Assembly (NCBI GenBank): GCA_027030245.1
Contig: JALVFE010000003.1
Location: 1-47,891, forward strand
From: Melioribacteraceae bacterium
GTDB taxonomy: Bacteria > Bacteroidota > Ignavibacteria > Ignavibacteriales > Melioribacteraceae
Reading direction: 5' to 3'
DNA length: 47,891 nucleotides
Shown: in pieces, positions 1-47,891 of the stretch
Numbering within the stretch: the first letter of the stretch is position 1
Layout: the number at the start of each line of letters is the position of its first letter
The notes under the pieces: model-generated
What the model saw: only the letters and a program-made list of their open reading frames with translations
What the model was told of the DNA's origin: nothing
The model's database searches: none
Program-made: the position numbers and the translations under genes

Positions 1-1031
1 ACGACACAGAACATTCTTACGGCAACAAAGTAAGCTATATCAACAGAATGACCGCAGTGGCAAAAACCAAAATCGGCACATTCGATTCCTACAATATTGC
101 AATATCATTTCCTGAAAAAGATGCTATAAAAAGAATAGACATTCTGAAAAAATTCAATACGTTTCAGGACGAAGTTAATAATTTGGAATTGACCAAAAAG
201 ACAAGTTCCATTTTGACGGTTTTAAAAGATATGAACAAACTGATGAACGGTGATAATCCGGATTATTACATGCTTCCCGATAACAATAAGCAGGTGGCGC
301 AATTGCTGATGCTTTACGAGATGTCGGGCGGTTCAAAATTATCCGATTGGACAAATCCCGAATACAATATGTTACGGCTTCGTGTAGGACTAAAAACTAT
401 GGATTCAAAAAAATCAATAGCAGAGACAAAAACCATACGGGAATTAGCCAAACGGCTTTTCCCCGATGCTAAAATAAGTGTCGTAGGCTCTTTGCCCGCT
501 TTGGCAGAAGTAAACCGATTAATATCCGTAGGACAAATCAAATCGCTTATTATGGCTTTGATGGTGATAAGCATCTTGATGATGCTGGCATTCGGTAGTA
601 TAAAACTTGGATTAATCGGATTGATACCCAATGTTTTTCCTCTAATTATAGTGGGTGGCACAATGGGTTATTTCGATATTCCTTTGGATTTTCTGACGGT
701 AACCGTAGCACCGATGATACTTGGAATTGCCGTTGACAATACGATTCACTTTTTTAATCATACAAAACAGCTTTACAAAAAGACCTATAATTACGAAACA
801 GCGGTCAGCGAAACCATTAAAACACTTGGAAATGCTATCATTATTACCGCTATGGTTATAGTATTGGCTTTTGCTGTCTATCTGATTTCGAGCTTTAACA
901 TTATGCGCAATTTGGGGATATTGGTAGTTGTCGGCATATCGACCGCACTTTTATCGGATTTACTCCTTTCGCCTTTATTGATTATTTTAATAAGACCATT
1001 TGGAAAAAACCACAATAAAAATAAAAATTAA
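1..1031 (+). CDS. MMPL/RND-family transporter, C-terminal part (5' end outside window)
   Basis: The reading frame is open from the first codon of the window, so this is the C-terminal third or so of a larger protein. About 180 residues of soluble (periplasmic loop) sequence are followed by five or six hydrophobic segments. The block containing GIAVDNTIHFF is the GxxVDxxIH-type signature of the last membrane repeat of MMPL/RND exporters. Family knowledge suggests proton-driven export or transfer of a lipid or hydrophobic molecule across the inner membrane. The gene ends two bases before the START-domain gene, so the two are probably cotranscribed. The substrate cannot be told from sequence. 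An ATG lies at 48, but the sequence upstream is in frame and coding-like, so I do not treat it as the start. Confidence 0.8.
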   Translation, partial: DTEHSYGNKVSYINRMTAVAKTKIGTFDSYNIAISFPEKDAIKRIDILKKFNTFQDEVNNLELTKKTSSILTVLKDMNKLMNGDNPDYYMLPDNNKQVAQLLMLYEMSGGSKLSDWTNPEYNMLRLRVGLKTMDSKKSIAETKTIRELAKRLFPDAKISVVGSLPALAEVNRLISVGQIKSLIMALMVISILMMLAFGSIKLGLIGLIPNVFPLIIVGGTMGYFDIPLDFLTVTVAPMILGIAVDNTIHFFNHTKQLYKKTYNYETAVSETIKTLGNAIIITAMVIVLAFAVYLISSFNIMRNLGILVVVGISTALLSDLLLSPLLIILIRPFGKNHNKNKN

Positions 1032-1032
1032 T

Positions 1033-1692
1033 ATGCAAATTATGAAGAAGTTAACAAAAGCATTCTTGATAATTATTAAGAAAAAAATAGACAGTTTAAA
1101 CCGAAAATTATCAATAATACCGGTATTACTTCTTATAATTTCATTGTCTGCACAAGCACAAAAATGGGAACTCGCAAAAAACGAAGACGGTATCAAAGTA
1201 TATACTCGCAAAGTTGAAGGTAGGTCGGTTAAATCGTATAAGGCAAAAGCCGTCATAAATGCACCGATTAATAAGGTTTATTTTATTTATACCGATTTGA
1301 AAAGCTATCAAAGAGTTATGCAAGATCAGTCAGAAATTGAATTATTGGAAAAAAATAATAATCGGTATATTCTGTATTCAAAAATGGATATGCCTTGGCC
1401 TGCCGACGACAGGGATATGGTTTCGGAAACAGAAATAGAGAAAAAAGACAATGGACAAATCATAATCCGTTCAAAATGCTTAAAAAACCGGCTTGCACCA
1501 AAGAAAGACTATGTAAGGATAAAAGATTGTTGGGAAATCGTAACGCTAACGCCTGTTGGTAATGATAAAGTAGAAATACAAATAGAAGGGCTGTTTGATG
1601 TCGGTGGTTCTTTGCCCGGTTGGATTGTGAATATGTTTCTTGTTGACGGACCTTTTGATACTATCGGGAATATAAAAAAAATAGTTGAATAA
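1033..1692 (+). CDS. START-domain (SRPBCC fold) exported lipid-binding protein
   Basis: The protein is about 219 aa. It has a basic N-terminus, then a hydrophobic stretch ending in SLSAQAQ, which reads as a signal peptide or membrane anchor. The rest matches the START/Bet v1-like pattern: W-E-L-A-K-N-E-D-G-I-K-V-Y-T-R near the start, a PWPADDRDMV motif in the middle, and a GGSLPGW...D-G-P-F-D helix at the end. START domains bind a hydrophobic ligand in a cavity. The ATG at 1033 lies just after the transporter stop and a second in-frame ATG lies at 1042. An upstream in-frame start at 1000 would overlap the transporter and is unlikely. Pairing with an MMPL transporter suggests lipid handling at the envelope, which is inference. 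Confidence 0.75.
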   Translation: MQIMKKLTKAFLIIIKKKIDSLNRKLSIIPVLLLIISLSAQAQKWELAKNEDGIKVYTRKVEGRSVKSYKAKAVINAPINKVYFIYTDLKSYQRVMQDQSEIELLEKNNNRYILYSKMDMPWPADDRDMVSETEIEKKDNGQIIIRSKCLKNRLAPKKDYVRIKDCWEIVTLTPVGNDKVEIQIEGLFDVGGSLPGWIVNMFLVDGPFDTIGNIKKIVE

Positions 1693-1711
1693 GATTGTAA
1701 CAAAGCCCTGT

Positions 1712-1843
1712 TGCTAACATTGTGTATAAATAATGGCGGGCAAAACGCTAAAAATGAACTAATATGAGTAAAATCAACAATAGTGCAATAATGAACAAAA
1801 GTGCGGAAAATCCCGCCACTAACCATACACGAAACCGTTAAGC
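1712..1843 (+). repeat. attC-like recombination site 1
   Basis: This is a long imperfect inverted repeat of about 130 bp. It starts with a TGCTAAC box (R''-like, 1712-1718) and ends with GTTAAGC (1837-1843), which fits the R' consensus GTTRRRY. The inner arms include TAATGGCGGG on the left and CCCGCCACTAA on the right. Bases are unpaired on one side only, as in folded attC strands. It shares long identical stretches (GTGTATAA, GCGGGCAAA, AAAAATGAAC, AAAAGTGCGGAAAATC) with sites 2 and 4. It lies directly after the START gene and before abiEi. By analogy, exchange would occur between G1837 and T1838. A non-integron mobile repeat is the alternative. Confidence 0.65.
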
Positions 1844-1864
1844 GTCATTAGGAAAAAGAAAATT

Positions 1865-1896
1865 ATGTCAAGTAAAATGAGCAAAATACTTGACAT
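1865..1896. promoter_or_regulatory. 10-bp inverted repeat upstream of abiEi (candidate operator)
   Basis: Perfect arms ATGTCAAGTA (1865-1874) and TACTTGACAT (1887-1896) are separated by 12 bases and end 28 bases before the abiEi ATG. The right arm contains TTGACA-like sequence, so a repressor bound here could also block a promoter. AbiEi antitoxins are known to repress their own promoters by binding inverted repeats. That this is such a site is inference. Confidence 0.45.
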
Positions 1897-1910
1897 TTTA
1901 TGAAAAAATG

Positions 1911-1944
1911 ATTTTCTTTGCAATATGAATATTGCAAAGAAAAT
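1911..1944. promoter_or_regulatory. 34-bp perfect palindrome covering the abiEi start codon
   Basis: The left arm ATTTTCTTTGCAATAT (1911-1926) and the right arm (1929-1944) are exact reverse complements with only two bases (GA) between them. The abiEi ATG (1925-1927) sits at the centre. As DNA it could be a dimer operator. With a two-base centre the mRNA could only form a slightly opened hairpin, but that would still hide the start codon. No Shine-Dalgarno sequence is visible. Either way it is placed to control expression of the antitoxin-toxin unit. Confidence 0.55.
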
Positions 1945-2650
1945 AGAAAAACAAATTGATAATTTTGAACAAGGTGATACTTTTACCTACAAAGACCTTC
2001 CTATAAACAAAAAGGAATATTCAGCCGCTTCCAAAACTATTGAACGTTTGATAAAAAAAGGTAAAATCAAAAGAATTTCAACGGGAATTTTTTACAAACC
2101 AAAACAAACTATTTTCGGAGAAATCAAACCTGACGAAGAAAAAATAATTACCCCATATTTGTTTAAGAACGGTAAAAGGATAGCATATATTACCGGATTA
2201 TTGCTTTATAACAAAATGGGATTAACAACACAAATTCCAAAAGAAATCGGTATTGCAAGTCGTGAAAAAAGGATTTATATCACGAAAGGCAATATCAAAG
2301 CAAGTGCCGTAAAAAGTTACGTAGAAGTTACAGATGAAAATTATAAATATCTTGAGTTTTTAGACGCACTGAAAGATTGGAGAAAAATTCCGGATTTAGA
2401 TAAAAAATCAGCAATTAAAATACTAATGAACATATTGAAAAAATTCAATAAAAAACAAACCAATGAGTTAGTGGAAATTGCTTTGTCGTATCCGCCAAGA
2501 GTCAGGGCATTTTTAGGTGCATTATTAGAATATTCAAAAAAGAAAATCAATCTGAAAAATCTGGAAGAAAGTCTAAATCCGTTATCGGAGTATAAATTAG
2601 GCATACCGAAAAACATTTTGCCAACAATTGAAAAATGGAATATTAAATGA
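1925..2650 (+). CDS. AbiEi-type antitoxin (DUF6088 family)
   Basis: The 241-aa protein has the layout of AbiEi/DUF6088 transcriptional antitoxins. An N-terminal winged-helix region (residues about 1-60, with FTYKDLPINK and ERLIKKGKIKRISTGIFYKP) is followed by a larger domain containing TPYLFKNGKRIAYITGLLLYNKMGLT. AbiEi represses its own promoter and counteracts the AbiEii nucleotidyltransferase in type IV toxin-antitoxin and abortive-infection systems. The stop overlaps the AbiEii start as ATGA, the usual translational coupling. The gene lies between attC-like sites 1 and 2 in the cassette direction. Two inverted repeats, one covering the start codon, suggest autoregulation. The partner toxin is truncated, so this may be an orphan antitoxin. 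Confidence 0.8.
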   Translation: MNIAKKIEKQIDNFEQGDTFTYKDLPINKKEYSAASKTIERLIKKGKIKRISTGIFYKPKQTIFGEIKPDEEKIITPYLFKNGKRIAYITGLLLYNKMGLTTQIPKEIGIASREKRIYITKGNIKASAVKSYVEVTDENYKYLEFLDALKDWRKIPDLDKKSAIKILMNILKKFNKKQTNELVEIALSYPPRVRAFLGALLEYSKKKINLKNLEESLNPLSEYKLGIPKNILPTIEKWNIK

Positions 2651-2928
2651 ATTTACACGAAAACAAAGAACTCTTTAAAGACGCCATAATTGCTACTTCG
2701 CAATTAAAAGGTATTCCCGAAATTTATATCGAAAAAGATTATTGGATTACATTTGCTTTGTATGCAATTTTCACAAGTGAAGCAAAAGAATATTGCATTT
2801 TTAAAGGAGGAACAGCATTATCTAAATGTAGTCAAATGATTGAAAGGTTTTCGGAAGATATCGACATCGTATTATTAAAAAAAAGTAGAATGGAATATAA
2901 AATAACGAACGCAAAACATTGTGTATAA
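2647..2928 (+). pseudogene. AbiEii toxin, N-terminal remnant truncated at an attC-like site
   Basis: Only 93 codons are left, compared with roughly 250-300 for AbiEii/AbiGii nucleotidyltransferases. The fragment starts like the family, with a KDYWITFALY helix, and keeps the core FKGGTALSK followed by RFSEDIDIV, the GG(S/T)x...DxD nucleotide-transfer motif. The coding sequence then runs straight into attC-like site 2 and stops at a TAA inside it. The residues that complete the active site and the C-terminal domain are missing. It overlaps abiEi by 4 bp. I infer a deletion or recombination that joined the gene start to the repeat. A functional mini-protein is possible but unlikely. Confidence 0.75.
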
Positions 2929-3004
2929 GTAATAGCGGGCAAAGTGCTAAAAATGAACAAAAGTGCGGAAAATCCCTCCACTACTCATACACATAACCGT
3001 TGGC
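2911..3004 (+). repeat. attC-like recombination site 2
   Basis: About 94 bp, from GCAAAAC (2911-2917) to GTTGGC (2999-3004). It has the same GTGTATAAGTAAT...GCGGGCAAA left part and TCCACTAC..CATACAC right part as site 1. It is shorter because it lacks about 38 bp of the central region of site 1. The box GTTGGC deviates from strict GTTRRRY at the third R. The 3' end of the AbiEii fragment lies inside the site. Confidence 0.65.
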
Positions 3005-3020
3005 AACAAGAAAAAAGACA

Positions 3021-3554
3021 ATGCAAAATTATATTGATTTAGCTAAAAAGAATGGGGTTATACTTTTAGATACCGGAAAGTGTCAATTTTGTGGTGCTAA
3101 TACTCAAAGAGGAATTCACGAATGTTTAGAGATTTTTAATCTTGGATTCCAAGAACTTGATTTTTCAAGTATTGAAAATCATATATATAGGTTTCTGATT
3201 GTAGATGCACACGCATTACAACATCCTGAAATTCACGGTAGGTGGAATAATCATTTTCACCTATCAAGATTACATTTAATTTTCAAATATGATATTAAAT
3301 GGACTTATAAACTATCACCAAAACTTAGTGATTATCTGAATCGATATAAGGCTAATAGGCAAAACGAATACCTAATACCACCCGAAATACTTAAAAGAGG
3401 TAATATTACCACAACCGATATTAAAGAAAAATCAACTAACGAAACGGAATGTAGAGATTTGATAAGAGAATGGGCATTGGACGTATATGACAAATGGAGT
3501 AATTATCATGGTGTAGTAGATGAAATTGCGAAAGGATTCTTAAATCGAAAATAA
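3021..3554 (+). CDS. DUF5946-type small protein
   Basis: The protein is 177 aa from the ATG at 3021. A TTG at 3000 is in frame but lies inside the preceding repeat box. Near the N-terminus is CQFCGANTQRGIHEC, a cysteine/histidine cluster that could bind zinc. The middle has FLIVDAHALQHPEIHG, which resembles the V-D-A-Y-A-x-Q-H-P core that I associate with DUF5946. No enzyme activity is established for that family to my knowledge. It stands alone between attC-like sites 2 and 3, so it is a single-gene cassette. The family call is from memory of the motif. Confidence 0.6.
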   Translation: MQNYIDLAKKNGVILLDTGKCQFCGANTQRGIHECLEIFNLGFQELDFSSIENHIYRFLIVDAHALQHPEIHGRWNNHFHLSRLHLIFKYDIKWTYKLSPKLSDYLNRYKANRQNEYLIPPEILKRGNITTTDIKEKSTNETECRDLIREWALDVYDKWSNYHGVVDEIAKGFLNRK

Positions 3555-3566
3555 AAAAAAGCCAGT

Positions 3567-3698
3567 TGCTAACTATGCGCATAAGTCATTAGACGACAAA
3601 AAGTTAGAATGAATGTAAATGAATATAAATAAAGGTAAATGTAAAATGAAAAGTTGGTGCAATGAAACGCCCAACGCCACATATACTCACCGTTGTGT
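3567..3698 (+). repeat. attC-like recombination site 3 (divergent)
   Basis: About 130 bp, from TGCTAAC (3567-3573) to GTTGTGT (3692-3698). The outer arms pair imperfectly (AACTATGCGCATAAGTCATTAG against the complement of the 3670-3694 segment), and the interior differs from sites 1, 2 and 4. It sits exactly where a site is expected, between the DUF5946 and fic genes. The 3' box matches GTT but not the full RRRY, so confidence is lower. Confidence 0.45.
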
Positions 3699-3771
3699 TT
3701 AATATAAGACAAAATACACCACAATTTTAAAATATGAACCAATTTTTGTATTTTGGGGACATATTTGAATA

Positions 3772-4854
3772 ATGTGGGATAAAATGGGACGTATAAAAAA
3801 ACTAAAAAAATTACCACCTAAAAGAGAAAAGGTTGAAACTGTTAAAATACTTAGGCAGTTGAGTAAAGCATCCCAATCTCTTGGTGAACTAAAAGGAATA
3901 GCAAAAACAATTCCAAATCAAGCAATGTTGATAAATGCAGTTGTTTTACAAGAAGCCAAAGACAGTTCTGAAATTGAAAATATCATTACTACACAGGATG
4001 AATTATATAAAGCCCTTGCATCTAAAAGAAAACAGACGGTGCAAGTAAAAGAAGTAATAAATTACAGAAAAGCAATCTTTACCGGATTTGAATTGATAAA
4101 ACAACAAGGTTTTTTAAGAATAGAAGACATTGAGACTATTCAAAAAACAATTGTTGAAAATAGTGCGGGAATAAGAGCTGTGCCTGGAACAGTTCTGAAA
4201 AATGACAAAACAGGAGAGATTGTCTATACGCCGCCACAAGAAAAAGATGAAATCTTAGATTTATTAAGTAACTTTTTGGAACATTTTAATATTAATCAAA
4301 CAGATTTACATCCGTTGATAAACTTGGCAATTTTACATTATCAATTTGAAAGTATTCACCCTTTTTATGACGGAAACGGCAGAACAGGTAGAATTTTGAA
4401 TATTTTATATCTAATTATTAATAATTTACTTGATATTCCAATCTTGTATTTAAGTTCCTATATAAATGAAAACAAATCGAATTATTATAAACTTTTAAAT
4501 CAAGTCAACAAAACAGATCAATGGGAAGATTATATTTTATATATGCTTAAAGCTGTTGAAGAAACGGCTAATTATACAATCGAAAAAATTAATAAAATTA
4601 AAAATCAATTAGAAAAAACAATCGAGAAAGTTAAGAAAAAAGCTCCTAAAATTTATCGGAAAGAATTGATAGAATTGCTCTTTGAACAACCTTATTCAAA
4701 AATTGAATTTGTAGTAGAAAAATTAAAAGTGGAAAGAAAAGCAGCATCGAGATATTTAAAAAATCTTGAAGATATAGACGTATTAAAATCGGAAAAAATA
4801 GGAAGAGAAATTCTATACTTAAACGTAGAATTGATAGAAATATTAAAAAATTAA
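3772..4854 (+). CDS. Class II Fic-domain protein (AMP/NMP transferase) with C-terminal winged helix
   Basis: The protein is 360 aa. The catalytic motif HPFYDGNGRTGR is complete at residues about 196-207, with the invariant His, the acidic Asp and both Arg present. An N-terminal inhibitory helix carries S65-x3-E69-N70 within DSSEIEN, which fits the (S/T)xxxE(G/N) motif of class II Fic proteins, where the inhibitor is in the same chain. The last 80 residues look like a winged-helix domain. Fic enzymes transfer AMP from ATP to a hydroxyl of a target protein. An in-frame ATG at 3784 is an alternative start. The gene fills one cassette between sites 3 and 4. Its target is unknown. Confidence 0.85.
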   Translation: MWDKMGRIKKLKKLPPKREKVETVKILRQLSKASQSLGELKGIAKTIPNQAMLINAVVLQEAKDSSEIENIITTQDELYKALASKRKQTVQVKEVINYRKAIFTGFELIKQQGFLRIEDIETIQKTIVENSAGIRAVPGTVLKNDKTGEIVYTPPQEKDEILDLLSNFLEHFNINQTDLHPLINLAILHYQFESIHPFYDGNGRTGRILNILYLIINNLLDIPILYLSSYINENKSNYYKLLNQVNKTDQWEDYILYMLKAVEETANYTIEKINKIKNQLEKTIEKVKKKAPKIYRKELIELLFEQPYSKIEFVVEKLKVERKAASRYLKNLEDIDVLKSEKIGREILYLNVELIEILKN

Positions 4855-4948
4855 GCAGCACTCAGTGTATAAGTAATGGCGGGCAAAGTACAAAAATGAA
4901 AGTAAGTATGCGAAAATCAGTCACTACTCGTACACGTGACTGTTAGGC
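4855..4948 (+). repeat. attC-like recombination site 4
   Basis: About 94 bp, beginning right at the fic stop (degenerate R'' box GCAGCAC) and ending with a perfect GTTAGGC (4942-4948). It is closely similar to sites 1 and 2 (GTGTATAAGTAATGGCGGGCAAAGT ... CACTACTCGTACAC, given here in two pieces). The fic stop codon abuts the repeat. Confidence 0.65.
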
Positions 4949-4997
4949 GCCATACGTAAAACTTTAAAATCTCCCTTAGTTTGAATAAATTTATAAT

Positions 4998-5288
4998 ATG
5001 ACGGATAGAATATACATATTAACAAAATTAAAAGAACTTAAACCGCTTTTACAGAAAGAATATGCTGTAAAGAAGATCGGATTATTTGGCTCCTTCTCAG
5101 ATGATACTTATAATGAAGCAAGCGACATCGACATCCTTGTTGAATTAGAAAAACCTATCGGATGGAAATTTTTTACGCTTGAATTATTTTTACAAGATGT
5201 TTTCGGCAGAAAAATTGACCTGGTTACTAAGAATGCTCTTAAAAAACAGATTAAAGACAAGATTCTTAAACAAGTTCATTACATATAA
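4998..5288 (+). CDS. MNT-domain nucleotidyltransferase antitoxin (MntA-like)
   Basis: This 96-aa minimal nucleotidyltransferase has the signature GLFGSFSDDTYNEASDIDILVEL, i.e. GSx(10)DxD, so the metal-binding Asp pair is intact. Small MNT proteins act as antitoxins of HEPN toxins. In characterised MntA/HepT pairs MntA adds AMP to a tyrosine of HepT and silences its RNase. The HEPN gene starts 2 bp after this stop. A TATAAT-like hexamer (4992-4997) touches the ATG and no Shine-Dalgarno is visible, so translation may be leaderless, which is speculation. The pair fills one cassette between sites 4 and 5. Confidence 0.85.
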   Translation: MTDRIYILTKLKELKPLLQKEYAVKKIGLFGSFSDDTYNEASDIDILVELEKPIGWKFFTLELFLQDVFGRKIDLVTKNALKKQIKDKILKQVHYI

Positions 5289-5290
5289 TA

Positions 5291-5641
5291 ATGAAAAAAG
5301 AAGACCGGACATACAGAATGTTCCTTGAAGATATTCAATTGGCGATGAAAAGAGTGACGGAATACATTCACGGACTTAATTTTTTGGAATTTAAAAAGGA
5401 CTATAAAGCTGTTGACGCTGTTATTAGAAACTTTGAGATTATTGGTGAAGCAGCAAAGAATATTCCTAAAGAAATAAAAAATAAATTTCCGGATGTCCCA
5501 TGGGAAGAAATGTATCCTTTGAGAAATAAGGTATCTCATGAATATTTTGGGGTTGATTATGAAATTATTTGGGACATTGCAACAAACTATCTTCCTGAAA
5601 ACAAGAAACAAATTGACCGAATCCTGAAAGAGCAGAATTAA
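5291..5641 (+). CDS. HEPN-domain RNase toxin (HepT-like, DUF86)
   Basis: The 116-aa all-alpha protein ends with the motif RNKVSHEY, which is the R-x4-H-x-Y signature of HepT/DUF86 ribonucleases. Arg and His are the catalytic pair, and the Tyr is the residue that MntA-type partners modify. The middle has AVDAVIRNFEIIGEAAKNIP, typical of the family. It follows the MNT gene by 2 bp. With all motif residues present, both partners look functional. Toxin genes of this kind are common stabilising cargo of integron arrays. Confidence 0.87.
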   Translation: MKKEDRTYRMFLEDIQLAMKRVTEYIHGLNFLEFKKDYKAVDAVIRNFEIIGEAAKNIPKEIKNKFPDVPWEEMYPLRNKVSHEYFGVDYEIIWDIATNYLPENKKQIDRILKEQN

Positions 5642-5650
5642 CACACGAGA

Positions 5651-5783
5651 GCCTAACATTGCATATAGCAAACGGAGGAATTATATTTGTACAAGTCAGA
5701 AATTTCACAGCTTTTACTAACTTTGGTTTCAATTGAAAATAACAACCTTTAACCGTCTCTTGCTTTATGCCAAACCGTTAAAC
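5651..5783 (+). repeat. attC-like recombination site 5
   Basis: About 133 bp, with the best box pair of the set: GCCTAAC (5651-5657) and GTTAAAC (5777-5783, fits GTTRRRY). The outer stem pairs CATTGCATATAGCAAACGG with the reverse complement of 5753-5774. The interior differs from sites 1, 2 and 4. It lies 10 bp after the HEPN stop. Confidence 0.65.
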
Positions 5784-5836
5784 CCAACTGCAACTTTTCC
5801 ACTAAATTTATGAACTTCATTTTTTAGATTAGTAAT

Positions 5837-6262
5837 ATGAAAAACAAAATACTTTTTCCAAACGAAAACATCATTACTACAGATTTGTTTAATGTAAATC
5901 AAGACTGGGAAGTTCCTATTCCCGGATTTTTCATAATTGCACCTTTACGGAAATTAAAGTCTGTTGATGAATTTACAGACGAAGAAGCAAACGAATTTAT
6001 CAATCTTATTCGCAAAGTTCGTAAAGGAATGAGGGATATTCTGAAAATTGAAGAAGTTTATTTCTTTCAGAATGAGGATTCCGAACATGGATTCCATTTG
6101 TGGATATTCCCGCGCCATAAATGGATGGAAAAATTCGGAAGAAAAATTCAGTCGGTAAGACCGATAATGAATTATGCAAAAGAAAATATGTTAAGCGATG
6201 ATGTTTTCGAAGAAGTGAGAGAATACGTTAACAAAATGAAGGAATTCATGTCTGATTTCTAA
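5837..6262 (+). CDS. HIT-like family hydrolase
   Basis: The protein is 141 aa. It contains DSEHGFHLWIFPRHKWM, a variant of the HIT histidine triad region where H-x2-H-x4-P-R-H replaces the strict HxHxHxx. HIT proteins hydrolyse or transfer nucleotides from dinucleotides or nucleotide conjugates. The segment YFFQNEDSEHGFH precedes it, as in diadenosine tetraphosphate hydrolase-like members. It follows attC-like site 5, so it is either the last cassette or the first gene of flanking chromosome. No partner gene is seen. Confidence 0.65.
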   Translation: MKNKILFPNENIITTDLFNVNQDWEVPIPGFFIIAPLRKLKSVDEFTDEEANEFINLIRKVRKGMRDILKIEEVYFFQNEDSEHGFHLWIFPRHKWMEKFGRKIQSVRPIMNYAKENMLSDDVFEEVREYVNKMKEFMSDF

Positions 6263-6329
6263 TGCGGAAACGCTTCAACTTCGCCGCACGGTCATGCTGC
6301 GCACTCTGCTTTCCGGTCGTCGGTCAGTT

Positions 6330-6421
6330 TAACAAAGATTAAAGTGAAATTTGCCCGGCTTGTAATTTCCCAAATTTCTTTCGCTTCGTCCCGGAAATTT
6401 CTCATGGTTCAAATGTTGTTA
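6330..6421 (+). repeat. Possible sixth, degenerate attC-like site
   Basis: TTTAAC near 6330 and a GTT-bearing end near 6415-6421 bracket an inverted repeat. The left arm GAAATTTGCCCGG (about 6345-6357) pairs with CCCGGAAATTTC (about 6390-6401). Neither box fits the consensus well. It lies after the HIT gene where a sixth site would be expected. The preceding 6263-6325 stretch is locally GC-richer and holds no gene I can support. Confidence 0.3.
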
Positions 6422-6450
6422 TTTCATGCTATAAACCGGCATTCTCACAC

Positions 6451-6615
6451 AATTAAGGTATGATTTGTTACAAAAATCATCGGAATTATGGTAGGAAATA
6501 TTACAAAAACCGGGCAAAATAAGGTGGGAAATATTACAAAAAAACGTCAAATTATGGTAGGAAATGTTACAAAATTTCATTAAATTAACATGTGAAATGT
6601 TACAAAATTGTGTTT
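6451..6615. repeat. Five tandem 33-bp repeats before the ATPase gene
   Basis: Units start at 6451, 6484, 6517, 6550 and 6583, each exactly 33 bp. The shared core is GGAAATATTACAAAA (G/T variants) preceded by AATTATGGTA-like sequence, while the last 6-9 bases of each unit vary. There is no spacer between units, so this is not a CRISPR array. The 33-bp period is close to three helical turns, which would put the cores on one face of DNA. The array ends 24 bp before the ATPase ATG, so it overlaps the expected promoter and leader. Confidence 0.8.
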
Positions 6616-6639
6616 TTTGCGTTAAAATGTTCATGAAAT

Positions 6640-7989
6640 ATGAATATTAAAAGAAAAGCCGAAGAAATATTAAACGATTGGAGAACTTCACGGAATAGAA
6701 AACCGCTGTTGATCAGAGGTGCTCGGCAAGTCGGTAAAACCACCTTGGTAAGGAATTTTGCGGGTAACTTTGAAACTTATGTAGAACTTAATTTGGAACG
6801 GGAAGCGGATAAAAGAATTTTTGAAAATGATGATGTTGATAAAGTAATCAATGCCGCTTATTTATTAAAAAAAGTTATACCCCGGAAGAATTCAACATTA
6901 TTTTTTATAGATGAAATTCAGGAATATCCTAAAGCAATTAAACTAATACGATATTTTTATGAAGAAAAGCCGGAACTCTATGTGATATCCGCCGGTTCTT
7001 TACTTGAATTTGCTTTAGGCGAAACGCCCGGTTTTCCCGTCGGAAGGATCAACAATTTATATCTTCATCCGTTAAATTTTCAGGAATATCTTGAAGCAGT
7101 TGGAAATTTTAAAGCTTTGGAAGCGTTTCAAACTGTTCCGGTGCCGGAATTTGCCCATTATACTTTACTGGAAATGTTTCATGAATACGCTATTATTGGC
7201 GGGATGCCGGAAATAGTTCGTAATTTCCTCGAAGATAAAAACTTCGCTCTTTTATCCGGTTATTATAAAATGTTGTGGCAATCTTATAAAGATGATGTAG
7301 AAAAATACGCTAAAAATGATTCGGAAAAAAAAATTATAAGGCATGTAATTGAAACTGCACCTTATGAAAAAGACAGAATAAAATTTGAGGGGTTCGGTAA
7401 TTCCCGGTATCGTTCGAGGGAAATAGGTGAAGCATTGCGTTCGCTTGATCTTGCAAGAATTATAAGATTGATATATCCTACGACAAGTTTGAAACCTCCC
7501 ATTATTACGGATTATAAAAAAAGACCACGCTTACAATTTCTGGATACGGGAATGCTAAATCAAATTTTGTTGTGGCAAAAAGAACTGATTTTATTGAAAA
7601 ATCTGGATGATTTTCATAACGGTAAAGTGATTCAACATCTAATCGGTCAGGAATTAATTTCAATAGAAATGGATGCTGATTATAAACCACATTTCTGGGT
7701 CAAGGAAACCAAACAAGGAAATGCGGAAATTGATTTTGTTTATCAATTAAAAGATATGTTAATTCCCATCGAGGTAAAATCCGGTAAGTATGGGAGACTC
7801 AGATCTTTACATCAATACATGGAGCTTGTAGATCACCCTTATGCCGTTCGTATGTATTCCGGAAAATTTGGTGTTGAAAAGCTTAAAACAATCGGTGGGA
7901 AAGATTTTTTGTTGATGAATTTGCCATATTATTTGGGAACAAAAATTCCCGAATACTTGGAATATTTTGTAGAAGATTTCAAACTATAA
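6640..7989 (+). CDS. AAA-type ATPase with DUF4143 C-terminal domain
   Basis: The protein is 449 aa. A Walker A motif GARQVGKTTL lies at about residues 27-36 and a Walker B FFIDEIQEYP at about 88-97, followed by a sensor-type SAGSLLEFAL. The C-terminal half has the DUF4143 pattern with LQFLDTGMLNQIL and a PD-(D/E)xK-like end, E-I-D-F-V..IPIEVKSGKYG. These ATPases are widespread, often mobile or multicopy, and their role is unknown. Toxin-antitoxin-like roles have been suggested. No Shine-Dalgarno is visible. The five 33-bp repeats directly upstream are the likely control region. The gene appears intact. Confidence 0.85.
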   Translation: MNIKRKAEEILNDWRTSRNRKPLLIRGARQVGKTTLVRNFAGNFETYVELNLEREADKRIFENDDVDKVINAAYLLKKVIPRKNSTLFFIDEIQEYPKAIKLIRYFYEEKPELYVISAGSLLEFALGETPGFPVGRINNLYLHPLNFQEYLEAVGNFKALEAFQTVPVPEFAHYTLLEMFHEYAIIGGMPEIVRNFLEDKNFALLSGYYKMLWQSYKDDVEKYAKNDSEKKIIRHVIETAPYEKDRIKFEGFGNSRYRSREIGEALRSLDLARIIRLIYPTTSLKPPIITDYKKRPRLQFLDTGMLNQILLWQKELILLKNLDDFHNGKVIQHLIGQELISIEMDADYKPHFWVKETKQGNAEIDFVYQLKDMLIPIEVKSGKYGRLRSLHQYMELVDHPYAVRMYSGKFGVEKLKTIGGKDFLLMNLPYYLGTKIPEYLEYFVEDFKL

Positions 7990-8126
7990 AACATTTCGTA
8001 AAATATTTTAGTCTTTTCGTTTATTCATTTTTATTACCTTTGTAACCCGAAATTTTTCATGTATTTTTAAATAAACCGGATTATTTGTCTTAAAATAATT
8101 CACAACAAAATAGAAAACGAAGTAAA

Positions 8127-9380
8127 GTGTTAACAAATAGAAATAAAATTGAAGTAATGGCGCCGGTCGGTTCTTACGAGGCGTTAAGCGCGGCAATTAA
8201 AGCCGGAGCAGATTCGGTTTATTTCGGAATCGAACAATTAAATATGCGGGCGCGTTCGTCCATAAATTTTACGCTGGATGATTTACAGCGCATCTCGGAT
8301 ATCTGCAAAGAAAATAACATTAAATCGTACATTACGCTTAACACCGTTATGTACGATCACGATTTACAATTAATGCGTTCGATAGTTGATAAAGCAAAAG
8401 AATGCGGTATTTCGGCGGTTATAGCTTCCGATCATGCGGTAATGAACTATGCGAGAAAAACCGGAGTACCCGTGCACATTTCCACACAAGCAAACGTCAG
8501 CAATATTGAAACGGTTGAGTTTTACTCCGCTTTTGCAGATGTGATGGTTCTTGCAAGGGAATTGAGTTTGATGCAAGTAAAAGCAATTACGAAAGAAATT
8601 AAACGGAGGGGAATTACAGGACCGGGCGGCGGGCTGGTGAGAATTGAAGTTTTTGCCCACGGAGCGCTTTGTATGGCAATTTCCGGTAAGTGTTATTTGA
8701 GTCTGCACAATCATTATTCTTCCGCTAACAGAGGCGCCTGTGCTCAAGATTGTAGAAAGCAATACATTGTAACGGAAAAAGAAGAAGGGACGGAATTATT
8801 AATCGATAACGAATACATAATGAGCGCCAAAGATTTGTGCACCATCGATTTTCTTGATAAAATTGTTGACGCCGGTGTGGAAATAATCAAAATTGAAGGC
8901 AGAGGCAGATCATCCGATTATGTTTACACTACAACAAAATGTTACCGCGAAGCAATTGATGCGATTGCCGGAGGAACTTACACTCCGGAAAAAATATCGG
9001 CATGGAAAGAAGAACTTGCAACCGTTTACAACAGAGGATTCTGGGACGGTTATTATCTCGGCAGAAAAATGGGTGAGTGGAGCGATACTTATGGTTCGAA
9101 AGCCACAAAGAGAAAAGTCTTTATCGGGAAAGGTGTAAATTATTTCAAGAAAATTAAAGTGGCGGAATTCAAACTGGAAACAAAATCTTTGCGCGTCGGC
9201 GATGAAATATTAATTACCGGACCAACAACAGGTGTGATAAAAACCAAAGTTAAAGAATTGCGACTGGAAGACAAACCGGTTGAGCAAGTAAACAAAGGCG
9301 ATAATTTTTCTATGCCTTTGGATGAAATAATCCGACCTTCCGATAAACTTTACCGATTGGAAAAAGCAGTTAATGTTTAA
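8127..9380 (+). CDS. U32-family peptidase-like protein (TrhP/YegQ-type tRNA hydroxylation)
   Basis: The 417-aa protein begins KIEVMAPVGSYEALSAAIKAGADSVYFGI, the usual U32 TIM-barrel start. It has the U32 signature EVFAHGALCMAISGKCYLS with the following RGACAQDCRKQY, giving the cysteine set seen in TrhP/RlhA proteins. Those enzymes hydroxylate tRNA or rRNA rather than cut protein, so the peptidase name is probably historical. The start is GTG at 8127, with an ATG at 8157 as an alternative. The ferredoxin gene overlaps the last 8 bp in another frame, which points to a shared function. Length is near that of E. coli YegQ. Confidence 0.82.
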   Translation: MLTNRNKIEVMAPVGSYEALSAAIKAGADSVYFGIEQLNMRARSSINFTLDDLQRISDICKENNIKSYITLNTVMYDHDLQLMRSIVDKAKECGISAVIASDHAVMNYARKTGVPVHISTQANVSNIETVEFYSAFADVMVLARELSLMQVKAITKEIKRRGITGPGGGLVRIEVFAHGALCMAISGKCYLSLHNHYSSANRGACAQDCRKQYIVTEKEEGTELLIDNEYIMSAKDLCTIDFLDKIVDAGVEIIKIEGRGRSSDYVYTTTKCYREAIDAIAGGTYTPEKISAWKEELATVYNRGFWDGYYLGRKMGEWSDTYGSKATKRKVFIGKGVNYFKKIKVAEFKLETKSLRVGDEILITGPTTGVIKTKVKELRLEDKPVEQVNKGDNFSMPLDEIIRPSDKLYRLEKAVNV

Positions 9381-9600
9381 AATAATTCATTACAGAAAAA
9401 AATGTATAGGTTGCAATGCATGCGTTGAAGTTGCGCCGTTCCGCTGGAGAATGTCGAAAAAAGACGGGAAAAGCGTGCTAATAGAAGGTGAAGAGAAAAA
9501 AGGATTTTATATTACTTGGGTTAGCGATGATGAACTTGAGGAAAATAAAATTGCCGCACAAAACTGCCCTGTTAACATTATACGGATTGAGAAAAAATAA
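9373..9600 (+). CDS. Small single-cluster ferredoxin
   Basis: The 75-aa protein has C11-x2-C14-x2-C17 and a distant C65-P, the four ligands of one [4Fe-4S] cluster. The position after the third Cys that would serve a second cluster is Ala (VEVAP), so it holds only one. It is an electron carrier of about 9 kDa. The ATG overlaps the end of the U32 gene by 8 bp, so the two are translationally coupled. I infer that it supplies electrons to the U32 protein. A general redox role is the alternative. Confidence 0.85.
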   Translation: MFKIIHYRKKCIGCNACVEVAPFRWRMSKKDGKSVLIEGEEKKGFYITWVSDDELEENKIAAQNCPVNIIRIEKK

Positions 9601-10060
9601 TACGGGAATAAATTTCAAATTCCGAATAACAAATTTCAAACGTGAAACGTAAGAGACGTAAAACGTAAGACGGTAGACGGAAGACGTGAGAAGCACACAT
9701 TTTGCGTCCCGAGAATTATTTTTTATTTGCGAATTAGCGGCAATTCGATTGTTCTTTTTAGATCCCGAAACAATCCGCCGACGGTGGACGGGATGACACG
9801 TTCGTAGGCGGACGGGATGACATGTTCCTCTTACCGTCATGCTGAATTTATTTCAGCATCTAATTCAAATTACGCATTCCTTTTAGATCCCGAAACAAGT
9901 TCGGGATGACAGGTTTTATTCTGTGTCATCCTGTCCCGAAAGTTTTCGGGATCAGTATCTGATTTCACTGCTACCACCGTCTACACGGTGGTTGAATCTA
10001 CGTATGTTTATCTTTGTTAAACCGTTAGCTTATTATTTCGATATTCGTTAAATTTGATTT
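9601..10060. repeat. Intergenic island of small dispersed palindromes
   Basis: No gene is supported here. The stretch holds several short hairpins: ATGCTGAA/TTCAGCAT (9839-9859), ATCCCGAA/TTCGGGAT (9887-9907), CCCGAAA/TTTCGGG (about 9934-9951) and ACCACCGT/ACGGTGGT (9973-9992). Upstream is a run of ACGTAA-like short repeats (about 9640-9690). The same elements return at 42.6-43.0 kb, the ACCACCGT element in the opposite orientation. They look like small multicopy intergenic repeats. Confidence 0.65.
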
Positions 10061-10090
10061 CCCTATGAATCAGAGTTATCGGAGAAAAAT

Positions 10091-10894
10091 TTGATTAATT
10101 GGAATGTTAGTCCGGAAATTTTTTCAATCGGACCAATAACCATCCGGTGGTACGGACTCCTTTTTGCATCCGCATTTTTGGTCGGCTTTCAGATAATGAC
10201 TAAAATTTTCAAAAACGAAAAGAAAAATCTGGACGACTTAAACGATCTGGTTTGGTACATGATTTTAGGCACGGTTATCGGTGCAAGATTGGGCCATTGT
10301 TTGTTTTACAATCCTTCCTACTATCTTTCCCATCCGCTTGAGATTCTTCAAGTTTGGAAAGGCGGACTGGCAAGTCACGGAGCGGCAATCGGTATTTTAA
10401 TCGCAATTTATCTTTATTCAAAAAAGAAAAAAGACCAACCGTTTCTTTGGGTGATGGATAGGGTTGTTATAACAGTTGCTTTGGGTGGCTCGTTTATCAG
10501 ACTCGGCAATTTGTTTAACTCGGAGATTATCGGAAAACCGACGGATTTACCATGGGGATTTAAATTTGTTAGGGCGCATGTTGCCGATCCCTTAACTCCG
10601 CGTCATCCCGCACAGCTTTATGAATCGATTGCATATCTAATTACGTTTTTTGTGCTTTATAAAATTTATAACTCAAAAAAAGGTAAAATTCCCCAAGGTT
10701 ATTTATTCGGATTATTTTTAATCATTGTATTCGGGTTTAGATTTCTGGTTGAATTTATTAAGGAAAATCAAACTTATTTTGAAGAAGGAATGCTTCTGAA
10801 CATGGGGCAAATTCTTAGTATTCCGCTAATAATTCTTGGGATATATTTATTTCTTAAAAGTAAAAAAGAAACTGTACGGAAAGGTAAAAAATGA
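10091..10894 (+). CDS. lgt: Prolipoprotein diacylglyceryl transferase
   Basis: The 267-aa polytopic membrane protein attaches diacylglycerol to the lipobox cysteine of prolipoproteins. Lgt hallmarks are present: PITIRWYGLLF at the first membrane segment, TVIGARLGHCLFYNP, GGLASHGAAIG with the essential His, and a signature region RLGNLFNSEIIGKPT followed by RHPAQLYE. The start is TTG at 10091. It gives the usual short N-terminus, and no in-frame ATG is close. The next gene encodes a lipoprotein and overlaps by 4 bp (ATGA), so an enzyme and a likely substrate are cotranscribed. Confidence 0.95.
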   Translation: MINWNVSPEIFSIGPITIRWYGLLFASAFLVGFQIMTKIFKNEKKNLDDLNDLVWYMILGTVIGARLGHCLFYNPSYYLSHPLEILQVWKGGLASHGAAIGILIAIYLYSKKKKDQPFLWVMDRVVITVALGGSFIRLGNLFNSEIIGKPTDLPWGFKFVRAHVADPLTPRHPAQLYESIAYLITFFVLYKIYNSKKGKIPQGYLFGLFLIIVFGFRFLVEFIKENQTYFEEGMLLNMGQILSIPLIILGIYLFLKSKKETVRKGKK

Positions 10895-12057
10895 GAAAAA
10901 TAATAATAACCGGCTTGGTTTTAGCATTAACATTAATAATTAATTCGTGTTCCGGTAAAAAGGAGCAATCTTCCTATAAACCCGAACTTGACTCTTTAAG
11001 GTTTACCGGCGAAGTTCATCTCCGCAACATAAAACAATTAACTTTCGGCGGGAATAATGCCGAAGCGTATTGGAGCTTTGATAACAAGCAATTGATTTTT
11101 CAAAGTGACTGGGAAAAAATCAATCCGCAGGGTTGCGACCAGATTTTTATAATGAATGCCGACGGTTCGCTCTTACCCGAAGGGGAACGATACCGTCTGG
11201 TTTCAACCGGCAAAGGAAGAACAACCTGTTCTTATTTTTTGAAAAATCAAAAGAAAATTATTTATGCATCGACTCATGCAGCGGGTCCGGAATGCCCGGA
11301 AGCCCCTATGTTTGTTAACGGAAAATATGTTTGGAAAATTTTTCCCACTTACGATATTTATATTGCTAACACCGACGGCTCAGACCCTGAGGTTTTAATC
11401 GGTGGCGGAGGTTATGATGCCGAAGCAACGGTTTCCCCCGATGGAAAATACATTATTTTTACTTCAACACGTTCCGGTGATTTGGAATTATGGCGATATG
11501 AAATCGAAACAGGGGAATATTTACAACTTACATCGGAATTAGGTTATGACGGTGGTGCTTTTTTCTCAAATGATTCGAAAAAAATTGTTTGGCGTGCCAG
11601 TCGCCCCAAAGGCGAAGCCGCTGCACAGTATAAAGAACTTTTAGCGCAAGATTTGGTTGAACCGAAAGCCTTAAATATTTTTGTTGCAGATATAGACGGG
11701 AAAAATGTAAAACAAGTTACTGATTTACCCGGAGCCAATTGGGCACCGTTTTTCACCCCGGGCGATAAGAAAATTATTTTTTCTTCTAACCATCATTCTT
11801 TGAAAGAAGGCGGACGTTTATTTGATTTGTTTATGGTAAATTTGGATGGCACCGGACTCGAACAAATTACACATAGCGGAACATTCGATGCTTTCCCGAT
11901 GTTTTCATTCGACGGGAAAAAATTAGCTTTTGCTTCAAACAGAAGAGCCGACCGTAAGGATAGCAGAGCAACGAATATTTTTGTGGCGGATTGGATTGAA
12001 AATCCCGAAGAAGTGGATTTGAATTTCAAGACTTTGCAAACCGGAAGTAAAGAGTAA
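10891..12057 (+). CDS. TolB-like beta-propeller (PD40) lipoprotein
   Basis: The 388-aa protein starts with a lipoprotein signal peptide ending in a lipobox (IINSC at about residue 20). The rest is a series of WD40-like PD40 repeats with recurring D-G-K..IIFTS.R-type strands (for example SPDGKYIIFTSTRSGDLELW, and FSFDGKKLAFASNRR near the end). Such propellers bind proteins or glycans at the envelope. It overlaps lgt by 4 bp and is followed without a gap by the next gene. It is not TolB itself, as there is no TolB N-terminal domain. Function is unknown. Confidence 0.8.
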   Translation: MRKIIITGLVLALTLIINSCSGKKEQSSYKPELDSLRFTGEVHLRNIKQLTFGGNNAEAYWSFDNKQLIFQSDWEKINPQGCDQIFIMNADGSLLPEGERYRLVSTGKGRTTCSYFLKNQKKIIYASTHAAGPECPEAPMFVNGKYVWKIFPTYDIYIANTDGSDPEVLIGGGGYDAEATVSPDGKYIIFTSTRSGDLELWRYEIETGEYLQLTSELGYDGGAFFSNDSKKIVWRASRPKGEAAAQYKELLAQDLVEPKALNIFVADIDGKNVKQVTDLPGANWAPFFTPGDKKIIFSSNHHSLKEGGRLFDLFMVNLDGTGLEQITHSGTFDAFPMFSFDGKKLAFASNRRADRKDSRATNIFVADWIENPEEVDLNFKTLQTGSKE

Positions 12058-12483
12058 ATGGACGTAAAAGAATTTAAGAACAAATGGATAGGAAGAATTT
12101 CCAGTGAATTGAAAGATTTTCCGGATGAGTTCTTAAATTCTATTGAAACGAAAGAAATGGCTTTACCCGGAACTTTGTTAATGCCCGGCGCCGAGTTGTT
12201 CGGGCATTTTGAAATTTTAGATGCCGATTCGAATTTGTTTGTTCAGACTGAAAGCAAAGCGAAGATGAAATACATTTTGTACGCCAACAGAAACAAATCC
12301 CGCAAAATACATGTTCCTGTTTTGGAAAAAGAACTTGAAGAAGTTGTTAGACGTTATGAAAAACATTTGTACGGATTTTTGAAAGAAATGAAAAAAGATT
12401 ACGAAAACAACTTCCGATCGTTAAAAAAATTCAATGAAGTTTCCACGGCAATTTTTAATTCGTTAAACTTACACCTTTTTTAA
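12058..12483 (+). CDS. Conserved-looking small protein of unknown function
   Basis: The ATG directly follows the propeller stop codon. The 141-aa product is charged and soluble. It has a central segment ELFGHFEILDADSNLFVQ that could be a beta sandwich and a helical C-terminus rich in Lys and Glu. I recognise no motif. Its tight placement between the lipoprotein gene and the methyltransferase gene (6-bp gap) suggests it belongs to one operon running from lgt to 13926. Confidence 0.6.
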   Translation: MDVKEFKNKWIGRISSELKDFPDEFLNSIETKEMALPGTLLMPGAELFGHFEILDADSNLFVQTESKAKMKYILYANRNKSRKIHVPVLEKELEEVVRRYEKHLYGFLKEMKKDYENNFRSLKKFNEVSTAIFNSLNLHLF

Positions 12484-12489
12484 CCTGCG

Positions 12490-13926
12490 TTGGCTGCTCT
12501 AAGTGAAAAAATATCGAACTATATCCTAAAGAATTTCGGGGAAGATTATCTTCGGAATTATTTGGAATTTATCGATAGTGATATAACAACATATCTCAGA
12601 GTTGCCGGAAATGTTGATCATACAAAATTGATTGAAGATTTGGATAAGTACGGAATTAAACTTGAACCGCACGGAAGAATTCCGTATGCATATGAGGTTA
12701 AATCGGGTAAGGATAAAGTGGGGAAAACAATAGAGTTTACGATAGGGAAATATTACATCCAGAGCTTGTCTTCCATGATTCCGCCTTTGGTATTAAATCC
12801 TTCGCCAAATGACAAAGTACTCGATTTAAGCGCTGCGCCCGGTTCCAAAACCACACAACTTTCACAAATTATGAAAAACAGCGGAACGTTAATAGCAAAC
12901 GATCCGAACTTAAACCGAGTAAAAGCCCTGGCGCATAACATAGATAAAATGAATTGCGCAAACGTTGGAATATTAAAAATCAAGGGGGAACTGCTAAGCA
13001 AATATTCCGATGAATATTTCGATAAAGCCCTTGTGGATGCGCCGTGCAGCGCTTTGGGCATATTGCAAAAAAAGGGGGAAGTAAGCGGATGGTGGAACGA
13101 GAAACAAGTGGAAAAAATAGCATATCTTCAAATTAAACTTTTGGTAAGCGCAATTAAAACATTAAAAGTAGGCGGCGAGATTGTTTATTCCACTTGTACG
13201 CTGACTTTGGAAGAAAACGAATTGGTTATAAATACGATTCTGAAAAAATATCCTGTTGAGTTGGTGGAAATTTCACTTCCTGTTAAATCCACGGAAGGAT
13301 TTACGAATTACAAAGGTACGGCATTAAATCCGGAACTTTCCAAAACGAGAAGAATTATTCCGTGGGAAATTAATTCCGAAGGTTTTTTTGTGGCAAAGTT
13401 GAGAAAAACCGGAGCCACGGAACCGAAAGAAAAGTTTGAGTTGCCCCGGAGAGATTTGGAGTTACTTAATTTTGAAAACAAAAGAATTAAACGGTATCTT
13501 GAAAGTATTGCTGATTATTTCGGAATAAAGCATGAAGTTCTTGAGAGTTATAAATATCTTATAAAGAACAGAGACATTTTTATCGTAAGCGGAGATTTCG
13601 ATTCACCGCTGTTGAATTTGATGATCAGAACCGGTATTCCTTTTGCAACAATCGATAAAAGGGGTTTTGCTCAACTGCATTCACACGGTGCGCAATTATT
13701 AGGAAAGAACCTTCAAAGAAATATTCTTGAAATTTCCGGAGCCGGACAACTTAAAAATTACTTTGCCGGAAGTACGTTCCCCATTGGAATTAATGAAGCC
13801 GGTCTTAAAGCGATAAAATTTAATGACTATATTTTGGGAGTGGGTACGGTTTACGAAGGTAAATTGAAAAGCCGTTTTCCCCGCTCAAAGCGAACTCATG
13901 ATATAATAATTCCTTCTTCCCTTTAA
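12490..13926 (+). CDS. RsmF/NOP2-type m5C RNA methyltransferase
   Basis: The 478-aa protein has all the key motifs of SAM-dependent RNA cytosine-5 methyltransferases: DLSAAPGSKTTQ (motif I, about 112-123), DAPCSALG (motif IV, 183-190) and STCTL with the catalytic Cys (about 234-238). The region after about residue 380 looks like the PUA-type RNA-binding domain of RsmF/YebU. The expected target is a cytosine in 16S rRNA. The start is TTG at 12490 and the N-terminal residues fit the family. The gene converges with and overlaps the next minus-strand gene by 4 bp. Confidence 0.85.
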   Translation: MAALSEKISNYILKNFGEDYLRNYLEFIDSDITTYLRVAGNVDHTKLIEDLDKYGIKLEPHGRIPYAYEVKSGKDKVGKTIEFTIGKYYIQSLSSMIPPLVLNPSPNDKVLDLSAAPGSKTTQLSQIMKNSGTLIANDPNLNRVKALAHNIDKMNCANVGILKIKGELLSKYSDEYFDKALVDAPCSALGILQKKGEVSGWWNEKQVEKIAYLQIKLLVSAIKTLKVGGEIVYSTCTLTLEENELVINTILKKYPVELVEISLPVKSTEGFTNYKGTALNPELSKTRRIIPWEINSEGFFVAKLRKTGATEPKEKFELPRRDLELLNFENKRIKRYLESIADYFGIKHEVLESYKYLIKNRDIFIVSGDFDSPLLNLMIRTGIPFATIDKRGFAQLHSHGAQLLGKNLQRNILEISGAGQLKNYFAGSTFPIGINEAGLKAIKFNDYILGVGTVYEGKLKSRFPRSKRTHDIIIPSSL

Positions 13927-14294
13927 TTGTTAACGTGTGCATTGTTTGCAACCATATTTCTCAAATAATCCAATAAAGGATTAATCAACCGTTCGCATCG
14001 CTTTTTATCGTACGAATTGAATTCTTCCTTGCCGAAAACCTGAGACAAAGACTTTATGGCTTTTGTGATAATATCAACAATATTATTTTCTTTAATTAAT
14101 AGCTCTAACGGTAAAAATGCAACCATATCGAATGCCGCAATTTCAGCAAGCTCAAGTAATTCTTTATAACTTAATCTGAATAAGTCGGCATTTTCCGGCA
14201 TCGTTCCGTTTCTTTTCCGGAACTCAAGTTCATACTTCATCCTCTCCGTTAATAATATTAACGCCGTTGTTTGTGGAATTCTTAAATTAATCAT
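13923..14294 (-). CDS. Small helical protein of unknown function
   Basis: The 123-aa product is predicted mostly alpha-helical (LSYKELLELAEIAAFDMVAFLPLELLIKE, given in part). It has no signal peptide and no motif I recognise. Its last codons overlap the methyltransferase end by 4 bp on the opposite strand. Upstream on its own strand are a GGTGATGAGAAA stretch and the 167-bp region shared with the histidine kinase. It could be a divergently expressed partner of the kinase, but nothing in the sequence shows that. Confidence 0.5.
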   Translation of the reverse strand: MINLRIPQTTALILLTERMKYELEFRKRNGTMPENADLFRLSYKELLELAEIAAFDMVAFLPLELLIKENNIVDIITKAIKSLSQVFGKEEFNSYDKKRCERLINPLLDYLRNMVANNAHVNN

Positions 14295-14461
14295 TTTCTC
14301 ATCACCTCATTTTCGCCCCTTGGGCTTTCCTTTTGTTTTACAACATTGAAATGCGATTTTGTTCCATATTAAAAGCTTAACAAATATTATTTTTTACTAG
14401 ATTGTTGAATGTGTGATAAATTTCAATATATTTATGTTTCAATAATATCTGAACTCACGAA

Positions 14462-17299
14462 ATGAGTGATAAATATAAAACAAGACTCGAACTTCAGCGT
14501 GATATTGAGAAGCTGAAGAAAGAGTTGAGAAAATTGAAGAAATCTACCGGCAGCAAACGGCAATTCAATTCTGCGTCTTTACTTTCGGACAAATTAAATT
14601 TCGGAACCAAAGATTTTTACGGACAAATTGTCCATAATTCCCCCAATCCGATATTTGCGATAGACAAAAAAGGTAAGTTAGTTTACTGGAATAAAGCCTG
14701 CCGGATATTTCAAAATTACGATAAGGATATTCTTGGTAAAAAATTTACCCGCTTCCTTTCAAAAGAACAAAACCGCAAGGAACTGAATGAAATAATCGAA
14801 GAGATTTTTAACGGTAAGAAAAAGAAAAAACAAATTGAAATTTATTTCGGAAAAAAGAACGGTAATGTTTTTGTTTCCAACACCGGAATTTACCCGGTTG
14901 TAAATGAATCAAAAGAAATTGAAGCTTGCATTTTTATCAACACAGATATAACGGATCTCAAAAAAGTAGAACAGGAATTACACGACAGCAGCGAAAAATT
15001 CAGAGCCGCAACGGAGAGTTCGCACGACGTTATAATGAGATTCGACCGCAATTATAAGCATTTATATGCCAATCCGATTGTTTATAAATCAACCGGTATT
15101 AAAGCGAAGGATTTTATAGGTAAAACTCATAAGGAATTAGGATTCCCGGACGATTTGGTTGAAATATGGGAAAATGCAATCCAAAAAGTATTCGATACCG
15201 CTAAACCTAACAGAATCGAATTTAAATTACCTTCGGGAGTTTGGATAGACTGGCTGCTCGTTTCTGAGTTTTCGCAAGACGGAAAAGTTCAATATGTGTT
15301 AACTACGGCAAGGGATATAACGGAAAAAAGAAAATATCTCGAACAAATTAAAAATTTAAATATTGAGCTTGAAAGAAAAGTAAAAGAGCGAACGGCGGAA
15401 CTTGAAAAGATAAATAAGTCCTTGCTTAAAGAAGTAAAAGAAAGGAAAAAAGCGGAAAAAGAGCTTAAGGAAAGCGAAAACAGATACAGAAGCATTTTTA
15501 ATTCTTTGAACAGCGGATTGGTAATTACTGATTGGAAAGGCAAAATCGTTGAAGCTAATCCTACGGTTTGTAAAATGTACGGTTACACTTATGAAGAATT
15601 TTTAAGTCTTAATGTCCGGCATTTTATCGATCCTGAAAGCGCGGGATTGTTTAAATCTATCCTCCGAAATTTAGGCAAAAAGAAATCTTTATTTTTTGAA
15701 GCGAAAACTTTACGCAAAGATTCCACGCAAATATTTATCGAAGCTTATTTCAATACTTTTCAATTTAAAGGAAAATCTCATTTTATTATTTCGATTATCG
15801 ATGTTACAAAACGGAAACTTTCGGAAAGAAAATTAGCCGACAGGGAAGAAAACTACCGGGCGCTTTTCAATTTTATGCCCGGTGGAATTTTGCTGGAAGA
15901 CCTCGACGGTAATATTTTGGATGTTAATCCCACATTCTGCAATATGATGGGTTATAAAAAAGAAGAATTGTTGAATATGAATATACGGGATTTTGCACCG
16001 TCCGGGCAAGAAGATAAAATTACACGCAATTTAAAATATTTACGTGAAAACAAATATTTGCGTCATACCGTAAAAAATTACCGGAGAGACGGTTCGCTTA
16101 TTTATCTCGATTTGAGCGAAACGAAAATTTCCCTTGCTTACGGAGGTGAGTTCATTCTGGTAATTGCAAACGATGTAACCGAACAAAAAGTAACTTACCA
16201 AAAATTAAGGGAAAACGAGCACAGGTACAGAACATTGTTCGATACTTCCCCGAGCGGAATAGTTGTTCTCGATAGTAATGAAATGATTTTGGATGTTAAT
16301 CCCGCAATGTGTAAATCGGTTGGCTATTCTTACGAAGAAATCATCGGGAAACCGATAACTTTTTTATTCCCTTCCGGAGATTTGGATGTGAAATCCGGTG
16401 AAGAGGACGAGAAAATTACCAATCAAACCGTTAGAATAACAAAAAGCGATGATTCAAAATCTTATTATGAAATAAATAGAATCACTTTCCCTCTTCTCGA
16501 TAGCTCCAAAGGAATTTTAATGACGATAAGGGATGTTACCGACAGAATCAATTACGAAAACGAATTAATCCGTTCGAAAGAAGAGGCTGAAAAATCAAAT
16601 AAATTAAAGTCAGAATTTCTCGCGCAGATGTCCCACGAAATCCGTTCTCCCATTAATGTAATTTTAAGTTTCGTTTCTTTGCTTAAACAAGAATTGGAAG
16701 AGTGCGGTATCTCCGGACTCCAAGAATATTTCGATAGCATCGACAGGGGCGGACGCAGAATTATTAAAACGATCGATATGATTTTGAACATGTCCGAACT
16801 TCAAACCGGAGTGTTCGAAGTGGTTCCGCGTAAAATAAATCTGAAGAAAGATATTTTTGAAAGTATTTTGAAAGAATACGAAAGAATGGCAAAATCGAAA
16901 AACATTGAACTTATACTGAACGTTAAAGCAAGAAAAACCGATATTATCGGGGATTCTTATTCGGTCATGCAACTGTTTTCCAATCTTGTTGATAATGCGA
17001 TTAAATATACCGAAAAAGGCAAAGTTGTAATTGAAATATTGCGAAACAAGAAAAGGGAATTAACCGTTACCGTTGCTGATACCGGAATTGGAATTTCCCA
17101 GAATTATTTGCCCGACTTATTCGAGCCTTTCACTCAAGAAGAAGGAGGTTATACAAGAAAATATGAAGGCACGGGTTTGGGTCTTGCCCTCGTAAAACAA
17201 TACTGCTCGGTAAACGATGCCGAAATTTCGGTTGAAAGCAAAAAAGGAAAGGGAACAAAGTTTACTGTAACATTTAAAAATCAACCACGGAAAAATTAA
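14462..17299 (+). CDS. Cytosolic multi-PAS sensor histidine kinase
   Basis: The 945-aa protein has five PAS-like domains (about 50-170, 175-290, 340-450, 460-575 and 587-695), with a coiled coil at about 292-338. A HisKA domain contains H725 in AQMSHEIRSP, and a HATPase_c domain carries the N box NLVDNAIKYT, DTGIGIS and GTGLGLALV. No membrane segment or signal peptide is seen, so it senses an intracellular cue. No response regulator is adjacent and no receiver domain is fused, so it is an orphan kinase. The ligands of the PAS domains cannot be told. The end overlaps the next minus-strand gene by 4 bp. Confidence 0.92.
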   Translation: MSDKYKTRLELQRDIEKLKKELRKLKKSTGSKRQFNSASLLSDKLNFGTKDFYGQIVHNSPNPIFAIDKKGKLVYWNKACRIFQNYDKDILGKKFTRFLSKEQNRKELNEIIEEIFNGKKKKKQIEIYFGKKNGNVFVSNTGIYPVVNESKEIEACIFINTDITDLKKVEQELHDSSEKFRAATESSHDVIMRFDRNYKHLYANPIVYKSTGIKAKDFIGKTHKELGFPDDLVEIWENAIQKVFDTAKPNRIEFKLPSGVWIDWLLVSEFSQDGKVQYVLTTARDITEKRKYLEQIKNLNIELERKVKERTAELEKINKSLLKEVKERKKAEKELKESENRYRSIFNSLNSGLVITDWKGKIVEANPTVCKMYGYTYEEFLSLNVRHFIDPESAGLFKSILRNLGKKKSLFFEAKTLRKDSTQIFIEAYFNTFQFKGKSHFIISIIDVTKRKLSERKLADREENYRALFNFMPGGILLEDLDGNILDVNPTFCNMMGYKKEELLNMNIRDFAPSGQEDKITRNLKYLRENKYLRHTVKNYRRDGSLIYLDLSETKISLAYGGEFILVIANDVTEQKVTYQKLRENEHRYRTLFDTSPSGIVVLDSNEMILDVNPAMCKSVGYSYEEIIGKPITFLFPSGDLDVKSGEEDEKITNQTVRITKSDDSKSYYEINRITFPLLDSSKGILMTIRDVTDRINYENELIRSKEEAEKSNKLKSEFLAQMSHEIRSPINVILSFVSLLKQELEECGISGLQEYFDSIDRGGRRIIKTIDMILNMSELQTGVFEVVPRKINLKKDIFESILKEYERMAKSKNIELILNVKARKTDIIGDSYSVMQLFSNLVDNAIKYTEKGKVVIEILRNKKRELTVTVADTGIGISQNYLPDLFEPFTQEEGGYTRKYEGTGLGLALVKQYCSVNDAEISVESKKGKGTKFTVTFKNQPRKN

Positions 17300-18183
17300 G
17301 ATTTTCTATTGTCCAAAATTTTCTTTATCGATTCTCTAACCCCGGCGGGCTTAATTCCAAAAGATTTTAATTTATCGATATTCATCGAAACATCTTTTAC
17401 TTTTATAAAATTGTCAATTTCATCCATAGAAATTTTACGTAGTAATTCTTTATCAAATCCCGCCTCTTCGCACAAAATTTCGCCCAAATCGTACCGCGAT
17501 AATCTTTCTGCGCCTCCGAAGTTTATGGTTTCGCCGGCTATGTTTTTCCCGGTAATCTCATTAATCATTCTTGCCGCATCTTGTAAAGCCAAAGGGCTTC
17601 TGAATTGATCGTAAAATAATTTGACAGGAATTCCTTCCTGCAAGTTTTTGTATATGGTTGTAAAATGGTTTACCGAGTGATTTAATCCCGAACCGTAAAG
17701 TAAAGCGGTTCGGAGAATAACACTGTTACCGAGAACCGATCTAATTTTTTCTTCTCCGGCAAGTTTTGTTTCGGCATAAAGAGAAACGGGATTCAATTCC
17801 GATTCTTCGGTTAAATTTCCGTTACCGTTTCCGTCATACACCAAATCGGTTGAGGTGTAAATAAGTTTCGCACCTAAGCCGGCGCACAAGCGGGCGGTAA
17901 ATTCCGGTACTTCAACGTTGAGTTTTATTACAAGTTCTCGCGGCGCGTTTTGGGCCGCAGCCGGATTTGAAACAGCGGCAGTTAAAATAACCGCTTCCGG
18001 ACGGAATTCTTTAAATGTTTTTTCAAGTAAAGCGAAATCCGTTGCGTCCAATTTGACGTTAGGAAAGTTTAGAGTGTTTCCCGGATTGCGGTGGTATGTG
18101 GTTAATATCCGGTGATTTGCCGATAGTTCTAAATTCAAATACTGACCGAGAAGTCCGCTTCCGCCGATAATTAGAATTTTCAT
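17296..18183 (-). CDS. RmlD-like NAD(P)-dependent sugar reductase
   Basis: The protein is about 295 aa. It begins MKILIIGGSGLLGQYL, the Rossmann GxxGxxG motif of extended short-chain reductases. It contains a YTSTDLVYDG segment and a Y-A-E-T-K-L catalytic YxxxK, as in RmlD (dTDP-4-dehydrorhamnose reductase). The ATG at 18183 overlaps the anmK stop as ATGA. A start 9 bp further upstream is less likely. No other rml genes are nearby, so the substrate is uncertain. Coupling with anmK suggests a sugar or cell-wall context. Confidence 0.75.
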   Translation of the reverse strand: MKILIIGGSGLLGQYLNLELSANHRILTTYHRNPGNTLNFPNVKLDATDFALLEKTFKEFRPEAVILTAAVSNPAAAQNAPRELVIKLNVEVPEFTARLCAGLGAKLIYTSTDLVYDGNGNGNLTEESELNPVSLYAETKLAGEEKIRSVLGNSVILRTALLYGSGLNHSVNHFTTIYKNLQEGIPVKLFYDQFRSPLALQDAARMINEITGKNIAGETINFGGAERLSRYDLGEILCEEAGFDKELLRKISMDEIDNFIKVKDVSMNIDKLKSFGIKPAGVRESIKKILDNRKS

Positions 18184-19367
18184 GGCAGACAAATTTTACC
18201 GAGAATCGTTTTACGCGAAGCGCCGGTAGTTTTCGGAATATTTGTGGGAACGCCGTTTATTGTTTCGTTTGCCAAAACCGCGAAACAAATTGCTTCTTTC
18301 GCATCGGCGGAAACACCGATTTGATCGATAATTTTAACGTCCACGGTCTCCCCAAACTTTTCGGAAATGCATTTATACAAAAATTTGTTTTTCGCACCGC
18401 CGCCGCTTATTATTAATTCATCTATGGGTGTTTCGTCTTTAATGAACTTCTTGTAATTTCTGTAAATTCCGTAAGCGGTAAATTCGGTAATCGTATTGAG
18501 CCAATCTTCTTTGGGAATATCGGCGAACTCTTCGTACAGATCTAACAGAAAATTCTCCCCGTAATATTCGCGTCCGGTTGATTTGGGAGGAGTTTTCTCG
18601 ATGAAATTATCCTTGGTAATTAATGCATTGAATAAATCTTCGTTAAATTTTCCGGAGGCAGCAATTTTGCCGTCTTCGTCGTAATTTTTATTGAAGAATT
18701 TTTTTGTCAGCGTATCAATCATCATATTGCCCGGACCGGTATCAAAAGCAAAAACGTCGTCTTCGGTGCCGTCTTTATGCAATACGGTAATGTTCGAAAT
18801 TCCCCCGATATTCAGCAACGCGCGGTTTTTCGTATCGGAATGGAAAATTATATAATCGAAATAGGGAACTAACGGAGCGCCTTGACCGCCAAGGGCAACA
18901 TCTCCGGACCGGAAATTTCCAACGGTTACAACGCCGGTTAATTTTGCCAGAACCGATGGGTCGCCTATTTGAAATGTGGAAGAAATTTTGTGACCGAACC
19001 AATCGGTTTTTTCGGGAAGATGATGGATTGTTTGTCCGTGACTTCCGATTAAATCTATTTTTTCCGGAGGAAAGCCAATCTCGTTGCATAATGCAAAAAT
19101 TGCTTCTTTGTATATTTGCGGCAGAAGAAAATTCAATTGGGAAATTTCCGCAACGTTACTTGTTTCTTTAACGGAATTTTTCAGAATTACCAAATCCAAT
19201 CCGGAAGGGAAAGGATATTCCATAAAACCGAGCATGTTTATTCTTGTCCCGACTCCGCTTCCTTCCAACTCCAACAAAGCGACATCCACGCCGTTAAGGG
19301 ATGTGCCGGACATAACTCCGACTACAATTCTTTTTTCTTTCTCTGCCAACTCCATCAGCTTTTTCAT
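18180..19367 (-). CDS. anmK: Anhydro-N-acetylmuramic acid kinase
   Basis: The 395-aa protein has the AnmK pattern: GVMSGTSLNGVDVALLE at the N-terminus, GSHGQTIHHLP, FDTGPGNMMIDTL and a late IISGGGAKNKFLY. AnmK phosphorylates 1,6-anhydro-MurNAc during peptidoglycan recycling and opens its ring. It starts the two-gene minus-strand unit with the RmlD-like gene. The divergent gap to nfo (19368-19563) has a small hairpin AAACCGG/CCGGTTT (19429-19447) whose role is unclear. Confidence 0.93.
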   Translation of the reverse strand: MKKLMELAEKEKRIVVGVMSGTSLNGVDVALLELEGSGVGTRINMLGFMEYPFPSGLDLVILKNSVKETSNVAEISQLNFLLPQIYKEAIFALCNEIGFPPEKIDLIGSHGQTIHHLPEKTDWFGHKISSTFQIGDPSVLAKLTGVVTVGNFRSGDVALGGQGAPLVPYFDYIIFHSDTKNRALLNIGGISNITVLHKDGTEDDVFAFDTGPGNMMIDTLTKKFFNKNYDEDGKIAASGKFNEDLFNALITKDNFIEKTPPKSTGREYYGENFLLDLYEEFADIPKEDWLNTITEFTAYGIYRNYKKFIKDETPIDELIISGGGAKNKFLYKCISEKFGETVDVKIIDQIGVSADAKEAICFAVLANETINGVPTNIPKTTGASRKTILGKICLP

Positions 19368-19563
19368 GTGTGCTCCGCTTTTTATATCCAGTAAAATTTA
19401 CAAAATTTACTTCTCAAGGTAAAATTATAAACCGGAAAAACCGGTTTAGTTCCGTATTTTAAAAACATCAGCAACTTTTCAGTAAACGAATAAAGACGGC
19501 GTAATTCAATTTTGTAAATACAGATTAATATTTTTCTTATTTTTCCGGTGAAAGGATTTATTT

Positions 19564-20415
19564 ATGATTCAATTACTCGGTGCTCACACTTCAATATCGG
19601 GCGGTGTATCCACGGCAATCGACAGGGCGGAAAAGCTTGGGTTCACCGCAATTCAAATCTTTACGAAAAACAATAACCGTTGGTTTGCCAAACCGTTAGA
19701 CGAAAACGAAATTCGTCTTTTCAAAACCAAATGGGAAAATTCAGGAATAAAGTTTATTGTTTCTCACGATTCTTATTTGATAAATCTTTGTGCAAAAGAC
19801 AAAACAATTTTGGAAAAATCCCGCAATGCTTTTGTAGATGAATTGGAAAGATGCGAAGCGCTCGGCATACCGTATCTGAATTTTCACCCCGGCTCACACG
19901 GAGGTCAGGGAGAAAAAGACGGATTGAAAATTATCGCCGAATCGATAAATATTGCCCACGAAAAAACCAAGAATTTTAAAGTAAGCAGTATGTTAGAATT
20001 AACGGCGGGACAAGGCACTGCTTTGGGTTATAAATTTGAACACATTGCAAAAATTATAGAGATGGTCGAGGAAAAAGAAAGAATGAGCGTTTGTATAGAT
20101 ACAGCACATATTTTTGCCGCCGGTTACGATATCCGTTCACCGCAATCTTATAAAAAAACAATGAAAGAGTTTAATCAAATAATCGGATTTGAAAGATTAA
20201 AATGCTTTCACATGAACGACAGTAAAAAAGAATTGGGCAGTAAAGTCGATAGGCATGAGCACATCGGGAAAGGATTTATTGGTCTTGAGGGTTTTGCAAA
20301 TATAATGAATGATAAAAAACTGAGAAAAATCCCGAAAATCCTTGAAACACCCAAAGGAAAAGAACAACTGGAAGATATTGAAAATCTTAAAGTTTTGAAA
20401 AGTTTGATAAAATAA
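19564..20415 (+). CDS. nfo: Endonuclease IV (AP endonuclease)
   Basis: The 283-aa protein starts with LGAHTSISGGVSTAI and has FTKNNNRW, LNFHPGSH, LELTAGQG, CIDTAHIFAAGYD and CFHMNDSKKELGSKVDRHEHIGKG in separate blocks, which supply the three-zinc site of the AP endonuclease TIM barrel. It cuts DNA 5' to abasic sites in base excision repair. The ATG is preceded by GAAAGGA, a fair Shine-Dalgarno. The length is normal. Confidence 0.95.
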   Translation: MIQLLGAHTSISGGVSTAIDRAEKLGFTAIQIFTKNNNRWFAKPLDENEIRLFKTKWENSGIKFIVSHDSYLINLCAKDKTILEKSRNAFVDELERCEALGIPYLNFHPGSHGGQGEKDGLKIIAESINIAHEKTKNFKVSSMLELTAGQGTALGYKFEHIAKIIEMVEEKERMSVCIDTAHIFAAGYDIRSPQSYKKTMKEFNQIIGFERLKCFHMNDSKKELGSKVDRHEHIGKGFIGLEGFANIMNDKKLRKIPKILETPKGKEQLEDIENLKVLKSLIK

Positions 20416-20551
20416 TTTACTACCCGCCGAGTATTTTAACCGGCTTTCTCTCCGGTTAATCCGGTCGAATTAACTTACTTGTTAATTTTTTAACTAATCT
20501 TATCCCGAAAATTTCCGATAATCTGGTAAAAAAGAGAGGGAAATTACGCCC

Positions 20552-21688
20552 ATGAAAAAATTATTGATTACAATTCTTGCGCCGTTTATTCTGTTATCGG
20601 TAATGGGGATATCATGTAACAAAGATGAACAATCGCCGGTAGAACCGACTCCTTCTACCCACGGAACTATTAAAGGAAGTATAATTGAATTCGGTTCTTC
20701 CAGTCCGTTGTCTATGGTTAATGTTTATTCCGTTCCGCCTACGAGTTACGTAAAAACTGATGAATCCGGAAACTATATTATAAAAACCGTAGATCCGGGT
20801 CAGTATCAAGTTATAGCAGCCAAAATAGGATTTGATACAATTTCGGTGGACGTTACCGTTACGGAAGGTTCGGTTACGGTTGCGGATTTTATACTCGTAA
20901 GTCAATCTTCCAAAGACAGTGTTAAATTCGGTCAGATAAGCGGAGCGATTTTTAACTCGAAAACATTTACGCCGATCGACAGGGTTAATTTGGTTACTCA
21001 ACCGGCTACGAGTTCTATTACAACAGATAGTTTCGGGAAATATGTATTCGAAAATGTATTGCCGGGTGAATACGTAATTAAAGCGGAAAAAGCCGGATTC
21101 GATACCACTTCGGTAAGCGTTACGGTTTTTGCGGGTAAAGTAGCCGAAGCGGATATTTATTTAACCGAAACCGATACTGCGGCTTCCGCTACAACGGGTT
21201 CTATAGTCGGACTTGTAAAAGATTCGCAAACATTGTATCCGTTAACCGGTGCAGTTATTACAACCAATCCTTCTACCAGTTCAGTGGTGACAAACGAAAA
21301 CGGGTCTTACAAATTCGAGAATGTGGAGCCGGGCGATTACACGGTTCAAATTTCGAAAGCAGGTTACCAGGATGCAACTGCCAAAGTTACCGTAACTGCG
21401 GGAGAATCCACACGCGCCGATTTTATTCTTGTTTCCGAAACCGGAAGTATAGACGGCGTTGTGTTGGATGCTTTTACTTTGCAACCGATTGAAGGCGTGA
21501 ATATTCAAACAATACCAGCTACGGTCTCAATAACTACGGACAGTTTGGGGAGATACACATTAAGTAATTTACCGCCCGCAAGCTATTCAATAAACGCAAG
21601 TGTTGCAGGATACCAAAATACAACTTTGGACGTGGTAGTAACGGCTGGAAACGTTACCCATGCCGATATTTCAATGACCAGCAGATAA
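20552..21688 (+). CDS. Lipoprotein with four carboxypeptidase-regulatory-like repeats
   Basis: The 378-aa protein has a signal peptide with lipobox (MGISC, Cys at about residue 22). Four repeats of about 80 aa follow (about 40-118, 126-206, 214-294, 298-378). Each has a G-x-I...P-L..V-N-V / T-D-x-x-G-x-Y / P-G-x-Y-x-V..A-K-x-G-F-D-T pattern typical of CarboxypepD_reg-like Ig folds. It is probably an outer-surface or periplasmic adhesion or structural protein. The repeats are similar enough to have arisen by recent internal duplication. A Shine-Dalgarno-like GAGAGGG lies upstream. Confidence 0.82.
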   Translation: MKKLLITILAPFILLSVMGISCNKDEQSPVEPTPSTHGTIKGSIIEFGSSSPLSMVNVYSVPPTSYVKTDESGNYIIKTVDPGQYQVIAAKIGFDTISVDVTVTEGSVTVADFILVSQSSKDSVKFGQISGAIFNSKTFTPIDRVNLVTQPATSSITTDSFGKYVFENVLPGEYVIKAEKAGFDTTSVSVTVFAGKVAEADIYLTETDTAASATTGSIVGLVKDSQTLYPLTGAVITTNPSTSSVVTNENGSYKFENVEPGDYTVQISKAGYQDATAKVTVTAGESTRADFILVSETGSIDGVVLDAFTLQPIEGVNIQTIPATVSITTDSLGRYTLSNLPPASYSINASVAGYQNTTLDVVVTAGNVTHADISMTSR

Positions 21689-21716
21689 AACAGCAATTTC
21701 AATTACGTACGGGGAT

Positions 21717-22571
21717 TTAAGGTTCCAGCGGTCTGGCAACCATAATTCCCGTATGCCTTTTTATTTTTTTTACGTAATCCGCAAGCGGTTCTTCGGTAAT
21801 TTGTACTTTTTTACCCGCTAGCGGTGCATGAAGAAAATGTATTCTGCCGTCGTCCAGCCTGATTGCAAGTCCGGTATGGGAAATATCCAAACCTTTTGCG
21901 CTGGCGGTAATTAAAATAATATCGCCGGGATGTATTTTCGATTCCACATTCTCGATAGAATCTTGTGGGATATAATAATATTCTCTCGAGTTAATACTGT
22001 CTTCAATTTCTTTCATTGCTTTGATAAATTCGGGATGTTTTTGAAGCTGCGGATAATACTGCGGATTCGAGCTCATGAAATTTATTTTTTTCTTGAAAGG
22101 AATTCCGCCGATTTCTTTCGTAATATCTTTAACGATTCCTCTTTTGGAATTATTGAATAACCAATCCGATGCGTAGTGTAATCGGGAAGGATATCCATTA
22201 ATTTCCCCGTTTCTGTATCTTATCTTTTTCAGTTCGTTTTGAAAATCTTCAAATGTGGTTTTGCCTTTTTTAACACAGCGGGAAAGGGTTAATGTCGATT
22301 CGAAAAAAGTATAACAATCCAATCCGCTCAAGTGAATAACAAGATGTTCTTTGTCTCCCTTTTCCAAAGTATGTGCAACGTAAGGGGTTCCCAAAAAGGT
22401 TTTACCGATTTCAATCATTATTTGATTAATGGGTAATTGCGAAAGCTTTTCTTTTGCCGCAAACTCAAACTTTGTATTACATATATCAACATCTTTAGAT
22501 GTGTAGGTAACTTCTTGTGCATTTGTGAAAAAGGTGATTGATAAAAATAGAATTGCAAAAAGTTTTTTCAT
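21717..22571 (-). CDS. DUF1460 family exported amidase-like protein
   Basis: The 284-aa protein starts with a signal peptide ending at FFTNAQ. It has a catalytic-looking Cys in SGLDCYTFFE and a His in GLDISHTGLAI, the Cys/His pair of the NlpC/P60-like DUF1460 fold. Structural homologues are N-acetylmuramoyl-L-alanine amidases, so a cell-wall role is likely. Its ATG overlaps the dnaB stop by 4 bp, so it is translated with a replication gene. Confidence 0.82.
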   Translation of the reverse strand: MKKLFAILFLSITFFTNAQEVTYTSKDVDICNTKFEFAAKEKLSQLPINQIMIEIGKTFLGTPYVAHTLEKGDKEHLVIHLSGLDCYTFFESTLTLSRCVKKGKTTFEDFQNELKKIRYRNGEINGYPSRLHYASDWLFNNSKRGIVKDITKEIGGIPFKKKINFMSSNPQYYPQLQKHPEFIKAMKEIEDSINSREYYYIPQDSIENVESKIHPGDIILITASAKGLDISHTGLAIRLDDGRIHFLHAPLAGKKVQITEEPLADYVKKIKRHTGIMVARPLEP

Positions 22572-24004
22572 ATTACATCATCCTCCTCTTCATCTTCACT
22601 TTGTGAGGGACTAATTTGTTCCGGTATAAAATCAGCATGAAAAGTATCCAGGTTTTCGAATTTGGCAAATTCTTTTAGGAAAAATAATTTGATCTCGCCG
22701 ATAGGACCGTTTCTTTGTTTCCCGATGATAATTTCCGCAATTCCTTCGGTTGAATTTCCGTCGGAATCGGTTGTTATTCCGTAAAATTCGGGTCTGTTCA
22801 AAAATATAACAACGTCCGCGTCCTGTTCGATTGATCCCGATTCTCTCAAATCGGAAAGTTGGGGACGTTTATCGTGCCTTTGTTCTACCGCTCTGTTGAG
22901 CTGAGAAAGCGCAATTACCGGAATGTTTAATTCTTTTGCGAGAGCTTTTAACGAACGTGATATATGAGAAATTTCCCTCTCGCGACTTTCAAGTCGGATA
23001 CTGGAATTCATTAATTGCAAATAGTCAATAATTATCAACCCGATGTTCTTTTCTGCTTTTAATCTCCGGGCTTTTGCTCTTATTTCCAAAACGGTCTGAG
23101 CCGGTGTATCATCTATAAAAATCGGGGCTTCCTTTAATTTGTAGGCGGTTCTGCTTATTCTGGAACCATCCTGAGCTTTAAATTTTCCGGTCCTAATGCT
23201 ATGAGCATTAATTCTCGCTTCGGCGCTTATTAATCTTGTTACCAATTGGTTGGTGGACATTTCAAGACTGAAAATGGCAATCGGCACGTTATGGTCAACG
23301 GCTGCATTTCGTGCAATTGAAAGGGCGAAAGCGGTTTTACCCATGGAAGGACGTGCAGCAATAATTATCAAATCCGATTTTTGAAATCCGCCAAGCATGT
23401 CATCGAGCTGTAAGTAACCGGTAGGTACTGCAAATGAAAATTTTTGATTTGAGTGAATTGCTTCTATTTGCTCGATTACTTCACCAACCGCTTTTTTCAT
23501 GGATTTAAATGATTCTTTTAATCCTGATTGTGTAATTTGAAAAATCTCGGTTTCGGCGGCATCGAGTATATCGAAAACATCCTCAGAAGCGCGGAAAGCT
23601 CTTCCCGCTATATCGATTGAAGTGGAAATTAATTTTCTCAAAATCCATTTTTCCAAAATCACTCTTGCGTGATAATCCACGTTAGCCGCAGATGTTATGT
23701 TTTGCGAAAGTTGCGCCAAATATGCAGCCCCGCCAGCGCTGTCAAGTTTATTTTCTTTTCTGAGTTCTTCGAACAGCGAAACATTATCGATAGTTTCGTT
23801 TGCTTCGAAAAGTCTTATCATCGCTTCGAATATAATTCTGTGTTTTTTGTCGTAAAAGCATTCGGGTTTAAGAACTTCCAATGCTTTGGGAACTGCTTCC
23901 GGTTCTATTATCATTGCGCCGAGAACGGCTTGCTCTACTTCCACCGCAGATGGCGGTTTGTTAATTCCTTGAGTTAAATTTTCCAAGTTCAGATTTTCAC
24001 TCAT
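22568..24004 (-). CDS. dnaB: Replicative DNA helicase DnaB
   Basis: The 478-aa protein has an N-terminal DnaB domain (PPSAVEVEQAVLGAMII) and a RecA-like C-terminal domain with Walker A ARPSMGKTAFAL, Walker B LIIIDYLQLM and RESGSIEQDADVV. It unwinds DNA at the fork as a hexamer. The C-terminal tail is acidic. It sits 2 bp after udg and overlaps the DUF1460 gene. No intein is present. Confidence 0.96.
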   Translation of the reverse strand: MSENLNLENLTQGINKPPSAVEVEQAVLGAMIIEPEAVPKALEVLKPECFYDKKHRIIFEAMIRLFEANETIDNVSLFEELRKENKLDSAGGAAYLAQLSQNITSAANVDYHARVILEKWILRKLISTSIDIAGRAFRASEDVFDILDAAETEIFQITQSGLKESFKSMKKAVGEVIEQIEAIHSNQKFSFAVPTGYLQLDDMLGGFQKSDLIIIAARPSMGKTAFALSIARNAAVDHNVPIAIFSLEMSTNQLVTRLISAEARINAHSIRTGKFKAQDGSRISRTAYKLKEAPIFIDDTPAQTVLEIRAKARRLKAEKNIGLIIIDYLQLMNSSIRLESREREISHISRSLKALAKELNIPVIALSQLNRAVEQRHDKRPQLSDLRESGSIEQDADVVIFLNRPEFYGITTDSDGNSTEGIAEIIIGKQRNGPIGEIKLFFLKEFAKFENLDTFHADFIPEQISPSQSEDEEEDDVI

Positions 24005-24006
24005 TT

Positions 24007-24756
24007 TTATTTATCTGTTAATTCGTCGTATAACTTTCTGAATTTTTGTACGTCTTCCCAGCAACCTCTTTTCCAATTGGGATTGCGCAATAAAGCCGCC
24101 GGATGATAAGTAACCATTGTTTTTATACCTTCAACATCAAAAACTTTACCACGCATTTGAGTAAGCGTGTATTTCTTTCCGAATAAATTTGTTGCGGCAA
24201 CACGACCCAAACACAAAATCGCTTTAGGTTTAATTAATTCAATTTGTTTATACAAATAAGGCATACATGTTTCCACTTCGGAAGGCAAAGGATCACGGTT
24301 GTTAGGCGGTCGGCATTTCAAAATATTAGCGATGTAAACTTCATCTCTGCTGAAATTTATGGCTTTGAGTATATCGGTTAATAATTTACCGGCTCTGCCT
24401 ACAAACGGTATACCTTGTTTATCTTCTTCGGCGCCGGGCGCTTCACCTATTAACATTACATCGGCATTAGGATTCCCTACGCCGAATACGAATTTATTTC
24501 TGGATTTGCCAAGGGAACACTTTTGGCATGTGTGAATTTTTTCGTATAATTCCTCAAGCGTTTCCGCCGATTGATATTCCTCGAATAGTAATCTTTCGCC
24601 GTATTTTGTTTCAATTTTTTCCGCCACTTTTATCTCTTCGGAATTTTCTTTTGCGTATTCCACATCTTTAAATTTCAATTCCCCGAACAATAAATCCCCG
24701 AAAATATCTTTTTGGTCTTCCAATGCATTTAATATTTTGGCGAAATCAGTATCCAT
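24007..24756 (-). CDS. Uracil-DNA glycosylase, family 4
   Basis: The protein is 249 aa. The family 4 core follows an N-terminal extension of about 70 aa. It has C-x2-C (HTCQKCSLG), the [12 protein letters not shown] catalytic motif, and two further Cys (NILKCRPP and ETCMPY) completing the [4Fe-4S] ligands. [11 protein letters not shown] is the leucine-loop motif. It removes uracil from DNA. The gene starts the minus-strand unit udg-dnaB-DUF1460. Confidence 0.92.
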
Positions 24757-24817
24757 GGGAATTAGAAGGTTAATTAAAATCGGTAACTCAATATAAAATT
24801 TTTTTCAAAAGAATAAA

Positions 24818-24852
24818 GTAAAAAGCGGATTCCGTATACACGAAATCCGCTT
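24818..24852 (-). terminator. Rho-independent terminator after rpoZ
   Basis: Read on the minus strand, AAGCGGATT (24852-24844) pairs with AATCCGCTT (24831-24823), with a 12-base loop and a short T run after it. It lies 20 bp beyond the rpoZ stop and separates the yicC-gmk-rpoZ unit from udg-dnaB. Confidence 0.7.
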
Positions 24853-24871
24853 ATTTAAAAATCAATCGGAT

Positions 24872-25180
24872 TTATTTGTTTTCTTTTTCGTCGCTTTCTT
24901 TGTAGCGGTATTTGATTTGACCGTCCATCAATCTTTGTAAGGCTAACATATGTGGTTTCGGGCGTTTTTCAAATTCCAACGAAATTTTAATTTGTTCTGT
25001 ATTGTCTCTTTCTTCAAATTCGTCTTCGTAACCTGCTATCAAGTTATTCAGTAACGTATTGAATTCTATCTTATTTTCGTCGTTAATTCGTCTTGCTTCC
25101 AACGCCGCAACAATAACCGCTTCGTAAACATTTGCGGCTTTGTCGTTTAGCTTTGTAAGTTCTATCGGTTTGATTGGCAT
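24872..25180 (-). CDS. rpoZ: RNA polymerase omega-subunit family protein
   Basis: The 102-aa protein has an omega/Rpb6-like pattern: ANVYEAVIVAALEARRINDENK near the N-terminus and KPHMLALQRLMDGQIKYRY at the end. The form resembles the omega-like proteins of the Bacteroidetes/Chlorobi group. Its place right after gmk (5-bp gap) is the classical gmk-rpoZ arrangement. It helps assemble and stabilise RNA polymerase. Confidence 0.85.
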   Translation of the reverse strand: MPIKPIELTKLNDKAANVYEAVIVAALEARRINDENKIEFNTLLNNLIAGYEDEFEERDNTEQIKISLEFEKRPKPHMLALQRLMDGQIKYRYKESDEKENK

Positions 25181-25185
25181 GGCTT

Positions 25186-25749
25186 TTACTCCTTTAATTC
25201 ATTTTCTATTATTTCAAAAACTTCTTTCTTTGCGTCTTCCAGATTTTCGTTGACGACATTATAATCAAATTTATCTTTAAAACTCAATTCCATTTGAGCC
25301 CGTTCGATTCTTTTGTTGAAATCTTCTTCCGTTTCGGTTTTTCTGTTTTTCAACCTTTTTTTAAGTTCTTCAATACTCGGCGGAAGAATGAAAATTAAAA
25401 CCGCATCGGGGAAATTTTTTTTAATGTTTAATGCACCTTTTACGTCAACTTCCAAAACAATCGATTTCCCTTCGTTAAGGTTTTTCTCAACGTAACTTCT
25501 CAAAGTTCCGTAATAGTAATCGTAAAATTTTTCCCATTCAATAAATTCGTTGTTTTCTATTTTTTCTTTAAATTCTTTTTCCGTTATAAAAAAATAATCC
25601 TTACCGTCTTCTTCGTAAAATCTTTTTTTTCGCGTTGTGGCGGAAACGGAAAAAACAAGTTCGGGAAATTTTGACAGAACATCTTTTATAATTGTCGTTT
25701 TGCCTGAACCGCTAGGCGCAGAAAATACAAACAGCTTACCTTTTTTAAT
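25186..25749 (-). CDS. gmk: Guanylate kinase, apparently with an ATT start codon
   Basis: The frame encodes 187 aa with the full GMP kinase pattern: KKGKLFVFSAPSGSGKTT (P-loop), FSVSATTRKKR, GKDYFFITEKEF and FIEWEKFYDYYYGT, then VLEVDVKGALNIK. It phosphorylates GMP to GDP. The frame has no ATG, GTG or TTG between the upstream in-frame stop and the P-loop. An ATT (25749-25747) lies 8 bases after a good AAGGAG site and gives an N-terminus of normal length, so I place the start there. Starting at the in-frame TTG (25503) would delete the ATP site. It lies between yicC and rpoZ, 5 bp from rpoZ. Confidence 0.82.
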   Translation of the reverse strand: MKKGKLFVFSAPSGSGKTTIIKDVLSKFPELVFSVSATTRKKRFYEEDGKDYFFITEKEFKEKIENNEFIEWEKFYDYYYGTLRSYVEKNLNEGKSIVLEVDVKGALNIKKNFPDAVLIFILPPSIEELKKRLKNRKTETEEDFNKRIERAQMELSFKDKFDYNVVNENLEDAKKEVFEIIENELKE

Positions 25750-25762
25750 CTTCCAAACTCCT

Positions 25763-26638
25763 TTATTCTATATTTTGAATTTGTTCTCTTATTTTTTCAA
25801 GTTCTTCTTTAATTAAAATACCTGTATGCAAAATATCCGTAGAAATTGCTTTACTATTGATTGTATTAGCTTCCCTGTTCATTTCTTGAGAAATAAAATT
25901 GAGTTTTCTGCCTATTTCACCCTCGCTTTTAAGTGTATCGCGGAACAAGTTAATGTGACTTTTCAATCTCACGCATTCTTCGGTAACGTCATATTTTTCA
26001 ACCAAGAGCGCCAGTTCGGAATTTAATCTCATTTCGTTATCTTTTAATTCGTTTGTCAATTGTTCAGCGCGTTCAACAAGCTTGGAAAAATATTCTTTCA
26101 CCGAAGATTTGTTTACAGCTTCTATTTTACCAACTAACTCTAAAATAATTTTTAATCGTGCGGAAATATCTTTTTCCAACGCCGCACCTTCTTTATCTCG
26201 CATGGATTTGAGGTCTTGCAAAGCATTAACCAACGATTCCTTGATTACGGTCAAACCGTTTTCCGTGTCGATTTCCTGTTCTTTAAAAAAGAAATTTTGC
26301 AAACTCAACAAATTATCCAAACTTAACTTTTCGTCAATTCCGGCATCCCGCTTAATTTTTTTAAGAAGCTCAATAGTACTTTTTAACGCTTTGCCATCCA
26401 ACAAATTTTCTAATAATTCAGCTTCGTTGAATTGAAGTTTTATGTTAACCGTTAATTTACCCCGACTAACATATTTTTTTATTTCTTCGCGCAGCTCAAA
26501 TTCGTTAACCGTTATGTCTCTTGGAAACCTGAAAGAAATATCCAGGAAACGGCTGTTTAAGCTTCTGATTTCTGTTTCTGCTGTTAAGTCGCCGGATTGG
26601 GCAACACCTCTGCCCAAACCTGTCATGCTCGAAGGCAT
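25763..26638 (-). CDS. YicC-family endoribonuclease
   Basis: The 291-aa protein starts MPSSMTGLGRG and has EIRSLNSRFLDISFRFPRD near the N-terminus. A helical middle leads to an end with EVGRKLNFISQEMNREANTINSKA (here EIGRKLNFISQEMNREANTI), the two family domains. YicC proteins are RNases involved in RNA turnover. The neighbourhood yicC-gmk-rpoZ is conserved across bacteria. A GGAG lies upstream of the start. Confidence 0.9.
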   Translation of the reverse strand: MPSSMTGLGRGVAQSGDLTAETEIRSLNSRFLDISFRFPRDITVNEFELREEIKKYVSRGKLTVNIKLQFNEAELLENLLDGKALKSTIELLKKIKRDAGIDEKLSLDNLLSLQNFFFKEQEIDTENGLTVIKESLVNALQDLKSMRDKEGAALEKDISARLKIILELVGKIEAVNKSSVKEYFSKLVERAEQLTNELKDNEMRLNSELALLVEKYDVTEECVRLKSHINLFRDTLKSEGEIGRKLNFISQEMNREANTINSKAISTDILHTGILIKEELEKIREQIQNIE

Positions 26639-26762
26639 AAACTCTCCGGAAAAATGTAAACTTAAATTTAACTAAATATCCGGTTTCAGTCAAAAAATAA
26701 TAATTTAATCGCATGGGTATTCATTTTTCTGAAATAATGATTTTAATCGTATTGTCGAATAA

Positions 26763-26780
26763 ATTTTTCCCGGGAAAAAT
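26763..26780. promoter_or_regulatory. 18-bp perfect palindrome upstream of the rplM promoter
   Basis: ATTTTTCCCGGGAAAAAT is fully self-complementary. It lies 25 bp upstream of the rplM -35 box and 124 bp from yicC. It could be an operator for either divergent gene. Nothing else supports the role. Confidence 0.4.
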
Positions 26781-26805
26781 CATGATAAATTAAATTTTGT
26801 CTTTC

Positions 26806-26834
26806 TTGACATTCGATACTCATTCAGATATATT
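26806..26834 (+). promoter_or_regulatory. Sigma-70-type promoter of the rplM operon
   Basis: TTGACA (26806-26811) and TATATT (26829-26834) are 17 bp apart. It is followed by a 40-bp leader and AGGAGG (26864-26869) 8 bases before the rplM GTG. This is the best promoter match I see in the window. Confidence 0.75.
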
Positions 26835-26877
26835 TGTAAGCTCTAAAAAAATCTCTTTTTCTTAGGAGGAATGATTT

Positions 26878-27318
26878 GTGAAACAGGAAAAAATGACAAA
26901 GTTTATTAAAACCGAGGATGCCGACAGAAAATGGTATGTTGTTGATGCCAACGAGCAGGTTTTAGGCCGCCTTGCTTCGCAAGTTGCGAAAGTGATACGT
27001 GGTAAACACAAACCGATTTTTACGCCTAATATGGATACGGGTGATTTTGTAATTGTAATAAATGCCGACAAAATCAAACTTACCGGGAAACGGGCAAGCG
27101 AAAAAACTTATTTCCATCATTCGGGATACCCGGGCGGTGGAAAAACCAAAACCATTGCCGAAATGTTACAAAAAAATCCCGAATTTGTTGTAAGACAGGC
27201 GGTTAAAGGAATGTTGCCTAAAAATCGATTGGGAAGAAGGTTAATAAAAAAATTAAAAGTTTATGCCGGTGCGGAGCATCCGCATACCGCTCAACAACCA
27301 GAAACTTTAAGTTTATAA
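26878..27318 (+). CDS. rplM: 50S ribosomal protein L13
   Basis: The 146-aa protein has the L13 pattern: [30 protein letters not shown] (quoted in part), [10 protein letters not shown], and [22 protein letters not shown] near the C-terminus. The GTG start follows a perfect AGGAGG by 8 bases. An in-frame ATG at 26893 is less well placed. It is followed by rpsI after 13 bp, the universal L13-S9 pair. Confidence 0.96.
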
Positions 27319-27331
27319 CAGAGGAATTTGA

Positions 27332-27718
27332 ATGGCTGACAAAATTTTTATCGGTAGAAGAAAAAATGCAGTTGCCCGCGTAATTTTGAGAAACGGTACT
27401 GGTAAAATTACGATTAATAAGAGGGAATTTGAAAATTACTTTCCTCAAAAAAATAATAGGGATCAAGTCCTTTTACCGTTTGCTTTAACCGAAACTTTGG
27501 GTAAATACGATGTTTATGCAAACGCCAAAGGAGGCGGTGTTACCGGTCAATCCGAAGCTATTCGCTTGGGAATTGCAAGAGCTTTGGTAGACATTAATCC
27601 CGATTTCAGAAAAATATTGAAACCGGAAGGATTGTTAACAAGAGATCCCAGAATGGTTGAAAGAAAAAAACCGGGTCAACCGAAAGCGAGAAAGAAATTT
27701 CAATTTTCGAAAAGATAA
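27332..27718 (+). CDS. rpsI: 30S ribosomal protein S9
   Basis: The 128-aa protein contains [38 protein letters not shown] and the basic end RKKFQFSKR, whose last Arg contacts P-site tRNA. The length is typical. It is preceded by GAGG. After it comes a 148-bp gap with two AAAGTAGAAG copies just before rpsB. Confidence 0.97.
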
Positions 27719-27866
27719 TTTTCGGTCTTTTATTGAACCGATTTTAAGCGAAATTAATTCGTTAATTACTAAAACACATACTTTCCGATTTGCCTCCTGT
27801 GTCCCGCCACTAAAAATAGGGATTTAAGGCAAAGTAGAAGAAAGTAGAAGTTAAACAGGAGAAAAC

Positions 27867-28922
27867 ATGGAAAAAGTTACACTTACGCAGCTTTTAGAAG
27901 CTGGTGCGCACTTCGGGCATTTAACACGCCGTTGGAATCCCAAAATGAAACCATATATTTTTATGGAAAAAAACGGGATTCATATAATTGATCTTAAGAA
28001 AACTCAAAAGGCAATTGAAGTTGCGGCGGAAAAACTTCGTGAGATAGTTGCAAGCGGTAAAACCGTTTTGTTTGTTGGTACGAAAAAACAAGCTAAAGGC
28101 ATTATCGCTTCGGAAGCTAAAAGATGCGAACAAAATTGGGTTAGCGAACGTTGGTTGGGCGGAATGTTAACTAACTTTACAACAATCCGCAAAAGTATTA
28201 AAAGAATGCAAAACATCGAAAAGATGGAAACCGACGGTACTTTCGACCAATTAACAAAAAAAGAACAATTGATGCGCCTGCGGGAAAAAGAAAAACTAAA
28301 AAAAGTACTTGAAGGAGTTGAAACTTTAAAGAAAATGCCGGGAGCATTGTTTATTGTTGATATTAAAAAGGAAGAAATTGCAGTTAAAGAAGCCGTTAGA
28401 TTGAATATACCAATTTTTGCAATTGTAGATACTAATTGCGATCCCGACCCGATTGATTATGTTATTCCGGCAAACGACGATGCAGTGAGAACAATTGAAT
28501 TAATAACAAAAGTAATGGCTGATGCGGTAATTGAAGGATTGCAAAAACATAAAGAGCTAAAAGCCGAAGAAGCCGCACAAAAAGAAAGGGAAAAGAAAGA
28601 AAAAGAATTGGAAGAAGATACCGAAGAGAAAAAAACAAAGAAACCTAGAGTAAGGAAAGTAAAATTCGATTCGAAAGACGACAAAAAAACATCGAAGCCG
28701 AAAGTTGTTAAGAAAAAAGTAAAAGATTCCGTTGCAAATAAAGAAGATGAAAAGACAGAAGAAAAACCTTCGGATGAAAAAACAGAAGAAAAAGTTGCGG
28801 AACAAAATGCAGAAACGGAAGTAAAAGCGGAAAGTCAATCGGGCGAACCGCAGAATGAAACAAAAGAAGAAGCCGAAAAAACTGAAAACAAAGAAGAAAC
28901 AAATAACGAAAATAAGGAATAG
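27867..28922 (+). CDS. rpsB: 30S ribosomal protein S2 with long charged C-terminal tail
   Basis: Residues 1 to about 230 are a normal S2, with [37 protein letters not shown] and [15 protein letters not shown]. About 120 more residues follow, made almost entirely of Lys, Glu, Asp, Thr, Asn and Val, ending NNENKE. S2 is usually about 230-260 aa. The tail first looks basic (KKKVK stretches), then acidic. It should be disordered and exposed on the 30S surface. An AGGAG lies upstream, and tsf follows by 6 bp. Confidence 0.95.
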
Positions 28923-28928
28923 ATTGTT

Positions 28929-29795
28929 ATGGCTATAACCGCACAACAAGTAAAAGAGCTGAGAGACAAAACCGGCGCGGGAATGATGGACTGTAAAAAA
29001 GCGTTGGTGGAAGCTGACGGCGATTTTGAAAAGGCAATCGAAATTTTAAGAAAAAAAGGTGCTTCGGTTGCTGCTAAGAGAGCCGAACGTACGGCTAACG
29101 AGGGTATTGTAAAAACCCAAATCATCGAAGACGGTCAAGCCGGAGTTATGTTAGAAGTTAATTGCGAGACCGACTTTGTAGCAAAAAGCGAAGATTTTGT
29201 GAATTTTGCCGATTTGGTAATGAACACAATTTTGGAAAATAAACCTGCCGATATGAACGAATTAATGGAATTGGAAGCAGGCGGATTGAAAATTAAAGAT
29301 GCTCTGATGGAAGTTACCGGTAAAATCGGTGAAAAAATAGAAATATCCCGTTTTGTAATAGAAAAATCCGAAAACGGTATGGTTGTCGATTACGTTCATC
29401 ACGGTGCCAAACTTGGAGTTTTGGTACGCGTTGATAATGTTGGGGATAAAAAAGACGCATTTGCCGAAACGGTTAAAGATATAGCCATGCAAGTTGCAGC
29501 TATGAAACCGTTGTACGTAAATATTGAAGATGTCCCGGCTGAAGTAGTTGAAAAAGAAAAAGAAATCTATAAGGAAGTTGCTCGAAAGGAAGGGAAACCC
29601 GAACAAATTCTCGATAGAATTGCGGAAGGTAAATTGAAAAAGTTTTATCAGGAAAATTGCCTGATAGAACAGACGTTCATCAAAGATAACACTAAAACCG
29701 TTGGTGATATTATGAACGAGTTGAATAAACAGCATGGCACGGAAGCCAAAATAAAGCTGTTTCATCGCTTCCATTTAAGCGACGAAAATAAATAA
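28929..29795 (+). CDS. tsf: Elongation factor Ts
   Basis: The 288-aa protein starts AITAQQVKELRDKTGAGMMDCKKAL (in part) and contains LEVNCETDFVAK, the standard EF-Ts signatures. It recycles EF-Tu from the GDP form. The rpsB-tsf pair ends at a strong terminator just downstream. Confidence 0.97.
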   Translation: MAITAQQVKELRDKTGAGMMDCKKALVEADGDFEKAIEILRKKGASVAAKRAERTANEGIVKTQIIEDGQAGVMLEVNCETDFVAKSEDFVNFADLVMNTILENKPADMNELMELEAGGLKIKDALMEVTGKIGEKIEISRFVIEKSENGMVVDYVHHGAKLGVLVRVDNVGDKKDAFAETVKDIAMQVAAMKPLYVNIEDVPAEVVEKEKEIYKEVARKEGKPEQILDRIAEGKLKKFYQENCLIEQTFIKDNTKTVGDIMNELNKQHGTEAKIKLFHRFHLSDENK

Positions 29796-29801
29796 TTTAG
29801 T

Positions 29802-29836
29802 AAAAAGGTCTTATTTAAGTAAGACCTTTTTTTTTA
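29802..29836 (+). terminator. Strong rho-independent terminator after tsf
   Basis: AAAAGGTCTTA (29803-29813) pairs perfectly with TAAGACCTTTT (29820-29830) around a 6-base loop, and the second arm continues into a T tract. It lies 7 bp after the tsf stop and separates rplM-tsf from pyrH-frr. Confidence 0.92.
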
Positions 29837-29854
29837 TTATATTTGAGATTAACT

Positions 29855-30592
29855 ATGACGCAAAAGTTAAAATACAAAAGAATTTTACTAAAGCTCAGTG
29901 GTGAAGCGCTCGCCGGAGATAAAGAATTCGGCATTGAACCGAAGATTCTTGATTTTTTCGCACACGAAATTAAGAAGATTCACGATTTAGGTGTTGAGAT
30001 AGGAATTGTGATAGGAGGCGGGAATATTTATCGTGGATTAAATGCTAACGATCAAGGAATAGATAGGGTTACGGGTGATCAGATGGGAATGCTGGCGACG
30101 ATGATAAACTCACTTGCATTGCAGAATGCTTGCGAAAATTTGGGCATGTACACAAGGTTGATGAGTGCCATAAAAATGGAAGAAATAGCCGAACCTTACA
30201 TCAGAAGAAGAGCGATGAGGCATTTGGAAAAAGGCAGAATCGTAATTTTCGGTGCCGGAACCGGTCATCCTTATTTCAGTACCGATACGGCAGCTTCTCT
30301 AAGAGCTGTGGAAATTGAGGCAGACGTAATAATAAAAGGAACAAAAGTCGACGGTGTTTACGATTCGGATCCAAAACTTAACCCTCAAGCGGCATTTATT
30401 TCCGAAATTTCGTATCTCGATGTTTTAAAAAGAAATCTGCGCGTTATGGACTTAACGGCAATCAGTCTTTGCCGGGAAAACGAATTACCTATAGTTGTGT
30501 TCAATATCAACAAGGAAGATAATTTACTTAAACTTGTTGCGGGGGAAAATATAGGAACGGCCGTTAGCAATAAAGCAGAAATGGAAAATTAG
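29855..30592 (+). CDS. pyrH: Uridylate kinase
   Basis: The product is 245 aa from the ATG at 29855. A TTG at 29843 in the same frame is possible but lies very near the terminator. It has [45 protein letters not shown] (in part) and [14 protein letters not shown], the bacterial UMP kinase motifs. It makes UDP from UMP. frr follows after 20 bp. Confidence 0.96.
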
Positions 30593-30612
30593 CAATAAAT
30601 AAGAGGTTTGAA

Positions 30613-31173
30613 ATGCAACAACATCCGTTTGTAAAGGACGCTAATCATCGAATGGATAAATCCATCGAAGCCTTCAAACACGAAATTGCCAAAATACGTA
30701 CCGGAAAAGCAACAACCGCCTTACTGGATGGCATAAAAGTCGAGTATTACGGTAATCCAACTCCACTCAATCAAGTGGCTAACGTAAGTGTTTTGGATGC
30801 CCATACTCTTTCGATTACCCCTTGGGATAAATCGGTTGTTCAAGAAATAGAAAAAGCAATACTATCGGCAGATTTGGGTTTAAATCCCGCTAACGACGGA
30901 ACAAATATCAAAGTTCCTATTCCGCCTCTTACAGAAGAAAGAAGAAAAGAACTTGTAAAACTCGTAAAAAAATTCGGCGAAGACGCAAAGATTGCAATCA
31001 GAAATGTAAGAAGAGACGTTAACGAACACATTAGAAAAGCTGAAAAAAACAAAGAAATTTCCGAAGACGACAAAATACATTTGGAAAAAGAAGTTCAAGA
31101 GTTAACAGATAAACATATAAAACGTATCGACGAAATTATAAAAGTAAAAGAAGCCGAAATAATGGAAGTTTAA
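30613..31173 (+). CDS. frr: Ribosome recycling factor
   Basis: The 186-aa protein has the RRF pattern: IRTGKATTALLDGIKVEYYGNPTPLNQVA (in part), ITPWDKS, IPPLTEERRKELVK and NVRRDVNEH. It splits post-termination ribosomes with EF-G. It has an AGAGG Shine-Dalgarno and typical length. Confidence 0.97.
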   Translation: MQQHPFVKDANHRMDKSIEAFKHEIAKIRTGKATTALLDGIKVEYYGNPTPLNQVANVSVLDAHTLSITPWDKSVVQEIEKAILSADLGLNPANDGTNIKVPIPPLTEERRKELVKLVKKFGEDAKIAIRNVRRDVNEHIRKAEKNKEISEDDKIHLEKEVQELTDKHIKRIDEIIKVKEAEIMEV

Positions 31174-31334
31174 TTCTGTTAATTCCTTAAATCTTCTTTG
31201 TTTATTCTTTCCTTAATCTTTCGCAACCGTAACAAATACCGGCGAACTCCCAATATTTTACCCGATAAACTTTTTTGTTTTGATTATAATGGTTAATTTT
31301 AGAAGACAAAAATATCTTAATTGAGGTGACCGCA

Positions 31335-33587
31335 ATGAAAATCCGTAAACAAGAAGCTTTGGACTATCACAGTAAAGGACGCCCGGGTAAAATTGAAGTA
31401 AAATCCACCAAACCGTTTTTCACTTCGAGGGATTTATCTTTGGCTTATACTCCCGGTGTGGCAGAACCATGCTTAGAGATAAAAAACAATCCCGATGACA
31501 TATATAAATACACAACTAAAGGAAATTTGGTCGCTGTAATTTCTAACGGTACGGCTGTTTTGGGACTCGGTGCGATCGGTCCCGAAGCCGGCAAACCGGT
31601 TATGGAAGGGAAAGGAGTTTTATTTAAAAGATTTGCCGATATCGATGTTTTCGATTTGGAGGTAAACACGACCGATGCAGATGAATTTATTCACACTGTT
31701 GAATTGTTGGAGCCTACGTTCGGTGGAATAAATCTGGAAGATATTAAGGCGCCGGAATGTTTTAAGATTGAAGAAGAATTAAAAAAACGAATGAACATTC
31801 CCGTATTTCACGACGATCAGCACGGTACCGCTATAATCTCATGTGCGGCGTTAATTAACGCGGCGGAAATAGCCCGTAAAAAATTGGAAGATTTGAAAAT
31901 GGTTATAGTCGGTGCCGGAGCGGCGGGAATAGCATGTGCAAAACTTTATGTGCAAGCCGGAGTAAAAAAAGAAAATATTGCCATGTTCGATTCGAGAGGG
32001 CATATCTCAAAAGACAGAACAGATTTGAATCCTTATAAACAAGAGTTTGCCGGCGAGACAAAATTTGATTCCCTCGAAGAAGCGATGAAAGGCGCCGATG
32101 TTTTTGTCGGACTCTCAAAGCCCAATTTGGTTTCCAAGGATATGGTTAGAAGCATGGCGGATAATCCGATTATCTTTGCCCTTGCTAATCCCGATCCGGA
32201 AATAACTTACGAAGACGCAATTTCCGTAAGAGATGATTTAATAATGGCAACCGGCAGAAGCGATTATCCTAATCAAGTTAACAATGTGCTCGGCTTCCCC
32301 TTTATTTTCAGAGGTGCGCTGGATGTTAGAGCCAAAGCAATCAACGAAGAAATGAAAATGGCAGCCGTAAAAGCGCTTGCTAATTTGGCTAAAGAAAAAG
32401 TTCCCGAAGTTGTAATCAGAGCATACGGAAACAAAGAATTTTCTTTTGGAAGGGATTATATTATTCCTAAACCCTTCGATCCCCGCGTGCTTTGGAAAGT
32501 TGCTCCCGCAGTGGCAAAAGCTGCAATCGATTCGGGTGTGGCTCGTGAAACAATTGACGATTGGCTGGATTACGAAGAAAAATTAAAAGAACGACTCGGT
32601 TATTCTCAAGAAGTGATAAGAGCGATGATACACAAAGCTCAAAGAAATCCGAAAAAAGTGGTTTTCCCCGAAGGAGAAGAAGAAAGAATTATAAGAGCTG
32701 CCTATGATGCTGCCGTACACGAACAAATTGCCGAGCCGATTTTGTTGGGTGACAAAAAAGTTATTGAGAATATGATAACCAATTTCGGCTTCGACAAAAA
32801 TGTTTTTACAGTTATAGAACCCGAAAAGGACGAACGCTTAGCAAAATATGCCGATGAGTTTTATCAGATGCGTCAACGGAAAGGTGTAACACAAAGAGAA
32901 GCTATGCGTTTGATGAAACAGCCAACTTATTTCGGTTCTATGATGGTGAAAAACGGCGATGCCGATACGTTATTGGGAGGATTAACGAGACATTATCCCA
33001 ATACAATCAGACCAGCATTGCAATGTATAGGGGTTAAAGAGGACATAGGTTTAGTAAGCGGTTTGTACATTGTTATAGTGAACCGTAAAGTGTATTTCTT
33101 TGCTGATACCACGGTTAATATAAATCCCACTTCCGAAGATTTGGCAAAGATTGCCATAAGCACTGCCGATACCGTTAAAGAATTCGATATAGAACCGCGT
33201 GTGGCAATGCTGTCATTCAGCAATTTCGGCAGCGTTAAACACCCCGAAGCAAATAAAGTTAAAGAAGCTGTGGAAATTGTTAACAAATTAAGACCCGATA
33301 TTATTCTGGACGGAGAAATGCAAGCCGATACGGCAGTGGTAACCGATATTTTAAAATCGGAATTTCCATTTTCCAGATTAAAAACGGCGGCTAACGTTCT
33401 TATCTTCCCCGATTTGAATGCCGGAAACATAGCTTACAAATTGATTGAAAGAATAACCGACGCTTCGGTGATTGGTCCTATTTTAATGGGAATGAAAAAA
33501 CCGGTTCATGTATTACAACGAAGTGCAACGGTGAATGATATTGTGAACATGACGGCAATAGCTGTTGTGGATGCTTTGAAACGGTGA
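31335..33587 (+). CDS. maeB: NADP-dependent malic enzyme with phosphotransacetylase-like C-terminal domain (MaeB type)
   Basis: The protein is about 750 aa. The N-terminal malic enzyme part has [20 protein letters not shown] and [13 protein letters not shown] (NAD(P) site). From about residue 425 it continues as a Pta-like domain starting [18 protein letters not shown]. In MaeB proteins this domain binds acetyl-CoA and regulates but does not catalyse. It oxidises malate to pyruvate with NADP. The ATG at 31335 follows TGAGGTG. The GTG at 31326 is in frame but overlaps that site. A TATAAT lies at 31285-31290 without a clear -35 box. Confidence 0.92.
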
Positions 33588-33717
33588 TTTGTTTTGCCAT
33601 ATCAGATTTGTTCGCAATGAATGGTGTATGATGCGGGATGCCGTTTGTTTCAATTCCCCTTAAAAACCGATATTTTTGTGTCTGTTATAAAACTTTATTT
33701 TGCTTATATTATCCGAA

Positions 33718-34344
33718 ATGTTAAGAAATGTAATTTATATTTCTCTTAGTATTATTTTGTTCTTTGCCGGAACTTTGCTCTACGGAATTATTTTAAATAT
33801 AAACGAATTAACTCTTCAAGAGTCGATGAAAATAAAGGGGATTAAGAAGATTGATAACCCTTATTTGGTAGTAGATAGAAAAAATTATTACGTTGAACTT
33901 TATTCGGGAAATACAAAAATTAAAACATACCGGGCTGCGTTTGGTAAAAACCGCAGTAGCGTAAAAACCGCCCCGGACGATTTTGTTACACCAGTAGGGG
34001 AATTTAAAATTTGTGAGAAAATTGATAGTTCTGAGTATTACAAAAAATTGATGCTGAATTATCCTACTCTTAAAGATGCGGCGGAAGGATTAAAAAGAGG
34101 GATAATTTCAGAAAGCGAATTTCATAAAATTAAATCCGCGCAAGAAAATAACGAATGCCCGCCTTTCGATACGCAACTTGGCGGAAATATCAGCATTCAC
34201 GGTTTGGGAAAATTTAATATTATCTTTAAAAATCTCCCGTTTGTGTTTAATTGGACAAACGGCTCGATTGCAATAAGCAATGAGGGGATGGACGAACTTT
34301 TTTCCGTTATGAAAATTGGTGATGATGTTAAGATTATTAATTAA
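33718..34344 (+). CDS. L,D-transpeptidase (YkuD) fold protein lacking the catalytic cysteine
   Basis: The protein is 208 aa from the ATG at 33718. One N-terminal membrane helix or signal anchor is followed by a YkuD domain with YLVVDRKNYYVELYSG, DDFVTPVGEF and SIHGLGKF. The motif that should read W-T-x-G-C-I-A reads WTNGSIAISNEGMDELF, so residue 183 is Ser (TCG, 34264-34266) where the nucleophilic Cys is expected. The His is kept. Cross-linking activity is therefore doubtful. It may be a binding or regulatory pseudoenzyme. The Omp85-like gene starts inside its 3' end. Confidence 0.8.
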   Translation: MLRNVIYISLSIILFFAGTLLYGIILNINELTLQESMKIKGIKKIDNPYLVVDRKNYYVELYSGNTKIKTYRAAFGKNRSSVKTAPDDFVTPVGEFKICEKIDSSEYYKKLMLNYPTLKDAAEGLKRGIISESEFHKIKSAQENNECPPFDTQLGGNISIHGLGKFNIIFKNLPFVFNWTNGSIAISNEGMDELFSVMKIGDDVKIIN

Positions 34345-36451
34345 AATATTGAGTGTTAAAACATATTATTTGTTTTCTGTTCTTTTTATCCTCACCGGCA
34401 ATTATAACAAATCACAAATACTTTTTGCCCAACAACAATATGAATTGGTCGATATAGAATTTACCGGGGAAAAAGTGTTTTCATCTTCGGAATTGGAGAG
34501 TGTCATTTCCGCTCAAGAATCACCAGGGTGGTTATCAAAAGCAATAAACAGTATTACGACCTTTCAAACAAATACTATTTACTTTGATTCGTTGCTTATT
34601 CCTTCCGACGTTGAAGCCTTGCGGCAGTTTTATATGGCGCATGGTTATTTTAAGGCAAAAATATCATCGCAATATAAATTGGATAACAAAACCCTTGAAG
34701 CTTATTTGACATTCAATATCGATGCCGGTCCGGCATTTCGCGTGAGAAACGTAGACATAAAAGGATTGAAAAAAATTCCGGTTGAATTTCAAAAAATGAT
34801 TTATTCCGATCTTACGCTCGATTCTACTGCACTATATTCCGATAAATTGGTTGAGGTTAATAAAAATTTTATACTGAATTTTTTGTATGATCACGGGTAT
34901 ATGCTTGCAAAAGCTTCGCTTCCTGTTGTTGAGATAGATACAATGCTGAACACTACGGATGTTAAGCTGGAATTTTTACCTGGCGGAAGATATAAAATAA
35001 ATAATATACTTGTCGAGCGTACCGGCGAGGGTAAGGATTTGGTTGACGACGATTTGATTTACGAAATAGCTGATTTGAAACCCGGGAATTATTATAGTTT
35101 ATACGATTTGAAAAAAGCCCAGATACGTTTGTATCGAACTAATCTGTTTACTTCCGCATTGGTAAGCGGTGTTGTTAGCGATACTGTCGATCATTTTGTC
35201 CCAATCAAAATTGCCGCCGATGTTGGCTTTTTACACGAGCTTTCACCGGAGCTTGTGTTAATTAACGAAGAAAATACTTTCAAGTTCGGGTTCAGTTTAA
35301 GTTTTATGAAAAAGAATTTCCTTGGCGGAGCAAGAAAATTCACAACACGCATTTCCTCGGCTGCACAAAATATTGCTGATTTTATTTCGAATCCATCCCT
35401 TACGGAAAATAATGTTTTCGGATATATCGATTTTAGGCTCGGACTTGAGCAACCGTTTATTCTCGGAAAACCTATTTACACGAAATTGGAAAATTATTAC
35501 ACTCTTCAAAAAAAGCAAAACCAATATAACACAAGACTAATCGGTGCGGAACTCAGTTTGAATTTTGAATTGCCCAAATATACTTATCTTACTTCGCTTT
35601 CGGGATATTTGAATATTCAAGCATCCGAATATATTTTCCAAACGGAATATATAAAAAACGTATTTTCCATATTTACCGATACATTAATAATCAATCCTTT
35701 AACCAGTAAAAGTACGAATGTATTGCTCGGAATACATTTGGGTGCCAATAAAACGGATAAATATGTTTTCCCAACGCGCGGATATAGCCTTTCACTTGAT
35801 TTGGAAGACGGTAACTCTCTTTCGTATTTGTTTGGCCAAATTGGCGGTTACAATATGAATGCTCCGCTCTACTATAAAGTTTTACTTAGTTCTTCGGTTT
35901 ATTTACCCGTATATGCGAATGACGAAAATGCTTTCGGAATTAAAATTAAAACGGGATTTATTCATACATATCGCGGAGATAAATTTAGTATCCCCTTGAA
36001 CGAACGGTTTATTGCCGGCGGTAGTAACTCGGTACGTGCATGGAAAACAAACGATCTTACTCCTCCACTTACAACCATCAATCAATTACCCGAAAATATT
36101 ACAAAAGAGGAATTGGAAAGCGTACTTCTTAAAGGAATTACTCCAGGCGGTTTTTTCCTATTCGAAAGCTCCATTGAAACGAGAAACAGAATCTACGGCA
36201 ATTTCGGAACGGCTTTATTTATTGATGTTGGAAACACATGGAACAGTTACAAAGAATTCAGATTCGACGGGCTTGCCGTCGCAGTAGGATTCGGACTAAG
36301 ATATTATTCAAGTTTCGCTCCGATTAGGATTGACTTGGGTGTAAAAGCTTACGACCCCTTCGATAGACGTCCTTTCGGTGAAAGGATAAACGACTACCGG
36401 GGTTTTTGGAACACAACTTCAATTCAATTGGGAATAGGAGAAGCATTTTAA
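34322..36451 (+). CDS. Omp85-family (BamA/TamA-like) outer membrane protein
   Basis: The protein is about 709 aa. The N-terminus has a hydrophobic signal ending near QILFAQQ, then about three POTRA-like modules (for example VDIEFTGEKVFSSSEL and FRVRNVDIKGLKKIP). The C-terminal half is a beta barrel rich in alternating aromatic strands. It has a NERFIAGGSNSVRAW motif, the conserved loop of Omp85 barrels, and ends in a short strand LGIGEAF. Such proteins insert or translocate outer membrane proteins. It is not the main BamA by length or motif alone. The start (34322 or 34325) overlaps the previous gene by about 20 bp. Confidence 0.85.
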   Translation: MMLRLLIKILSVKTYYLFSVLFILTGNYNKSQILFAQQQYELVDIEFTGEKVFSSSELESVISAQESPGWLSKAINSITTFQTNTIYFDSLLIPSDVEALRQFYMAHGYFKAKISSQYKLDNKTLEAYLTFNIDAGPAFRVRNVDIKGLKKIPVEFQKMIYSDLTLDSTALYSDKLVEVNKNFILNFLYDHGYMLAKASLPVVEIDTMLNTTDVKLEFLPGGRYKINNILVERTGEGKDLVDDDLIYEIADLKPGNYYSLYDLKKAQIRLYRTNLFTSALVSGVVSDTVDHFVPIKIAADVGFLHELSPELVLINEENTFKFGFSLSFMKKNFLGGARKFTTRISSAAQNIADFISNPSLTENNVFGYIDFRLGLEQPFILGKPIYTKLENYYTLQKKQNQYNTRLIGAELSLNFELPKYTYLTSLSGYLNIQASEYIFQTEYIKNVFSIFTDTLIINPLTSKSTNVLLGIHLGANKTDKYVFPTRGYSLSLDLEDGNSLSYLFGQIGGYNMNAPLYYKVLLSSSVYLPVYANDENAFGIKIKTGFIHTYRGDKFSIPLNERFIAGGSNSVRAWKTNDLTPPLTTINQLPENITKEELESVLLKGITPGGFFLFESSIETRNRIYGNFGTALFIDVGNTWNSYKEFRFDGLAVAVGFGLRYYSSFAPIRIDLGVKAYDPFDRRPFGERINDYRGFWNTTSIQLGIGEAF

Positions 36452-36508
36452 GAAAATAATTTTATATTTAATAATTGAATTTCCCCATCTTTTAGAAACG
36501 GGGGTTTT

Positions 36509-38914
36509 ATGTTTCGCATTATAACTGAAGGGCTTGATTACAAAGAGCACGTTTTACTTAAAGACGGACAAGGAATTTTGTTAAAGCCCGCCACGCCCGC
36601 AGATTTTCCGCTAATTAAATCTTTTATGAAAAGGGTCTCCCGCGAAAGTTTACATATGAGATTTATGGCAGCCGTTTCGGAAGTCTCCGATGATTTAATT
36701 AAAAATTTGTGTACCGGCGATTTTAGAGAATCCGGTTGTCTTTTGGCAATTACGGGAGAAGGCGAAAACGAAAGAGTTGTAGGCGTGGGGAATTATACTG
36801 CAACAGGCAACGGGCGATCCGCAGAAATCGCATTTTTGATAGAAGATGATTTTCAAGGTAAAGGAATAAGTACTTTGCTTTTGGAACGGCTTGCCGGTTT
36901 GGCTGCGGCAAACGGAATAATAGAATTGGAAGCGGAAGTTCTGCCCGATAATCAACCGATGATTAATGTATTTAAGAGTTCGGGATTTACCGTTCACCAG
37001 GTTTGGAGTTCCGATACAATTCATATCGAACTTCCGGTTGGGAGCGCTGCGGCATTGTGGAAAAAAGCCGAATTGCGCGAGCGTATTGCGGTTGCAAATT
37101 CTCTCTCCCCCATATTAAATCCCAAAACCGTTGCCGTAATCGGTGCATCGAGAGATCAAAATTCAATCGGGAACATCATTTTCAGAAACATACTAAACGG
37201 AGGATTTACCGGAACCCTTTATCCCGTTAACCCCGAAGCAATATCGATTAACGGAGTGAAAGCTTACTCGAAAATTTCCGAGCTTCCCGAGAAAATTGAT
37301 CTTGCAGTAGTTTCGGTTCCCGCAGAGAAAGTTTTACCCGCAGTAGAAGAAGCAATAAAAGCCGGAACGAAAGGATTCGTAATAGTCTCGGCAGGTTTTG
37401 CCGAAATTGGGGAAGAAGGGAAAAAACGGCAACAACAATTGGTTGAAATTATCCAAGCAAACGGTGTTAGGCTTGTAGGTCCTAGTTGTTTGGGAGTGAT
37501 GAACACAAATCCGCAAATATTACTTAACGCAAGTTTAGCGCCGGAAATGGCTCCGCGCGGTCCAGCGGGATTCTTTTCGCATTCGGCGGCATTGGGCCTT
37601 GTAATTTTGGAATACGCAACGGAACACGGTCTCGGGTTTACTTATTTCGTTTCGGCGGGAAACCGGGCTGATGTAACTGGAAACGATTTGCTTCAATATT
37701 GGGAAGAAGACCCGGATACAAAAATGGCAATTATGTATCTCGAGTCTTTTAAAAATCCCAGAAAATTTGTGCGCGTCGCAAGAAGAATGTCTTACAAAAA
37801 ACCGGTTTTATGCGTAAAGAGCGGAAGGAGCAGGGAAGGTAAAAAAGCTACAGAAAAACGGAGTGGAATTCCGGGCGCCGGCGATGTGGAAGTGGAAGCA
37901 TTGTTCGAACAAACCGGAGTAATTCTTGCGGAAACCCTGGAAGACCTGTTCGATATTGCTTTGGTTTTGGCTCACCAACCTTTGCCAAAAGGTAACAAAG
38001 TAAGCATTATCGCAAATTCGGCCGGAATGGCAACCATATTCGCCGATTCGTGCGAAGCGAACGGTTTGGATATTGCCGGACCGGGTTTGGTTAATCTTGG
38101 AGCTTTCACTTCCCCGGAAAATTATGAAAAAACCGTCTTCGAAGCTTTAATAAACGATAATGTGGATGCGTTGTTAATCGGTTATGCTTGCGTTGGTAAT
38201 TGCACAACGCAACCGTTCGCAAAAGCAATCAGAAACGGAGTTAAAAAAGCCGAAGAAACAACCAAAGTGCAAAAACCCGTTCTGCTTTGTTTGATGGGCG
38301 AAGTCGGATCGGTATCATTAATCGAGGAAGACGACGAAAAACGGATGTTTCCCGCTTTCCGGTTCCCCGAAGCTGCCCCTAAAGCCTTGGGAAAAATAGT
38401 GAAATATGTAAACTTCAAAAATGTTCCGCACGGCGAAATGGTTTGGTTCGAAGATATTAAAGCCGAAGAGAGTAGAAAACTGGTATTGCAAATAATCGAA
38501 AGTAATTCCGGTAAAGATGAAATTATTCAAGTGAAACCTTCCGATGCGGTTAAAATTTTGAAAAACTTTAACCTCGATATCGCCCTTACCGTAAAGGATG
38601 TTGCCGAGAGGGCAGAAGTTAAAGTTAAAACGGATTCTTTGTTCGGACCCTTAATCGAATGCAGAAAAAATTCTAAATCCGTTCTTCGGATTACTCCGCT
38701 TACCGATAGGGATATTAATGAAATTATTAAGGATTTGAATATTAACAACACAAACAAAATGAAAGAAATACTTGGTAAAATTTCCCAGTTGATTGAGGAA
38801 ATCCCCTGGCTTTGGAGTTTGAAAATTACAGTTTTTTGTAAAGGACAAATTGCCATTTCACCCGAAGTTAAAATGGAGTTGAAAACTTCGGGAATAAAAA
38901 GACCTTCTTACTAA
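36509..38914 (+). CDS. Pat-like protein acetyltransferase: GNAT fused to a degenerate ADP-forming acyl-CoA synthetase
   Basis: The protein is 801 aa. Residues about 15-175 are a GNAT acetyltransferase with acetyl-CoA motif EDDFQGKGISTLLLERL. Residues about 200-490 are the CoA-binding and ligase part of ADP-forming acyl-CoA synthetases (VAVIGASRDQNSIGN, GPSCLGVMN, FFSHSAALG). The expected phospho-His (S-H-T-G) is replaced by Arg (KRSG, R451). The C-terminal 150 residues resemble a shortened ATP-grasp lacking its ATP-binding half. So the synthetase part is probably a sensor and the GNAT the enzyme, as in Pat. The next two genes are AcuB- and AcuC-like, which supports protein lysine acetylation. 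Confidence 0.82.
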   Translation: MFRIITEGLDYKEHVLLKDGQGILLKPATPADFPLIKSFMKRVSRESLHMRFMAAVSEVSDDLIKNLCTGDFRESGCLLAITGEGENERVVGVGNYTATGNGRSAEIAFLIEDDFQGKGISTLLLERLAGLAAANGIIELEAEVLPDNQPMINVFKSSGFTVHQVWSSDTIHIELPVGSAAALWKKAELRERIAVANSLSPILNPKTVAVIGASRDQNSIGNIIFRNILNGGFTGTLYPVNPEAISINGVKAYSKISELPEKIDLAVVSVPAEKVLPAVEEAIKAGTKGFVIVSAGFAEIGEEGKKRQQQLVEIIQANGVRLVGPSCLGVMNTNPQILLNASLAPEMAPRGPAGFFSHSAALGLVILEYATEHGLGFTYFVSAGNRADVTGNDLLQYWEEDPDTKMAIMYLESFKNPRKFVRVARRMSYKKPVLCVKSGRSREGKKATEKRSGIPGAGDVEVEALFEQTGVILAETLEDLFDIALVLAHQPLPKGNKVSIIANSAGMATIFADSCEANGLDIAGPGLVNLGAFTSPENYEKTVFEALINDNVDALLIGYACVGNCTTQPFAKAIRNGVKKAEETTKVQKPVLLCLMGEVGSVSLIEEDDEKRMFPAFRFPEAAPKALGKIVKYVNFKNVPHGEMVWFEDIKAEESRKLVLQIIESNSGKDEIIQVKPSDAVKILKNFNLDIALTVKDVAERAEVKVKTDSLFGPLIECRKNSKSVLRITPLTDRDINEIIKDLNINNTNKMKEILGKISQLIEEIPWLWSLKITVFCKGQIAISPEVKMELKTSGIKRPSY

Positions 38915-38929
38915 AAGAGGTATGATTAA

Positions 38930-39559
38930 ATGTTAGTTCAAGAAATAATTCATAAAGAACCCGTAACTATTTCTCCGGATACAAAATTGTTCGCTGCATA
39001 CGAATTGATGCTGAAAAAAAATATCCGGCATCTGCCCGTTTTGGAGAATGGTAAATTGGTTGGAATAATAACCGACCGCGATTTACGTTCGGCTACAAGT
39101 AAATTAGCCGAAGTACCGTTTCAACCGGAGGACGAAGTAGGAAAAATTATGGTTAAAAATGTGATAACCGTTCACCCGAAGGATCCGATAGATGTGGCGG
39201 CAAAGTTAATGCGAGAAAACAAAATTGGCTGTTTGCCTGTTATGGAAAACGATGCGCTCGTTGGAATCGTTACAATTTCCGATATGCTTGATGCTTTGCT
39301 TAAGCTTACCGGAGTTCACCGTCCTTCGGGCAGATTGGAAATTAACTTATCGGATAAACCAGGGGAATTAGCAAAACTTGCGCAACATTTGGCGGAAAGG
39401 AAAGTTAATATTCATTCCATTCTTACTTATCCCGCGGTGAACGGGAAAATCAGAATTGTGTTGCGGATCAGCACAATAGATATCCGCGGAATTGCGCAAG
39501 GTCTTTGCAATGCCGGTTTCGAAGTAATATGGCCGACTCAAATGTCATGTGCGGATTAG
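38930..39559 (+). CDS. acuB: AcuB-like CBS-CBS-ACT regulatory protein
   Basis: The 209-aa protein has two CBS motifs (about 8-60 and 75-130), with NIRHLPVLENGKLVGIITDRDLR and IGCLPVMENDALVGIVTISDML each recognisable. An ACT domain (about 135-205) contains GRLEINLSDKPGELAKLAQ. CBS pairs bind adenine nucleotides, and ACT domains bind small ligands. AcuB of Bacillus has the same size and order and lies in acuABC. It has a 15-bp gap to the Pat-like gene and overlaps acuC, so the three form one operon. It probably senses energy state. Confidence 0.85.
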   Translation: MLVQEIIHKEPVTISPDTKLFAAYELMLKKNIRHLPVLENGKLVGIITDRDLRSATSKLAEVPFQPEDEVGKIMVKNVITVHPKDPIDVAAKLMRENKIGCLPVMENDALVGIVTISDMLDALLKLTGVHRPSGRLEINLSDKPGELAKLAQHLAERKVNIHSILTYPAVNGKIRIVLRISTIDIRGIAQGLCNAGFEVIWPTQMSCAD

Positions 39560-40680
39560 TTGTTCACCCGAAATATTTGGATTACGATTTAGGCGACCGG
39601 CATCCGTTCAGTCCGCTCCGCATTCAAATGGTTACGGAGCTTTTAACGGAATTGGGTCACAAATTGAAGTTTGAAACTCCGGAAGTTGTTCCACCGGAAA
39701 AACTGGAAATCATTCATGACCCGGAATATATTGAAGTTGTTGAAAAAGCCGGTAAGGGAATTGAGGCGGAAAATTTTGAGCAGTACGGTTTGGGTACAGC
39801 CGATAATCCCGTTAAAACCGGAATGGCGGAATCTGCGAGATACATTGCGGGCGGAACATTGCACGGAGCAAAATTGTTGTTGGAAGGTAAATTTAACAAA
39901 GTGTTGCAATTCGGCGGTGGGTTTCATCATGCCCGTAAAAACCTGGCTGCCGGTTTTTGTTTGTATAACGATTTGGCATTGGCAATTAAGGAAATGACGT
40001 TGCACGGTTGGCATGTTGCTTATCTCGATATCGATGTGCATCACGGCGACGGCGTACAAGAACTTTTTTACGATGACGATAAAGTGATGACTATCTCTTT
40101 ACACGAATCGGGCGAATTTCTTTTCCCGGGAACAGGGTGGATTTACGAATCGGGAAAGGGAATGGGGAGATCGCTCAAACTTAACTTACCCCTTGAACCT
40201 TTTACGGAAGGTGATTCTTACATTTTTGTTTTAGAAAAACTGTTGGACGAAGCTTTATCGTATTTCAAACCGGATGCTTTAATCGTGCAAGCGGGAGCCG
40301 ACCCGCACTTTTCGGATCCCCTTGCGGATTTAATGCTTACCACAAACGATTTCGAAAAGATATACAAAATCATTTTGCAGAAAACCGATGCGTACGCAAA
40401 GGGAAAGGTTATGTTTACTTTCGGAGGAGGTTATTCGCTTGTGGCAACCGCGAGAATATGGAGTTTATTGTATTTGGTTTTAACCGGCTCCGGAATTCCG
40501 GATAAATTACCTGTTGCATGGAAACAAAAATGGGAGGAAAGACTGGGAATTAAAATCAGCGATTCTTTTCACGATCCCAATCCTTCCTACAACCCTATTC
40601 CCCGAAAAGAGGAAATTACAAATCATAACAAAGATATGCTCAGGCGTTTACTCGATATGGTAACACCCGATTGGCTTTAA
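39529..40680 (+). CDS. acuC: AcuC-like lysine deacetylase (histone deacetylase fold)
   Basis: The protein is about 383 aa. The deacetylase site is complete, with GGGFHHARK (His pair), YLDIDVHHGDGVQE (zinc Asp and His), VQAGADPHFSDPLADL (second Asp) and FGGGYS. It removes acetyl groups from lysines. In Bacillus AcuC reactivates acetyl-CoA synthetase. The start is ATG at 39529 (31-bp overlap with acuB) or ATG at 39547 (13-bp overlap). The upstream neighbour is a writer (Pat-like), so writer, regulator and eraser sit together. The end overlaps the opposite S33 gene by 4 bp. Confidence 0.87.
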   Translation: MADSNVMCGLVVHPKYLDYDLGDRHPFSPLRIQMVTELLTELGHKLKFETPEVVPPEKLEIIHDPEYIEVVEKAGKGIEAENFEQYGLGTADNPVKTGMAESARYIAGGTLHGAKLLLEGKFNKVLQFGGGFHHARKNLAAGFCLYNDLALAIKEMTLHGWHVAYLDIDVHHGDGVQELFYDDDKVMTISLHESGEFLFPGTGWIYESGKGMGRSLKLNLPLEPFTEGDSYIFVLEKLLDEALSYFKPDALIVQAGADPHFSDPLADLMLTTNDFEKIYKIILQKTDAYAKGKVMFTFGGGYSLVATARIWSLLYLVLTGSGIPDKLPVAWKQKWEERLGIKISDSFHDPNPSYNPIPRKEEITNHNKDMLRRLLDMVTPDWL

Positions 40681-41711
40681 TTTTTTTCTTTGCCGAATCT
40701 ACCGTAATAAACATCTTTAATGAATTTAATTACACCGTTCATAAAAAATTCTTGGTCGTCCCACATTGCCATGTGACTTCCGTTCGGGCAATATAAATAT
40801 CTGCCATTCTGAACCAATTCAGAAATTTCTTTCATATCTTCGGGATTCATCGTATCGTATTTGGCTCCAACCGAAAGAGTCGGGACTTTAATTTGCGGAA
40901 GACGGTCGGTAATCGTCCAGCCTTGCAAATTTCCGCCGGGTACAAATTCGCTCGGTCCTTGCATAAATTCGTAAACGTGTGCGTTCATGTGTTTGAAACT
41001 CCGCATCACAGGTTCGGGCCATTTATCTATCGGCATGCGCAAAATATGGCGCGTGTAATATTCTTTGAAGACCAAATCCTGGTAAACCGGATTATGAAAA
41101 TCTTTTCGTTCTTCGTAATACTTGAGTGTGTCTAACAAAGTAGGTCTGAGTTGATTTCGCAATTTTGTATTGTAAACAACATATTTGTCAAAACTCGAAG
41201 TCATATTGCAAATAATCAACCCTTTCAAATTTTCTTGATATTTGACCGCATATTCCATTGCGAGCAAACCGCCCCATGAATTTCCGAGAAGGAAAAAATT
41301 ATCTTTGTTTAAGCCAAGGGCTTTGCGTACTTGCTCCACTTCTTCCACGAACCGGTCAAGAACCCACAAACTGTCGTTATCCGGTTGATCGGAATAATAA
41401 GACCCCAATTGATCGTATTCATAAAATTCTATGTTCGCTTTCGGGAAAAAGCTTTCGAAGCATTCCATATATTCGTGTGTAAATGCGGGTCCGCCGTGCA
41501 GTAAAAGCACTTTCATCGGACTATTTCCGAAACGTTTCGTCCAGACCTTGTATCCTTCTTTGAGCTTTATCATTTGAATCCCCGCTGCTTGATATTCACC
41601 GGGTGTTTTAAAATCAAGATATTCACATGTTTTTTCTTGGGCTCTCGTATTGGAATGTAAGGCGGTGAAAATAACGGCAGTTAATAAAACTACCCGAATT
41701 ATTTTAAGCAT
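40677..41711 (-). CDS. Secreted proline iminopeptidase-like alpha/beta hydrolase (S33)
   Basis: The 344-aa protein has a signal peptide ending near NTRAQ. The alpha/beta-hydrolase core shows LLLHGGPAFTHEY (oxyanion HGGP), YDQLGSYYSDQP, LLGNSWGGLLAMEYA (nucleophile Ser) and NGSHMAMWDD (His). HGGP and DQ(R/L)G...S are typical of proline iminopeptidases. It would cleave N-terminal proline from peptides, probably in the periplasm. It stands alone on the minus strand. Confidence 0.85.
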   Translation of the reverse strand: MLKIIRVVLLTAVIFTALHSNTRAQEKTCEYLDFKTPGEYQAAGIQMIKLKEGYKVWTKRFGNSPMKVLLLHGGPAFTHEYMECFESFFPKANIEFYEYDQLGSYYSDQPDNDSLWVLDRFVEEVEQVRKALGLNKDNFFLLGNSWGGLLAMEYAVKYQENLKGLIICNMTSSFDKYVVYNTKLRNQLRPTLLDTLKYYEERKDFHNPVYQDLVFKEYYTRHILRMPIDKWPEPVMRSFKHMNAHVYEFMQGPSEFVPGGNLQGWTITDRLPQIKVPTLSVGAKYDTMNPEDMKEISELVQNGRYLYCPNGSHMAMWDDQEFFMNGVIKFIKDVYYGRFGKEKN

Positions 41712-41841
41712 GGTTTACCTCCCGGCAGTTTGTTTATTATTCGGAAATTTATTCTTCTTGCTCAAATTAACATTGGGAACAAATTAGCAATTTCAAAATA
41801 TAATTGCACGGAAGAATTTAATTTGAAAAAGGAGACGGAAA

Positions 41842-42567
41842 ATGAATGAAGTTAACAACGATCTAACTGTTCTAACCGAGTATAAACGCACAAACAATAT
41901 TAAAGATTTTGGAAAAGTTTTATCCAAGTTCATTCCAAATTTGCGAAAGTATATCCGCACAAAACTTAAAATTGCCGAGACCAAAAAAAAGATTCCCAAA
42001 GGTATGTATACTCCCGATGATATACTTGATGAAATTTACTTGAAAGTTTTTAACGAATTTGATGATTCCGATAAAAATCCGGATAGTTTAAAATTAAAGC
42101 TTTTTATGATTACGAATGAATTACTAAGCGAAAAAATAAAAACGGAGAATTGGCGAACTAAAAAAGTCGACATCGATGAAATAATGAAAGAAGAATTAAA
42201 AACATTGGAAGAAAATTTTACAGTTGATGCCGACGGCGATTTTGTGATGTTTGATGAATTGGATGATATTTCTTACAAGCAAGAAGAATTTAAACCGAAC
42301 TTAATTATTTTGGGTAAATCTTTGGAAGAAGACCTTATTAAATCTCTTGATTTGGAAGAAAAAGGCATAAGCGAAGATTTGGAAAAGAGAAAAACACTCG
42401 GTCAGCTTTATGCGGAATTGAGCGAATTGAGTCAGTCCATTTTGGATTTGTATGCTTTCGGTAATTTATCGGTTGAAGAAATTGCCGAAGTGCAAAATAT
42501 GAAAGTTGAAGACGTTGAAAGATTTATCTCAAAAATTAAAATCCGTTTTCAAACATATATTTCGTAA
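41842..42567 (+). CDS. Divergent sigma-70/ECF-like protein
   Basis: The protein is 241 aa. An N-terminal helical part includes TPDDILDEIYLKVFNEF, similar to the sigma region 2 pattern D-x-x-Q-E-x-F-L-K. The C-terminal part ELSQSILDLYAFGNLSVEEIAEVQNMKVEDVERFISKIKI (in parts) looks like region 4 with an HTH. Between them is a highly acidic stretch of about 90 residues not usual in ECF factors. AAGGAG lies 9 bases before the ATG. No anti-sigma gene is adjacent. It may be an unusual sigma factor or a sigma-derived regulator. Confidence 0.55.
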   Translation: MNEVNNDLTVLTEYKRTNNIKDFGKVLSKFIPNLRKYIRTKLKIAETKKKIPKGMYTPDDILDEIYLKVFNEFDDSDKNPDSLKLKLFMITNELLSEKIKTENWRTKKVDIDEIMKEELKTLEENFTVDADGDFVMFDELDDISYKQEEFKPNLIILGKSLEEDLIKSLDLEEKGISEDLEKRKTLGQLYAELSELSQSILDLYAFGNLSVEEIAEVQNMKVEDVERFISKIKIRFQTYIS

Positions 42568-42589
42568 TTTTTTGGATTGAGAAAAAAGC

Positions 42590-43010
42590 GCTGACATAAA
42601 AATTAAACTGTCATCCCATCCGCAAATGGTGGATTGCTTATAACCTGTCATCCCGAACTCGTTTCGGGATCTAAAGTGAACTCTCCATTTCAACCCGCAA
42701 ACGCCGTCAGGCGTGGCATATTTATAGAACAATCATTCTAACATAAAAACCAAAACTCCGCTAGGAGCGGCACAGATTAATCAAAATACAAATAAAAGGT
42801 GTCACCCCGCTGGGGTTTTAACGTTAATGGGATTATGATTATTATAAATATTGAACCCCCTACGGAGTTCGGGCGGTTTTTAATGTTTGAAACATTGCAG
42901 CTATTTCGCTAATCAAATCTAATTATTGGGACGCAAGGTTTGCATCCCTTACGTTTTGCGTTTCTTACGTTTTATACCACCGTGTGGACGGTGGTAGCAG
43001 TGAATCACTT
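42590..43010. repeat. Second intergenic island of small dispersed palindromes
   Basis: There is no gene in this stretch. It carries ATCCCGAA..TTCGGGAT (42650-42670), ACGCCGTCAGGCGT (about 42701), CTCCGCTAGGAGCGG (about 42754), ACCCCGCTGGGGT (about 42803), and TACCACCGT/ACGGTGGTA (42975-42996) followed by GCAGTGA. Just before the last is CTTACGTTTTGCGTTTCTTACGTTTT-like sequence (in parts), the reverse complement of the run near 9640-9690. Some of these elements are also typical of terminator-like hairpins. Confidence 0.6.
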
Positions 43011-43160
43011 CTGTGAAAATCTGTGACGAAATCCGTGCGAATCCTCCTGCGGCGAACAGCATGACACTTATAACACGGCTTCCCGCTTTCCTTATAAAAA
43101 GATATTTTGTATTTTTTACACTTCTTAAATCCAAACCATATAATAAATCCGGAAGAATTT

Positions 43161-43673
43161 ATGCAGAAAGACGAACTGGGGATTAAATTAAAGAAAAGAT
43201 ATGAAGTTACCGGTCAACCCGAAGAAATTTTAGAATCATTTAAAAATAAATTATCCAAAGAAAATAAAAATGTTTACGGTCATGTTGTAAACGAAAAAAT
43301 ATTTTTGAAAATTCCGCCCGCTCTGCAAGAATGGTGGTCGCCTCAAATGACTATTTCGGTGGAGCGATGCGAAGAAGATGAATCCAAAACAAAAATTTTT
43401 GAAAACATCGGACCGAATCCATCCACCTACACACTTACGATGTTTATTTTCTTCGGAGCGGGAACCACAATTGTATTGTCGCTAATGTGGCTCTTTTCCC
43501 TTTTAACTTTGGGTCACGATTACAGTACGGCTTTAACTATAATTGCCGTTGCGGTTGTAATTATCGCACTGGTATTTTATATAATTTACAACGGAAGACG
43601 CAAAGCCAGAACTCAAATGCAAAGCTTGCGCGATTTTGTTAATTCCGTTTTAGATGAAAAGCTGGTGGAATAA
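43161..43673 (+). CDS. Small protein with two membrane helices, unknown function
   Basis: The product is 170 aa from the ATG at 43161, which follows a GGAAG site. A longer ORF start at 43107 has no such site. About 110 soluble residues are followed by two hydrophobic helices (LTMFIFFGAGTTIVLSLMWL and ALTIIAVAVVIIALVFYIIY) and a basic tail. I recognise no family. It stands between a repeat island and the large peptidase gene. Confidence 0.6.
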   Translation: MQKDELGIKLKKRYEVTGQPEEILESFKNKLSKENKNVYGHVVNEKIFLKIPPALQEWWSPQMTISVERCEEDESKTKIFENIGPNPSTYTLTMFIFFGAGTTIVLSLMWLFSLLTLGHDYSTALTIIAVAVVIIALVFYIIYNGRRKARTQMQSLRDFVNSVLDEKLVE

Positions 43674-43765
43674 AACATTTACGAACCTATAAATTTTCTT
43701 TGCTTTTCGTCTGTTAAATCGTAACGGTTTTGAAGGTAATCCGGAAAAATATTTTTACCGGAAGT

Positions 43766-46700
43766 TTACCTTTCACCCAATATTAATTCAACGTTAATGG
43801 TTTTCCCGTTTCTTTCCACCGTTAAAACAACTTTATCGCCGGGTTGATGTTTTTTTAGTAAATTCGAGTAGTCCCGTAAATTGGCAACGGTTTCACCGTT
43901 GAATTTTTTTATAACATCACCTTTTTGAAGCCCGGCTTTTTCCGCAGGCGAAGAAGGCACCAAGCCGCCAATTTTTACTCCTTTTCCGTTGAAAGCAAAA
44001 TCCGGAATTGTGCCGGTGCTTGCTCTTCTTGTCGTTTTATTTTTCACGGCGGACTTCGTAACCTTTTTGCCGGATGCAATTTCACCTTGAAAATTCAACG
44101 GTTCTTTTCTATCGGCTAAATAATTAATTACTTCCTTTGCCACGGTAGCAGTTTTAACCATTCCGTCGGCGTCAATTTTATCCGGCGTATCCGTCGGGCG
44201 GTGGTAATCCAAATTAGGTCCGCTGAAAAATTGTACTGCCGGAATCCCGTTGCGTATAAAAGAAACTTGATCGCTTGCATCCAATTGCTGGGTTACCAAA
44301 TCGGTTGGTATTCCGGTTACGAAATCTGTTCCCATAAAAATAAATTTCCATTCCCTTGCACTGTTGCCGTTTAGTATTAATAATTTTTTACCTTCCAATC
44401 TTCCGACAGTGTCGAGATTAATATCCGCAATTGTGTTATCGGGCGTGGCGGGAAAGTGTTTTACGAAATATTTCGACCCGAGAAGTCCCGCTTCTTCACC
44501 CGAAAAAGCAACAAACATAATGGTTCTTTTTGGTTTTGCCGATTTAGCCAATGATTTTGCCAACTCGAGTAAAACAGCAACTCCGCTTGCATTATCGTCT
44601 GCGCCGTAGTGAATTTTTCCTTTGTTACCTTTTCTTACGTCGGGCCAACCTAAACCCAAATGATCGTAATGAGCGGAGATTATTACATAAGTGTTTTTCA
44701 ATTCCGGATCATTTCCGGGTATAACTCCAACTATGTTTTTTATTTCTATTTTACCTTTGTCTTTAAAATTATGCGTAAAGTTTTGGTAGTAAGTTTTATT
44801 ATCCCCGGACGGAATTAATCCGGCTTTTTTAAATTCGTTTGCAATATATCCGGCGGCTTTGTCTAATTCGGGAGTGCCAAGACCGCGCCCCTTCATTTCC
44901 GCAGAAGCAAGAAAATTTACATGTTCCAACATTCGCTTTGCCGAAAAAACGGGTGCAAGCTTTGCCAAAGCTTTTCTTTCGGGAAATTTGGGTTTTACGT
45001 CTCCGGCAGATTTATTCAGAGTTTTTATAAGCGGCGAATTAACGGTTTTCCACTGACCTTTCTCAATATTTGTCGGTTCATCGCCTTCGAAAGCCAAGTA
45101 ACTGTATTTGCCGTAGTGGGGAAGTTTTCTCACCAAGCCCGGAATTGCTTTTTCGTTGTTTACCGAAAAGAATACGAAAACTTCTTTTACGTTTTTGGGG
45201 TTTCTTGCCGAAATTATGAAAGATTTATTTTCCGCAGGTATTTCTTTTTTCCCGAACTTAACCGAATTTTTCAAAACGGCGGCATCATGCTTTTTAATTA
45301 TATTGCCGAATTGATTTAAGAATTTATTTTCGAATCCCAAAATCCAAACGGATTTGTTTTCAGGCAAAGTTTCCACTTCGTCGTCAGTCACAACATCAAA
45401 CCGGTCTTCTTTTTTGTTAATCCAGTTTTGAACAAACTTTTCGTATAATTTTTTATCGGATGAATTTGCTGGTAAAACAATTAAAGATTTTTTGGCGCCG
45501 TAAGCCGTCGACAATGCCGGAGGCACTTCGTTGGGGTCCACTTTTCTGAATACATCGTAGTAAGGATCGATATAAACGCGGAGTGGTTTGCTTTTTACGT
45601 TTATGCTAAATCTTTCGTTTTTCTTATTCATAGATACTTTTTCCGGGTGCATTCCTTCTGAAGTTAAAATATAAACCGGAATATCGATTGCAAATGCATC
45701 GCCGGATTGGGTTTGCTCAAACTCGATTGTTACATCATAAAAATCGCGCAAAGGTTTGACTTCAATGTTTTTCAAATTAAGGACGGGCGCTCCTTTTCTG
45801 TTTACCCATTGTTCGAAAAACGGTTTGAAATTTTCCCCCGTAATTTCTTCGAAGGATTTCCGGATATCATCAAAGGAAGCGACTTTAAATTTGTAATTGC
45901 GGTAAAAGTGTTGGAACGATTTAACAAAGTTCTCGTCACCCGTTTTTATTCGTAACATGTGCCACATCATTAACGATTTACCGTAACCTATTGCTTCACT
46001 TGATGCATTATATCTCGAAATAAATTTTTTAAGAGGGAAATCGTTTTTTACGTTAACGTAATCTGTAAATTTTTGTAATGTTGATCGGCGGTATTCAACG
46101 CCTTTCCCACGTTGCTCCTTTATCAGATGATCCGCCATGTAAGCCGTTAGACCTTCGCACCAATTTCCGTTTTTGAAATCGACATATACACTGTTTCCCC
46201 ACCAATTGTGTAACAGTTCGTGAGGATAAGAAGAATGAAGAATGAACGGGAAACGGATTATCTTTTGTCCGAGCAGTGTAAACGAAGGCATTCCGTAACC
46301 GGTTTCCCAAAAGTTTTCCACCAAAGCGAATTTCCAATAAGGATAAGGACCTATCAGCTGTCTGTACATTTCCAAATATTGTGCGGTGGTTTCCAGGTAT
46401 TTATTTGCAAGCGATTCATCGGGTGTTCTTAGAAATGCCATAGCCAATACGTTCCCAACGGGATATTGGTATTCCGTGAATTTTGCCCCGATGAGAAAAA
46501 CTTCTTCTTGCGGTTCGGGTGAATTCCATACATCGATGTGAAAATCTATTTCGTTTTTACTTTCGGTGCGCTTACCTTGGGAAACGCTTTTCCAGCCTTT
46601 GGGTAAAACGGTTTTAAGGTTGAAAGTAATTAATTGGTCTTTAAATTGAGGCACCCAATAAGTTGAACCGGCAAGGTAAATACCAAGGGTATCGATGATG

Positions 46701-47134
46701 CCGGGCGATTCGCTGAATCCGCGTTGATAATTTTCTTCGCTTTGTTTTACCGGGGAATGAATTTTCCCTTTGTAAACAAGTTTGAATTTTACTCCGGCGG
46801 GGAAGTCTTTTTTCAGCAAAAGTTCATATTCGTTAAGCAATAATTTATTTTTATTTCCCGCATCGTCCCTATCCATTCCGATATCTTTAGCGGGAACGTT
46901 AACGCCCGTAATAATTAATCTTATCCCTTTGGTTTTTAGCAATGGTTTAAGGTTTGCGTTCAGTTTGAATTTTATAGTGTTCTCGGAAAGTTCAGGCGGA
47001 ACTCTTATTTCGTCCGTTACTTCAATGTATGAATTTTGCGGAAATACTTTTGCGGTTATTTCGTGATGGATTTTTTTTGTTTGAGCAATAACCACAATAT
47101 TGAACAATACGATTAAAATCAAAAATCTCTTCAT
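43766..47134 (-). CDS. Secreted M1-like aminopeptidase fused to M28 peptidase and PDZ domain
   Basis: The protein is 1122 aa from the ATG at 47134, preceded by AAGGTG. A start 33 bp upstream would lengthen the signal peptide. The signal peptide is MKRFLILIVLFNIVVIAQ. Residues about 20-540 are an M1-type metallopeptidase with HELLHNWWGN (305-314) and the Glu of GNWCEGLTAY. Residues about 730-1010 are M28 with AHYDHLG, GADDNASG, GEEAGLLGS, NLDTVGR and the late His of DYHRPTD, all zinc ligands. The last 75 residues are a PDZ domain. It should digest peptides outside the cytoplasm. Confidence 0.85.
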   Translation of the reverse strand: MKRFLILIVLFNIVVIAQTKKIHHEITAKVFPQNSYIEVTDEIRVPPELSENTIKFKLNANLKPLLKTKGIRLIITGVNVPAKDIGMDRDDAGNKNKLLLNEYELLLKKDFPAGVKFKLVYKGKIHSPVKQSEENYQRGFSESPGIIDTLGIYLAGSTYWVPQFKDQLITFNLKTVLPKGWKSVSQGKRTESKNEIDFHIDVWNSPEPQEEVFLIGAKFTEYQYPVGNVLAMAFLRTPDESLANKYLETTAQYLEMYRQLIGPYPYWKFALVENFWETGYGMPSFTLLGQKIIRFPFILHSSYPHELLHNWWGNSVYVDFKNGNWCEGLTAYMADHLIKEQRGKGVEYRRSTLQKFTDYVNVKNDFPLKKFISRYNASSEAIGYGKSLMMWHMLRIKTGDENFVKSFQHFYRNYKFKVASFDDIRKSFEEITGENFKPFFEQWVNRKGAPVLNLKNIEVKPLRDFYDVTIEFEQTQSGDAFAIDIPVYILTSEGMHPEKVSMNKKNERFSINVKSKPLRVYIDPYYDVFRKVDPNEVPPALSTAYGAKKSLIVLPANSSDKKLYEKFVQNWINKKEDRFDVVTDDEVETLPENKSVWILGFENKFLNQFGNIIKKHDAAVLKNSVKFGKKEIPAENKSFIISARNPKNVKEVFVFFSVNNEKAIPGLVRKLPHYGKYSYLAFEGDEPTNIEKGQWKTVNSPLIKTLNKSAGDVKPKFPERKALAKLAPVFSAKRMLEHVNFLASAEMKGRGLGTPELDKAAGYIANEFKKAGLIPSGDNKTYYQNFTHNFKDKGKIEIKNIVGVIPGNDPELKNTYVIISAHYDHLGLGWPDVRKGNKGKIHYGADDNASGVAVLLELAKSLAKSAKPKRTIMFVAFSGEEAGLLGSKYFVKHFPATPDNTIADINLDTVGRLEGKKLLILNGNSAREWKFIFMGTDFVTGIPTDLVTQQLDASDQVSFIRNGIPAVQFFSGPNLDYHRPTDTPDKIDADGMVKTATVAKEVINYLADRKEPLNFQGEIASGKKVTKSAVKNKTTRRASTGTIPDFAFNGKGVKIGGLVPSSPAEKAGLQKGDVIKKFNGETVANLRDYSNLLKKHQPGDKVVLTVERNGKTINVELILGER

Positions 47135-47301
47135 TTTATCACCTTGGGGAAACGTAAAAAATTTCATACATCAATATATAAATAACCGCAATTTGTTTGA
47201 TACTGACATTTTTTTCTTTTTTTATATTAAATATTTAAACCCGATATCCGATAATACAAAAACAAAGGCATCAATTTAGTTAAACAAAACTCGGAGAAAT
47301 A

Positions 47302-47706
47302 ATGGCACTTCTGGAATGGTCTGATAAACTAAGCGTTCACATCGATGAAATCGATGCTCAGCACAAAAAGCTAATCGATTTAATTAACCGGTTGAATGAA
47401 GCATGGAAGGAAGAATTTAAAAGAGAAGATGTTCGAGGTGTTTTTATGGAATTGATTGATTATACCAAATATCATTTTACTTCCGAAGAAAAGTATATGG
47501 AGCAAAATAATTATCCCGATTTGGAAGCTCATAAGAAACAGCATCAAAAGTTTATCGATAAGTTAAATAAGTTGCAAGCAAAGTGCTCATACAATTCGCA
47601 TGAAGTTTACACCGATTTACTAAGTTTTCTTTCGAATTGGATTGTTGTTCATATCATGCACAGCGATCAACATTATGTTCCTTATGTAGCGGGTGTGAAA
47701 CAATAA
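47302..47706 (+). CDS. Bacteriohemerythrin
   Basis: The 134-aa protein has the diiron ligand set: IDAQHKKLI, DYTKYHFTSEEKYM, DLEAHKKQHQKF and VVHIMHSDQHYV. It binds O2 and may store or sense oxygen or protect from it. The start is ATG with GGAG upstream. There is no extra domain. It stands alone. Confidence 0.93.
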   Translation: MALLEWSDKLSVHIDEIDAQHKKLIDLINRLNEAWKEEFKREDVRGVFMELIDYTKYHFTSEEKYMEQNNYPDLEAHKKQHQKFIDKLNKLQAKCSYNSHEVYTDLLSFLSNWIVVHIMHSDQHYVPYVAGVKQ

Positions 47707-47847
47707 TCACACCCCCGATACCTATTGTGTATCAGTGAGCAAACTTTTTTGACTAGTAATTATATCTTATCTGTACCCCATGTATTGAACAGATTTATAA
47801 ATAATTTAAGGTGTAATAATATACTAAGTTCATTATTCATTTAAAGT

Positions 47848-47863
47848 ACACCTCTGCTGGTGT
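47848..47863. repeat. Small palindrome of the intergenic repeat type
   Basis: ACACC/GGTGT arms with a 6-base loop resemble the GGTGTCACCCCGCTGGGGT elements near 42.8 kb. From 47707 to the window end I see no gene. Confidence 0.35.
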
Positions 47864-47891
47864 TTTATAATTTAATGATTGATGAATCCGC

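Follow-up and report, generated by a model that had tools for sequence, protein, structure and literature searches.

What kind of unit arises when acuB and acuC, which the accessible text of PMC13121692 describes as part of an acuABC system distributed in Firmicutes, follow a large acetyltransferase fusion rather than the small AcuA, and which enzyme would such a unit control? The locus that raises this question lies in a 47,891-nucleotide contig stretch of a Melioribacteraceae bacterium (the window, meaning here the whole stretch that was analysed). The cluster has the appearance of a conserved control unit that varies a known one. The reading favoured here, with a probability of roughly three in four, is reversible lysine acetylation of a cognate acetyl-CoA synthetase (Acs), in which a type II Pat would be the writer and AcuC an eraser gated by AcuB. 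Protein domains, catalytic and ligand residues, conserved gene order, acs linkage and co-occurrence with one Acs subtype were observed directly, and the biochemical steps are taken over from published work on relatives.

Gene layout and domains of the three proteins

The open frames of the fusion, acuB and acuC were recovered in an ORF check (Table 1) and, together with their Pfam domains, bear out the order of GNAT fusion, AcuB and AcuC that a preliminary description had proposed. The start of acuC is most likely the ATG at 39547 rather than the TTG at 39505 that opens the longer frame, and the overlap between acuB and acuC would thus be 13 bases. A single weak promoter-like match (36448-36475) falls at the gap before the fusion; the promoter scan as a whole gave nine matches against a shuffle mean of 9.0, i.e. 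no excess over shuffles, and the terminator scan seven against 6.2. Inverted repeats are present before the fusion. The G+C content of the three genes is 0.42-0.43, compared with 0.37 for the window; raised G+C as a mark of recent transfer was considered and dropped, since the acs (0.433) and malic enzyme-Pta (0.411) genes of the same genome are as high or nearly so.

Table 1. Features of the cluster and of the gap that precedes it in the window
Feature	Coordinates	Strand	Remark
Fusion protein, 801 aa	36509..38914	+	GNAT plus acyl-CoA-synthetase-like; type II Pat-like writer
acuB, 209 aa, two CBS plus ACT	38930..39559	+	Predicted adenine-nucleotide sensor inhibiting AcuC
acuC, class I type Zn-dependent deacetylase	39547..40680	+	ATG start; Hist_deacetyl match
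57-base gap from upstream Omp85/BamA-like gene to fusion	36452..36508	+	

With the writer gene first, AcuB (CBS-CBS-ACT) second and AcuC (class I HDAC-like) third, the arrangement closely parallels Bacillus acuABC with its acsA, a likeness that extends to acs adjoining the cluster in many relatives and to the same kind of target lysine motif. The two systems part at the first gene, AcuA being a small stand-alone GNAT whereas its place is taken here by a type II Pat fusion; the replacement of AcuA by a GNAT-first, acyl-CoA synthetase-like fusion, as had been proposed, is confirmed by the domains of the 801-residue protein. Its GNAT part spans approximately residues 1-185 (Pfam Acetyltransf_1 at 76-160, E 6.8e-10) and matches the GNAT domain of Streptomyces lividans Pat both in sequence (4nxy, 2.8e-20; 4u5y, 1.3e-19) and in fold (TMt 0.82 and 0.89, respectively, at 31-32% identity), 4u5y being titled in the PDB as a complex with the C-terminal domain of acetyl-CoA synthetase. 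Residue E106, which we take to be the counterpart of the general base in Pat GNATs, is kept in all 18 fusion sequences compared (the window plus 17 loci), as are G117 and G119 of the CoA loop, with Q116 kept in 17; the last place of the CoA-loop motif, Gly or Ala in the published form, is Ser in 14 of the 18, which counts against the favoured reading. The 18 relatives measure 798-812 residues; the two sets compared, each of the window plus 17 loci, were selected so that the genes in them are complete or nearly so. The structure model of the fusion has a mean pLDDT of 76.6 and a pTM of 0.73, and is weak at 324-347, a stretch that is therefore given no interpretation. All told, the fusion is probably a lysine acetyltransferase of the type II Pat kind.

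AcuC carries a strong Hist_deacetyl match (7.5e-79), and its residues H127, H128, D161, D163, H165, D252 and Y296, presumably the Zn ligands, the His pair and the catalytic Tyr, are each present in 18/18 sequences (window plus 17 loci). The genome of the window also encodes two sirtuins, an observation counted against the favoured reading. AcuB comprises two CBS domains (3e-36) and an ACT domain (1.6e-9), and its best sequence match in the PDB is AcuB of Geobacillus stearothermophilus (1.9e-38). When the nucleotide-site residues listed in the accessible text of PMC13121692 were mapped by alignment, the numbering being offset by one as we infer, I32, R33, H34, D51, I113, T115 and D118 proved to be kept in 17, 18, 18, 18, 17, 18 and 16 of 18 sequences, respectively, and the C-terminal W201 in all 18. 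The AcuC-contacting M188 of Geobacillus AcuB corresponds, by our own mapping, to I183 in the window (Met in 10 and Ile in 8 of 18), while the acidic contacts are not firmly mappable. That AcuB senses adenine nucleotides and inhibits AcuC was published in 2026 for Bacillus and Geobacillus; there, in the available text of both reports, its target is AcuC rather than the acetyltransferase AcuA (PMC13121692; PMC13039410). The same function, an adenine-nucleotide sensor inhibiting AcuC, is predicted here by analogy. Neither this sensor role nor the GNAT-first design, already named type II GNAT in the part of PMC8556138 available, is new.

Conservation of the cluster and its link to acs

Does the order of the genes outlast the divergence of their hosts? 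Genome contigs were scanned for relatives with two N-terminal peptide patterns, a search that misses diverged relatives and whose 22 clade loci all come from bins. Among the 27 genomes found to contain the fusion, 20 carry fusion, acuB and acuC in this order on one contig, and the order recurs in all four genomes of the window genus. The absence of any conserved order, which the preliminary description had named among the outcomes that would speak against it, did not occur, and the conservation exceeds chance. As for the other genomes, acuC lies on another contig in two (L100 and G303), the contig ends inside the fusion in two more (L101 and L109), and acuB-acuC precede the fusion in L105; acuB is absent from the 16.7 kb locus of L099, and in G432 the neighbour of the fusion is an acs in divergent orientation, both acuB and acuC being absent within ~6 kb. 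The cases of L099 and G432 count against the favoured reading. Bins that carry the cluster are labelled Melioribacteraceae/Ignavibacteriales, Bacteroidetes, Chlorobiota, Calditrichia, Spirochaetota and Acidobacteriota. An early impression that the fusion was limited to the window genus came from 247 sampled genomes of the phylum, among which the best four candidates per genome included no second full-length match; it was dropped when an AcuC search and the contig scan found the fusion elsewhere.

The gene that most often precedes the cluster is acs. In 16 of the 26 assessable genomes it is the immediate upstream neighbour in the same orientation, and 74-262 bases separate it from the fusion in the 15 cases measured; it is divergent, as acsA is in Bacillus, in one relative only, G432. 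The window genome and nine further assessable ones lack a same-strand acs at this place, which also counts against the favoured reading. When at most 15 candidates per genome were scored in the 79 genomes of the family, AcuC was found in 15 and the fusion GNAT in 14 of these, the fifteenth (G285) having a fusion tail at a contig edge. An Acs of the window-genome type (82-100% identity) is present in 14 of these 15 cluster genomes and in none of the 64 others, counts that shared ancestry keeps from being independent; 47 of the 64 have only an Acs 42-46% identical, the remaining 17 have none at that threshold, and TIGR02188 scores give the same split. Both the same-strand acs upstream and the distinct Acs subtype that appears to track the cluster within the family are new. 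On comparative grounds, they support the proposal that writer, sensor and eraser form a unit aimed at acetyl-CoA synthetase.

Could the fusion nevertheless be a type II Pat whose main target is another AMP-forming ligase, or many proteins, the acs linkage arising only because all of these genes belong to acetate use? S. lividans PatA, the type example, is according to the accessible text of PMC4053389 a poor acetylator of its own Acs in vitro and has acetoacetyl-CoA synthetase as a substrate. Clustering is common among genes of one pathway, and the acs of the window genome sits apart, on contig C35. Nor does the target site single out the cluster-type Acs: the PKTRSGK motif occurs in 21/22 cluster-type and also in 29/30 ordinary Acs and is not specific, and the segment around the target lysine (K-52 to K+17), compared in 49 of 52 Acs rows (leaving out the frame-broken L109 and L102 as well as L119), is 39-52% identical between the two types. 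The whole proteins are 40-46% identical and thus differ at least as clearly, so that the segment bears no special mark for recognition by a writer. Against another main target stand the placement of writer and eraser directly behind acs in those 16 genomes and the fact that the Acs subtype follows the cluster even where unlinked, which together leave this alternative unlikely, albeit the most serious one. Much less probable is that the unit is drifting in the lineage of the window and, acs having moved away, may be losing its role. The gene is indeed unlinked in both the window genome and G249; yet each of the three cluster genes is full length, they share 82, 82 and 74% identity with their counterparts in G249 and retain the checked residues, and the unlinked acs of the window genome encodes the cluster-type subtype, a cognate Acs 97% identical between the two genomes.

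The synthetase-like half of the fusion

The part of the fusion related to the alpha portion of NDP-forming acyl-CoA synthetases lies at ~196-640 (CoA_binding_2 at 206-332, 7.6e-25; Succ_CoA_lig at 351-486, 3.6e-45), and E. coli PatZ (9it0, E 1.5e-34) is among its best fold matches. The tail (641-801) is a short ATP-grasp remnant, mainly the later part of that domain; the block missing from it measures 67-77 residues in five comparison proteins, where it includes what we take to be the ATP-grasp Lys and the His of HK(T/S). The position of the SHTG catalytic His is Lys in 14 and Arg in 4 of the 18 fusion sequences. The preliminary description had spoken of an acyl-CoA synthetase-like sensor: the synthetase-like half is present as stated, while the loss of part of the ATP-grasp had escaped that reading. 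This apparent double loss, of the catalytic His and the ATP-grasp block, is a new feature of the fusion. It makes very improbable the last alternative, that the fusion works in metabolism as an NDP-forming acyl-CoA synthetase, making or using acetyl-CoA, with a GNAT attached: the fusion does resemble NDP-forming acetate-CoA ligases, but its TIGR02717 match (E 8e-120, 400 bits) is below the cut-off of 567, PF13549 is found in only 10 of the 18 members (best 0.0027; the window protein has no match) whereas three intact controls give 9.7e-54, 1.4e-90 and 9.5e-54, and the genome encodes a separate intact protein of this type (L002).

How does the fusion compare with Pats already described? It shares with type I Pat (E. 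coli PatZ, a top fold match, and Salmonella enterica Pat) a GNAT joined to an NDP-forming synthetase-like part, but in the opposite domain order; among 12 stretches outside the genus, taken from the matches in the phylum sample, ten encode a fusion with the GNAT last, L046 has a synthetase lacking any GNAT, and L035 is cut by a contig end. With type II GNATs such as S. lividans PatA it has in common an N-terminal GNAT followed by the synthetase-like part with its catalytic His lost. It departs from them in lacking the ~70-residue ATP-grasp block, whereas the Actinoplanes protein L107, with its domains in the same order, has retained a full-scoring ATP-grasp, and, relative to S. lividans PatA, in having acuB and acuC after the writer.

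The proposed control circuit and its possible spread

If the cluster controls Acs by reversible acetylation, the GNAT half would move the acetyl group from acetyl-CoA to K642 of Acs (PKTRSGKIMRR) and switch the enzyme off, and AcuC would remove it and switch Acs on again. The synthetase-like half, its His replaced and the ATP-grasp block gone, would carry out no ligase chemistry and most likely is an acyl-CoA-binding regulatory and oligomerisation part. The CBS pair of AcuB would bind AMP or Ap4A and hold AcuC inactive, so that Acs would stay off at low energy charge or under stress.

Perhaps the unit also travels. A protein tree was tried as proof of transfer and dropped, label changes for Ignavibacteriota and Bacteroidota being as many as, or more than, those of many shuffles; the titles of bins are unreliable and 8 of 17 inner branches open in this tree, in which the Acidobacteriota pair forms a clean group of two. 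It is conceivable, though offered only tentatively and as somewhat less than an even chance, that acs-pat-acuB-acuC is a portable acetate-activation cassette, equipped with an enzyme subtype of its own as well as a writer, an eraser and an energy sensor, that has spread across phyla, replaced the ordinary acetyl-CoA synthetase on arrival and, in some hosts, is led by an acetate-transporter-type gene. Its writer would be a type II Pat without the ATP-grasp core, the GNAT being gated by acyl-CoA binding alone and nucleotide sensing having passed to AcuB on the eraser side.

What would such a circuit mean? It would extend the AcuB energy-sensor circuit beyond Firmicutes. The natural partial deletion of the sensor domain of a Pat can show which part regulation needs, and, with a type II Pat, Acs, AcuB and AcuC gathered in one cluster, a simple reconstitution could decide whether control of Acs is a real role of type II enzymes.

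Gene order and its conservation

The preliminary description had placed a GNAT-first fusion with an acyl-CoA synthetase-like part, the CBS-CBS-ACT protein AcuB and the deacetylase AcuC in a row, and open frames together with Pfam domains confirm the content, order and coordinates of the three genes; acuC most likely starts at an ATG that gives a 13-base overlap with acuB. The unit is real and conserved, being patchily distributed with its genes kept together.

Coordinates of the cluster genes and of other features discussed
Feature	Location	Position	Description
fusion (pat)	window	36509-38914	801-aa frame; Pfam GNAT, CoA_binding_2, Succ_CoA_lig
acuB	window	38930-39559	209-aa frame; Pfam CBS x2, ACT x1
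acuC	window	39547 (ATG, most likely start) to 40680	deacetylase frame behind acuB; Pfam Hist_deacetyl
malic enzyme fusion	window	31326-33587	same strand as the cluster
peptidase-like protein	window	43766-47167 (minus)	1133 aa
SIR2 gene	G000 (window genome), C32	93514-94032	sirtuin
SIR2 gene	G000, C38	19566-20084	sirtuin
GNAT-last fusion	L036	5416-8202	phylum sample
GNAT-last fusion	L043	4813-7530	phylum sample
fusion then acuC	L099	8001-11606	Spirochaetota bin
deacetylase gene then Pat	L107	6725-10529	Actinoplanes subtropicus
acs	L156 (G432)	6874-8979 (minus)	
fusion relative	L156 (G432)	9260-11692 (plus)	diverged

In the 79 family genomes, acuC occurs in 15 and the fusion GNAT in 14, the latter also in 3 of 395 genomes drawn evenly from the phylum. 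The fusion clade was found in 27 genomes, i.e. 22 contig-scan loci plus the window genome (3.8 Mb), G303, G306, G285 and G432; the scan gave 23 loci, and the divergent Actinoplanes locus L107 was excluded from this count. The row nearest the window protein in the fusion tree is labelled Melioribacteraceae, Ignavibacteriota. Where the contig extends past the fusion, acuB follows it in 22 of 24 genomes, the exceptions being L099, with acuC directly behind the fusion, and G432. The whole series lies on one contig in 20 of the 27 (some clipped by a contig edge, and including L092, whose acuC spans two frames). acuC sits on a separate contig in L100 and G303, the contig edge falls inside the fusion in L101 and L109, and acuB-acuC precede the fusion in L105; frame breaks affect acuC in L085 and L092, the fusion in L100 and L153, and acs in L102 and L109.

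The L099 arrangement amounts to a natural sensor-less pair. At the Actinoplanes subtropicus locus a deacetylase gene (Hist_deacetyl 2e-87) immediately precedes a GNAT-first Pat with a full-scoring ATP-grasp domain, and acuB was not found within its 16.7 kb. Three genes upstream of the cluster, the window also encodes a fusion of malic enzyme with a phosphate acetyltransferase domain; at 43766-47167 (minus) it has a protein that by eye looks like an M1-type peptidase joined to one of M28 type, with a PDZ domain at the C-terminus.

In 26 genomes the place upstream of the fusion is visible, and in 16 of them acs lies there, directly before the fusion and in the same orientation (L088, 089, 090, 091, 093, 095, 096, 097, 098, 099, 100, 102, 104, 106, 108 and 109), 74-262 bases away in the 15 loci measured. 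It is absent from that place in the window, L087/G249, L092/G304, L094, L101, L103/G271 (1.9 kb visible), L105, G303, G306 and G432; the contig of G285, outside the 26, begins within the fusion. In ten genomes acs is preceded, at 30-68 bases, by a GPR1/FUN34/YaaH family gene, presumably for an acetate transporter (two copies assigned by Pfam, the remainder by similarity to one of those), with acs fusion-linked in six (L088, 089, 091, 097, 106 and 108) and away from the fusion in four (L146, 147, 149 and 150). In L102 and L104 this gene lies farther upstream, about 1.5 kb from acs, and it was not found in the remaining eight of the 16 acs-linked loci. By these counts acs-pat-acuB-acuC is the common form, and satP-acs-pat-acuB-acuC a longer form found in some of these genomes. 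In G432 acs and a fusion relative diverge, 280 bases apart, which resembles the Bacillus acuABC/acsA arrangement, but neither acuB nor acuC was found within about 6 kb of this fusion.

Domain structure of the fusion

The N-terminal GNAT matches the S. lividans Pat GNAT domain (4nxy, 4u5y) in sequence and in fold (TMt 0.82 and 0.89), and the middle part is similar to the alpha portion of NDP-forming acyl-CoA synthetases (4xyl, 1.1e-73) and E. coli PatZ (9it0, 9isq). At the catalytic His position of SHTG, Lys stands in 14 and Arg in four of the 18 relatives. The CoA loop has Q116 in 17 of 18, and G117 and G119 in all; at its final position 14 relatives have Ser and four have Gly, the motif being published with Gly or Ala there (PMC8556138, available portion).

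What, then, is the tail? Its length is 159-169 aa (18/18), it is predicted to be a folded unit, and by its sequence it is a decayed ATP-grasp domain. PF13549 matches are weak (10/18, best 0.0027), partial in L087 (profile 108-196 of 221) and L099 (99-201 of 221) and, among the four members inspected individually, absent from the window protein and L104; the controls give 9.7e-54 (L107, GNAT first), 1.4e-90 (L036, GNAT-last) and 9.5e-54 (L002, the window genome's own synthetase without GNAT). A block that spans 67-77 residues in five comparison proteins has no counterpart in the four fusion members aligned, from which a glycine-rich stretch is also missing; this block carries what we take to be the ATP-grasp Lys and the HK(T/S) motif. 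Both the SHTG His and the HKTD motif, as in active NDP-forming synthetases, are intact in the GNAT-last fusions L036 and L043, in contrast to Pat enzymes, whose synthetase domain is described as inactive; these two fusions could be bifunctional ligase-acetyltransferases.

An Acs subtype that accompanies the cluster

With the window genome's Acs (L086) as query (E 1e-60, one match per genome), the matches in the 79 family genomes form two separate identity bands, 82-100% in 14 genomes and 42-46% in 47 (including four partial genes), with no match at this cut-off in the other 18. All 14 genomes of the upper band carry the cluster, and the sole cluster genome without the subtype, G285 (68% complete), shows no Acs at all; the subtype is thus present in 14/15 cluster genomes versus 0/64 others (Fisher p 1e-14, counting genomes as independent despite shared ancestry). 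TIGR02188 scores split alike, the longer matches scoring 759-782 bits for cluster-type and 926-971 bits for ordinary Acs. Aligning 22 cluster-type with 30 ordinary sequences gave identities of 72-99% and 78-100% within the types, respectively, and 40-46% between them. The lysine motif PKTRSGK does not discriminate the two, as it occurs in 21/22 cluster-type sequences (a truncated frame accounts for the one without it) and in 29/30 ordinary ones. In genus g123, two cluster genomes have the subtype, two cluster-free ones have ordinary Acs and one shows no Acs. The subtype tracks the cluster even where acs is unlinked (the window genome, G249, G303, G304, G306 and G271). Its co-occurrence with the cluster provides the strongest evidence for Acs as the target.

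Known systems and a proposed division of labour

The individual parts are known. Fusions with the GNAT first go by the name of 'type II' GNATs, and their synthetase domain is described as inactive (PMC8556138, in part). PatA of S. lividans acetylates Acs from S. enterica and, in its own host, acetoacetyl-CoA synthetase, but the Acs of S. lividans itself is poorly acetylated in vitro (PMC4053389, available sections). The acu operon is described as Firmicutes-distributed in the accessible text of PMC13121692, and B. subtilis AcuC falls in a class I-like sub-cluster in that of PMC11532494, which does not mention a Pat-acuB-acuC cluster. In searches of open-licence papers, the titles and abstract openings listed pointed to no work on this cluster or on acs-Pat-acuB-acuC. 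What is new is the combination of a type II Pat with a decayed ATP-grasp, acuB-acuC and an Acs subtype of their own.

How might these parts work together? In Bacillus and Geobacillus, AcuA inactivates AcsA by acetylation of its C-terminal active-site lysine, and AcuC reverses this (PMC11255334, PMC13121692); the AcuB Bateman domain binds adenine nucleotides, AMP-bound AcuB inhibits AcuC (PMC13121692), and AcuB binds Ap4A and contacts AcuC through its ACT domain (PMC13039410), as far as the available portions of these reports go. The published nucleotide-binding residues of AcuB, mapped by alignment, are retained in 16-18 of 18 relatives, its C-terminal Trp and the AcuC active site in all 18; the contact-residue M188 position is Ile in the window. 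By analogy, the fusion would be the writer and AcuC the eraser, which AcuB would gate; we infer each biochemical step for this organism. The window genome also has two sirtuin genes, whose products, as deacetylases of another kind, could act on Acs as well. The functional reading proposed at the outset, of a writer, sensor and eraser forming one unit that probably controls Acs, is supported by the conserved unit and the cluster-bound Acs subtype.
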